Part shown: positions 1-48,162 of the stretch, piece after piece | Layout: each line of letters begins with the position of its first letter | How positions within the stretch are numbered: position 1 is the first letter of the stretch | From: a virus | Direction: 5' to 3' (one strand) | DNA length: 48,162 bases | IMG/VR virus record: IMGVR_UViG_3300025881_000023 | Coordinates: 1 to 48,162 of that record | The notes under the pieces: generated by a model | What the model was told of the DNA's origin: nothing | The model's input: the letters and a program-made list of their open reading frames with translations, nothing else | The model's database searches: none | Position numbers and translations under genes: made by a program

Positions 1-1
1 T

Positions 2-148
2 GGTAATAAGGCAGGGTTTTATGGGAGTGGGCACTTTCTTAATATTAATGAAAGACTTCAAACCAGAAACCTACCTAAAATAGATTGGTTTCAACTTCCT
101 ACAGCTGTTGCTGAAGAAGAACAAATAAAAATGTATGACAATGAATAA
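2..148 (+). CDS. C-terminal 48 residues of an unidentified plus-strand gene (start lies left of the window)
   Basis: Frame 2 is open from the first bases of the window to a TAA at 146-148 and reads as a plausible hydrophilic protein end (GNKAGFYGSGHFLNINE near its start, MYDNE at its end). It has no start in the window, so this is a 3' fragment. I do not recognise the family from 48 residues. The stop lies inside the start region of the next gene (ATG at 135 or 141), so the two genes overlap and are probably in one transcript. That transcript runs opposite to the late block and so probably belongs to the early or middle, DNA-metabolism side of the genome. Confidence 0.5.
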   Translation, partial: GNKAGFYGSGHFLNINERLQTRNLPKIDWFQLPTAVAEEEQIKMYDNE

Positions 149-473
149 CCAAAAGTTTTGGGAACATGATTACGTGGCTACTAGTACTGATGACATAGAG
201 CCTGTACATCCTACAATTAAAGAGGCACACGCTGTATTAGATAAGTTAAAGTCCCTGCTTGCAGAGAAGAACAGATCTTACGGAAACAGTGCACTCTCTG
301 ATGTGAACTTGTTTTGTAATCTATCATCTCTCCAGTTATTGGAGGGACAGATAGAGCACAAACTTCGTCGCTTCAAAACTTTAGGTGTTGATGGTGATAG
401 TGAAGATACCCTCATGGATCTCATGGGATATCTTACACTGTTTATGGTTGCTGTCAACAGAGAGAAACAATAG
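135..473 (+). CDS. DUF1599 / nucleotide-modification-associated-type small protein
   Basis: This 112-residue soluble protein has the pattern I associate with DUF1599-like phage proteins: a helix ending in LLAEKNRSYGNSAL (about residues 41-54), a central IEHKLRRF segment (73-80), and a C-terminal acidic stretch running into DLMGYLTLF (95-103). Members of this family are often found near phage nucleotide-metabolism genes and their biochemical role is not well established. The start at 135 overlaps the upstream stop by 14 bases; ATG 141, six bases downstream, is an alternative. The upstream sequence is purine-rich (GAAGAAGAAC). The stop is TAG, followed seven bases later by a hairpin terminator. 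It is the only complete plus-strand gene in the window. The family assignment is from pattern memory. Confidence 0.7.
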   Translation: MTMNNQKFWEHDYVATSTDDIEPVHPTIKEAHAVLDKLKSLLAEKNRSYGNSALSDVNLFCNLSSLQLLEGQIEHKLRRFKTLGVDGDSEDTLMDLMGYLTLFMVAVNREKQ

Positions 474-480
474 GAAAATT

Positions 481-508
481 GGGGGCCGGCTTTCGCCACC
501 CCCTTTTT
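481..508. terminator. Convergent, probably bidirectional hairpin terminator
   Basis: GGGGG at 481-485 pairs with CCCCC at 499-503, with an inner GGC/GCC stem. On the plus strand it is followed directly by TTTTT (504-508), as expected for an intrinsic terminator of the DUF1599-like gene. Read on the minus strand the inner stem closes a GAAA (GNRA-type) tetraloop and the hairpin is followed by AATTTT, so it may also end the late block whose last stop codon is at 515-517. Confidence 0.7.
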
Positions 509-514
509 CTGGCC

Positions 515-3500
515 TTATTTATTACTAAGGATGAAATATTTGTTAGCTTCTTCTGGGTCCCCGGTCTTTACAATACCGCTTATTACTGGGAGTATATCTT
601 CTAGTTCCTTAACCCACTTAAGATCTCCCCTCTCGTATTTACCAGACCGTCGTTGATAGAAGACATCCTTTTCTTCTATTGTTGGCCAACCCATATAGTA
701 TCCGGCTAAGTTGTTTGTAGCTGTAATAAGCTGGGATGCATCCTTAACTAGGTTAGCAGCTGCAGTGGGGGACTCTATTATTCTCCCAAATTCATTTACG
801 CTTCTAAATGCTTTGAGTTCTGTTTCAAGTCTATTCATCTGGTAGATTGCCATGTGTGTGTACCAGTTATCATACTCATCATCATCGTCCATCATACCAT
901 TTAGAATCAGTGTTATCATTCCGGTCATTGTAATGTAGAATTGCTCATGCAAAATTCTGCGAATGTTTTGTCTCTGCAATTCATTTTGATTCTTGCTTTT
1001 CCCAACCAGGAGTTTTAGAGAGTCTATTGGGTCATTTTTAAATCCACGTACCGCTGCTGTGATAGCATTATAATATGTAGTGTAGTACCCTTCTGTTATA
1101 TCTCCTAGCTCTACGTCGATGTGGTATCCCCCACTTCTGTGACCCATTCTTTTTCTGTATGCAGGATTCAAGAACTTGCGGAACAGAGCTACTAATGACA
1201 AAGCCCCCTGTCTCTCTATAAGAGTCTTATCAAAGCTCCCCTTCAACTGGTTGGTTCTCTTTACCATCCCGGATACTTTGGCGGCAAACATACCCATCTC
1301 TTTGTTCCCAAAGTTTGCAACATCAGATCTAACTTTTAACTGACCTTTTGAATCCTTTTCTAATATATCCCAAAGATTTGCCTCTTCCCCCTCTTTATTT
1401 TTGATGATGTTCCCATTCTTATCTTTGAACCCTTTTTGTTCTAGAGCAAGGGCCACCATCTTCGTCATAGTTGTTTGCCATTCCGGGATTCTTTGCAAAA
1501 TAAACACGGAGTTTAGGTTAGTGGCTTTTCTTACAGCACTCCCAGTAACATCCTCTGTTCTACCCATTTCCTGGAAGACATCAAACATTTCAGCCATTTG
1601 ATTTAGCTTACTTTGTTTAACAAACTTAGGTGAGATTGCCTCGCTTACACTTGTCCCAAGATCAGACAGAGCGAGGTTAACTATTGTCTGTGCCTTGAAG
1701 TGACTTCCCTTGCTGTAGAACTGTCTTGCCCAGCCTTCAGATCCATTTGATATAGAGTCTATTATCAACTGGTTAGTAGCTTGCAGCCCGTTAAATCCAA
1801 GTCTTGATAGTGCAGTAAGTGACGCGGCTTTACCGTAAAGCTTTGTCTTTGAGAATCCTAAGATTTTATCAGTTTCCTGCTTTCTCATGCTCTCTCCATA
1901 GATTACATTATCTATGAAGTTTTTAAGATGCTCAAAGTCTCGACTATCTTTTCCAAGTCCCTCTTTTTCTATTCCAAATCCTAGTCGCTGTGCAGTCTTA
2001 TCTACTATTGGGATACCTGTAGCAGACAGTTCTTTAACAGTACGATCTCTAATAGAGTCATGCATCACATTAACTACTCCAGCCATTTTAGCTGTGGCTT
2101 CATAGCGGTTAGCCATGTCAACAAATTTGACTAGACTGTTTACTATGTCTCTGGAGATCTTAGACTCCTCTACTGTATTCGTAAAGTATTTGGGGATTAC
2201 TCTTAACTTCTCCCCATTTGCATCGATGAGTTCCCCAAACTCTGTATCGGTTTCATTCTGTGTAAACACATCCCCAATTGCGTTTTGGGCACCCTCCTTA
2301 AACTTCTTTTCTTTGAAAGAGTCTATGGCATCCTTTAGTATAGCAGGAGCCATGTAAGAAAAATTGTCCCAGGAGTTCTGAACCATTGGGCGTCTCCCAA
2401 GTTTAGCTTGGTGCTCTTTATACACCTCCATAAACACGTCGTAGAACTCTCTTGTTGCTGCGGGCATGTTCGTAAACTTAGGGTTAATGTAGCTATCATT
2501 AGGTTGTGTTAGGCTACCTGTAATTACCCATCCCCCTTTTCCTCGTCGGTATACTTTCTTTATCTCAAGGTCCAGCGCATTGTACTGATAAGACAGCTCC
2601 CTTGCTTCAAAGTCCCTACCCTCTTTGTACGCTTTATTTCGTGCGAGTAGTATCTTATCCCGCTTATTAAGCATGTCATCAATTATGTCCTGAGCTCCGT
2701 CTATCGGTCTTCCATTTTTTGAATACCACTCCGCAACTGTTTGGTTGTATAGTCTTCCCTCTTTACTTCTAAAGAAGTCATCAAGTTCTGAGACATCCTC
2801 TGGGTAGCCGTATTCTTCTTTTGCAAGCTCAAACATTGTATTCTGCTTCTCGTTGTAGCTAGCTATATCAAAAGGCTGTACAATACTCAAGATATTAGTC
2901 TTCTCTACCTTCTGTGTTTTCTTGTTTTTACGATACACAGAAACTACCTCTAGCATATCCTTAAACATTTCTGCCGGGTTTCTTTCTGACGCAGTACTTG
3001 CATCTCTAAACTTGTAGAAAGCATCACGCAGTTTAAACTTAGTATCTATGGTGCTTCTGTGGCCTTCAAGTAGGCCTGTTTTGATTGCACTTGAAAACAA
3101 ACTGAGTGTAATATCCGAGCTGTAAACCAAAGGATCTGTGTAAAGTGAGAACCCGGATGCATCCTGGTGTGTTTCTCTCAACTCTTTTATGATACGAGCT
3201 GGCCCAATACGTTTTTCTTTAAGCTGCTTGATATTTAGCTCTATCAGACGTCGTTGTCTATTTTGCTTTGCTTGTCTGCTGTCAAGTAACCCGTAACCAG
3301 ATCGAAGGTTACGTTCCATAGCTATTGCTTCGTATTGTTTATTGTTTCTCTCTAGTCCTCGGAATGGGATGTTAAGATTATTTTCCTCCAACGCCTTTTC
3401 TAGAAACTCTATGTCTGCATCTATTTTTTGATTAACACCTATAGGAGCAAATGACAGAAGCAATCTTGCTTGTATTGGGATAGCTACAGCTAAGTACCTA

Positions 3501-4387
3501 TCATCTAGAGCATCCATTCTTTTTATAGTATCTCGTACGTCTTGCAGTAGGTCATCTTTTAAACCTTCAGTATCCGCTAGAGTATCTAGTTTGTTTTTGA
3601 GAATAGTAAGAGCGGACTTCTTTTTGTCCTTATTGTAGAATGCTTGTATAGTCTGCTGCAGGTCTGAGATGTTTTTAAGTATGTTAGCTTTATCCTCATT
3701 GGGCATTGTTTTATAGCTAACTGCATACTCTTGTTGTATTCTATCGTACAACTTCTCAGCTCTCTGTGCTAGTGCGAAGACATAGTCTATGTATTCAGCA
3801 TAGTCAGATATCTTCTCCTGTCCCTGCTTTATTTTCTTTAGGTTTGCTTTTAACAGCTCCAGCTCTCGTAGCTTCTGCTTAGTCTTCTCCTTCTGCTCTA
3901 AGCGCTCGAGTCTCCCTATCTGAAGCTCCACATTTGTTAAGAGCTTTTCTGTTGTATTATCTACCCTTTCTTGTACATTAAATACCTCGTCTACTAGTGG
4001 GTCTTGCGTCAGATCTTCACCTTCAGCCTCAATGTCTGTGTCTTCAGACATAGTAAACTGCACTGAAGTATTTCTAAACATAACCTCCAATACTTCAGGG
4101 TCTATATCCAGCCTTACGTTCTTCCCTTCTCGAGTCTCAGTAATCAGATTTGTGTATGCCCCAAAAAAGTCTTGGGCTGCTGCGTTGATGTAACCTATTT
4201 CTTTTCTTGCATCCATTACATCATCTCGCAAGTAAAGAGTATCCCCATCTAAGACGGCTATCTTGCCGTCCAGCATCTGCTTTATTTTGTATGGATCTCT
4301 TGCTTCTGCAGCAGTATCCTCTACGTAGAACATAACGTCTGAAAGCAATGGGTTATCTATACCTCCGACTTTAAATCTGCAACTCAT
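515..4387 (-). CDS. 1290-residue internal virion protein, last gene of the late block
   Basis: Mostly helical, charged protein with no catalytic motif that I recognise. A long Lys/Glu/Leu-rich region at about residues 135-240 is a likely coiled coil. A region around 852-880 (GKAASLTALSRLGFNG) resembles a segment I associate with the giant internal proteins of crAss-like and other large phages. A hydrophobic patch at about 1147-1165 (MTGMITLILNGM) is followed by a DDDDEYDNWY acidic run. The gene starts 11 bases after the stop of the giant RNA polymerase gene, so it is very probably co-expressed with it. Inference: it is packaged and injected with the polymerase, or is a separately encoded C-terminal module of the same machine. 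A transcription cofactor role cannot be excluded. Confidence 0.6.
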   Translation of the reverse strand: MSCRFKVGGIDNPLLSDVMFYVEDTAAEARDPYKIKQMLDGKIAVLDGDTLYLRDDVMDARKEIGYINAAAQDFFGAYTNLITETREGKNVRLDIDPEVLEVMFRNTSVQFTMSEDTDIEAEGEDLTQDPLVDEVFNVQERVDNTTEKLLTNVELQIGRLERLEQKEKTKQKLRELELLKANLKKIKQGQEKISDYAEYIDYVFALAQRAEKLYDRIQQEYAVSYKTMPNEDKANILKNISDLQQTIQAFYNKDKKKSALTILKNKLDTLADTEGLKDDLLQDVRDTIKRMDALDDRYLAVAIPIQARLLLSFAPIGVNQKIDADIEFLEKALEENNLNIPFRGLERNNKQYEAIAMERNLRSGYGLLDSRQAKQNRQRRLIELNIKQLKEKRIGPARIIKELRETHQDASGFSLYTDPLVYSSDITLSLFSSAIKTGLLEGHRSTIDTKFKLRDAFYKFRDASTASERNPAEMFKDMLEVVSVYRKNKKTQKVEKTNILSIVQPFDIASYNEKQNTMFELAKEEYGYPEDVSELDDFFRSKEGRLYNQTVAEWYSKNGRPIDGAQDIIDDMLNKRDKILLARNKAYKEGRDFEARELSYQYNALDLEIKKVYRRGKGGWVITGSLTQPNDSYINPKFTNMPAATREFYDVFMEVYKEHQAKLGRRPMVQNSWDNFSYMAPAILKDAIDSFKEKKFKEGAQNAIGDVFTQNETDTEFGELIDANGEKLRVIPKYFTNTVEESKISRDIVNSLVKFVDMANRYEATAKMAGVVNVMHDSIRDRTVKELSATGIPIVDKTAQRLGFGIEKEGLGKDSRDFEHLKNFIDNVIYGESMRKQETDKILGFSKTKLYGKAASLTALSRLGFNGLQATNQLIIDSISNGSEGWARQFYSKGSHFKAQTIVNLALSDLGTSVSEAISPKFVKQSKLNQMAEMFDVFQEMGRTEDVTGSAVRKATNLNSVFILQRIPEWQTTMTKMVALALEQKGFKDKNGNIIKNKEGEEANLWDILEKDSKGQLKVRSDVANFGNKEMGMFAAKVSGMVKRTNQLKGSFDKTLIERQGALSLVALFRKFLNPAYRKRMGHRSGGYHIDVELGDITEGYYTTYYNAITAAVRGFKNDPIDSLKLLVGKSKNQNELQRQNIRRILHEQFYITMTGMITLILNGMMDDDDEYDNWYTHMAIYQMNRLETELKAFRSVNEFGRIIESPTAAANLVKDASQLITATNNLAGYYMGWPTIEEKDVFYQRRSGKYERGDLKWVKELEDILPVISGIVKTGDPEEANKYFILSNK

Positions 4388-4398
4388 TTATTCTTTAT

Positions 4399-7300
4399 TT
4401 AGCAAACATGTGATATATCTGAAGAGCTGTCTGTAGTTCTGATTCTTCTTGTCTCCTCGTTCATAGTCATAGGATCAGACATAGTCTTTGTAATTCCAGC
4501 TCTAGAATGTAAATCTACAACTTTATCTTTTCCTTTACCTTTACCTGCCATCCTTACTTTTCTTTCTCCTTGGCTTTCAGCAAAGAAACTGCTAGTTACA
4601 ATATCCCCATTTCTGTCTCTGAGGTTGAGCTCGATAATCTTATTAGTTATACTCGTGCTCTGTATTAGGTGATACATCTCATCTGTGTTGTTATACTCAT
4701 ACACTGACATCTTATCTACACCCTTACTGTAATTAGCTCTTGTTACATATCGCGCCGGACGACCATCTAGTTCTACTGATGCAGGCAATCCGTACAGTCC
4801 TTCACCGCGTTGCACATACGAACGTGGCATTCGTCCAACAAGTGGTGCAGATGCTACAGTAGCGGCACCGTAGTTCTGCATAAAGCTGAACATGAAATCG
4901 TCAAAGTATCTCTCGTCATTCTTGACATTCTGGAATTCTTCTCGCAAGTACTGCATCAAGGTCTTCCCACTCTCGTCAGCTATCTCCATAAAGAAGTCTA
5001 TTGGGATGGCGTCGTAGTATGTACCATAAGAAGGTGCAAGTCCGGTTGTTACGATTGAGTTGAGTACCAGTCTCTTACCCATATTCTGGATCTTCTTCTG
5101 TTCTTGTGGGTCACTAGTGTATTTCTCCGGTCTGTACAATAGATCTCCAAACGACTGACGTTGGGTTTCTCTTGCTCTGAGTGACATTTTCTCCGTGTTC
5201 TCTATGCTTATTCCAAACACTCTTGTAGTAGGATCATTGTATTTAGGTCCCTCTTTAATAGACGCAATCATAGAGTTACTTCTCAATGCTGGAATCTCCT
5301 CGATCAGGTCTTTCACTTGTTTGTACAAGTTGTTTTTAGGATCAAGAAGCATCGACTTTACTACAGACTTCTGCATCAATGATCCTATCGGAGAACCCTC
5401 CTTAGTAAAGATGTGGTAGAACAATGCTCTGTCTACAAATCTGTGCTCTGCAGCAGTCATAGTTTGCTTTCCAGCAACATCCTTCAGCAACTGTTTAAAC
5501 TCTCTAACCCCCTTCGTCCCGCTCATAAACAGCTCCGATGATATCTGCATCGACTCATCTATGATGTTGAAGAAGGCTCTACTAATTCTATATGCATCCC
5601 CCTTAAGTATCTTCTCCACCTCTGAGTAACCAACGATGTTTCTGTTACCGCTTCTCTTGTAGTTATCTAGCACATCCAGGTATGCCTCAATCTCAGCAAG
5701 GTCCCCCATCCCATCCAGGTTATCTGCAGCAATGACTCTGTAGAAGTCTGACAAGCTGTTACCTGCTACAAGTGCATGCGCAAATGCGTACAATGCTTCT
5801 TTTGCAACCGGATCTTTTCTATTCCCCTCTTTAGAAACTCTTTCAAGTTCCTCAGTATTTAAAGCTGGGGGCAGTATGCTGCTATCAAAGCTTGCAATTT
5901 TGCTGTAGGTCTTTCTATTAATTCCTAAATCTTGGAATACTCTCTGGTTACTCTTGTTTCTGTTGTCTCTTTTACTTTCAACAAACTCCCTAACAAGGGG
6001 GGTCGTCATTAATGCCACTACATCTCGGTCCCCAAATCCTATACTCTTAAGATACACTGTAGCGTTGAGAGTAATATCATTATCGTTAAGCGTACTGTGG
6101 ATTAATTTACTACCAGCATCTAGCGCTGCAGAAAGTCTCTCTACGATTCCAGCAATATTTCTTTCGTTTGTCATCTCTGACCTAGTAGATATCAGACCAA
6201 GTGCTGTGTCATTTAGTATGAATTTCTTAGATGCATTTACTGCTATACCGTTCTGTATGTACTCTTCATTCTCGAACTGAGATGCAACATTAGCAATGCT
6301 CATACCTGCAATAGCATTAGCATACCCACCCACAAGTGTTGCAGCACTTTTATAGTTAGACTCCATCTTGATTTCTACAAGTGGGTCATCAAAATCTCTG
6401 ACTTCTTCTTTTGCAATTTCAGGATTGTCGGCTAGATCGTTTAGTGTATCCTGATTAAGTGGGGCAAACAGGTAGGGTGCTGTTTCCTTATTCATTAATA
6501 TAGAATAGGAGATATTAAACAGCTCATTCTTTAACCTATCCAGTCTATTCTTGGGATCCTTGTTCTCAAACAGGTTAAATAGTTTATCAATATCGAAGTC
6601 AGATCCTGTTTGAATTGTAATACCACCTGCCACCATAACTGTCTTTGAGTATCCTCGAGGAAGGATACCAGCAACTTGAGATGGGACTGCTGAAGAGTAG
6701 TCCTGGTTTGGGATACGGTACATTATAATGCGATCCCCAACCTCTATACCATGCATTTCTGCCAGGTCTTCAGATATCATTATCTCTGCCGCCACTGTAT
6801 TCCCTTTTTCATCTATATGTATATGTCTAAGCTCTCTTATCTCATCCCCAATCTTCCACTTACCTCCAGAGTTTGCTTGTACAAGGTCACGTCCTGGTAG
6901 CTTAACCTGGTACACATTGGATCTAAACAGAGAGAAGATTTGGTTCTGTAACTGCCGCTGATAAACAGGCATATATGTTGGGACATTAAAGTCCACGGTG
7001 TTATTTACCATGTCCTCTACGATCCTAAGTTGTTTATCTAAGTTAGAGTCAAGCTTGTTATTCTTCATTGCGTTATCCATAATAACGCTTTTCACTCTCT
7101 GCAGGAATTTAAGTCGTGCTTCTTTGTTACCTGGATTCTTTTTCAACTCGTCCCACCCAAGCTCTTTGAAAAGCTTTTTTGCTTGCGCGTCAAGGATTTC
7201 TTCATGCAAGGTTTGATATCTATCACTAACCTCTTTTCCTGACATTGGGGACTTTGCTCCTTTTACATCATACTCTCCATCTGCCTTAACCATAGTTGGG

Positions 7301-10300
7301 AGCACCTTACGAATCTGACGATTCATCTTAGCTGTCTCAGCTCTTTTGTCACTTATAGTTTGTGGTATGTACAACCCATCTGTGCTCATCTCTGTTCCTT
7401 CAAGTCCTTCAAACATGGTCGCTCCAAGTTCTTGATTTACAGCAAACTCCTGACCCTTCGCACCCTTCTTTGCAGACTCCGTATTTATTATGTGTATGTT
7501 GTCCCCCGCTTTGTTCATTCTAAGATACATAGCCGCCAGAACTGTGTTCATTTCTGCTAGTGGTCGCGTAACAACCAAGAGTGAGTTCTTCTGCATATCA
7601 GATATAGACGCCCCATTCTCCATAACCTGATTGTTTACAAATGGCTTTATAGGCTCTATGTATTTATCCCCTTTCCATTCTCCTTTTTTGTTCAGATATT
7701 CATCAAACCACACGTCATCTTCTGATGTCCACTGTCCTTTACCCTGCTTATACATTTTGTAGAAGAGATCTGAAGCAAATGCTTGGGCATCTGTATGGTC
7801 ACCAAAATCGTTTCTGTACTGTTTTGCTATGCTTTCTGCTTTTTTAAGTGCCTCCTCTTTAGACATCTTCATAGTCTTTTCATAGAAAGGAGCTAGTGAA
7901 AGGTCTCGAAGATTGTCGGCTGCCTCGTTATGAAAGGGCTCTTGGTTTTGCATTTTCCCTATAGAGGCCTCCACAATTGTTGGGGCCATTCCGTAATCTG
8001 GATCAGCTTCAAACTCTCCCTTCTGCATAAGCTTATCTCCGGGAGTTTGTATAAGACCCATTCTTTTGTAGAACTTGGTTAAGTTCTCAAATTGTACAAC
8101 ACCACCACGTAACATCTCTGCCATCTCAATGCGAGCTAGCATGTCTGTCATCATATAGTTATTGAGGAATCTATTTACTCCCCCGTATTTCTGAACTGAC
8201 GAGTCAAGCTTGGACTTCTCCAAGAACTCTGGCTTGCCTTCAACCAATCGTATGATGTTGTATCGCAAGAGCTCGTTGCGGAGGTTCTCTCTATTTCGTT
8301 TGAATACAGTGTTTACGTATTCTTTTACCTGTCTGTCAAGCTCCTTATTGAAGTCCTGATATTCTTTACCCTTTGGGTTTTGTAGATAGTCCTTTACAGT
8401 TTCAGACATCAAAAGGCCACTACCTAGTTTAGTATTGACTATGCCCGTTAAGTGAAAGCCGTTGTTGTAGTTTTCAGCTACACGTGGGTTATTGCTAAGT
8501 CGAACCAAGTCACGTATGACAACACTCTTGAGTCTTCCACTAAAGCTTTCTCGTTGCAAGCCTGCTGCTTCTACAGCTGCGAAGTTCTTCTCTTCTATCT
8601 TAGGGAACTTAACAAAGTCCAATCTGCCTCTAGTCTCCTGAGTTGAAACAGGTATCCATCCATACTTTATAGCTGACCCTTGGTTTACAAACATATTGAG
8701 TTTGAGTATCAGAGAGTCTCGTTCGGACATTTTCTTGTACTCTATGTTAGCGTCATCTGATGCCTCATTGTTGATAGTATCAAGTGCCCAGCTGGATATT
8801 TCAAATTCTGGATTTGCAATCAAGGTCATGAGCATTGCTTTGTGCTCAGTGTTCATTGCTGTGAAAGACTCATCTCCTTGCAAGAATGCATACTTATTTG
8901 AAGCTGCATTTTGTTTGAGATCTTCTATCAAATCAGTGAATGGTGTGGGGAGGTTGTATGGATAGATAGTCTTTCCCTTCCCGTTTACATATGCTATTGC
9001 AACTGGGACACTGTATTCTGCAGCAATATTAGCAAGCTCCTTTACTGTAGATCCCTCTGATACAAAGAAGTTTCTAACCTTGCCCTTCTTAAGCATCACG
9101 TCTTTTACTCTTCCGCCCTCTACCTTAAAGTCTACTGCTTGGTTGGCCAAGTAAATTACCTTCTTAAATATCTTGGATATTTCATTGTTGTCTAGAGTAG
9201 TATTCTTTAGCACGTAAGACATGAGGCGATCTGTAGCCTCTTGCTCAGTACTGCCCATACCCAAAGAAAGGTTCCACATTATTTTACCTAGCTGTGTAGC
9301 CTTACCTTCAACTGTGTTCTCTCTATCGTAGTTGAGGAATGCCTCTTTAAGCAGGTCTATTCTATTTTGACCCTCAGTTATGTTGTTGTTAAAGGCAATA
9401 CCCCCATCTTCAGTCTCTGTAAATACTGCTCCGGGTCTTGGGACTGAAAGCGTTTGAAGTCCGTCGTTCTTCCAAGTGTCTTGCCAGTTAATAACTGCAC
9501 TCTTTCTGTCAGAGTTGATAGTCTGTACAGACATCTCTACTCCACCGTCAGTAGTCTCGATCTGATTTTCTTGTACAATTCTAAGCTCTGAGTATGTCTT
9601 AGTTAAGAAGCGGGTAAGTGCCGCAACCTCTTGTGCTGTAGGAGTCCCATTAAGATAGTCCTTAAGTGGGCCAAGTATCAGACTTTTTCTATCTGTCTTT
9701 TGTGCTTCTATCTCTTCTATACGAGCAGCCTCTTGTATTCTACCCAGTATCTCTGAATACCCTTTAGCGCCCGCAGTAACTGCAATTGTTTTTCTAAGGG
9801 TAGCCTCAACGTCTATATAAGTAGGTATCCCGAATACGTTAGGCGTTGTGTCCACGATTCTAGACAGCAGGTTTCTCACTTCTTTAGATGCCACTTTGAG
9901 TGGGTCTTGTTCAAAGTGAGAAATGTCATAGATCTTGTCGAAGTTCACCTCCTCCTGTTCAGGAGACCCTTCTTCCTCTTGCTCCAGTGCAGTACGTGTA
10001 GCAACTCTAGTCTGAATAGTGAACCCATACTTAAGAAGATCTGCAGCTGCTGCATCTCTCCACCCGTATTGTTCAATGTTACCTAGCTCATCTGTAACGT
10101 CAAACCAGTTTTTCCATACATTGTAGAAAATAATCGCTGTGTTTCGCTGGGTCTTCTCCTCTTTATTAAATACAGTAGTAGGAAGTTCACCTTCTATAAA
10201 TGCCTGCAGAGGGGGTTTTCGTTGAAGCTTGTATTTCTTTACAGCGTTCTTTATTTCTTCTGAGCTCTTTGCATTTTTAATTGCCTCCATTGCCTCATCA

Positions 10301-13300
10301 CTCATGTACCCATCAGTTTCTGTTGAGAAAGAGTGCTGCAAGAACCAATCTGCAATAATTCCCTTGTCTTGTTCTGTTGTTCCAAGGAGTGCAGTTGCAA
10401 GAACCTTGTTGTTTTTTCCTGTGCCCTCTAGTTGAGACATTCCCTGCAACATCTGATTGCTTTCGTTATATGTATCAACGAACTGCATAGAGATAACGTC
10501 AAGGACTTGTTGTTGCATCTCATAGTCATTCCCCAAGTCACTCACCAATCTGTATACCTCGCCCTTGGTTGCAAACTTCTCAGCGCTTCTTTCATATTTA
10601 TTTGGAACCTTGTTTGATTCGATCAAAGAATAGAACTGCTCTACGCCTACAGGATTTACAAACAGGGCCTTAATGAAGTTCCACAAATCGTTGAAGAACT
10701 TGCGGATCTTCCCAGGAAGAGTCTTCCCGGTCTCTTGTGCAGTAAATACGTAATTACGGAACTCCTCTGCCATTGCCTCTTCAAGCTCAAGCTCTGTAGC
10801 ATTGGGGAGATTAAACCGCTTTCTAGCTTCTTTGTACAATCCCTCTCTTTGCTTCTCGCTTAGAGATGTGCGGAATACATAGTGGAATGCTTCGTGGTAT
10901 TCAGTCCCAACTTCTGCGTTGTTCCACAGATACACAGCAGCATTCTTCATATAGCCGTGTGCAACTTTACTACCTACCTGCTTTGCAATCTCATAAAACT
11001 CTACTGGGATGTTTCGCTGCTTCAACCAAGCAATAGCTTGAGCTTTATTCAAGCGCTTACCCTTATTAGCAGACAGTCTAAATGCGTCATCCTCTAAGTC
11101 CATGCCCTTCAGCTTCTCTTCCTCTGGATCCGTTTTCGTTTCTGTCTCCGTTCCTGTTCCCGTTTCCTGTTGGCCTTTTTTCTTGCGTCTTTCAGCAAGT
11201 ATAGCGAGAAGCCTCTTCCGGGTTGCTTTTTCTGCTTCTGCTATATCATCATCAGTAACTTGAGTGGGATCGTATTCTTGTTCTCCTACTTCTTGTTCTC
11301 GAGCTTTTGCTGCTTCATCAAACAATGCTTGTGCATCATTAGTTTCTGCTGTTGATATAGGACGAGATACTTTTATGTTGTTTGCCTTTGGTTTTTTGTT
11401 CCCAATCTTAAGCTGGGACAAGTCAAACTCAAGACCAATACCATTGTACATAGAGCCATTATGCAGAACAACGTCAGTCATAATAACACCACGGTGCCCA
11501 AAGACCGTTTGTAGTGGGAGCGGGTCTTCTCTTGTCTCTTCTACAAGAGTATTATAGTATGATGGGTCAGCATTAAGTCTGTTAATATCTACCTGCTTTC
11601 TCTTATTCTTTAAGGTTCTTTTTACAGCATCGGGCAACGACATTATAAAAGCAAGAGCTTCTTCTTTGCTCATGTCCTCTTTTATAATCTGGAAACCTGC
11701 TCCTTTTGTATTTATAAAGCCATCCTCATTCTCAACAAGTTTCTGTATAAGGTTACCAAGTATTCCAGCTTCTGTTGTTCCTTTCTTACCGTTGAGTATT
11801 GCTTTAGCCGTAGCTTCTGCTGTACTTGGGTCTGCAAGATTTGTAAGTGTTCGGTTGTCTAATGCAACTACAAACATCCCATTCTCTAAGTCAGCTCTTG
11901 CCATCTCAGATTTTACTGAGCGTGTAGGAACTGCGAATCTTATCACTCTCTTGTCCGCATTCCGCATGTAGTCTTTTTCTACTTGCAGATATGTAACAGA
12001 TACTTCCCCAACTTCTGCTGGGCTTAGTGTATTCAAACCAACCTCATCGACCAGTTTCTGGTACGATTCCGGAGAAGAGTCAAGTAACAGATTAAATGCT
12101 TCTTCTTGCTCTGCTTCAGTAAGTCTTGCCGTCTGTAGTAAGCTATACTTCCACTTTCCGTTTGAGTCTTTGTGCAGTGCAACTACCTGACCGTATCTTA
12201 CTTTATCACTAGTCACCTCGTTAGACAGCTCTGCAATAGCATCAAGGTCTTCTTGCGTGAGACCTTGTGTATTAGCTACGGTCAAACCTTTTTTGCTCAG
12301 GTTCTTTGCGTAGGTAACAACACCAAGAGGAGTGTTCCCAAACACCTCATCTACTCTGGATAGGAACGTGCCTGTAGTACCGTCTTGCAGTTCTACAACA
12401 GCATTGTTTCTGTTATTAAGATACTTCTTAGCAACTGCTACAGTAACTTGTTGTCCCTGTGCGCCCTTCAGATATTCTTGGTAGGCAGCACGACGCATAG
12501 CACTGTCATTAGCAGTAAGCACACCGAGTACTTCTCCGGATGGGAGCTTTACATATATAGGTATATGTGCAGCGGCATTTCTATATTGAGTCTTACCTTT
12601 GTTACCAAGCCACCAATCATCCTCTATAACCTCCAGTACAAGCGTCGTTCCTGCTACTACTTTATCACTATCAAGCAAGCTACGATCAGTAATAATAGGC
12701 TCCCCATTTACTGTTCTTTCTGAGTCCAGTCCACTATCCATGGGTACTCCGTCAGAAGAAACAACTACTCTTCCTTGTGCATCTTTAACTACCTCATTGT
12801 TCAGGCTTTCACTGTGTGTTGTAAACAATGCATCTTTCTTTGTTGATGCGGTGCCCTGATCTGCGACTTTCTCAGGGGCTGCTTTCTTAGGGGCGGCAAC
12901 AGATTTAGATGAAGGGAAATTAGCATCATCGTAATCCTTCAAAGCCTTTCTTGCGGCTTTTAGCTTAGGAGATATTTCATTAAAATTATCTGTAGTTATT
13001 TCATCCTCCAAAGCATATACTTCAGCAACTAAGGCATCCCTTGCAGCCGTTGTTCCTGTTCCTCTAATTACGTCGTAGGTAGGTCGGCTGACTGTCTTCC
13101 CGTCTACCACCCGCCTTGGTTTGACTACAGCCTTTATAATTATTTTCCCTTTAGGAACAGCATCGCTAGTTTCTTCGGTGCGGATGTCAAAAGGCGCTCC
13201 AATTCGCTCATCTCGCTCATCGCTATTTAGTTCATCACCTATATCATCAAATACAAATCCCTCAGCTTCTAGCTCAGCTTTACTCGCTTCGTACCAAGCC

Positions 13301-16300
13301 GCATCCTCTTCACTTGCAATACCCTTGGAGTTAGAGACGCTATTAAGGTACCTAAGAAGGGCTTTAGCTTTTTCTTCAAGACTTGTAGCGGCAGCAAAAT
13401 CCTTTTTACTCCTGTCAATCCTCCTTTGCAATCCTTTTTGTTCCTTCTCCGTCGGCTGTTGTCCAGGTGCAGATTGCTCTCCTGTTTTGCGGTTTTCAGC
13501 CGCAAGTCGTGCTCCCTCTTGTTTTCGTCTCTTTATTATTTCTGCTGCCTCATCAGCTTTTCTCTTCTGCTCAACAGTAGTATCTCTTATTGGGGCCTCT
13601 TGAGATCTGTCCTTAAGATATTGTTCTCTGTACGAGTCTAGCAGTGGGCTTAGTCCTTCAAGATTTTCAACTGCGGGTCTGGACATAGTGTCCCATTTCT
13701 GTTGAGCATCTGATCTGGTTTTTGTTCTTGCAGCTATTTCGTCGTTGGCTCTTTTTCTAGCTTCTTCTGAGATGCTCCCTTGTTGCAGAATTCTATCCGC
13801 TTTTGCTTTTAGTTGTTCAGGTGTTACAGTATCTGCAATAATTTGATCAACAAGTGCATCTCTCTTTGTTTGTGCTTCCCGCTCCAATGCAATCTTTGTT
13901 CCAGATATTGCAAGGTCTCGCAGCTCCGGGCTTCTGTTGAGGTTATTGTATGCAGTGACTGCATTACCCCTTTGACTAATAAGCTCCCTAAGCTCTACCA
14001 ATTCTTTTCTGACAGTCTCGAACTCTGTGTGTTCTTGATTATTCGCTAGAATGGTGTTTAGATTCTTTTCTAGATTTTGCTGTACATCTAAACTGAATTT
14101 GCCTTCTTCTAGAGCCACCTCCCCAAATCTGTTTCTTACATAGTTGCGTATACGATCACGCATATTAACAGACTTAGTACGTGTACCCTCTTCATAGTCT
14201 GCCTCTTTTCCTTTCTTGTATGTCTGTGTAACAAGCACATCTGTCAAGAGGCCTGGGAACATCTCCTCAATTTTATCTACTTTCTCTGAGATTGCCCCAT
14301 CAATAAACTTTAGCGACCCTAGCTCTAGCTTTAAATAGTTTTTATAAATAGCTTCATCTTGAAGATTATTTTTCTCTAGCTCCTTCTCTTCTTTTGACAT
14401 GAACAGCTTACCTGCTCCAACAGTTGGGGAGCTTGTGTAGAGTTCGTCTATCATTTCTGCAGACTTCTCTATCTCTTTGGATCTAGATACAATATCATCT
14501 ACCAGTTTATTCTGGTCTATAACTGTCTCTGGGCTGATTCCATAAAGCTCTTTGAACTCATTCTCCGGGAGACTTTTTGAGTCTTCCAGCATCTCTCTGA
14601 ACAAGTCTAAGCTTCCTTTATTATAATGCTGCAGTATTTGTTCTGCCTGCAGTCTTCTTTGATAGTATTCAAATTGCTCCCTGTCTCCTGCTTGCTCTGC
14701 TTCATTCATTCTCTGCAAGAAAAAGGACTGCTTGTTTACAGACTCTGCTCCTCTTGCTGCTCGGAACATACCTTCGTTGTTAAGCAAAGTTGCCTGCTCA
14801 TCTCTTTGTTTTCTGCTTGCCTTTGATTCCTTGTAGCCTTGTATTCCCCCACCCAGAATACCAACAATAGATCCAATGACAAATTGTTCTCGCGCTTCTG
14901 GGTTACTAAATGTCTCAAGCATTTTACTTGCAACCTCAGGAGATGACTCTGCTGCAATTCGGAGCTTATTTGTGTCAATAAGACTTTCTACTATATCCCC
15001 CAATCCGGAGTCATGCATCTTTGCCATCTCGTACTCAATCATCCCCTCAGTAATTGCATACTGTGCAGCTTCTTCTGATCCTTCAGCCGCCATTGTTTTT
15101 AAGAAGGGGGCTGAAAATCTTGCTGCTTGTGCAGTTTGTCGAATACCATAACCTGGAAGTCCACTGAGTTTGTCTACAACACGCAGTGATGGTTTTGCAG
15201 CTCTCTCTGCTGCTGTTGCAGCTCTTAGCCATCTAGATGTTCCTGCTGCTTTTCCAAACTGTTTGAACAGACCCCTAAACATTATAGAGTTACTCAAGCT
15301 CAGTACTCCCACGTTTGAATAAAAAGCAGCACCCTCTGCTTCTAATGCTTGTAACTTAAGCTGTTGCACTTCTTGTGCAGAAAGCTGTGCAGGTAAACCC
15401 ATTGCAGTCTTCTTTCTCAGAGCTTCTGCATATAGCTTTTCATACACTTGTTTACCTGTTTCCTTTCCTTCAATAGATGCTTCCCCTACTGCAGATAAGA
15501 AAGCTGCTTCGGTCTTAGCAGCACCGTTGTATATCTTACTTGCTACGTTTTTAGTAGTTCTGTATGTACCAAGAGCCTTAGACAAAGACTGCCCACTCTT
15601 TATAGTTTTAGCAGTTCTCCACGTTGCAAGTCCCTTGCTTATATTCCCAAGCTGACCAACACGTCCAATAACTCCTGTACCCGCTGTAACATATATTGAT
15701 GCAGCTGTCCCAACTAAGAATCCTATACCATCAAATATCTTGTCAGTAAGGAAGTTCCATGTAAATGAGTTGTTTTCAGAGAATGGGTTAAAGTTTCCTA
15801 TGTTATCCAGCTCTGTCTTTGTGTAATAGTGTGGATTGTTTTTACGAGAGTTCTCCCGCCACTCCTCAGTATTAACAAGATTTGTCCAATCCTGAGCTGT
15901 CCCAACTAGAGATCCTCTGCTTTTAGGATTCAAATTACTTCCAGCGGCAAAGTCAAGAGCGCCCGCCATACCAAGCAATCCGTTTACAAAAGCGCTAGCT
16001 CCAGTAACGGTTCCTTTTTTGGCCCCGATTAACAATTTTTCTCCTGCGCTTTGATTGAGGGCTCTTATAGTAGAGTAATCCTTGTAGCTAGGTCCCCCAG
16101 AAAGTGTTACTCCTCTGTCTGCATATGAAGAGAAGTCCCCAGTTGTTGCAGCAAATCCAGGAGCTACTGATACTTGAGGTCGTTGGCGGTTAACTTTTGC
16201 TTGAAATGCACCCAGCTCTTCTGCAGTAGTAAACGGGAGCCCTGTAATAGGGTTTAAAGTGTTTTGTTGCGGAAGACCTGTAATGGGATTTATAGTACCC

Positions 16301-16311
16301 TTATTACTCAT
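4399..16311 (-). CDS. Giant virion RNA polymerase polyprotein with zincin-type protease domain (3970 residues)
   Basis: Probable DNA-dependent RNA polymerase carried in the virion to transcribe early genes after injection. Seen in the sequence: DFDID at residues 3238-3242, preceded by a double-psi-barrel-like stretch (VGDRIIMYRIPNQDYSS) and GGITIQTGS. This is the catalytic signature of crAss-like phage vRNAPs (phi14:2 gp66, related to YonO and eukaryotic-type RdRPs). HEAFH at 1806-1810 with acidic residues at about 1845-1850 (EEAMAEEF) fits a zincin metallopeptidase; such a domain is known in crAss-like giant proteins. The N-terminus repeats NPITGLP twice. Hydrophobic Gly/Ala/Val segments lie near residues 190-217 and 478-495. 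A charged low-complexity linker falls at roughly 850-970. The start overlaps the upstream stop as ATGA. At 11.9 kb it is a quarter of the window. phi14:2 gp66 is about 2,180 residues, so this protein has large extra regions. Confidence 0.92.
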   Translation of the reverse strand: MSNKGTINPITGLPQQNTLNPITGLPFTTAEELGAFQAKVNRQRPQVSVAPGFAATTGDFSSYADRGVTLSGGPSYKDYSTIRALNQSAGEKLLIGAKKGTVTGASAFVNGLLGMAGALDFAAGSNLNPKSRGSLVGTAQDWTNLVNTEEWRENSRKNNPHYYTKTELDNIGNFNPFSENNSFTWNFLTDKIFDGIGFLVGTAASIYVTAGTGVIGRVGQLGNISKGLATWRTAKTIKSGQSLSKALGTYRTTKNVASKIYNGAAKTEAAFLSAVGEASIEGKETGKQVYEKLYAEALRKKTAMGLPAQLSAQEVQQLKLQALEAEGAAFYSNVGVLSLSNSIMFRGLFKQFGKAAGTSRWLRAATAAERAAKPSLRVVDKLSGLPGYGIRQTAQAARFSAPFLKTMAAEGSEEAAQYAITEGMIEYEMAKMHDSGLGDIVESLIDTNKLRIAAESSPEVASKMLETFSNPEAREQFVIGSIVGILGGGIQGYKESKASRKQRDEQATLLNNEGMFRAARGAESVNKQSFFLQRMNEAEQAGDREQFEYYQRRLQAEQILQHYNKGSLDLFREMLEDSKSLPENEFKELYGISPETVIDQNKLVDDIVSRSKEIEKSAEMIDELYTSSPTVGAGKLFMSKEEKELEKNNLQDEAIYKNYLKLELGSLKFIDGAISEKVDKIEEMFPGLLTDVLVTQTYKKGKEADYEEGTRTKSVNMRDRIRNYVRNRFGEVALEEGKFSLDVQQNLEKNLNTILANNQEHTEFETVRKELVELRELISQRGNAVTAYNNLNRSPELRDLAISGTKIALEREAQTKRDALVDQIIADTVTPEQLKAKADRILQQGSISEEARKRANDEIAARTKTRSDAQQKWDTMSRPAVENLEGLSPLLDSYREQYLKDRSQEAPIRDTTVEQKRKADEAAEIIKRRKQEGARLAAENRKTGEQSAPGQQPTEKEQKGLQRRIDRSKKDFAAATSLEEKAKALLRYLNSVSNSKGIASEEDAAWYEASKAELEAEGFVFDDIGDELNSDERDERIGAPFDIRTEETSDAVPKGKIIIKAVVKPRRVVDGKTVSRPTYDVIRGTGTTAARDALVAEVYALEDEITTDNFNEISPKLKAARKALKDYDDANFPSSKSVAAPKKAAPEKVADQGTASTKKDALFTTHSESLNNEVVKDAQGRVVVSSDGVPMDSGLDSERTVNGEPIITDRSLLDSDKVVAGTTLVLEVIEDDWWLGNKGKTQYRNAAAHIPIYVKLPSGEVLGVLTANDSAMRRAAYQEYLKGAQGQQVTVAVAKKYLNNRNNAVVELQDGTTGTFLSRVDEVFGNTPLGVVTYAKNLSKKGLTVANTQGLTQEDLDAIAELSNEVTSDKVRYGQVVALHKDSNGKWKYSLLQTARLTEAEQEEAFNLLLDSSPESYQKLVDEVGLNTLSPAEVGEVSVTYLQVEKDYMRNADKRVIRFAVPTRSVKSEMARADLENGMFVVALDNRTLTNLADPSTAEATAKAILNGKKGTTEAGILGNLIQKLVENEDGFINTKGAGFQIIKEDMSKEEALAFIMSLPDAVKRTLKNKRKQVDINRLNADPSYYNTLVEETREDPLPLQTVFGHRGVIMTDVVLHNGSMYNGIGLEFDLSQLKIGNKKPKANNIKVSRPISTAETNDAQALFDEAAKAREQEVGEQEYDPTQVTDDDIAEAEKATRKRLLAILAERRKKKGQQETGTGTETETKTDPEEEKLKGMDLEDDAFRLSANKGKRLNKAQAIAWLKQRNIPVEFYEIAKQVGSKVAHGYMKNAAVYLWNNAEVGTEYHEAFHYVFRTSLSEKQREGLYKEARKRFNLPNATELELEEAMAEEFRNYVFTAQETGKTLPGKIRKFFNDLWNFIKALFVNPVGVEQFYSLIESNKVPNKYERSAEKFATKGEVYRLVSDLGNDYEMQQQVLDVISMQFVDTYNESNQMLQGMSQLEGTGKNNKVLATALLGTTEQDKGIIADWFLQHSFSTETDGYMSDEAMEAIKNAKSSEEIKNAVKKYKLQRKPPLQAFIEGELPTTVFNKEEKTQRNTAIIFYNVWKNWFDVTDELGNIEQYGWRDAAAADLLKYGFTIQTRVATRTALEQEEEGSPEQEEVNFDKIYDISHFEQDPLKVASKEVRNLLSRIVDTTPNVFGIPTYIDVEATLRKTIAVTAGAKGYSEILGRIQEAARIEEIEAQKTDRKSLILGPLKDYLNGTPTAQEVAALTRFLTKTYSELRIVQENQIETTDGGVEMSVQTINSDRKSAVINWQDTWKNDGLQTLSVPRPGAVFTETEDGGIAFNNNITEGQNRIDLLKEAFLNYDRENTVEGKATQLGKIMWNLSLGMGSTEQEATDRLMSYVLKNTTLDNNEISKIFKKVIYLANQAVDFKVEGGRVKDVMLKKGKVRNFFVSEGSTVKELANIAAEYSVPVAIAYVNGKGKTIYPYNLPTPFTDLIEDLKQNAASNKYAFLQGDESFTAMNTEHKAMLMTLIANPEFEISSWALDTINNEASDDANIEYKKMSERDSLILKLNMFVNQGSAIKYGWIPVSTQETRGRLDFVKFPKIEEKNFAAVEAAGLQRESFSGRLKSVVIRDLVRLSNNPRVAENYNNGFHLTGIVNTKLGSGLLMSETVKDYLQNPKGKEYQDFNKELDRQVKEYVNTVFKRNRENLRNELLRYNIIRLVEGKPEFLEKSKLDSSVQKYGGVNRFLNNYMMTDMLARIEMAEMLRGGVVQFENLTKFYKRMGLIQTPGDKLMQKGEFEADPDYGMAPTIVEASIGKMQNQEPFHNEAADNLRDLSLAPFYEKTMKMSKEEALKKAESIAKQYRNDFGDHTDAQAFASDLFYKMYKQGKGQWTSEDDVWFDEYLNKKGEWKGDKYIEPIKPFVNNQVMENGASISDMQKNSLLVVTRPLAEMNTVLAAMYLRMNKAGDNIHIINTESAKKGAKGQEFAVNQELGATMFEGLEGTEMSTDGLYIPQTISDKRAETAKMNRQIRKVLPTMVKADGEYDVKGAKSPMSGKEVSDRYQTLHEEILDAQAKKLFKELGWDELKKNPGNKEARLKFLQRVKSVIMDNAMKNNKLDSNLDKQLRIVEDMVNNTVDFNVPTYMPVYQRQLQNQIFSLFRSNVYQVKLPGRDLVQANSGGKWKIGDEIRELRHIHIDEKGNTVAAEIMISEDLAEMHGIEVGDRIIMYRIPNQDYSSAVPSQVAGILPRGYSKTVMVAGGITIQTGSDFDIDKLFNLFENKDPKNRLDRLKNELFNISYSILMNKETAPYLFAPLNQDTLNDLADNPEIAKEEVRDFDDPLVEIKMESNYKSAATLVGGYANAIAGMSIANVASQFENEEYIQNGIAVNASKKFILNDTALGLISTRSEMTNERNIAGIVERLSAALDAGSKLIHSTLNDNDITLNATVYLKSIGFGDRDVVALMTTPLVREFVESKRDNRNKSNQRVFQDLGINRKTYSKIASFDSSILPPALNTEELERVSKEGNRKDPVAKEALYAFAHALVAGNSLSDFYRVIAADNLDGMGDLAEIEAYLDVLDNYKRSGNRNIVGYSEVEKILKGDAYRISRAFFNIIDESMQISSELFMSGTKGVREFKQLLKDVAGKQTMTAAEHRFVDRALFYHIFTKEGSPIGSLMQKSVVKSMLLDPKNNLYKQVKDLIEEIPALRSNSMIASIKEGPKYNDPTTRVFGISIENTEKMSLRARETQRQSFGDLLYRPEKYTSDPQEQKKIQNMGKRLVLNSIVTTGLAPSYGTYYDAIPIDFFMEIADESGKTLMQYLREEFQNVKNDERYFDDFMFSFMQNYGAATVASAPLVGRMPRSYVQRGEGLYGLPASVELDGRPARYVTRANYSKGVDKMSVYEYNNTDEMYHLIQSTSITNKIIELNLRDRNGDIVTSSFFAESQGERKVRMAGKGKGKDKVVDLHSRAGITKTMSDPMTMNEETRRIRTTDSSSDISHVC
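6586..6600 (-). other. Catalytic DFDID motif of the virion RNA polymerase
   Basis: Codons for residues 3238-3242 of the giant protein. In the crAss-like polymerase family the three aspartates of this loop hold the catalytic metal. Flanking residues (TGS before, KLFNLFE after) and the upstream RIPNQDYSS element fit the same double-psi beta-barrel. Confidence 0.9.
10882..10896 (-). other. Zincin HExxH motif (HEAFH) in the giant polyprotein
   Basis: Codons for residues 1806-1810. His1806 and His1810 would bind zinc and Glu1807 would be the catalytic base. EEAMAEEF about 39 residues later could supply the third ligand. Aromatic and hydrophobic residues around it (EYHEAFHYVF) suit an active-site helix. 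Confidence 0.8.
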
Positions 16312-19100
16312 TGTATTGCTGCGTTATAGAATATTATGAAGTCGTCGATAGCTAGTTCTTGTTCCACATCTTCTCCTGCTCCACCACTGGCTCTAACAAT
16401 AACTCTATTTGGTCCTGCTGTAACAGCAAGGCCATCTTCTTCTAATGGCATTTGTGGTGCAAGGAATTCAATTTCTACGCTTCTTCCCCCAATCACATCT
16501 CTGTGCACATACCCATTTTCTTCACCAAATGCTGTTGGGTATTGGAGCATTGTTGCAATTGCTTTACTAGCTATCATTCCGCCCGGACTGTTGTACGTAT
16601 TTGTAATTTTGCTAGGCATTGTTGGATCGTAACCCATAATTAATTCGTCGTATGGAACAAGAATTTGATCACCGGTACTTGTCTCTATAGACATTCCGGC
16701 CTTCATGCTTCCTGTTACTGGGTCAAGATACGAGGTAAAGTCTGCTCTTGCTATTTTTGCCTTAGCATAATCTTCGTCTCCTTCTTTATACAAATCTGCT
16801 ATTGTTACAATTGATCCAGGAACTCCAGCCCTTGCTTGATTAGCTATCTCTGGATTGTTTTCGTTTAGTCTAGTTTGTGTTGACTCTGTAAGAATTACAG
16901 GAACATTTGCAAGGGTGCTCAAGAATCTACCCTTAACCGTATCATTAATCTCTTTAGACAGTTTACCGCTTGAGTCTCCAAGTGCTGCCTCAGACTGGCT
17001 TGTAGTATATGTAACCCGCCCAAGCTTACCTATTCTTTCCTCAGCTTGTTCAGTTGCTTTGTCAAGCTTCTCACGTATGTTAATCTTACCCATAGAGCCA
17101 ACTGCTGTCATTCCAGTGAGTCGGTCTTCTCCTGCAGTCATAGATCTAACAGGTCCAGCTGTTCCTCTGTATCCTACCCCATCAAGCAGCGACCCTTGCG
17201 ACAGATTTTCTATACGTTCTGTTCCTGTTACTGTAACAGTTGAAGCAGTCTGTGCAAGCGCCATAGCTTCTTCAGCATCCAACCCAAACATTTGACTAAA
17301 CAAGGCAGCCCCAACATCAAGACTTCCCCCTAACCCAGATCGAGACAGAGTCTTATCGAACTTCTCTACGTATTCAAGTTCAGTCATAATGTTTGCTGCA
17401 ACCCCAAGCTTATATGCATCAGGGTCAAATGTACCTGACTGTTTAAACTCTACCTCATTAGTTTCTGGGTTATAAGTAGCTCCTATTTGTCCCAATCCTG
17501 GATTGTTGTAAAATGTAGGGAGCTGCTGAGCAGGCATTTCTATGTCATTGCTAATATCTGCAATAACCTCATTGACGAAGGTGTCTTTAAATTCAGCGTA
17601 TGCGTTTTTAATTATCTTCTCTGCCGCATCTCTTTGAGCATCATAGTTAAACAAATCTGCTCTAGCCTGTCTTAGATGGTTTTCAATCTGTGCTTTATTT
17701 TCAGCCAGTTCTGGGTTTGCATATAGCAGTTTAGTAGTTATAATTTCTACTCCGTTCTCTTTGTAGAGATCGTCTTGTATAGATTCAAAAGAGTTAGCAC
17801 CAGGAAGAGAGCCTACCGCAGCTCCAATTCCTTCCCCACCTGTAGCAGACATAGGCCCAGTAGGTATGCCGTATATGTCTGCAAGTTCTGGGTGGAGTTC
17901 CATCAAAGCTGACTCTACTGCCTCCTTGTTGTTGCCTATGTTTCCGATGTGCCCTTCAACCCCGGCTATTGTTGGGGCAGTTTGCCCTTCTCCAATTAAG
18001 TGACTATTAGTAGTTACTACATTATCGCCTGGGAGTACTGGAGTATAAGCACCGGCTCCACCACCTCTGGTTTCGTTAAGTTTGTTTGTGAGAGCTGACT
18101 CGTAGGATACAGAATAGCTTCCTCCGTATGCACTAGGCTGTCTAGTCAATCTAGCTGTAGTCATATAGCGGTTGATATCCTCGTTGTACAGCATAGCTTT
18201 TACAGCACGTCTTTTACCCCCAACAGTTTGTGTAGAGATTATGTGTGCAAGCTGGTCACCATATCTTTGCTCGTCTTTGTCTTCTGAAGACATATATGAT
18301 TGTGCTGCAGTTCTAAGAATAGTATCTAGCTCATTTTCATCAAGGTCTAGAGTGTTGAAGTCTGCAGACTGCGTCATGTAGGCTTGTACATCTGGGCGTT
18401 GCACAATGTTGGCAGTCACTGCATCTACCGCTTCTTGTGGGACGTATTCTACTATCTGATCTTTGTGTGTAATTGCAAATACTAGACCGTCAGCATCTGG
18501 TGCTTGTATTTCTTTTACCTTATATCCTCCTCTTTTTACTTCCGGGATTTGATTAAGCTGCGTAAGTATCTCCTTCTGTATGTCTACGTATTGTGCAATT
18601 GGGGTGCCTCCATAATAGCTTGATTGGACAGCTCTCCCATTACCGTCTAGTTCAATACCGAGGTACGGGGTGTAATCATCAGTACCTTGTTTTAGCCTGC
18701 TTTTTTTAAGCCAGCCTTCATAGTCTGACATTGTAATCTCACCCTTGTCAAGCATCTCTTTTTTTGTTTCTACATCAGCTTGATATCTATTGTAGTTAGT
18801 TTCAAGAGGCGTTGCCGTATTCTTGTATGTTCTTGCCAGACGAGAGACAGGTACAAACATATTTTCGTAGTCCCCTCTAGATGCAAGCCCATCTATCTCA
18901 GCACGAGTACTATTGTACAAGTCATTGTAAATCTTTTGATCATTCTCAAATGAGGCAACAGGCAGCTGTGATAATGCTTGAGCTACCTGATCCTGAGCTT
19001 GAAAAGATGTAAGATATTTAGCTCTTAGCTCTTGTGCTATTTCTGTAGATTGTGGATCTACAAATTGAGATAAGGGTGTATACAGATTACGATATGCCAT
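16308..19100 (-). CDS. 930-residue probable internal (cargo) virion protein
   Basis: No enzyme motif is visible. The N-terminus (YTPLSQFVDPQSTEIAQELR) and the long helical first 150 residues resemble the cargo-type proteins that lie just upstream of the polymerase gene in crAss-like genomes; this is memory of the pattern, not a search. The middle and end look mixed alpha/beta with Gly/Thr-rich loops. It sits between the 1186-residue protein and the polymerase gene with a TAATG junction upstream and an ATGA junction downstream, so all three are likely translated together. Inference: it is packaged in the head or tail and leaves with the DNA. No signal peptide or clear membrane segment was seen. 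Confidence 0.6.
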   Translation of the reverse strand: MAYRNLYTPLSQFVDPQSTEIAQELRAKYLTSFQAQDQVAQALSQLPVASFENDQKIYNDLYNSTRAEIDGLASRGDYENMFVPVSRLARTYKNTATPLETNYNRYQADVETKKEMLDKGEITMSDYEGWLKKSRLKQGTDDYTPYLGIELDGNGRAVQSSYYGGTPIAQYVDIQKEILTQLNQIPEVKRGGYKVKEIQAPDADGLVFAITHKDQIVEYVPQEAVDAVTANIVQRPDVQAYMTQSADFNTLDLDENELDTILRTAAQSYMSSEDKDEQRYGDQLAHIISTQTVGGKRRAVKAMLYNEDINRYMTTARLTRQPSAYGGSYSVSYESALTNKLNETRGGGAGAYTPVLPGDNVVTTNSHLIGEGQTAPTIAGVEGHIGNIGNNKEAVESALMELHPELADIYGIPTGPMSATGGEGIGAAVGSLPGANSFESIQDDLYKENGVEIITTKLLYANPELAENKAQIENHLRQARADLFNYDAQRDAAEKIIKNAYAEFKDTFVNEVIADISNDIEMPAQQLPTFYNNPGLGQIGATYNPETNEVEFKQSGTFDPDAYKLGVAANIMTELEYVEKFDKTLSRSGLGGSLDVGAALFSQMFGLDAEEAMALAQTASTVTVTGTERIENLSQGSLLDGVGYRGTAGPVRSMTAGEDRLTGMTAVGSMGKINIREKLDKATEQAEERIGKLGRVTYTTSQSEAALGDSSGKLSKEINDTVKGRFLSTLANVPVILTESTQTRLNENNPEIANQARAGVPGSIVTIADLYKEGDEDYAKAKIARADFTSYLDPVTGSMKAGMSIETSTGDQILVPYDELIMGYDPTMPSKITNTYNSPGGMIASKAIATMLQYPTAFGEENGYVHRDVIGGRSVEIEFLAPQMPLEEDGLAVTAGPNRVIVRASGGAGEDVEQELAIDDFIIFYNAAIQ

Positions 19101-22100
19101 TACTTTTTTCTTTTTCTCTTTATTTTTCCAAACTTACGAAGGTATCCACCGGTCAGCATTTGTTCTGTTGCACCAGTACCTGATGCATTTTCGAGCGCGA
19201 GCAATAACTCTTGTGGAGTTGTAGCGTTAGTTTGAGTTGTTACAGTAGTTGGGCCCTGTATTGTTGTTGTTGGTCCCGCTGCTGTTGGATTCATATTTTG
19301 AATAACAGCGTCACGCCTTTGAGTGTTTTGTGCATTCCATGTTGGAGCCCCATACTGAAATGACTGTGCAATCATCTCTTTAATTTCCATAGGGTTTTTA
19401 CCATAGTATGGGGATTTCTTATTCCCACGCTTAGACATAGCAGCCTCATAAGCTTTTTGTCTAGAGTATTCATTATCTATTTGATATGCTTCTGCTGCTC
19501 TTTCTTCTCCTGCGTATGCACGACGATCATTTGCGTACTGCGCAAGGTTAGTTCCCAACTGATTAAATCCAAGCATACGCTTCTCATACTCATTCTGGTC
19601 TCGCTGGTTTTGTGCTTGTGCATTAAACATAGAAGCCCGCATTCCTTGAGTAGAGTCAAATTGAGATGCTTGCAAGTTAGCAAGCTTCTCTTGTGCCGCA
19701 AGCTCTTTATTGCTTCTTGCTTCTGCGTTGGCAATATCCAAGTTACCAGATCTCTGCTTTTCATTTGTAGCCATCATAGCTGAAATTGCAGCAGGACCAG
19801 CAGCGTTGTTTTGGATAAACCTATTTGCTGCAGTAGTTGAGTTTCCTAGGGACGCTCTTTCTGCATTGTAGTTTACTCTTGGGAGTTTAATTCTACCAGT
19901 AGGTTGTGCAGCTATTGCATTAGGCTGTGGGTATTTGCTAGTCAATTCTGCCATTGGCCCAATCAATTGGTACGGAAGCAGTATATCTCGCTTTTCTGGA
20001 ATATCGCAGCAGGATGGGGAAAGAGACCCATCTTCACAAGGACACCCCTTTTGTGATATTTCTGTTTCTTGAGTCTCTATATCTTGTTCTATATTAAACT
20101 CCTCACCCCCACCTTCGTCACCCCCATCTTCCGGAGTTCCTGTTTTTGGAAGCAATGAGTGCCAAGAACCTACATTCCCATCTGTGGTTAGTTTAAGTGC
20201 CTGTTCAAATATCTCATCGTCACTCATTTCAAACGTGCCGTCTTCTGCCTTACCAATCCTCTTTGTAAAGTTAGATTGGTTTTTGTCATCAAGCATAGCC
20301 ATTCTTTTTGCATTGGCAACCACTTGCTCTTTGTTAGCAGTGAAGTATTCCTGTATCTGCGGGAGATATATATCGTTATAATAGCTTTCAAGCTCTTCAG
20401 TTGTCATGTCTTCTGGCAGGCCTTGACGTTTTGCCCAGTTTGATGCAAGGATTTGTTCGGTGTCTCCCTCTCGTCCAACACGTCCTGCCATATCAATTGC
20501 AGGATTGTTCTCATCTTCTATATCATAGAACCAGTCAAATCCAACACCTTGGTCAGTAAATCTAGGATCATCTGGATCAAGGGTTTCATCTTGCGGTAGA
20601 TATGTATTCTCAACTGCACTCCCAGCTTGATACATACCACCTTTCCTCATAATCATATTAGGGTCTCTAGGACCGTTCTCATCTCTACCCTTTCGCTGTG
20701 CTACTTCTTCTTGCAACTTAGCAAGTTGTTGTATTTCTGCTTGAGATGCTCCTCTATCGAGCATTTCTTTATGTCGCTGTGCGAAGCTCTTTTTGCCTAC
20801 CTTTAAGAAATCAGAGAAGATGTAGTCTTTAGCTCCTCCTGTAGACATGCCTACTTTATCCATAGTTTCACCTCCCTCTACTTCAGTTTGCGGATCAATC
20901 ATAATGCCCCCCTGTGCATGTTTAGGGCCTACAAATTCTACTGCCCCGCCGGGAAGAGATCTTACAAAGCTGCCTCCAGCTTCCTTGCTGTTCTTTAAAT
21001 TTTCTTCTGTAGGGGCTCCTGGGTCTCCAGGATTACGCATACGCTCTCCCGAGCCTGCTGCTATACGTTTACGTTTGGCATGAATGTTTGCCCAAAGACC
21101 TCCTCCTTTCATTTGATACCCAGGAAGATATGCGTTAGTTTGAGAGTTACCAATATTGTAGCCCAGGTCTTGACCTTGGGTTACCATTGCATTTTTAAAT
21201 AGAGTACCTTCTTGACTAGCTCTCACTGCGTCTTGACGCCTTTGTTTTTCTGCTTCTTTTCGCGCTTTTCTTTTTTGTATTTGTTGTGTGGTGAGTGAAG
21301 CTAGTGCTCCTACACCTGCTCCAATAAGTCCTCCTACTGGACCAAACATCAACCCAATTGATGCACCCTGTCCGGCACCAGATAACCCTCGTCCTATTCC
21401 TTCCCCAGCGCTTATCTTAGTATCGTCGTCATCGTCTGCAACATGTTCAATTGCTTTGCCCCCGACCGCTGCTATTGCGGCAGCAGGATTAGCCCAGCTT
21501 GGGTTTGCTGCAGATGCAGCTAGACCAAAATTCTTGCCTGTTTCTGCCGCAACCTGTTTACCTGCTTCTTGTCCTACCTGCTGAGTACCCTGCAGCACAA
21601 CTTCCTTACCCATATCAGGTACAGCAGAAGTTATAACTTGTTTTGATCCCGTAGTATACATGGGGTTCGTGACCACATTAACTGTTGGACTAAGAGCTTC
21701 TGCTGCCGTTTTTCCTCCTTGTACTATGTCTTTTACGTTAGTTGCGTTAGCTGTGTGCCCGGTAAGACTTGCTCCATAGTCTGCCGCCGCCTGTTTCATT
21801 CTAAGATCTTGTGCTGCAGCCCTCTTACCCGTAATGTCTTTTACGGCGGTATTGGCTTGACTTAAAAATTCCTCACTACCTAAACCAGCAACTTGTTGTT
21901 TAAATTGTGCATCCTCTGCTGCATTTCTTGCGTCATTCTCTTCTTTTCTTCTAGCCTGCTCAGCCATAACTTCTTGTTGAAGTTGTGCTAATTGCATTTG
22001 AGATTGGTGTGCTCCTGCCATTCCAGACATAGTACTTGTATACCCTGATGTAGACGCAGAAGTAGGCATAGCGTATGGATTGCCCTGCGGCCCACCAGTT

Positions 22101-22660
22101 TGGTATGCTCGCTTAAATCCTAGATTGACATTAAAGTTACGCTTAAGCTTTCTCCCAAATTTGGTATTGTCAAGCAGTTTGTTTGCACCATAAGTAAGTG
22201 CTCCACTGATTGCAGCATCTCTTGCACCTGCTTTGATCGCAGGGCCCATAGTTCCTTGTAGTGGGTTTTCTTTAACGTCATTTAGAAACCTATATGTAGG
22301 ACGTGCATTAGTTTCTCCTGCCCCAAAGTAATCATGGTTTCTCCAGTCTCTAAAATTTGGGGGATCTCCTTGAAATGGATTTTGAGGACAGTCACCTGTT
22401 AGACAGTAATCAGCATAGCTGTCATATCCAGAGTTTTGATACGCTCTGTCCATCATATCTGTGTACTGGTTAAATGCGGCTTTATCTGCTCGTCTATTTT
22501 GTATAAGTGGGGATACTACACCTCGTGCAAGCGTACTACCAGCGAAGCCAATACCTGCATTACGTAGAGCTTTATTAGCAGCGTCATCTTTAAACGGTCC
22601 CGCTCCTTGATACCTATTTACGCGCTTCTTTTTATTGTTAGTTGTTTTCTTTTTAGCCAT
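19100..22660 (-). CDS. 1186-residue probable internal (cargo) virion protein with glycine-zipper segment
   Basis: The basic N-terminus (MAKKKTTNNKKKR) and basic C-terminus (KFGKIKRKRKK) suggest contact with DNA. A Gly/Ala-rich segment at about residues 421-460 (ASIGLMFGPVGGLIGAGVGA) followed by a Lys/Arg helix looks like a glycine-zipper membrane-inserting element. HAQGGI at 581-586, followed by TEVEGGE, matches a motif I associate with crAss-like cargo proteins. Two Cys clusters are present (CLTGDC near residue 86; CPCEDG and SPSCC in the second half). The gene directly follows the muzzle-type gene, as cargo genes do in crAss-like phages. Inference: it is an ejected protein that helps form a path through the envelope. 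The stop overlaps the next start as TAATG. Confidence 0.65.
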   Translation of the reverse strand: MAKKKTTNNKKKRVNRYQGAGPFKDDAANKALRNAGIGFAGSTLARGVVSPLIQNRRADKAAFNQYTDMMDRAYQNSGYDSYADYCLTGDCPQNPFQGDPPNFRDWRNHDYFGAGETNARPTYRFLNDVKENPLQGTMGPAIKAGARDAAISGALTYGANKLLDNTKFGRKLKRNFNVNLGFKRAYQTGGPQGNPYAMPTSASTSGYTSTMSGMAGAHQSQMQLAQLQQEVMAEQARRKEENDARNAAEDAQFKQQVAGLGSEEFLSQANTAVKDITGKRAAAQDLRMKQAAADYGASLTGHTANATNVKDIVQGGKTAAEALSPTVNVVTNPMYTTGSKQVITSAVPDMGKEVVLQGTQQVGQEAGKQVAAETGKNFGLAASAANPSWANPAAAIAAVGGKAIEHVADDDDDTKISAGEGIGRGLSGAGQGASIGLMFGPVGGLIGAGVGALASLTTQQIQKRKARKEAEKQRRQDAVRASQEGTLFKNAMVTQGQDLGYNIGNSQTNAYLPGYQMKGGGLWANIHAKRKRIAAGSGERMRNPGDPGAPTEENLKNSKEAGGSFVRSLPGGAVEFVGPKHAQGGIMIDPQTEVEGGETMDKVGMSTGGAKDYIFSDFLKVGKKSFAQRHKEMLDRGASQAEIQQLAKLQEEVAQRKGRDENGPRDPNMIMRKGGMYQAGSAVENTYLPQDETLDPDDPRFTDQGVGFDWFYDIEDENNPAIDMAGRVGREGDTEQILASNWAKRQGLPEDMTTEELESYYNDIYLPQIQEYFTANKEQVVANAKRMAMLDDKNQSNFTKRIGKAEDGTFEMSDDEIFEQALKLTTDGNVGSWHSLLPKTGTPEDGGDEGGGEEFNIEQDIETQETEISQKGCPCEDGSLSPSCCDIPEKRDILLPYQLIGPMAELTSKYPQPNAIAAQPTGRIKLPRVNYNAERASLGNSTTAANRFIQNNAAGPAAISAMMATNEKQRSGNLDIANAEARSNKELAAQEKLANLQASQFDSTQGMRASMFNAQAQNQRDQNEYEKRMLGFNQLGTNLAQYANDRRAYAGEERAAEAYQIDNEYSRQKAYEAAMSKRGNKKSPYYGKNPMEIKEMIAQSFQYGAPTWNAQNTQRRDAVIQNMNPTAAGPTTTIQGPTTVTTQTNATTPQELLLALENASGTGATEQMLTGGYLRKFGKIKRKRKK

Positions 22661-22662
22661 GA

Positions 22663-25600
22663 TTATCTAAAGGATTGTCGGAACTTAGTTCCTGCGGAAT
22701 ACAAATATATTAAATTACCATCTAAGTTGTTATTAATCAAACGTATTCCTAGGTAATGATCAACAAATCTTTTTTGGTTGTACCAAGATTTATTAGCATT
22801 TATATAGTCTCCATTTACGATGCCTTCTTCCGTAAACATGGAGGTATTAAACAGCGTAGTTGTTGACCCTTGATTAAAGTCATCCTGGACGTTGAGCTCG
22901 CCATTAGCCAGTACAGTTGAGGTGTTAAGTTCATATGTGCTTTTATCTCTAAATTGGTTAATATACCAAAAGTTATTTACAAGCCTTGCATTTGACAGGT
23001 AGTTTATAGGGTCTGTTCCATCTCCAGAGATTTGGGTGCTGTTGTAAACATAGAATGCATCGAATCCGGGGGATGTATGTTTATACAATACTGAAGATTG
23101 TCCTATTCCTGTGGGCTCTACAACCTCTAGCCAATACCGGAGCGCTGTGAAAATTTTAGGGCTTGCTACCTCGGTATTATCTATGAACTCAAACTCAAAA
23201 TTGTACTGAGTATTGTAAAAATTGCCTGGGGATGCAAAGTTAGAGTGCTCCCAAACATTAGTAGGACCTGTGTTAGTTAATCCGTAATACTCTCTTTGGT
23301 TGTTTGCAAAGAGGTTAGGCAAGTAACTATGTCTGCTGCCCCATACTTTTATTTCTGGGTAATAGGATATTGTCCATCCACTTGCTCGGAAGTTATTTGT
23401 ATCGGAGAATGAGAATGTAGCTTTTCCTCCTAATGCTGGGAAGTTACCGGAGATAGTAATTGCATCATTTGTAACGCTATCCACGTTAATTGTATATCCC
23501 CCTGTAAGTGTAACTAGAAATGTCCCTATAGGGATTAGCTCTCTTTTGGATAGAATGATTCTTTTATACTTTGGATCGTACGTTGCGTTGAACCCGAAGT
23601 TCCCTGTAGGGGAGTCAAAGTTTATGTCGTCCCCCAAGTCTATGTATGATTCTAACTGATACGGAATGTTGTCTAAAAACCACTTCTCCATACCAACTGA
23701 ACTTAGCTCTTCTATGTTCTCAGACATCATGTATACTTTGCGGTCTCTGCGATTGACAAAGAACTGTCCAAAGCGCGTAGTAAGAGATGCAAACTGACAA
23801 TCACTACCCCCATACCCCTCTGTTGTTGGGATTAGCTCATCAGGATTCTGCTCAAATATGTCCCCGCTCCCAACAAATGCTTGAGTATTATCACTCAATC
23901 CCAGTTGTTGCCTACCTCTAGTAACAAACAATGAGCGCTCAGTATGCAGATAAAGGATAGAACCTAAAGTAAATGCTTTAGTTATTGCTCCTCGGTTTCT
24001 AGGAATATCTTTGTAATCAAGGGCCAAGAAGAATCTATACTTGTCTTGTATGCTTCCATCATCCACAGTAGAACGAATAGTTCTAGTTGGGTAGAATGTT
24101 GGATTAAATAGTTTCTTTGGGAGTGGGGCTGTAACTTTTACATCCTGCACCGCAGAATAGTTGTTCATATACAACAGATTCTCCGACTTAGTATTATCGT
24201 TGTTTGGGCCATTAAATAATACGTCTGCCCCAATAGATCCATCAAAGAACATGCTTTCTCCTACCGAAACCCCTTCAGTATTATCTCCTTGATGTCTAAA
24301 GCCTAATAAATCATCTGATTCACAAAAGAAATTGTATACAGTAGCCCAAGGATCTACTGCTCTATAGAAAGGAGGAACAGACTGAACGCCAGCCCCAGTA
24401 ACAGCTTGCCATGAGGATGTCGCCCAATTACTTGAATTGTCTATTTCAGATCCTCCTTTAAAAAAAACTGCTCCCCAATCTTGAGATGTAGTACGGAAAG
24501 AGTATCTCCCTACGTAAGTGTCTCCCCCAAATACGGTCTCTGTTTTGTAAGTAGGCTCTTGAGGTCCTTTTGCTCTTGTCGCTGATGAGACTGGTCTATC
24601 TGTAGAGTCAACAGCTTGGTAGTACCCTGTCCAAACAAGTTTTTGTTGGTCAAATGGTTTGTAAACATTTGTTTTGTAACTACAAAGATTTACTAGGAAC
24701 ATAGTGGGCCATCCCCCATATATCTTACTTCCGCTGGAGTTTGTTACATTTACTTCTTCTAAATCAAGGCCGACGGTAGTAGAATTTACTGAGCCGGTAG
24801 CCGTTTTCCATTTTGCGTCCTGCCACCATTCAACATAGCCATTAGTCGAAGTAAAACTTCTTTCCTCTATTAGCACCGGAAGTCCAGAGCTTAGCCCAAA
24901 TGCCATACAAGACTCTCCAGCAAAGTGCATTAAATAGTCGACGTCTTTAAATGCGCTACTGTCCGTATTGTTAAGCAGTGTGCTTCCTGTAATATATGTT
25001 TTACTATTAAGAGCTAACGTAAATATTGTTTGGTAGTTGTTTAGAAAGTAGGGCGCAGATTCGATTTGATCTGTACTCCACTGTGTGCTAGAGGTATTTA
25101 CGTAGTTCGGGTTGTAATACCTTTGTGCTATCCATATTGATGTCCAATAATTAGCTACACCTGCTGGATTTGCGGTCGTGTCATCGGGATCGCCGTGCAC
25201 TGATTGTTCCCCTTCGTCAGTCCATTCATACCATTGTGTATTTCCTATTGTAGGGTTTATCCAGTCTCCATCTAGCATATAGGGAGCATTATTCCCTGCC
25301 TTTTTTTTGGGACCCCCAGCCCACATCCGCATATTAAGTACTTTCTGTACATCTATGTGGCTGGCCCCACTTAATGTATGCTTATTTTTAAGCATATTAA
25401 AATCGTGGAATGTAAATGCACCTATAACTCGCTTATTACCAGATGATGAATTATAGTTCGGTATCTGATCGCCTGGGATTTGGTGGTATCTGCTAAAGTA
25501 TGTAGGCAGTAGCCCTCTCAAAAACCATGCGTCTAGGTATGGTCCATGGGCTGCATTACTCATTCTATTTCCTAGAGCTATTTGATCCTCGTACCAACTT

Positions 25601-27567
25601 GGGACAACTACACTCTGCCCTATTATAGTTTTTTCTTGCTGACTTCTTTTTGCGTAGTATATTTTAAATCCCTGGACCTGACTTTCAATAAATGTTGGAA
25701 TTGCAATATCTGTAAACGTAACACCCAGTATATTTATTGACTCTTTAAGTTCGAAGCCAGTAGTAGTCTCAGAGCTTTCATTAAAAAGGCTGGGACTTAC
25801 CTGGGTAGAGTTTCCTGCTCCTTCCAGCCCAATAAAAGTAAAATTGTCGTTCTTGTTTGGGGGCATTTTGTGATGCCTGATATTTGTATTCCCAAGATGA
25901 AGTCCAAGATCTACAGGGTCTCCAGCACTATTAACACTCCAGACAGAGAAGTCCTCAGTGTCGGGGTATAACTCATCCTCATTTTCCCAGTAGCTCATGT
26001 CTGTGCTACCCTCGTCTAGTAAATATTGAGAGTCTGTAATTTGATAGATCTTTGAATCTGGGTAGAGGTCTTCAAATTCTGAGACATCTAGCCCTAGGTC
26101 TTGAAGCGCATTACTTGCATCTGAGATTGATGCAGTTTCATATTTATTAATTCTGTCTATAAGCTGTTCCTCTCTTCCTGGTATATGATACGCATAAGTT
26201 TCTGATCCGTCCTTAAGCACAAAAGAGATGTAGAATGCGTATACCTCAGAGCGCCGATATCCTCTGTACTTGTGTGACATTCTAACATCTTTGTATCCCT
26301 TTCTTACATTTGATGCAAAGAATGAATCATTTAGGTCATCTTTCTGCAGCTGCTTATATGTGTCAAACGCATTCGTATAACCAGAATTTAACACGCTTGC
26401 CTTAAATCTTTTTGGATCAAATTTTCGTACCTGGGTGTTAGTAGGAATTACTTTAATGTTGTTTGCAAAGCGCTGATATCCAATATCTCCTCGTGCCCTT
26501 AGGTTAGAGATGTACAGTCTGTTATCTAATTGTACAAATGATTTAGCAGTTTCGTATCTAACAGAGTCAATTACTACTTCAGAGATAGATGCTGCTGATG
26601 CTTGTTCGAGTCCGGTATAGGTAATTTCTAGATTTACAAACTGTTCACTGTTTGTGCCTTCTGGTATTTGTACAATATCTAGTTCGTACGCAAACTCACT
26701 AGACTCTTGATTGATTCCTCCTCCAAATCGTTGAATAATTACGGGCCGTACGTGCGTGTAATTGGATGGGATAGGGATATCTACTATCCAACTGATGGAC
26801 TTGTTTGATTGTGAACCCTGTGGATCACCTGTAATTGTTTCTGTTGGGATAGCATCTTCATGCTCAGTAACTACGTGTACAGGGTTAGATGTAACCAAGT
26901 AATTGGTCCTGTTGAGATCTTCGTCTACATAAGCTAGTGCTAAATGATATGTCCCACTAACAACACCCCCACCCTCTTCTATTTTAATGTCTCTAAACTC
27001 TGGTACGAATCCTGCGTTTAAGAATAGATCTAGCTTTTCTACTGTATAGTCTGGGTTGCTATACAATCTGGTAAAGTTGCTGCTCTTTTGTTGACGAGTA
27101 ATATTAAGTACTCTTGGGGGATTGTAATCAGATATGTATTCAATACCTGTATTAGCCTCTACAGTTTTTTGCATATAATTATCTGTAAAGTATACAAGAG
27201 TTTCCCCGTTCACATCAGTCTTAGATGTAGCCTCTATTGTGTTAGAAGGCTTAAAATTAAGTGCAGCATTTCTGTAGATTATATCGTTAGTTTTATCTGC
27301 AGGATCTACAATAGAAATAGCGCTTGTAATCGCTCCATTTAGTTCGTAGTTAAAGAACAATACTATCCTCCCATCTTTAAGCGCACACTGCCCGATAATA
27401 TTAGTTATGGAAAATCCTCCTACATTCGTAAAAGCAGTTGTTCCTTGTTCATTTACAACAGCACCTTTTTGATAGTATAAATTAGCATTAAGAGCATCTC
27501 TGTAGGTGCCATCCGGTTGATCCACTCTCTCTGGATCTTTTGTCATTCCTGCAATAAACTTCTTCAT
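22663..27567 (-). CDS. Muzzle / tail-stabilisation-type protein (1634 residues)
   Basis: Large beta-rich structural protein. The N-terminus (FIAGMTKDPERVDQPDGTYR, then NANLYYQKGAVVNEQGT) is typical of the long tail-stabilisation proteins of Bacteroidota phages, in which a terminal list of Asn/Gly-rich strands begins with NEQG or NEKG. The region around residue 1208 (LHTERSLFVTRG, then VGSGDIF, GYGG, RKVYMMSE and WFLDNIP) is the part I recognise best; crAss-like stabilisation/muzzle proteins carry the same order of motifs. In the known crAss-like virion the muzzle forms the distal end of the short tail and holds cargo. Position between the fibre cassette and the cargo genes fits this role. The length is at the upper end of what I would expect. 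Confidence 0.7.
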   Translation of the reverse strand: MKKFIAGMTKDPERVDQPDGTYRDALNANLYYQKGAVVNEQGTTAFTNVGGFSITNIIGQCALKDGRIVLFFNYELNGAITSAISIVDPADKTNDIIYRNAALNFKPSNTIEATSKTDVNGETLVYFTDNYMQKTVEANTGIEYISDYNPPRVLNITRQQKSSNFTRLYSNPDYTVEKLDLFLNAGFVPEFRDIKIEEGGGVVSGTYHLALAYVDEDLNRTNYLVTSNPVHVVTEHEDAIPTETITGDPQGSQSNKSISWIVDIPIPSNYTHVRPVIIQRFGGGINQESSEFAYELDIVQIPEGTNSEQFVNLEITYTGLEQASAASISEVVIDSVRYETAKSFVQLDNRLYISNLRARGDIGYQRFANNIKVIPTNTQVRKFDPKRFKASVLNSGYTNAFDTYKQLQKDDLNDSFFASNVRKGYKDVRMSHKYRGYRRSEVYAFYISFVLKDGSETYAYHIPGREEQLIDRINKYETASISDASNALQDLGLDVSEFEDLYPDSKIYQITDSQYLLDEGSTDMSYWENEDELYPDTEDFSVWSVNSAGDPVDLGLHLGNTNIRHHKMPPNKNDNFTFIGLEGAGNSTQVSPSLFNESSETTTGFELKESINILGVTFTDIAIPTFIESQVQGFKIYYAKRSQQEKTIIGQSVVVPSWYEDQIALGNRMSNAAHGPYLDAWFLRGLLPTYFSRYHQIPGDQIPNYNSSSGNKRVIGAFTFHDFNMLKNKHTLSGASHIDVQKVLNMRMWAGGPKKKAGNNAPYMLDGDWINPTIGNTQWYEWTDEGEQSVHGDPDDTTANPAGVANYWTSIWIAQRYYNPNYVNTSSTQWSTDQIESAPYFLNNYQTIFTLALNSKTYITGSTLLNNTDSSAFKDVDYLMHFAGESCMAFGLSSGLPVLIEERSFTSTNGYVEWWQDAKWKTATGSVNSTTVGLDLEEVNVTNSSGSKIYGGWPTMFLVNLCSYKTNVYKPFDQQKLVWTGYYQAVDSTDRPVSSATRAKGPQEPTYKTETVFGGDTYVGRYSFRTTSQDWGAVFFKGGSEIDNSSNWATSSWQAVTGAGVQSVPPFYRAVDPWATVYNFFCESDDLLGFRHQGDNTEGVSVGESMFFDGSIGADVLFNGPNNDNTKSENLLYMNNYSAVQDVKVTAPLPKKLFNPTFYPTRTIRSTVDDGSIQDKYRFFLALDYKDIPRNRGAITKAFTLGSILYLHTERSLFVTRGRQQLGLSDNTQAFVGSGDIFEQNPDELIPTTEGYGGSDCQFASLTTRFGQFFVNRRDRKVYMMSENIEELSSVGMEKWFLDNIPYQLESYIDLGDDINFDSPTGNFGFNATYDPKYKRIILSKRELIPIGTFLVTLTGGYTINVDSVTNDAITISGNFPALGGKATFSFSDTNNFRASGWTISYYPEIKVWGSRHSYLPNLFANNQREYYGLTNTGPTNVWEHSNFASPGNFYNTQYNFEFEFIDNTEVASPKIFTALRYWLEVVEPTGIGQSSVLYKHTSPGFDAFYVYNSTQISGDGTDPINYLSNARLVNNFWYINQFRDKSTYELNTSTVLANGELNVQDDFNQGSTTTLFNTSMFTEEGIVNGDYINANKSWYNQKRFVDHYLGIRLINNNLDGNLIYLYSAGTKFRQSFR

Positions 27568-27588
27568 TACTAATATATTTAAAGTGGC

Positions 27589-27789
27589 CTATAATTGATG
27601 GTAATCCCCGTTAGGGAAAGTAAACCTTTGAATGTCAGAATCCCAAGTCCCTTCGTAGTGTTGACCTACTTCGTGATCATTTCCATGAATTGAATGCTCC
27701 TTGTATACGGCCAAAACGTTTTCCTTGGTCTCGTCAAAGATTTTATACGCCCCAGAGACGCAACAGTACCATGCTGATTGTTGTGGCAT
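27589..27789 (-). CDS. Small protein of the fibre cassette, 66 residues, function unknown
   Basis: Not recognised. It begins with MPQQSAWYCCVSGAY and is rich in aromatic residues, His and charged residues, looking like a compact beta-hairpin protein. There is no signal peptide or membrane segment. The start codon shares one base with the stop of the 270-residue fibre-tip gene (TAATG), which supports the reading frame and coupled translation. It could be a fibre chaperone or small tip subunit; this is guesswork from position. Confidence 0.55.
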   Translation of the reverse strand: MPQQSAWYCCVSGAYKIFDETKENVLAVYKEHSIHGNDHEVGQHYEGTWDSDIQRFTFPNGDYHQL

Positions 27790-28601
27790 TATGATTCCTC
27801 TATGGTTATTGTATCTAAAGATAAGTCACCCCTGAAGCTGTCTGTTCCGACATATACGAAATATATGTATCTATTACCCGTATCCGTTCTTATGCTGTTT
27901 AAGCTGACGGTGATCTGTTGCCAATTCGAGGAGTTACCATTAAAACTCACAGAGCTTGGGGTGCTGGTTCCGCTACTTCTAGTCCAAGCAGTATTGTTTT
28001 GCTGACTACTGTCGTATCGGCAAAGAAGCGTGGTGTTGGACGAACCGTCAGTTGTACTTAACTCGGTGCTTACATACACATAAAGAGAACCACAGTCCCT
28101 TCCATATCCATGCATGTAAAACTTAAGGTCTAAGTTGTTTGTCTGATCTGTGATTGACGCGCCTGGGTCGAACCCAGGCATCCTAGCGATGAAAACATTA
28201 TTGGTATCTAAGGTTCCAGACGTCTCGGCAAAAAGATACCTAGTGTTAGAACTAGTGTCATGGCCCCCACTACCGTTATGAGCTCCTGCGGGGCCAGTCT
28301 GACTAGACCCAGTAGCGTTCGAGTCTACACGAAAACCAGTAGCCGTTCTTGTAGAAGTGGAAAACCACCTGTTATTCAAATCCGAACAAGCATCTGTTCC
28401 GCTAGCCCAGTTTGCATGCGTCCCGTTGGGAGACCATCCGTTACCGCTGCTAGTAAGAACTACTACTTGGTTGTCAAACTCCCACTCCTGACTATACAAA
28501 GAAGTTGCCCTTCCCTGAAACCTAGCGATATTAGCTATTGCATTGCCAGCATAACTAGCAATATTAGAGAACAGAATTCCAGAGACTGAAGCAATAGGCA
28601 T
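27789..28601 (-). CDS. Probable receptor-binding fibre protein with MAM / jelly-roll-like domain
   Basis: The first 35 residues form a hydrophobic-repeat N-terminus (ASYAGNAIANIARFQG) that may anchor or trimerise. The rest is beta-rich. EWEFDN near residue 40, the central ARMPGF, and LDLKFYMHGYGRDCGSLYVY at about 154-175 follow the strand pattern of MAM-type (concanavalin-like) domains, which bind glycans or proteins. The gene lies at the end of the fibre cassette and is joined to both neighbours by TAATG overlaps. Inference: it provides the host-recognition tip. A plain structural beta-sandwich is the alternative. Confidence 0.55.
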   Translation of the reverse strand: MPIASVSGILFSNIASYAGNAIANIARFQGRATSLYSQEWEFDNQVVVLTSSGNGWSPNGTHANWASGTDACSDLNNRWFSTSTRTATGFRVDSNATGSSQTGPAGAHNGSGGHDTSSNTRYLFAETSGTLDTNNVFIARMPGFDPGASITDQTNNLDLKFYMHGYGRDCGSLYVYVSTELSTTDGSSNTTLLCRYDSSQQNNTAWTRSSGTSTPSSVSFNGNSSNWQQITVSLNSIRTDTGNRYIYFVYVGTDSFRGDLSLDTITIEES

Positions 28602-29647
28602 TACGCAATCTCAATGTAATCGTTAGACGGAGTAAAGAAGATCGTGTTTGCGTCGAGGGCGTAACCCACGATGCGGGCATAGTGACCAGAAGTGGTAGGA
28701 ACAGTAGTGGTGAAGCTACCGTTTGTGGTAAGGTAAACCGCCTTGCCAGTAGACAAGCTCGTACCCCCATTAGAAACCTGGACAACACCTCTCAGCAGCA
28801 TGCCTCTGTTACTGGTGTTACCAGTAGGTACAGCAAGCAAAGAGGCATTTGCGGCAGCCGAAGAAACAGCAGCAAAAGACCAACCTCCAGAGCCATTGTA
28901 GTAGTAAGCCCTACCTGCTGTTGTAGATGTATTACTACCGAGAAGCGTTACTTGACCTCCATTGCCTACATTTCCGTCAGATGTAATTCCGTCGTCGTCA
29001 AACACATATCTGTCCAGGTATGTGTCGCCAAGATGGAATGCATCTACACTGGCCTGTCCGAACTCAATGTGATTGCTCGTATTAACCTTAGCAATGTTTA
29101 ACCTTGTTGCGCTGGTGTTGTCTCCCGTGATTGGGATATTATTATCTAGCTGTACTCGGTATCCGTTGGTGTCTAAATGACTGCCAAGTTGAGGAGATTC
29201 GTCTTCAACAACGTTTGATATGCCTGACCCGCTTCCAGCGTCTGCCCAACTAGTTGTTACCGTAGTGCTATTTATGCTGGTGGCCTCAAGCACCTGCCCA
29301 GCAGTAGGCAACGAAGAAGGAAAGACTATCTTTTGGTTTTGAGTGAAGCTTGACGGAGCTAAAAGCGTAATACGATTGGTTCCCGCCCCAGCTTCATAAA
29401 GCTCGACGCACCCCTGCGCGGCGTTGCTGTCTTCATATATCCTTAAGCAGCCAAAGTTTGCCGTGGCGCTTGTTCCGCCAAGATCAACAAACTGTTGTAC
29501 TATGTTCCCGCCGCTACCCTTGTAATTAAGAATACCGTTCGTGGCAAGAGTAACGTCTCTTGTGGCATCGGCTATAGTAAGGTCAGCGGTAGCCAAGTTA
29601 TCGACTACCGCATCACCTTCTACTAATATTTTCTTCCAAGTTGCCAT
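28601..29647 (-). CDS. Tail-fibre-like protein, MATWKK type (348 residues)
   Basis: Starts with MATWKKILVEG, nearly the same as the start of the 390-residue fibre protein (MATWKKVLLEG), so the two share an N-terminal module that may attach to the virion. NVVEDESPQLG at about 144-154 is a module typical of aquatic phage fibres and is also found in the 157-residue protein. The C-terminal third (GMLLRGVVQVSNGGTSL, then VGYALD) looks like a trimeric beta-structure tip domain. Composition is Gly/Ser/Thr/Asn-rich. Base composition is higher in GC than in the neighbouring 456-residue fibre gene. The stop overlaps the next start (TAATG). Confidence 0.7.
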   Translation of the reverse strand: MATWKKILVEGDAVVDNLATADLTIADATRDVTLATNGILNYKGSGGNIVQQFVDLGGTSATANFGCLRIYEDSNAAQGCVELYEAGAGTNRITLLAPSSFTQNQKIVFPSSLPTAGQVLEATSINSTTVTTSWADAGSGSGISNVVEDESPQLGSHLDTNGYRVQLDNNIPITGDNTSATRLNIAKVNTSNHIEFGQASVDAFHLGDTYLDRYVFDDDGITSDGNVGNGGQVTLLGSNTSTTAGRAYYYNGSGGWSFAAVSSAAANASLLAVPTGNTSNRGMLLRGVVQVSNGGTSLSTGKAVYLTTNGSFTTTVPTTSGHYARIVGYALDANTIFFTPSNDYIEIA

Positions 29648-29658
29648 TTACAAAAGCC

Positions 29659-29862
29659 TTATGCTTTTTTGAGTTTTTTTCCCTTTTCCGAGATTTTAGG
29701 TTCGGCTGCTTGTGGCTCTTCTTGTTTTGCTTGGAGTTTAGAAAACTCGTTTTCAAGTTTATCCAAAAGAGCTACCACTGTACGGGCGTCTGATGCCTTA
29801 ACGCTTACTGCCTTTACAGCTTCTGATAAGAAGTACACTTCGGTTATGTCTAAATTTAACAT
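29659..29862 (-). CDS. Small coiled-coil protein in the fibre cassette (67 residues)
   Basis: Begins MLNLDITEVYFLSEAVKAV, has a heptad-like helix (VVALLDKLENEFSKLQAKQ, about residues 28-46) and a Lys-rich tail ending KKLKKA. Not recognised beyond this. It lies between two MATWKK fibre genes and next to a second small helical protein, an arrangement suggesting assembly helpers or chaperones for the fibres. No membrane segment was seen. Confidence 0.55.
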   Translation of the reverse strand: MLNLDITEVYFLSEAVKAVSVKASDARTVVALLDKLENEFSKLQAKQEEPQAAEPKISEKGKKLKKA

Positions 29863-29885
29863 TGTATTTGGTTTTTAAAATGTTT

Positions 29886-30059
29886 CTATTTTGCCTTCAG
29901 TTGATTCTGAAGTTTGTTTACTACGTCGGCCAACAAAAGTACGTCCTTCCCGTCAAACTTTGTTTCGTGCAAAGTTTTTAAGATGAACGTTAACTCTTGT
30001 TGGGTCAGGGTGTCAGTGGCAATTCCACCAACATCCCTGCCCTTACCAAGAAGACCCAT
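29886..30059 (-). CDS. 57-residue protein of a type common beside phage fibre genes
   Basis: A short open frame starts with MGLLGKGRDVGGIA and ends NKLQNQLKAK with a TAG stop at 29886-29888. Its middle (LTQQELTFILKTLHE, then FDGKDVLLLADVVNKLQ) matches a pattern I know from small proteins of marine phages: an L(T/S)Q-E-L-F-L helix, then a GKD/GSE turn, then a KLQ helix. Function is unknown. The start shares a base with the stop of the 390-residue fibre gene (TAATG), like the other real genes here. It fills what would otherwise be a 196-base gap. Confidence 0.65.
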   Translation of the reverse strand: MGLLGKGRDVGGIATDTLTQQELTFILKTLHETKFDGKDVLLLADVVNKLQNQLKAK

Positions 30060-31231
30060 TATGCAGTTTGGATGTACAGATTAGTTCCGTCCCAACCAAG
30101 TGAACCAAGGCCACAGTCATAGTTGGTATTGAGGTCTGACTGAGAGGTTCCAACAGCCATACCTGCAAGATAAGCAGAGTCTTTAGGGGTTCCGCCTTCA
30201 GCCTTAATCATCTGCCACTCAGAGAACGTGGCACCTGACTCAAGGTAGTTCAGCTTGGCATCTCCAGTGTGTGTGGTCAAAGCAGAAGTGTCAACCACAA
30301 AACCTGCATTGTTTGCAGAGCCTGCCGCTGAAGCTCCACTCGCAACCAAAATGGTCTTGTCTTCAACAAGGAGCTCAGTAGTTGACGTAGAGGTGACTTC
30401 ACCTGTAACGCTCAGGTTACCAGCAATAGTAACGTTTGTATCAAACGTAGCAACTCCAGTTACATCAAGCGTTCCTGTGATGTCTGCTCCACCCGCTGAT
30501 ACTGTCAATCCGCCAGCGGTAACCGTGGCACCGCCAGTGGTAACCGTCAAGCCAGTAGCCGCAGTGATTGTAGTTGTTGAAGCGATACTTCCTGGAGCGG
30601 TGAAGGCGGTCGGAATACTAAACGTAACGGAATTGCTGCCTGTGGTCGTAGTAATCTGATTGGACGTTCCCGCTAAATCAAGCGTCTCACCGTTGGTGAT
30701 TACCTGGGCAGTGCCCGTATCAGCAGAAATATTGAGATCGTAACCAGAAGCAACCTGCGTATCGACATAGCTTTTAATAGCAAGAGCAGAAGCAACTGTA
30801 TCGTTACTAGCGGAAACAGAGGATAGGTCTGTATCGATTGCGATGTTAGTTGGGGTAGCTGCGATTCCTGAGCTGTTACCCATAACACTGAGTGCCGAGA
30901 GATTAGCGAGCTTAGCGAAAGTTACTTGGCTGTCTCCGATGTGGATTGTATCGATAGAGCCATCTACATACTGATCGCTATCTACTGAGTTATCAGCCAT
31001 TTTAGCTAATGTTACATTCGCATCGAGGATCTTCAGTGTGGTTACAGCGTCATTCGCGATGGTGACCGCACCACCGTTTGTGATCGTTACGTCACCACTG
31101 ACATCTACGTTGTCGAAGTCTGTTCCGTCGTGAACTAAAATTTGTGCGTCAGACGCGTTAGTTATCGTAACGTCTGATAAATCTCCAACGCTTGATGTTC
31201 CTTCAAGCAGGACTTTTTTCCATGTTGCCAT
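30059..31231 (-). CDS. Tail-fibre-like protein, MATWKK type with repeated beta modules (390 residues)
   Basis: Starts MATWKKVLLEG, then SDVTITNASDAQIL, a DLSDV..QIL module known from aquatic phage fibres. The middle (about residues 205-275) is a run of short Gly/Thr/Val repeats (GLTVTTGGATVTAGGLTVSA, DITGTLDVTGVATF), as in elongated beta-helical or triple-stranded shafts. The C-terminus (NYDCGLGSLGWDGTNLYIQ) looks like a compact end domain. GC content is visibly high: by hand count 38 of 60 bases in 30481-30540. The AT-rich 70-base gap upstream may hold its own promoter. Role inferred: a fibre subunit. Confidence 0.75.
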   Translation of the reverse strand: MATWKKVLLEGTSSVGDLSDVTITNASDAQILVHDGTDFDNVDVSGDVTITNGGAVTIANDAVTTLKILDANVTLAKMADNSVDSDQYVDGSIDTIHIGDSQVTFAKLANLSALSVMGNSSGIAATPTNIAIDTDLSSVSASNDTVASALAIKSYVDTQVASGYDLNISADTGTAQVITNGETLDLAGTSNQITTTTGSNSVTFSIPTAFTAPGSIASTTTITAATGLTVTTGGATVTAGGLTVSAGGADITGTLDVTGVATFDTNVTIAGNLSVTGEVTSTSTTELLVEDKTILVASGASAAGSANNAGFVVDTSALTTHTGDAKLNYLESGATFSEWQMIKAEGGTPKDSAYLAGMAVGTSQSDLNTNYDCGLGSLGWDGTNLYIQTA

Positions 31232-31301
31232 GATATTTTGTTTTTAAATTTATAAATTTTTACTTTTTCGAAAAGTTGTTGTAAATATATAAAATATTCT
31301 G
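31232..31301 (-). promoter_or_regulatory. AT-rich intergenic region upstream of the 390-residue fibre gene
   Basis: This gap contains a perfect 14-base palindrome (AAATTTATAAATTT, 31246-31259) and a 6-bp stem with a 3-base loop (ACTTTT/AAAAGT, 31262-31276). Most neighbouring genes in this cassette abut or overlap, so a 70-base AT-rich gap is unusual and may be a promoter or translation-enhancing leader. No clear Bacteroidota -33/-7 pair was seen. Confidence 0.3.
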
Positions 31302-31775
31302 TTAGGTTACACCAAAGAATAAATTATCATTATCATCTGCATACATACCCCCAGCAAAGGCTGCGGGAGGTGATGCAACAGGGAATTGTTTAAATTCTAC
31401 AACTCCATCAAGATTAACGTGCCCAGTACCATTAGGGGTAAATACTATATCCCCATTACTTACTGACACGATTGATTGTCCGTTAACATCTAAATCACCC
31501 CCTAGTTGAGGTGTTAGATCTTCGACTACGTTATCTAATCCGCTACCACTTCCTACCTCTGTCCAGTTATTTGCATCTGTCCAGGTTCCACCTTGAAACA
31601 CATATGCTGCAGTACCTACAATAGCAAGAAAGCCATCTACCTGTAAGTTTGCGTCAAGGTCGTCTCTTTCTGTGGTATTATCAAAGAATCCAAACCCCTT
31701 AATTTGATTCCCAGTCGCATCTAGAATAGGAGCATTGGCATTGTTGTGCGATACTGGTCCTGGAAAAATTGGCAT
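31302..31775 (-). CDS. Short fibre-module protein (157 residues)
   Basis: The N-terminus (FGFFDNTTERDDL, then AYVFQGGTWTDANNW, about residues 28-71) is a compact beta module. NVVEDLTPQLGGDLDVNG at 82-99 and VFTPNGTGHVNLDG at 111-124 are modules widespread in aquatic phage fibres. The first is shared with the 348-residue MATWKK protein. The short length suggests a hinge or connector piece rather than a whole fibre. The start overlaps the stop of the 456-residue gene (TAATG). The stop is TAA, followed by the AT-rich gap. Confidence 0.65.
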   Translation of the reverse strand: MPIFPGPVSHNNANAPILDATGNQIKGFGFFDNTTERDDLDANLQVDGFLAIVGTAAYVFQGGTWTDANNWTEVGSGSGLDNVVEDLTPQLGGDLDVNGQSIVSVSNGDIVFTPNGTGHVNLDGVVEFKQFPVASPPAAFAGGMYADDNDNLFFGVT

Positions 31776-33145
31776 TAGAAGTCAATAGTTAAGAGTTGAG
31801 TAGGATTTGAATGAGAGAAGGCTTGGTCGTAGGTGCTTCTGTAGAATCGGTAGGATGCTGTTATTCCATAGTCGTTGGTAATATTGTAATCTACTGGTGA
31901 TTGAAAATCAGACAGTACGTTAGTTGAACCGTCTAATAGTATTTGGGTTAAGTTGCCCCAACTTGCTGGATATGCTATCCAGGTGTAGTTTAAAGCTGTA
32001 TTCATTGCAGAAGTTGCAGAGATAGTAAGATTACTTGTATTTCTTATATTATTGTACCCATCAGTAATCAGGGCCCATAATGTTGCTGCTTCTGAATCTG
32101 AGGTTATTGAGCTGGTTGAGTGTGCTCCCACACGAACTCTGTATTGCCAGCTAAATCCTCTTGAGACGCTATTTCTAATTACATTACTCCCACCTCCAGA
32201 GTCTACTACTGTAAGCCTGTACTGTGTACTAGACTCATTCCCGGGGTCTAGTGTAACTACAGTTGCAAGAGTTGCCTGAAGAGCATCGTCTGCAAATCCA
32301 CTTTCTATCAGAGTGCTGCCTCCTTGTACAAAGTTGACACTGTTGTCTGTAGTCTGCGTCGGATCTCCTACGTTGTAGTTAAATCCATATATTTTAACTC
32401 CTCTCCCTATCTCCAATACAGCGCCTACACTAGTAGTAGGGCTGCCATATGTAGAAGAAGTACTTTCAAGTGCAGCACTAAAGCTTGAGAATGTAATATT
32501 AGTTAGGTTATACTTTTCTAATATGTCTCTAACTACCTGTTCTAATGATGTCCCAGATGCTATTGGGCTGCTCATATGAGAGAATGCGGCATCTCCGTTT
32601 GTAATAGTTATTGTTGAGCCTAATGTTGCACCTGTGTCCGGGAAGTCTACATTTTCCCATAATGATGTGCTGTTATTGTACTGCAGTATTTGGTCATCTG
32701 TTGGACTTGTAACAGTTACATCATCTAAGTCATTAAGGTTTTCGACATCTCTAGGTACTGCATCTGATGCAGATTCCCAGACATACCCGTCGGCTGTTGT
32801 ATACTTTAAGAGTGTGTTGTTTGTTGGACTAGGAACATCTTGCAGATCCTCCAGGTCGTGTGGAGATGTTGCAAAAAATGCATTGAGTGCGGTTACTGTA
32901 GCTGCTGCAGTTACGCCCCACACTGTCCCACTGGTGTCTTTGTAGATATCACCGTGTGGAAGAGCACTAAATACTGTAGCATCAGTAACCTCATCTTTAA
33001 GGTCTACCGCTCCTACTCGTTCTGATGCAGATAAACCTCTGGGCAAGAATCGTCTAGTACCCAAAGAAGTTGTTAAGTCCTCTGAGTCCACTGTAATAAC
33101 TACATGGTTACCACCTTCATTTTTTACAATGTACTTACTAGCCAT
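31775..33145 (-). CDS. Fibre-like structural protein (456 residues)
   Basis: Two related modules with the pattern DL.DL.DV..SPT...LL.Y...W are visible at about residues 95-130 and 133-166 (LEDLQDVPSP; LNDLDDVTVTSPTDDQIL), a repeat type known from phage fibres. The rest is Ser/Thr/Gly-rich beta structure. The C-terminal half (GRGVKIYGFNYNVGDPTQ, SWQYRVRVGAHS, SYRFYRSTYD) resembles an Ig-like or carbohydrate-binding sandwich. It sits directly after the ring/tubular-type gene (TAATG), which suggests it may be the fibre closest to the tail body. AT-rich: 18 of 60 bases are G or C in 32461-32520 by hand count. Confidence 0.65.
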   Translation of the reverse strand: MASKYIVKNEGGNHVVITVDSEDLTTSLGTRRFLPRGLSASERVGAVDLKDEVTDATVFSALPHGDIYKDTSGTVWGVTAAATVTALNAFFATSPHDLEDLQDVPSPTNNTLLKYTTADGYVWESASDAVPRDVENLNDLDDVTVTSPTDDQILQYNNSTSLWENVDFPDTGATLGSTITITNGDAAFSHMSSPIASGTSLEQVVRDILEKYNLTNITFSSFSAALESTSSTYGSPTTSVGAVLEIGRGVKIYGFNYNVGDPTQTTDNSVNFVQGGSTLIESGFADDALQATLATVVTLDPGNESSTQYRLTVVDSGGGSNVIRNSVSRGFSWQYRVRVGAHSTSSITSDSEAATLWALITDGYNNIRNTSNLTISATSAMNTALNYTWIAYPASWGNLTQILLDGSTNVLSDFQSPVDYNITNDYGITASYRFYRSTYDQAFSHSNPTQLLTIDF

Positions 33146-34536
33146 TACTCAATTTTCAATGTTCCTGCTGACATCTTTATAGCTGTAATTACTGGGTTAT
33201 TTGTTTGTGTTGGAATTCTAACAAACACTGTTGCAGATTGTATGCTGCCTACCAATGAAGTTTCGTCTCCCTGTATAGTGTTACTCAGCGAAGCAAGTTG
33301 ATATGTAGTATCCCCAATGATTGTTTCTTGCCCAGTCTCATTGTTTACCATAACAACCTCTACTTCCAAAGGACCACTTACACCAAAACTTGTAAACAAG
33401 TTAATTGTATAAGCATATGTAATAGTCATAGAAGATGCAAGACCTGTCACTAACCAGCTATCCGCCCCATATGTGATTGTTGAGGTTCCAAGTACAAAGC
33501 TGTACCCATCACTTGGAGGATTGAGCAGCTTGTAGATTGTGTCGTTACCTGCAGGTATTGATGCAAGTTGATTTGTATTTGAGGTCCAAGCAACGCTAGT
33601 AGTCTTACGTGTAAGATTTGTAGAGGACGCTTTAGTTGGGACACCGTTGGATATAGGCATATTATCCACCATATACTTGTACTTGTCTCTGCTAAGAGAT
33701 TCTCTTTGATTAAGACCTGCAAAGCCTTCTGCGTGTCTATTGATGTTTGGAATGAGCCTAACCCACTGATCCATAAAGGATTCATATGCATCAATATCTG
33801 GATAGTTAGCTGCATTTCTAGCTTGAGTGCAGTAGTACTTCCATTGCATTTCTGCAAACTCATATCCTATCCCGTTCTGGGATGGGGTCATATTGCCAAG
33901 CAACATCTTTTTGTATACGTACCAGAACATAGCCTCTTTAAATGAGATGTCGTCTGGGACTAGAGGGAAGCATTCATCATCTACTGGAAATGCCATGTAG
34001 CTAATGCAAACTTTGCCCTGAGAAAAGGATGCCTTAAGCTTGTCTGCTTCTGTGTAGTAGCATCTAAATGGGAGGTTATTGTCATTGATGCAGTCCGGGC
34101 AGTCTACTGTTTTAGGGAAACTTGTTCGGCACTTATTAAGTACAGTCATGTTATCTGCTCCGGCCAGTTGGTTCTCTAAAACCTGCAGTCTAGAGTTTAT
34201 CTCATTAAGAGTATAGTTGTAGGAAGCCCCACCATTTACAATGGCGTCTATTCGCTCTAAAAGGGTATCCATCTGCTGTGAGATGATTACCCCTTCTTCT
34301 GTTTCGTTTAGTGCTACTTGATTGATATAGTACAGATCGTTTGGGAGAGCTGCTTTGTAATCTTTTACTGTAAGCACACATGTTTTTATCTCTAGCTGTG
34401 GTGCTGCTCCTATATGCTCCAGCGCTTCTCCCATCCATTCAATAGCGTCATCAACCCAGTTGTCAGTATTGGGATTGATGTCTCGGAATATCTTGCGGAT
34501 AACGACCTTACTAGATATTGTCTTATATATTGCCAT
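33145..34536 (-). CDS. Ring / tail-tubular-type protein (463 residues)
   Basis: The N-terminal region (VVIRKIFRDINP, then WVDDAIEWMGEALEHIG, about residues 11-43) has the pattern seen at the start of crAss-like tubular/ring proteins, which stack below the portal. A Cys-bearing segment (CRTSFPKTVDCPDC, then FRCYY) follows, then a helical block FKEAMFWYVYKKMLLG, and a C-terminal beta domain rich in Thr/Ser that may carry surface decoration. The start overlaps the 160-residue gene by 14 bases. The role in the short tail is inferred from family pattern and from position between ring and fibre genes. Confidence 0.65.
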   Translation of the reverse strand: MAIYKTISSKVVIRKIFRDINPNTDNWVDDAIEWMGEALEHIGAAPQLEIKTCVLTVKDYKAALPNDLYYINQVALNETEEGVIISQQMDTLLERIDAIVNGGASYNYTLNEINSRLQVLENQLAGADNMTVLNKCRTSFPKTVDCPDCINDNNLPFRCYYTEADKLKASFSQGKVCISYMAFPVDDECFPLVPDDISFKEAMFWYVYKKMLLGNMTPSQNGIGYEFAEMQWKYYCTQARNAANYPDIDAYESFMDQWVRLIPNINRHAEGFAGLNQRESLSRDKYKYMVDNMPISNGVPTKASSTNLTRKTTSVAWTSNTNQLASIPAGNDTIYKLLNPPSDGYSFVLGTSTITYGADSWLVTGLASSMTITYAYTINLFTSFGVSGPLEVEVVMVNNETGQETIIGDTTYQLASLSNTIQGDETSLVGSIQSATVFVRIPTQTNNPVITAIKMSAGTLKIE

Positions 34537-35005
34537 GCTTCTTGAATCTGAGGTATGCTAGTTCGTCTTCTTTTAGTAGCTTAGTTAGCTTTTCTTTGTT
34601 CCCTTTAATTCCACGGGTCGGGGTAAACCTGTATGCAGTCTTGTTTGGGATCTTGCATCTATGCTTCTCCCAATGGTATTTACAGTACCATGGATCGGTG
34701 TAGTATATAAACCACTTCTCTCCATCAGGGTTGTCTTCTGAATACAATGTTTTGCCTTCAGCCAACAACTCCTGTTTGTACTTGTTACTCTCCCACCAAT
34801 CTATTGTAGGCTTGGACGGATTGCGTTCAATCCTACGAATAGAAAGGTTGGAAAGATTGTTTTTCATATTAAATACATCACCCTCAAGGACACCCTCTAT
34901 AACTTCTATGTTGAACTTTTCGCAGATTTCCTTAAACAATTTCTTGCTTATAGGCTCTGCTACAGATTTTGCATAGCTGTTATATATGTCCTTGAACGTG
35001 TGCAT
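34523..35005 (-). CDS. Conserved Bacteroidota-phage protein, 160 residues, function unknown
   Basis: A well-defined soluble protein: FKDIYNSYAKS at the N-terminus, FNIEVIEGVLEGDVFNM at about 31-47, TIDWWESNKYKQELL at about 67-81, then WFIYYTDPWYCKYHW and TPTRGIKGNKEKL near the C-terminus. I recall this motif order from an uncharacterised protein carried by many Bacteroidota phages, including crAss-like ones, within the structural gene block. Its conserved Trp, Tyr and basic residues suggest nucleic-acid or protein binding, but no function is established to my knowledge. The start shares a base with the preceding stop (TAATG). Confidence 0.6.
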   Translation of the reverse strand: MHTFKDIYNSYAKSVAEPISKKLFKEICEKFNIEVIEGVLEGDVFNMKNNLSNLSIRRIERNPSKPTIDWWESNKYKQELLAEGKTLYSEDNPDGEKWFIYYTDPWYCKYHWEKHRCKIPNKTAYRFTPTRGIKGNKEKLTKLLKEDELAYLRFKKHGNI

Positions 35006-35952
35006 TACTTGCGGTTACGCTTTTTGCCTTTGAGTCGACCTTTAAGTACATCTGCAAAGGTTACTTTTCCGTCTCCGTTAAGGTCTGGGAATCCACCTTT
35101 ATTCATGTACTTACCGCCCATGCCATACTTCATGCCGCCCATCATCATACCTCTTGATTTGAGATCCTTTTCCAATTTACGGCGGAGTCTTGCATCTTCT
35201 TTCTTCACTTTCTTTACAAGTCTATCCATCTTTTTAGATGTAGATTTTGTAGCTGGAGCAGAGGTTCTGCGATCTGCTGGCTTTGCAGATTGCAGCTCTT
35301 TCTTTATTGCATTCTCTTTAGCTACAGCACCCATACCTGAACCCCCACTAGGAGTTTTAGTAGGTGTAGGCTTTTTAGCAGCAGGCTTAGCTGCTGGTTT
35401 TGCTGGAGTTTTAACTTTAAGCGTAGGCTTAATTGTGTTCTTAGCAGCCGGTCTAGGTTTTGGTTTGCTTACAGATTGATTCTCGTTACGCATAGGTCCT
35501 TTGTTGTATGCTTTGTTAATCTGATTCTGCACTCTATTATAATCATCAGATCCTTTAGCATACTTTTTACGCTCAGCAATCAGCTTATCCAAGTTAGGGT
35601 TACGCTTCTTTGCGTATGCATATGTACCTGGTTTTGGTCCAGTAGAAGTTGGGCCTGGAGCATTACTTAATTCTTTAAGCTTACTTCCTACTTGAGGTTT
35701 TGCACCACCCCCAGTTCCTTGGGGAGTGTTTTGTTTTGCTTGTCTGCTAGGGCCTCTTTGTGCTGCTGCTGCTTTTGAAGCTTCTTCTGCTTCGATTCTA
35801 TCAGCTGCAGCCTTTGCTTTTTTTGCGTTCTCCATCTGCCGAGCTACAGGACCAGCAGCTTCGTACTTACCTTTTTTCATGCCCCCAAACGTGAGCGCTT
35901 TATTTGGTTCCAAGAAGCTGCCTTTCTTGTACATTCTTTTTTTATTTGCCAT
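35005..35952 (-). CDS. Highly basic virion-type protein with C-terminal calcium-loop motif (315 residues)
   Basis: Lys/Arg/Ala/Pro-rich, largely disordered protein; the Pro/Lys/Ala stretch near residues 160-200 is low complexity. It probably binds DNA or RNA. Near the C-terminus DLNGDGKVTFADVL (residues 290-303) has the D-x-N-x-D spacing and later Asp of an EF-hand/dockerin-type calcium loop, followed by a basic tail (KGKKRNRK). GGMKYGMGGKYM just before it is Gly/Met-rich. I chose ATG 35952 (MANKKRMYKKGS), seven bases after the previous stop, over an upstream in-frame TTG that would overlap the previous gene. Function is not known; a packaged DNA-binding protein is an inference. Confidence 0.6.
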   Translation of the reverse strand: MANKKRMYKKGSFLEPNKALTFGGMKKGKYEAAGPVARQMENAKKAKAAADRIEAEEASKAAAAQRGPSRQAKQNTPQGTGGGAKPQVGSKLKELSNAPGPTSTGPKPGTYAYAKKRNPNLDKLIAERKKYAKGSDDYNRVQNQINKAYNKGPMRNENQSVSKPKPRPAAKNTIKPTLKVKTPAKPAAKPAAKKPTPTKTPSGGSGMGAVAKENAIKKELQSAKPADRRTSAPATKSTSKKMDRLVKKVKKEDARLRRKLEKDLKSRGMMMGGMKYGMGGKYMNKGGFPDLNGDGKVTFADVLKGRLKGKKRNRK

Positions 35953-35959
35953 AATAGTA

Positions 35960-36178
35960 TTAGTTGTCAATTTGTTTTCTGGCTAGTAGAAGTTTAATCT
36001 CAGCAACGTCTTCAGCCAGTTTCTTCAACATTGCAGTTATTTCATCACTTTTAAGCTCCATAGCTTTTACTCTGCTTTTTAATGTTGCGTAGTCGCTTTG
36101 GTGTTTTATCCAAACACCTACAAGAGAACCTGCCACCAGCAGAAACTCAAAATGTGATATGTTTTCCATTAAGTCCAT
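35960..36178 (-). CDS. Small membrane-anchored coiled-coil protein (72 residues), possible holin or spanin-like
   Basis: One hydrophobic segment (FEFLLVAGSLVGVWI, about residues 10-24) is followed by a basic and helical region with heptad character (LKSRVKAMELKSDEITAMLKK, then LAEDVAEIKLLLA). This topology, an N-terminal membrane helix plus coiled coil, fits XhlA-like, spanin-like or other small envelope proteins of phage lysis modules, but no specific family is recognised and no endolysin lies beside it. ATG 36178 starts 11 bases after the previous stop; ATG 36169 (MENISHFEF) is also possible. Confidence 0.55.
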   Translation of the reverse strand: MDLMENISHFEFLLVAGSLVGVWIKHQSDYATLKSRVKAMELKSDEITAMLKKLAEDVAEIKLLLARKQIDN

Positions 36179-36189
36179 TATCGGGGTTG

Positions 36190-36468
36190 TTATTTACAAC
36201 GGCACCTCCACTTTCGTAGTGCCTTATTTATTCTAGAGTTAGGGTCATTTGCTGTTTTTGAGCTGGTTCTGCTTTTTTTCATACCACACATACGGGAACA
36301 GAAAGACTTTCTTCTGGCTTTCCTTTTTCCAGTGGGATTCTTTTCGGTTACAGCCGCAGACAGTTCACTTCCGGGGTTAGCTCTTCTGTAAGATGCTATC
36401 CCACGTTTGTTAAGGCCTCCGCTTGCGCTCTGACCCTCTTTGCGTGTCCATGCTGCCGATTTAGCCAT
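36190..36468 (-). CDS. Small basic conserved phage protein (92 residues; DUF6321-like pattern)
   Basis: Very basic and Cys-containing. The sequence reads WTRKEGQSASGGLNKRG, NPGSELSAAVTE, NPTGKRKARRKSFCSRMCGM, then SSKTANDPNSRINKALRKW. I recall this order of motifs as an extremely conserved small protein in many aquatic phages and related environmental viruses, annotated with a DUF (DUF6321, from memory). The FCSRMCGM pair and the final CRCK could bind a metal. Nucleic-acid binding is likely from charge. It lies directly after the ring protein gene (stop TAA, then GATGG). The exact function is unknown. Confidence 0.7.
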   Translation of the reverse strand: MAKSAAWTRKEGQSASGGLNKRGIASYRRANPGSELSAAVTEKNPTGKRKARRKSFCSRMCGMKKSRTSSKTANDPNSRINKALRKWRCRCK

Positions 36469-36469
36469 C

Positions 36470-37141
36470 TTATTGCTTGTCTTGTTGCCTGTCGTTTTCG
36501 TCGTCTACTAAGGTAGTAACTAATAATTTAAGTTCCCCATTTATTAGACCTGCAGATATTTGACCAACCATATCTGCTGGAATTGGGAATGGGGAGTCTG
36601 CATCGTAACATACTGGATCGCAACTCTTAAGTCCTGCGAGTTCTTCCGGATCCTCAAATACGCCACGAACATTTACTAGTTCCATAGCATTAGGGTTGTA
36701 CACGTAGAGGTAGTCCTCTATCATGTACGCTTTTGGTCTATTGGCTGTGTATTTATCATAAGGAAGCCACTGTACTTCATACGGCTCTATGAGAGGAATA
36801 CGCCCAAGACCAGTAATATCTCCTACGTGTGTAATTGCATCTCTGAAATTAAATCGCACAGTACGAGGTATTTTCTTTTTTGTTTTCCAAACCGGACAAT
36901 CTACAATAAAGCCGCAATCCCTACACACGCTTGCATCTACTTTTTCAAGCTCGAGGCACCCTAGGTCTTGTTCTAGGTGTCTTGTGATAAGCCCATTACG
37001 CATAAAGTCCCTACGAATAAACATCGCACGGTAATGCTTAATATTAAACTTGATCTGTGCTATTGAGATGTTCTCATCGTTGTGAGTACGTCCCGCTCGC
37101 ATTAAGTTTAGCAGGTTATATGCGATTTCATTCAGTGTCAT
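36470..37141 (-). CDS. crAss-type ring protein / head-tail structural protein (223 residues)
   Basis: Motifs in order: LNEIAYNLLNLMRAGRT (3-19), ISIAQIKFNI (25-34), FIRRDFMRN (41-49), QDLGC (58-62), a C-x2-C-x5-C set (73, 76, 82), KTKKKIP (86-92), then ITGLGRIPLI, YLYVYNP and VRGVFEDPEEL. I recognise this order as the conserved ring-type structural protein of crAss-like phages, which lies below the portal at the head-tail joint. The Cys set may bind zinc. Start 37141 overlaps the previous gene by 14 bases. The gene is well preserved and one of the better family assignments in the window. Confidence 0.8.
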   Translation of the reverse strand: MTLNEIAYNLLNLMRAGRTHNDENISIAQIKFNIKHYRAMFIRRDFMRNGLITRHLEQDLGCLELEKVDASVCRDCGFIVDCPVWKTKKKIPRTVRFNFRDAITHVGDITGLGRIPLIEPYEVQWLPYDKYTANRPKAYMIEDYLYVYNPNAMELVNVRGVFEDPEELAGLKSCDPVCYDADSPFPIPADMVGQISAGLINGELKLLVTTLVDDENDRQQDKQ

Positions 37142-37436
37142 CGAACTTATTCTTTATTACTAATAGCTCTGAGCACTTTTCATACTCTTCACCTTCTTCA
37201 AAATATGCTATTACGTCTTCTATAATTAATTCTATTGTCTCTGGTTCTTTCGGATCAAATGGGAGGAAGACTATATCACCTGAATCTGTTTTTTCTAGTA
37301 AGAACTCTTCTACCTGAACTTTTCCCGTTAGTATTTTATATGCATTTTCATAGGCCTCTCCGAGGATTTCAATTTCCTCGTTGATGTCTAGAGTGTCATC
37401 AGACTCGTCATTGTTGTATGATAAGTCATCAAACAT
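37128..37436 (-). CDS. Small conserved acidic protein upstream of the ring protein (102 residues)
   Basis: Acidic, helical protein: YENAYKILTGKVQVEEFLL, then VFLPFDPKEPETIEL, and IEDVIAYFEEGEEYEKCSELL. The (A)YxILTGK, LPFDP and YFEEEEYEKC elements match an uncharacterised small protein I recall from crAss-like and other Bacteroidota phages at this same position. I chose ATG 37436 because it overlaps the metallophosphoesterase stop by only 8 bases. The frame is open upstream to 37583, but that would overlap the conserved end of the phosphoesterase by 155 bases. Role unknown; an assembly factor for the ring is an inference. Confidence 0.65.
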   Translation of the reverse strand: MFDDLSYNNDESDDTLDINEEIEILGEAYENAYKILTGKVQVEEFLLEKTDSGDIVFLPFDPKEPETIELIIEDVIAYFEEGEEYEKCSELLVIKNKFDDTE

Positions 37437-38565
37437 TGTACTGATTATATCCCTCCATTCCCCTCTCTTTACTCCATATATAAGCCTGTCCTGTTCGCTT
37501 GGATTCATATCCCATTTGCTTGTGCCATGAATCGTTAGGGCAAATAGAAGGAACGAAACGGACTTTGATTCCTCGATACTCATTGACTTGCTCTTTATGA
37601 AAGTGTCCGCAGTGCGCCTCTCTGTGAGATGTAGCTGCGAACATTTCTGGTTGTTCTGTTGCCATTATCAAAGGAATGTTTTGGGCCTTTTCTTTATCAC
37701 CGTGAGTAAACATTAACATGTTTGTTCCGTATTGGTAATACTTTCTAGGGTCATCACTGTTGTCCACGTTTACATTGATGTCATCGCGGAACCATCCTGC
37801 AATAACATCTCCTACGTAGTACATACGTTCGTAATCGTGGTTGCCTGAGACAACTATAACATCCACGGGTGCTATCTGCTTTAAATAGTCAATGGTGTAA
37901 ACTATTAGCTTCCAGTATCCCCTAAAGCTTTTTCTCCAGTCCATATAGTCCTGTTGTGGGGTACCTTTAGTTGTAGTCATTCTCATTCCCTCTGAGTTTA
38001 ACCCGTCATTCCCAATGGGGAGAATGAATCTTTCGATCTCCAATCCTGCTGCTTTAGCTACAAGATTTTCTACAACTGTAATGTATTCTTTTTCTTGAAA
38101 ATCGTACGGCAGTGGCATGTCTACCAACTTGCCGTAGTGTATGTCCGGGAGAGATATCTCATATGCAATAGGGTCTTCATGCTCTGGATATTCCTGATCT
38201 GGATATATCGGAGCATACTCTGCTGCAAAATCTTCTACCTCTTGTTTGATGTCCTCTATGTTAGGAGCATCGCTAGTAACTATCGAGTATCGTAAATCTC
38301 CGGTAGCTGTTTGCCAAAACTTTACACTTGATACAGATGCTTCACTAATTCCGTGGGTACTTAGGAATTTCTGCAGACTAGAAGTCTTAACTAGGTCTTC
38401 TCTATCAAGTCTATTCTCTGATGTATTTGTGTTCCTTAGCTCCTTCAACACTTCTTGACAATCTTTCACAGAGCACTCCAGTTTACGTGCTAAAACCCAG
38501 GCACCTTTTTTAAGGTACCCGGGCTTGTCAAGCAAAAACTTTCTTATGTCCTGTTTAGATCTCAT
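37429..38565 (-). CDS. Metallophosphoesterase (calcineurin-like) with N-terminal helix-turn-helix-like region
   Basis: All canonical motifs are present in order: D141-x-H143 (LPDIHYGKL), GND 185-187, GNHD 241-244, THGD 287-290 and GHFH 320-323. These residues bind two metals and hydrolyse phosphodiesters or phosphomonoesters; Mre11/SbcD-type nucleases and many phage phosphatases share the fold. The first 45 residues (LKKGAWVLARKL, then VKDCQEVLKEL) look like a winged or helix-turn-helix DNA-binding unit. The gene lies inside the structural block, between a DUF1617-like gene and a ring-protein gene, joined by an ATGA overlap. Substrate is unknown; DNA processing is an inference. A cyclic-nucleotide signal or cell-wall phosphate are alternatives. 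Confidence 0.85.
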   Translation of the reverse strand: MRSKQDIRKFLLDKPGYLKKGAWVLARKLECSVKDCQEVLKELRNTNTSENRLDREDLVKTSSLQKFLSTHGISEASVSSVKFWQTATGDLRYSIVTSDAPNIEDIKQEVEDFAAEYAPIYPDQEYPEHEDPIAYEISLPDIHYGKLVDMPLPYDFQEKEYITVVENLVAKAAGLEIERFILPIGNDGLNSEGMRMTTTKGTPQQDYMDWRKSFRGYWKLIVYTIDYLKQIAPVDVIVVSGNHDYERMYYVGDVIAGWFRDDINVNVDNSDDPRKYYQYGTNMLMFTHGDKEKAQNIPLIMATEQPEMFAATSHREAHCGHFHKEQVNEYRGIKVRFVPSICPNDSWHKQMGYESKRTGQAYIWSKERGMEGYNQYNV

Positions 38566-38969
38566 ACTAGTATCGGTAGTATTGGAACAATTTGTTCTGG
38601 GGTTACATCTTCAGGGAGTTGAGTTTCTTTGATAGAGTGCAGATCAACGTTGATCTCGTTTTGCATTGTTGCTTCGAGTTGTGCAAGTTGTGTCTTACGC
38701 TCCTCAATTAAATCTGCATGCTCTTCTTCTAGTTTTTTTATTCCTTCTTCATCTTCTGCTTCTGCAAGTCTGTGTGCTTCTCCAGAAATTTTAAGGAATT
38801 CATCTGACGGTTTTGCTGTCTCCTCGTACTTACTTAGAACCTGTTCCAGTTCTTTTACATTCTTGGCTACAATTACTGCGAATCGTGCGCCTTTGTGTTG
38901 TTTAACTGCTTCCAGTCCTTTGTACAATTCGATAGCATCTGCCACCTTCATTTTTACTTGATTAAACAT
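38562..38969 (-). CDS. DUF1617-like helical protein (135 residues)
   Basis: Helical and acidic. The N-terminus MKVADAIELYKGLEAVKQHKG, then ARFAVIVAKNVKELEQVL, has the pattern I know from DUF1617 phage proteins (a short lead, an ELY..L helix, a K(G/F) turn, then A.NV..LE). The middle (EDEEGIKKLEEEHADLIEE) is a charged helix. The internal ATG at 38951 (MKVADAIEL) is an equally good start and would match the family better. The stop overlaps the metallophosphoesterase start (ATGA). Function not known; tail-assembly or packaging helper roles have been guessed from context in other phages. Confidence 0.5.
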   Translation of the reverse strand: MFNQVKMKVADAIELYKGLEAVKQHKGARFAVIVAKNVKELEQVLSKYEETAKPSDEFLKISGEAHRLAEAEDEEGIKKLEEEHADLIEERKTQLAQLEATMQNEINVDLHSIKETQLPEDVTPEQIVPILPILV

Positions 38970-38993
38970 TGTGTATGGTTTGATTGGTTATTA

Positions 38994-39995
38994 TTATCCT
39001 ATTATTAGGAAATGAATTTTTCTTGCAACTGATCCTGCACCTTGGTTTCCAGTGTGAGTAATATTTACTATAAAGCTATCGTCAGATACAGAAGCAACGC
39101 TTATGTGCACTCCGTTATCTGCAGCAGTGTTGCTTTGAAACTCTTTGCTCAAAAGTACAGTAGACGTCGCTGCGACACTAGTATTATTAACGGTAAATTG
39201 TGTATTAGTGTCTGCTGTAATTGCTCCTGTGAATAGTTGAATAATTCCTGCTGGGGCATTTACTGTTACAGCAGTTGCCATAGACGTTGCTTGCGTAACG
39301 GCACCTCTATTAGTGGGAGTAATAGATCCAACAGTCAGCGCTCCCACTGTCGTGTCTCCGAGAGTTACGTCATCATTTACTTCTACAAAATTACCTTTTG
39401 TAAATCCTATTGTGAGAGTGTTTGCAGAGTTATTCTGTGTAATAGCAATACTAGAGCCCGCAGTCAAAGTTTTCATCTCAGGACCACTAGAGGTTCCTAC
39501 AAGTATTTCTCTGTCTGCATCAAGAACCGCACTTGTGATGCTAGCTCCCCCAATCAATACTGAGTTAGCTGTAAGACTTGTTAGTCCGGTTCCCCCATTT
39601 GCAATCGGGAGACTACCTGTAACGTCGGATGCTAGGTTTACCCTTGCAAGAAACAGGGAAGACGTATTGTCCGCCCCGCTCAGATCAAAGCTTGATATTC
39701 CAGCAAGGTTATTAATATTAATGTCCGCTTGAGTTACAGACAGAGTAAGATCGTTTGTGTTCTGCGCCACAGTAATGCCAGTGCTGCCCACAATGTCTCT
39801 TTGATAGAGCACTCCAAGGGTGTGGCTTTTAACCACAGAAGCACCGGCTGATCCTAATGTTGAAATAGATTGTATCAGACCTGACAATGCAGACACTTTA
39901 GTTGTAGTGGTAGCATTATCTATAAGCAGATAGTGCGCACTAGTTACGTCTGCAAGCAGTGTAGCTGATAAATCGTCTAGGGTTACGTTAGCCAT
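38994..39995 (-). CDS. Fibre-like structural protein, possible head fibre (333 residues)
   Basis: Beta-rich, Ser/Thr/Asn-rich protein without Cys. LPIANGGTGLTSL (about residues 127-139) is a classic phage fibre motif. VYQRDIVGSTGITVAQN-like strands, TLTAGSSIAITQN and LTVGSITPTNRGAVTQ show repeated short strands as in trimeric shafts. The C-terminus (NITHTGNQGAG, then ARKIHFLIIG) ends in hydrophobic strands. The gene sits well away from the main fibre cassette, among the post-capsid genes. crAss-like virions carry head fibres, so this gene is a candidate; a tail appendage is the alternative. Start 39995 lies four bases after the previous stop. Confidence 0.6.
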   Translation of the reverse strand: MANVTLDDLSATLLADVTSAHYLLIDNATTTTKVSALSGLIQSISTLGSAGASVVKSHTLGVLYQRDIVGSTGITVAQNTNDLTLSVTQADININNLAGISSFDLSGADNTSSLFLARVNLASDVTGSLPIANGGTGLTSLTANSVLIGGASITSAVLDADREILVGTSSGPEMKTLTAGSSIAITQNNSANTLTIGFTKGNFVEVNDDVTLGDTTVGALTVGSITPTNRGAVTQATSMATAVTVNAPAGIIQLFTGAITADTNTQFTVNNTSVAATSTVLLSKEFQSNTAADNGVHISVASVSDDSFIVNITHTGNQGAGSVARKIHFLIIG

Positions 39996-39999
39996 TTTC

Positions 40000-40425
40000 T
40001 TATGTTGTTATAATGGGATTTCCACCTTGATCAGTAAGCTGGTCTCCTGAAGATGTGGTAATAAAGTTAATATCTGGGTCTGTCGCGATTATTCCGCCAT
40101 CTCCCAAAGTATAAGCAGTTTCTGTTGGAAAGCAGTCTCTGCATTCTCTTGATACAAAGTCTAGGAATACGTTAAGTATTTTCCAACCTTTTCTATCAGA
40201 GTTTGTGGCCTGCAGGCAGTCCTTTGCATTGTCATCCTCCCCATTCTTTTGATAGTCTATCAGGAGGTATGCAATAAGGGTTAGCTTTATGTTCTCAATA
40301 GTAGAACATTCTAGCCCTCCATGGATTTTTTTATAGAGGGCATGGTGACGACGAGTTATGCACGTTCTTAGTGCCTTAATCTTGTCGACAATTTCTTGGT
40401 TGTTGGTGTAACTTCTTACAGACAT
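40000..40425 (-). CDS. Conserved helical structural-block protein (141 residues)
   Basis: MSVRSYTNNQEIVDKIKALR, then LYKKIHGGLECSTIENIKLTLIAYLL, and later WKILNVFLDFVSRECRDCF. The LYKKI..GL.C..IENIK..LI.YL pattern is one I have seen in uncharacterised proteins of aquatic Bacteroidota phages next to the Cys-rich gene found here. I chose ATG 40425 because it shares a base with the preceding stop (TAATG). An upstream in-frame ATG at 40443 would overlap the Cys-rich end of the previous gene. Function unknown; a minor virion or assembly protein is inferred from position. Confidence 0.55.
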   Translation of the reverse strand: MSVRSYTNNQEIVDKIKALRTCITRRHHALYKKIHGGLECSTIENIKLTLIAYLLIDYQKNGEDDNAKDCLQATNSDRKGWKILNVFLDFVSRECRDCFPTETAYTLGDGGIIATDPDINFITTSSGDQLTDQGGNPIITT

Positions 40426-41015
40426 TAGCATCCACATGCGCAAACCTCAGTACATAGAGTATTTGCTTTGTTATACATGTTTACTGCATGATCGTAGTTA
40501 CTTTCCTGTTCTGCAGCAAAAGTTGCGCCTTGCAACATTAGAAGTACTTTTTCTGCTCGTAGCAAGTCTTCTTTACACTTGTCACACTTGCAGTGACATT
40601 CTATTGCTGCATCAACAAGCTTAGCAATGCAGCAGTTTATTTTACAAGGAGCTACCGTGTACACTGTTTCCATCAGCGTAGTATCTGCCGCATTTTCATT
40701 CTTTACTCCGTCTGCATCTATATCATCGTTGAGGGTAGTAGCATCATGTAGCTCTACTGATATGACTCCTGTAAACTGAGTAGTTGATGTTGCGGTAAAT
40801 GTTAAAACTCCAGCCTCTGTTGTAGTGTCTAGGTCACTTCCTGATAGGTATATTTTAACTGTATTACTTTGGTCGTACACATATACCTTAAGAATAGTAT
40901 CAACACTTGAAATAGCACTCCCAAACATATCAATGTGCCCGTTCTCTATTCTCCCGGTTACAGTTTTACAATTTGTGGATACGTTTAAGATCCGTACGTC
41001 TTCTGCTGATGCCAT
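40425..41015 (-). CDS. Cys-rich C-terminus structural-block protein (196 residues)
   Basis: The first 120 residues are beta-rich (VRILNVSTNCKTVTG, LKVYVYDQSNTVKIYLSG, TTQFTGVISVELHD), like a small sandwich domain. The C-terminal 70 residues carry about ten Cys in a pattern CKINCC, CHCKCDKC, LC..VCACGC around a helix pair (LLRAEKVLLMLQGA; NMYNKANTLC), suggesting metal binding or disulfides. I chose ATG 41015 (MASAEDVRIL), which has an A/T-rich leader typical of Bacteroidota translation; an ATG at 41048 would lie inside the upstream terminator hairpin. The family is seen from memory in aquatic phages but is uncharacterised. Confidence 0.55.
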   Translation of the reverse strand: MASAEDVRILNVSTNCKTVTGRIENGHIDMFGSAISSVDTILKVYVYDQSNTVKIYLSGSDLDTTTEAGVLTFTATSTTQFTGVISVELHDATTLNDDIDADGVKNENAADTTLMETVYTVAPCKINCCIAKLVDAAIECHCKCDKCKEDLLRAEKVLLMLQGATFAAEQESNYDHAVNMYNKANTLCTEVCACGC

Positions 41016-41020
41016 GTGAT

Positions 41021-41062
41021 TAAAAATTAAAAAATAGGGACAGGCCAATTCCTGCCCCTATT
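41021..41062 (-). terminator. Intrinsic terminator after the 348-residue structural gene
   Basis: On the minus strand an 11-12 bp stem (41051-41062 pairing with 41033-41044, one A/C mismatch) with a CCAATT/AATTGG loop is followed by TTTTTTAATTTTTA. It begins 16 bases after the TAA stop at 41079. The hairpin plus U-tract is the clearest intrinsic terminator in the window and lies inside the late block, so downstream genes must rely on read-through or another promoter. Confidence 0.85.
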
Positions 41063-41078
41063 CTATTAAACAGTCTTA

Positions 41079-42125
41079 TTACCAACGGTACTCGATGTCG
41101 GTTCCAGCTGTGAATCCAAACAAGGTTCCGAATTCACTACTGGTGGTGCTTGGATCTGTTCCAGCATTTGTGCAGTAAATCACAGCTTGGTTCAAATCAC
41201 CAGCAGGTGCAATACCTGTAGATGATGGCCAGTTGTGTGCGTACTCAACAACAATCTTATCATACGCAGAACCATTTTGTCCATACGTAGTCTGATTTTG
41301 TGGGAAGTACATTCTGTTGAAGTTACCGTAACGGCTTCTGCAACGCATTTCATCACCAACTACCTGCCAGTCATTACCAACACCTGCATCGAACTTTGCA
41401 GTGCCGCTAGATGCAGCGGGCTCAGTAGAGTCAGTGTTGTTGTATGCGTACAAGTCAAAGATAAAGCCTGGGTGACGTGCAGTCAATGTTACTGTTCCAC
41501 TAGAGTTAGAAACATTCAACATAGCGTTTAATGTAGCGTTACCTTCAATGTTAGCTACTAAGTTAGCACCTGCAGCGTCAGCAGATGCTCCTTTTGCACC
41601 AATGTTCAACAACTGTCCTGCTCGGCTAACACTTATTGGAAAGCGGTAGCCTTCGTTAGAGAAGTCTGCAATTGCAGTGTTCTCATTACCGAAGTTCAAG
41701 TAGTCAGTTGGAATTGAACGCACAATGATTTTTACATTGCAGTCATCGTTAGCATCATCAGCAGCAAAAGTAACGGTGCCAGCATGCATCGTAGATCCAG
41801 TGTGGTTTTGGTACTTAATGCTCTTGATATTGCGAGTGTTGATCAATGGAGATGCAATGAAATGAGGAGCAGCTCTCTGTACGATTTGAATATCGTTTAC
41901 CAACCACAAAGGGTTGTTAATTGCAGTCAAACCAGTGGTGTCGTCGCCTGCTTCAGCATCAGTGTCAATATTTGCTTGAAACAATGCTGTAGCCAAGTAA
42001 CCTGCAGTTGCATCCAATTTCCATATACCTACATCATCGGCAGTATCGCCGGAAGTATTAAAAGTAGTACCGCTCAGGGCTGTTAGTGCGTCTGAAACGA
42101 ATACCTGTGAAAGATTAGTTCCCAT
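41079..42125 (-). CDS. Probably abundant structural protein of unknown type (348 residues)
   Basis: Not assigned to a family. Mixed beta-rich protein: NLSQVFVSDALTALSGTTF at the N-terminus, VNDIQIVQRAAPHFIASP and INTRNIKSIKYQNHTGSTMH in the middle, a Thr/Asn/Gly-rich region, and EFGTLFGFTAGTDIEYRW at the end. No Cys-rich or membrane region stands out. Clues to abundance: codon choice looks similar to that of the capsid gene, an A-rich leader precedes the ATG, and a strong intrinsic terminator follows. Position after the capsid and ring/adaptor-type genes suggests a head decoration, auxiliary capsid or tube protein. A second capsid-type subunit cannot be excluded. Confidence 0.55.
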   Translation of the reverse strand: MGTNLSQVFVSDALTALSGTTFNTSGDTADDVGIWKLDATAGYLATALFQANIDTDAEAGDDTTGLTAINNPLWLVNDIQIVQRAAPHFIASPLINTRNIKSIKYQNHTGSTMHAGTVTFAADDANDDCNVKIIVRSIPTDYLNFGNENTAIADFSNEGYRFPISVSRAGQLLNIGAKGASADAAGANLVANIEGNATLNAMLNVSNSSGTVTLTARHPGFIFDLYAYNNTDSTEPAASSGTAKFDAGVGNDWQVVGDEMRCRSRYGNFNRMYFPQNQTTYGQNGSAYDKIVVEYAHNWPSSTGIAPAGDLNQAVIYCTNAGTDPSTTSSEFGTLFGFTAGTDIEYRW

Positions 42126-42160
42126 CTTAATTTATTTTTTTTTGGGATTAAACATCATAT

Positions 42161-43498
42161 TTATTCACTCTCTAGGACTTCCCTAGATTGTGAGTTATAC
42201 CTCGGGTCCGAAATGGCCTCTAGTATGCTTTGTATTGCCAGTTCCACGATCTCTTGATGAGTGTGTTCTGGCAACTCACACCCTATGCCTAAACCTTTGT
42301 TCATAAACTTAGGGTGCCTAATATATTTAACATCAACAAATGTAGTGAAAAAAGTTTCGTCACTATGTACGTCAATAAAGTTTTCTTGTATTGTGTATTT
42401 AATCTTGTCGTAAGACGTCGTATTGAATGGATCAGAGAACATTGCATACAAGTCGTCATGTTGTGCAAACCACATTCGGTCTCTACTTCTTACTCCTGGG
42501 ACAGTAGCATCTTTATCATATGCTCTAAATTTTATTGACCTGTTGGTTTTTCCTGCATCGTCGATAGATTCTAGCTGCGAGGGTGTCCCACACGGAATAG
42601 TTTGAGTTACAGATGTTTGGTCTGTAGGATTGTACCAGACGGCGGTCATCGCGGGAGTAGAACTGTTAGTTGCAGTCTGGATTGCAGCGCTCTTAATTAG
42701 TATTTTTACTAAGTTAGAGTGCATAGTTGGGGTTCTCTCTGACCCTTGAAGCATAAACAGGTCAAATGATTCTTGTCCCGTATTTTCATCATCTTGTGAA
42801 CCAAGCCCCGCACTATTAGTTGTTACATTTTTTCTCCAATAAGGATCAGAGTCTACTACAACTACTTGTTCTAAAAAGTCAGAATCAAACCCAGACTGCT
42901 CACCACTACTATTACTTTCTTGTGCGGGAGGTGTTCCAGGAGCTTGTATAAAGTTGTACCAATTTGCAAGGTGCCTTCTTGTTAAGCCCTCTCCAATGAT
43001 TGTACCATCTGACTCTACAGATGCAATTAAAACTGCATCCCCAAACTTTAGCTGCCCAAGCTTATATCCTTCAGCTCCGGGAGGGGGAGTCATTCTGATA
43101 TCCCACTGCTTGTATTTAAAAGTTTGATCTTCATCAAATTTCCACTCAATAACATTGTTACAAGCCTGATAGTTATCAGCAACAGCATTAACTAAGAACA
43201 TATAGTCCATAGGAAGTGGTGCTCTATCAATTTTATAGCCAGTAAGAGATTCCCCAACATAGAAACATTTAGTTCTGCTGTCTACTACTAGTGCTCGCAG
43301 ATCATCAATTCTTTTTTGAGATTGTTCAAATCCTCTTCGGTATTTATTGCCCATAGGGCTATAGCGCTGCTTAATAAATCGATTCATTGAATTATTAAGC
43401 TCGTGATCAATCTCTTGTGGTAAGAGATTGTCAACCTGGAAAGATGCAATCTTTTGCACCCCCAGGTTGACAGCAATATGCATCTCTTCTATTGTCAT
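42161..43498 (-). CDS. Ring / adaptor-type structural protein (445 residues)
   Basis: The N-terminus NLGVQKIASFQVDNLLPQEI followed by LNNSMNRFIKQRY (about residues 12-46) and the C-terminus PEHTHQEIVELAIQSILEAI (about 408-427) match the start and end I associate with a conserved crAss-like structural protein placed after the capsid gene and thought to lie at the portal-tail joint. The middle is beta-rich (IDRAPLPMDYMFLVNAVADN; IKFRAYDKDATVPG). An insert near 195-215 is Ser/Gly/Asn-rich and probably a loop. The start overlaps the upstream stop as ATGA. Role inferred from pattern and position; other connector functions are possible. Confidence 0.6.
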   Translation of the reverse strand: MTIEEMHIAVNLGVQKIASFQVDNLLPQEIDHELNNSMNRFIKQRYSPMGNKYRRGFEQSQKRIDDLRALVVDSRTKCFYVGESLTGYKIDRAPLPMDYMFLVNAVADNYQACNNVIEWKFDEDQTFKYKQWDIRMTPPPGAEGYKLGQLKFGDAVLIASVESDGTIIGEGLTRRHLANWYNFIQAPGTPPAQESNSSGEQSGFDSDFLEQVVVVDSDPYWRKNVTTNSAGLGSQDDENTGQESFDLFMLQGSERTPTMHSNLVKILIKSAAIQTATNSSTPAMTAVWYNPTDQTSVTQTIPCGTPSQLESIDDAGKTNRSIKFRAYDKDATVPGVRSRDRMWFAQHDDLYAMFSDPFNTTSYDKIKYTIQENFIDVHSDETFFTTFVDVKYIRHPKFMNKGLGIGCELPEHTHQEIVELAIQSILEAISDPRYNSQSREVLESE

Positions 43499-44301
43499 TT
43501 AAGTTCTTTAAGTTGTGCTCGCATGGCGTTTACTTGCCCCGAGTTCTTTTTGTTGTTGAAATATACAATAGTATCGGTAATGTTCTCCCCAATAGTTTCA
43601 TCTCCGTAGATAATTTGATTACCAATGGCTCGAAGCACACCGAGTTCAAGCATTTGTTCAAGCTCAGCGCGTACATCAAGGTGTTTGTCTGTACTAAGTT
43701 TTAGGAACTGGCCAGCCTTTTCGTTTTTAAGGTTGTACAATTGGTTCTCAACTTCCATATCAGTAAGTTTCTCTGGTCGAGATCCTTTGGACAATACACG
43801 AAGCAATCTACGCATCTTATCAGGATCAGAGCTTATTTTGATAAACTCCTTATCTGCTTCTTTTCTAAGCTTTACTTGAACATTGAGTTTGAGTAAATCT
43901 TTTTGTGGGTCATAGACATAGAATTTTTTTGTTGCGTCTGATTTCATTTGAGCTTCAGACTCAGCTACTTGTCTATGCTTCATGCACCACTTATAAATAA
44001 TGTAATCCATCACGTTAGTAGGATTACCATCTTCGTCAGTACTGATATCAAGCTCCATTCCTTCAAATGGAATCTTTACAGTCATACTAGCCCAAAAGTC
44101 TTTTTCTTGTTTTGGCCAGTCTGCATGTCCGGGAGGGACGTCTAATATACCGGATAAAAGCTTATGAGCTTCTTCTCCTTCTACACCTCGTAGAGGTTGT
44201 CTTCCGACATAGATACTCCCAATACTAATTTTTGCGCCTGCACGTACTTCTTTGGGTAAGTGATTCAGGACTTCTTTTCTGCGTATGTATATTTTTCGCA
44301 T
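43495..44301 (-). CDS. Post-capsid conserved protein, function unknown (268 residues)
   Basis: Soluble, charged protein: RAGAKISIGSIYVGRQPLRG (about 20-39), EEAHKLLSGILDVPPGHADW (43-62), a FWASMTVKIPFEG strand pair, then helices with Lys/Glu/Leu (RRLLRVLSKGSRPEKL). No catalytic motif. The Y.GR.PLRG..GEE.H.LL..I pattern is one I recall from an uncharacterised protein following the capsid gene in Bacteroidota phages. It is the first gene after the hairpin and tandem repeat behind the capsid gene, so it may have its own expression signals. A head-completion or capsid-associated role is inferred from position. Confidence 0.5.
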   Translation of the reverse strand: MRKIYIRRKEVLNHLPKEVRAGAKISIGSIYVGRQPLRGVEGEEAHKLLSGILDVPPGHADWPKQEKDFWASMTVKIPFEGMELDISTDEDGNPTNVMDYIIYKWCMKHRQVAESEAQMKSDATKKFYVYDPQKDLLKLNVQVKLRKEADKEFIKISSDPDKMRRLLRVLSKGSRPEKLTDMEVENQLYNLKNEKAGQFLKLSTDKHLDVRAELEQMLELGVLRAIGNQIIYGDETIGENITDTIVYFNNKKNSGQVNAMRAQLKELK

Positions 44302-44306
44302 GGTTT

Positions 44307-44369
44307 GATTGTTCTTTTAAGTTTAGAAAGAATAACTAAGCTGTTCTTTTGTTAAGAAGAATAACTTAA
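44307..44369 (-). repeat. Imperfect tandem repeat of about 30 bases between capsid gene and next gene
   Basis: Two adjacent copies (44340-44369, then 44307-44339 in transcription direction) share TTATTCTT near the start and AAAAGAACA near the end on the minus strand. They lie just upstream of the 268-residue gene's ATG and could be protein-binding or promoter elements. No known consensus is matched. Confidence 0.45.
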
Positions 44370-44386
44370 TGGGTTTATTGGTAAGT

Positions 44387-44415
44387 GGGGGGACCAACCC
44401 GTTGGCAGTCCCCCC
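44387..44415 (-). promoter_or_regulatory. Strong hairpin behind the capsid gene (mRNA-stabilising or attenuating)
   Basis: GGGGGGAC (44387-44394) pairs with GTCCCCCC (44408-44415); an inner CAA/TTG extends it. It begins 20 bases past the capsid stop. No U-tract follows on the minus strand, so it looks more like a 3'-end stabiliser or partial pause than a full terminator. Confidence 0.55.
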
Positions 44416-44434
44416 TATGCAAACCAAACACAAA

Positions 44435-45856
44435 TTACGATGCCACACACTGCAGATCAAGCGAAGTATCAAAGCGGCGAAGCAAGATACCTGCTGTTTT
44501 CAACATGTGTACAGACGCACCGTCTATATCACTTGCGCGAGTGTCAGACTCAGCAAATCCCTTAGGGACAACTGAACCAGCAACAGCCCAACGCAACATT
44601 TCACGACCCTTCTTATTAATCATTTGGAGGTTGTTTTCTCCGTCATAAGATGACTGATCAACGAAGGTCATTCTGTAAGATTCCAATGGCAATCCAGTAT
44701 CTGGGTGCTTAGTAGAAGCTTGAGCAACTGGGCCATGGTCAAATAATGGAACTTTTACTACGTTCACTCTGTGGCCATCAACGTGGTCATAAGAATTGAA
44801 GTAACCGGTAATACCCAAGCTACGTCCACTTCCAGTGATGAACTTAGATTCAGTAGTTTGGAGATAAGAGTTATTGCTATCGCCGTAGTAATTTTTCAGT
44901 GCCTTATCAAACTCACGTGCTCCACCAATACCAGTGTACAAAGTAACCTGCTTATCAGTAGCGTCAGTCATGCCGTAGAACAAGTCACCAATAACGTCCT
45001 CAATCTTCTTTTGAGTCAAAGAAGAGTAAGTGTCTTTGTTGATAATCTGCTCGAACAAACCAGGACCAGAAATAACTGGCTGGCCGTTCTCGTCCAACAT
45101 TCTGTTTGAGCCGTCAGCGTCGTAAGTCTTTTGACCGTACCAGTAGTACATCTCACACTCTTCCTTAAACTTGAGCATGTGACGGTACTCTTCGTAGTCC
45201 ATCCACAACTTAGTGGTAGAACCCTCTTTAGTTGGGAGATTAAACTCAGCAACGTAGTCCTTAGCATTACCAGAGAAGTGGTAAGACTTACGTACGGTAC
45301 CAATCTTAGATCGAACCAACCCGGGTGCACTCCAGTTAGAAGCATTACCACGAGAGAAGTCAACTCCTACGTTAGCAAAAAGCATACCCCACAATGCGCC
45401 GTCGTCGAGATCAGTACTTGCAATTGCAGACACATCAGGAGATACAACTTTCAAGATGTACTCATAGCCCCCAGCTGCAGGCTTAGGCTGCTCCATGATT
45501 CGAGCCAATGCACCTGATTGAGAAACCAAAGTGTAAGGGAATACGAACCACTTGTCTGGGAAGGTTACTTTGAACATAGAACCTCCAGCACCTGTACCTG
45601 TAGATGCAACAACAGGCCGAACATTTACCTCGTGAGTCTTCACGCGGTACTCGTATTCAAAGCGGTCAATAGATTTAGTGTTACCAACACCTTCAGTCAA
45701 GAAGGACAATGGGAACTTTTTCTCCTCACGTCCTGCGAGGTGAGTAATAATTGGGGAGAGTTCTTCTGGTTTCTCCATAAGCGCATTAACCAACGAGTTA
45801 GTGTCGGTCATCTGCGAGTCATTGTAGTACGTCTTAAGTACTTGAGTTAAAGCCAT
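44435..45856 (-). CDS. Major capsid protein (HK97-fold type, crAss-like)
   Basis: A 473-residue protein of the size expected for crAss-like capsid proteins (roughly 450-510). Near the N-terminus NSLVNALMEKPEELSPII is followed by KKFPLSFLTEGVGN and FEYEYRVKTHEVNVRP, then PDKWFVFPYTLVSQSGALAR, a set I associate with these capsids. WMDYEEYRHMLKFKEECEMY would be the long helix and EFDKALKNYYGD part of the A domain. It lies directly after an acidic, Gln-rich scaffold-like gene, which strongly supports the assignment. No protease-type cleavage site was identified. The A-rich leader (CTAAAAATTAGAAAACT) suits strong expression in Bacteroidota, and a strong hairpin follows the gene. No other gene here fits a capsid protein as well. 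Confidence 0.8.
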   Translation of the reverse strand: MALTQVLKTYYNDSQMTDTNSLVNALMEKPEELSPIITHLAGREEKKFPLSFLTEGVGNTKSIDRFEYEYRVKTHEVNVRPVVASTGTGAGGSMFKVTFPDKWFVFPYTLVSQSGALARIMEQPKPAAGGYEYILKVVSPDVSAIASTDLDDGALWGMLFANVGVDFSRGNASNWSAPGLVRSKIGTVRKSYHFSGNAKDYVAEFNLPTKEGSTTKLWMDYEEYRHMLKFKEECEMYYWYGQKTYDADGSNRMLDENGQPVISGPGLFEQIINKDTYSSLTQKKIEDVIGDLFYGMTDATDKQVTLYTGIGGAREFDKALKNYYGDSNNSYLQTTESKFITGSGRSLGITGYFNSYDHVDGHRVNVVKVPLFDHGPVAQASTKHPDTGLPLESYRMTFVDQSSYDGENNLQMINKKGREMLRWAVAGSVVPKGFAESDTRASDIDGASVHMLKTAGILLRRFDTSLDLQCVAS

Positions 45857-45877
45857 AGTTTTCTAATTTTTAGTTGT

Positions 45878-46954
45878 TTATTGTAATATGCTACCTAAAT
45901 CTAATTGATCAAAATCGATCGTCTTAGAGCTACGTTGTTGTTTTCGGGCAGACTTGGACTTCTCTTCGTTTGAGATAATTCTTTGTCTCAAATTCTTAGC
46001 AGCTTGCGTCTTAGCCTTCTTTTCAATTACACCATTTAGGTCAAACCCACTATACAGCATATAATCTATAGCGAGTTTGATATCTGTTCCTGCTTCTTGG
46101 TAGTCAAGATCACGTTGTGTCTTTCCTCCCTCTCCTACAGGTGTAGATATGTACTCAAAAAAGTTTGATTTTTCTCTATCTGGGATACGGACCCCTGCAA
46201 ATTCGTTACCTGACTCTATTGTATCAGCAACCTCACTCCAGAACTGTTGTTGTTGTTCTTGTTGCTGCTGATACATCTGCTGTTGTTGTTCCATGAGCTG
46301 TTGCTGCTCTTCTTGCTGGAACTGAACAAGATGTTGTTTTGCCTTTTGCGCATTGCTAAAGAGTCGTCCAGAATCTTCATACGTGTCAATAGTGTCTTGT
46401 ATAAATTCTGCGTCATGACCCTTAGTCTGCAGGAACTGCGCAAGGACTGCTCGTTGCATGCTAACATCAGCTTCTTTAACTTCAATAGAGTTGTAATCTA
46501 CTTGCTGGCCCTGTCTTTGAAAGAACTCACGGGAATCACCTCCCGCTAGTACATAGTCTAGATGTTGTTGAATGTCGGGGAACTGCTCAAATAGACCGGC
46601 GAGTTGTTCCTCTGCAGCGTTTTGACTAATGTCTCTTACAAAGTTTGTAATACCTTCTAGGGAATCTTCGTAGTCATTTTCTAACTCAAAGCCCAAGGTC
46701 TTAGCTACTTCAAAAGCAACACTACTCGGTTCTTCAACTTCTTCAACGTCGTCTTCTTCGACTTCTTCTTTGGTTTCTTGTTCTTCAACCTCAGGTTCTT
46801 CGATCTCAACTTCGCTGTTAATTTTTTCTACCTCCTCAACTTCTTGAGGGGCTACTTCTTCAACGTCCTGGACGTCTCCGATTGTATCAACTCCTTCCCC
46901 CAGCACATCGTCTAGTGTTAGAGAGTCAATATTTAACTTGTTATTTGGTTGCAT
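45878..46954 (-). CDS. Scaffold-like protein upstream of the capsid gene (358 residues)
   Basis: The N-terminal third is very acidic (VEEVAPQEVEEVEKINSEVE and more Glu/Asp/Val to about residue 80). The middle is a Gln-rich coiled coil (about residues 210-240, runs such as QQQQMYQQQQEQQQQFW). The C-terminus is basic (KKAKTQAAKNLRQR, then KSARKQQRSSK, about 311-345) and ends in FDQLDLGSIL. Acid N-terminus, helical core and basic tail are the layout of phage scaffolding proteins, which bind the capsid protein through the basic end and leave the head before packaging. The place directly before the capsid gene (21-base gap) agrees. An unrelated Gln-rich virion protein is the alternative. Confidence 0.7.
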   Translation of the reverse strand: MQPNNKLNIDSLTLDDVLGEGVDTIGDVQDVEEVAPQEVEEVEKINSEVEIEEPEVEEQETKEEVEEDDVEEVEEPSSVAFEVAKTLGFELENDYEDSLEGITNFVRDISQNAAEEQLAGLFEQFPDIQQHLDYVLAGGDSREFFQRQGQQVDYNSIEVKEADVSMQRAVLAQFLQTKGHDAEFIQDTIDTYEDSGRLFSNAQKAKQHLVQFQQEEQQQLMEQQQQMYQQQQEQQQQFWSEVADTIESGNEFAGVRIPDREKSNFFEYISTPVGEGGKTQRDLDYQEAGTDIKLAIDYMLYSGFDLNGVIEKKAKTQAAKNLRQRIISNEEKSKSARKQQRSSKTIDFDQLDLGSILQ

Positions 46955-46989
46955 GTCTACAAATTTATTTAGTTAATTCTATAGTTTTA

Positions 46990-47008
46990 TGTAAAATTAT
47001 TTTTTACA
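46990..47008. other. AT-rich inverted repeat in the gap upstream of the scaffold gene
   Basis: TGTAAAA and TTTTACA form a 7-bp stem with a 5-base loop in the 74-base gap 46955-47028. It could be a weak terminator for the upstream gene or an operator/promoter element for the scaffold-capsid unit. The gap is very AT-rich. Confidence 0.35.
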
Positions 47009-47028
47009 ATACTCCTTATAATATATCA

Positions 47029-48162
47029 CTATCTCCGCTTTCTTGTAAATCCGCCTCTCCGGTTTCTAGATATTGGTTGATTTGCGAGATACCTTGTTAC
47101 ATCTATTCTGTCAGGGTCTAGAGGAGTTAGCAGCCTTTCTTGTATTCTTGTGGGGTTATACAAATCATCTGTTTGTCGTATAACATCATCTGCTTGATTC
47201 TTTAATGCAGATATTGCTCCCATATCTTCTCTGCGAGCTGTGTTAAGAGTATTCTTTGCATTATCAATGAAGTCAAGCTCAGCTTGTCTCATAGATCTTG
47301 GCATTCTTGCTGCTTGATTTTGCAGTTTTAATATCTTCATACTTTCAGGCATAGCTGATTTACTAAGGTTTATTGCCTTAGGTGCGGCAGAGCTTACTCG
47401 GGGGGCTAAATATCCAACCCCAGCCCCAAGCGCGATGTCAATTGGAATTCCAGCTATACCAGTAGCTATTGTCCCAATAGGTGAACTAAGTGGGTTATCA
47501 TACTGATATGCGGCTATTGCCTGAGGATCTCCTTGGAGTCCTGGAGGCATCATAAATGCAAGATTAGGATTTATTCCTTTTTCAATAGCTTCCTCTCTTT
47601 TCTTCTCTTTTTCTATTCTTTCAGAGGCAGCTTTTCTCTCCGAATCAGTTCTAGTATCTTCTTTTACAGATGTTTGACTTGGGCGATACTTTTCCAAAGG
47701 ATCTTCCTTTATCGGAGGCACTGCATTTTGTAAATTCAAAAATGCTTGTTCTGCATAATTAGGCCGAGCTGTGCTTTCTGCAGTATTAAATCCAGCTGCC
47801 TGCATTTTACGTATACCCCCAGTTTTAAAAGAAGGAGGCTCGTGAGTTAGTTTTATATCTCCCAGACGATGTGGACGTATTTGTGTGTCCCAGCCTTGTG
47901 GCAACTCTGCGGTCCATCTGGATTTTATGTTTATTGGTTTTCCTCCGAGAGCACTGAGTACTTCTGTATTTTTTAATTTGTTATCTAAAGTATTTTGCAT
48001 ACCTCTAGGCATAACATCCCATATTTTTTTTGTTGCAGGATAGGAATTTGCAAAAAGCCCTGCTCCTTTTGAAAACGGGTGAAGATCCCACGTATCGTTC
48101 ATAGTTATTCTCCGCAGCATTGGGTTGTTTGGGACTGCTTCATCAACTAAATGATATCCACC
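47029..48162 (-). CDS. C-terminal 377 residues of an unidentified late protein (start beyond the right edge)
   Basis: The frame stays open through the right end of the window (GGYHLVDEAVPNNPM precedes the first in-window ATG at 48120), so the gene starts outside and is not a 363-residue protein. The region LHPFSKGAGLFANSYPATK is followed by a charged helix (SERKAASERIEKEKKREEA), a hydrophobic Gly/Ala/Ile segment (IGTIATGIAGIPIDIALGAG, about 225-245 of the visible part) that might insert in a membrane, and an Arg/Lys-rich end (RNRRGGFTRKRR). I do not recognise the family. Position just before the scaffold gene would suit a structural or injected protein; the visible part does not look like a portal or terminase. 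Confidence 0.6.
   Translation of the reverse strand, partial: GGYHLVDEAVPNNPMLRRITMNDTWDLHPFSKGAGLFANSYPATKKIWDVMPRGMQNTLDNKLKNTEVLSALGGKPINIKSRWTAELPQGWDTQIRPHRLGDIKLTHEPPSFKTGGIRKMQAAGFNTAESTARPNYAEQAFLNLQNAVPPIKEDPLEKYRPSQTSVKEDTRTDSERKAASERIEKEKKREEAIEKGINPNLAFMMPPGLQGDPQAIAAYQYDNPLSSPIGTIATGIAGIPIDIALGAGVGYLAPRVSSAAPKAINLSKSAMPESMKILKLQNQAARMPRSMRQAELDFIDNAKNTLNTARREDMGAISALKNQADDVIRQTDDLYNPTRIQERLLTPLDPDRIDVTRYLANQPISRNRRGGFTRKRR

Follow-up and report, generated by a model that had tools for sequence, protein, structure and literature searches.

The long open reading frame in the 48,162-nt window analysed here (IMG/VR virus record IMGVR_UViG_3300025881_000023, positions 1 to 48,162) raises the question of why a crAss-like phage should encode a virion RNA polymerase (RNAP) of 3,970 residues, which is, as the first-pass annotation had pointed out, nearly twice the length of phi14:2 gp66 (1.82 x 2,180 aa), and of what the rest of so long a chain might be. 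The answer suggested by our analysis is that the protein is, with high probability, a fusion of a gp67-like module (A) and a gp66-like polymerase module (R) with a zincin-like domain (Z) between them, and that phi14:2 makes both partners separately. Its parts are as follows, in order from the N-terminus.

4399..16311, minus strand: the 3,970-aa ORF, a single open frame from the ATG at 16311, comprising A (gp67/gp47-like), the zincin-like domain and R (gp66/gp50-like RNA polymerase)
13447..16311, minus strand: module A1 (residues 1-955), a homologue of the N-terminal region of phi14:2 gp67 and crAss001 gp47
12862..13446, minus strand: charged segment, residues 956-1150, which the closest of the colinear relatives (L014-L016, L020) lack
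11242..12861, minus strand: module A2 (residues 1151-1690), whose conservation extends to the C-terminal region of the upstream gene that split lineages encode separately, e.g. L021 (1,874 aa)
10372..11241, minus strand: zincin-like domain, residues ~1691-1980
10882..10896, minus strand: HEAFH, residues 1806-1810, with putative metal ligands H1806 and H1810 and putative catalytic E1807
10780..10782, minus strand: E1844, putative third metal ligand, in a conserved EExxAExF helix
8392..10371, minus strand: N-terminal region of module R (residues 1981-2640), in colinear order with the same region of gp66-type ORFs, e.g. L021
4882..8454, minus strand: RNA polymerase core, residues 2620-3810, the part modelled, with 6VR4 as best fold match
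6709..6720, minus strand: YRIP motif, residues 3198-3201, family-conserved, just N-terminal to the catalytic loop
6586..6600, minus strand: DFDID catalytic loop, residues 3238-3242, a motif in conserved context
4402..4881, minus strand: C-terminal residues 3811-3970

The polymerase was the part that the first-pass annotation had recognized, from the DFDID loop at residues 3238-3242, and both the position and the assignment hold; the ORF lies on the minus strand, which that annotation had left unstated. Whole-protein searches of Pfam and PHROGs and a single-sequence search of the PDB gave no matches, and only profiles worked; tblastn with the C-terminal half matched crAss-like RNA polymerases in 89 phage records, with E values down to 3e-13, and identity to the named crAss RNAPs is ~20-25%. 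A profile of residues 2620-3810 made from 65 sequences, with phi14:2 left out (profile A3), matches phi14:2 gp66 (6VR4 chain A) with E = 1.1e-221, its positions 24-1178 falling on 800-2013 of the chain. The AlphaFold2 model of the same residues (mean pLDDT 87.3, pTM 0.85) has 6VR4 as its best PDB match (E = 1.5e-35, TM 0.74), followed by the largest subunits of multisubunit RNAPs. Neither result that would have overturned the first-pass assignment, a lack of double-psi barrels around DFDID or a best match outside the polymerases, was obtained. The GSDFDIDK of this protein aligns with its counterparts in seven named phages and 65 homologues, and as the key residues of the GSDFD[IV]D region are invariant across those 65, the motif is not there by chance. 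That DFDID might instead belong to a non-polymerase double-psi-barrel protein, or to some other protein, could be argued from the lack of any Pfam, PHROG or single-sequence PDB match, but profile and fold searches both give the phi14:2 RNAP by a wide margin and then other RNAPs, which rules this reading out. We therefore regard the ORF as a confirmed crAss-like virion RNA polymerase of the gp66/gp50 family, with polymerase activity predicted from sequence and model; a gp66-type fold with two double-psi barrels in one chain is supported at the level of the overall fold match.

The frame itself recurs on other contigs. It is open and colinear in contigs L013 (100% identical), L012 (93%, covering residues ~1328-3970), L014/L015 and L020, such that relatives at 93%, ~55% and ~31% identity on separate contigs all read across the A/R junction; against L012, dN/dS is 0.09-0.19 in every module covered (residues ~1328-3970). 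The long frame is thus genuine, and an assembly chimera of two genes, whose sole support is the coincidence that 1,797 + 2,180 = 3,977, is ruled out by the open junction in those contigs and by the purifying selection in the modules covered, and has a negligible chance of being correct.

It had also been proposed that large parts of the chain, some 1,800 residues ahead of the protease motif and about 700 beyond the catalytic loop, have no assigned role. The counts are accurate (1,805 and 728), but the regions do have relatives. Residues 1-1690 match crAss001 gp47, the upstream genes that split relatives encode separately and phi14:2 gp67 (hhalign 99.3%), and on sequence grounds they are homologous to the gp67/gp47 virion proteins, so that virion proteins are known relatives of the 1,800 residues leading up to the protease motif; most of the tail C-terminal to DFDID aligns with gp66 in 6VR4. 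A1 has hydrophobic stretches rich in Gly and Ala (~101-123 and ~192-214), and the charged segment that follows is probably a lineage-specific linker. Phi14:2 gp67 (L008 10651-16050) has, in its C-terminal region, a stretch resembling GNAT acetyltransferases (YRRKGIASSVYQFMSNAG).

Between A and R lies the zincin-like domain, whose HEAFH is the only HExxH in the ORF. The HExxH is joined by a putative acidic third ligand downstream, most homologues keep both HExxH and E1844, and dN/dS against L012 indicates purifying selection on the domain. The model of its core has confident strands followed by two helices bearing HExxH and E1844. When compared with the PDB, this model gave no significant fold match, the best zincin-type hit being ArdC (6SNA, E 1.0), with ArdC and PPEP-3 at E 1-2. 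One relative, L057, has a ~220-residue insertion within the domain (residues ~2152-2375).

The polymerase ORF sits in the transcription block of a Crassvirales genome, beside a gp49/gp65-like gene. The features around it are these.

515..4387, minus strand: module C, a separate 1,290-aa ORF homologous to crAss001 gp49 and also found in the phi14:2 gp65 ORF
16308..19100, minus strand: 930-aa ORF immediately upstream of the polymerase ORF, conserved only in close relatives
19100..22660, minus strand: 1,186-aa ORF that includes a hydrophobic, Gly-rich segment; part of the ORF matches a cr273_1 protein from the same block
34523-35005: IHF-type gene

The 930-aa ORF has its stop in an ATGA overlap with the start codon of the polymerase ORF, and by position this ORF of 930 aa would be the counterpart of phi14:2 gp68 and crAss001 gp46; the 1,186-aa ORF is likely a cargo or ejection protein. 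The block also includes tail-tubular genes, and the major capsid protein shares ~30% identity with those of Crassvirales. A DNA repair exonuclease-like gene (phrog_704) lies at 37429-38565, within the structural block. On the RNAP tree (103 rows, a quick method with LG+G4, several long branches) the ORF groups with metagenomic viral contigs and not with any named family; the phage is an unclassified crAss-like phage, probably an environmental one.

One of the closest named systems is phi14:2. There gp67 (1,797 aa), gp66 (2,180 aa) and gp65 (1,421 aa) are consecutive genes, all three annotated as virion proteins detected by MS/MS, and the likeness extends to the RNAP core, the DFDID loop and the colinear order gp67-gp66-gp65; gp67 and gp66 together amount to 3,977 residues against the 3,970 of the single ORF here. 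The difference is that gp67 and gp66 are separate genes, with a core identity of ~20%, and a zincin sought in these two proteins was not found. The relationship rests on homology, colinearity, the gp66-type polymerase fold and the adjoining gp65/gp49-like gene, all of them demonstrated here. The same modules occur in Bacteroides phage crAss001, where gp47 carries HEAFH near its C-terminus, gp50 is the RNAP and gp49 its partner, but there one strand carries A-Z and the other R, each as a gene of its own. In p-crAssphage, gp45 is annotated as an RNAP-associated protein with a zincin, and gp44 as the RNAP catalytic subunit; it is the other joint that is fused, RNAP with module C (4,070 aa). Thermus phage P23-45 gp96 is likewise a giant virion protein (5,002 aa) containing a single-chain two-barrel RNAP, although it is fused to the tail tape measure protein of a long-tailed phage and belongs to another RNAP branch (PMC10770324).

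Nor is the length exceptional, as had been suggested. Three Suoliviridae have zincin and polymerase fused in proteins of 4,464 aa (cr52_1), 4,774 aa (cr50_1) and 5,794 aa (cr273_1), each a single ORF with HEA(F/W)H ~1,490-1,880 residues N-terminal to DFD(I/V)D and a gp49-like gene downstream. They differ from the 3,970-aa ORF in being longer and in forming no close branch with it on the RNAP tree; in cr52_1 and cr273_1 there are also in-frame TAG codons (alternative code). Lengths of up to ~6,000 aa for crAss RNAP genes are given in a review (PMC10136315), and the longest fused member we saw, a 6,741-aa ORF with zincin, RNAP and C module at L055 1091-21313, is open at the end of the locus. The protein is therefore an ordinary member of a known family, and neither its length nor its supposedly unassigned N-terminus is new.

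In a set of ~100 relatives, each joint between modules was found both fused and split. Wherever the modules are co-directional in the loci examined, they run A (gp47/gp67), Z, R, C (gp49/gp65); crAss001-type phages have A-Z on the opposite strand. Z and R share one ORF in 59 of 83 scored rows, C-R fusion is seen in 18 of 93, and eight loci (L042, L044, L046, L048, L049, L051, L053, L056) have A, Z, R and C in one ORF of ~5,500 aa. Each joint switches state at least 5-8 times on the RNAP tree, which indicates that fusion and fission are frequent. Isolate bacterial genome records of Chitinophaga sp. YR573 (L110, a 4.8 Mb record) and Spirosoma oryzae (L120) also contain crAss-type RNAP ORFs with a degenerate zincin, possibly as integrated elements.

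The state of the zincin does not simply follow that of the A-R joint. At three places on the tree (L021-L024/L033/L034; L029; phi14:2/L063/L087), lineages that encode A and R separately lack it, yet it is kept despite the split at the C-terminus of crAss001 gp47 and in L025 and L037-L047, where A is followed by a separate Z-R. In the ~5,500-aa fused clade (L042, L046, L048, L049 and kin) the ligands are lost, YHEAFH having become YWEAFR or YWEAMR with both histidines gone and the glutamate helix mostly kept. We accordingly rejected the idea that zincin presence tracks A-R fusion: crAss001 is split with a zincin, and one clade is fused with a ligand-less one. An apparent lack of zincin in the p-crAss-like group was likewise rejected, as a profile artefact, since p-crAss gp45 and the upstream ORFs of L094, L095, L101, L103, L105 and L115 carry HExxH; the 'no zincin' count across rows includes this group, whose HExxH the profile missed. 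L107, L109 and L113 have single HExxH pentapeptides that are not assignable to a zincin domain.

How might such a chain be delivered? In crAss001, gp47, gp49 and gp50 were detected in virions, where they are probably in the capsid, and have been proposed to precede the DNA through the tail in a partly unfolded form (PMC10172136); phi14:2 gp66 is reported to be a virion RNAP that goes into the host along with the DNA, where it carries out early transcription (PMC7886860, PMC10136315). By analogy with these relatives, whose genes are split, the A-Z-R protein would be packaged inside the capsid, be ejected before the DNA in a partly unfolded state and refold in the cell, where it would transcribe the early genes of the phage with DFDID as its active site. 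The A module may aid packaging or ejection; the zincin may cut between A and R, or its target may be another virion protein.

We see about an even chance that the chain remains intact through packaging and ejection, the zincin acting elsewhere (on another virion protein, the host envelope or a host protein) or being vestigial. The ligand-less zincins of the ~5,500-aa proteins are consistent with this, as is crAss001, which has a zincin without A-R fusion; processing is described neither in the parts of the structural paper concerned (PMC10172136) nor in the review passages (PMC10136315), and partial unfolding is what has been proposed for ejection. A lack of described cleavage is, however, not evidence of absence, and another protease could cut.

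Somewhat doubtful, though to be taken seriously, is a true polyprotein, in which the zincin would cut near the A/R junction during assembly such that mature virions hold gp67-like and gp66-like proteins, as in phi14:2. The zincin does lie at a junction that elsewhere is a gene boundary, its HExxH and E1844 are kept in most homologues of a domain under purifying selection, and at the three places on the tree noted above separate A and R genes go without it. But it is retained where A and R are already split, as in crAss001 gp47, L025 and L037-L047, fully fused proteins exist with YWEAFR in its place (L042, L046, L048, L049 and kin), and no cleavage site has been described. Because fused chains carry ligand-less zincins, self-processing by the zincin cannot be universal, and the first-pass annotation's term 'polyprotein' is to be taken as an inference. 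It is tempting to speculate, although we think it unlikely, that the junction zincin is a processing protease that frees the polymerase from a giant precursor, and that lineages have escaped this dependence either by gene split with zincin loss or by an uncut chain with a dead zincin. If so, crAss-like phages would use both processed and unprocessed forms of a giant injected polymerase.

For the A-Z-R fusion itself, the identity of the 3,970-residue protein is settled: its extra length comes from gene fusion and not from a new polymerase architecture. The ~100 relatives provide natural boundaries for the domains A, zincin, R and C, and the natural experiments among them, in which the modules are fused or split and the zincin is intact, ligand-less or absent, make the choice between processing and whole-chain injection directly testable.
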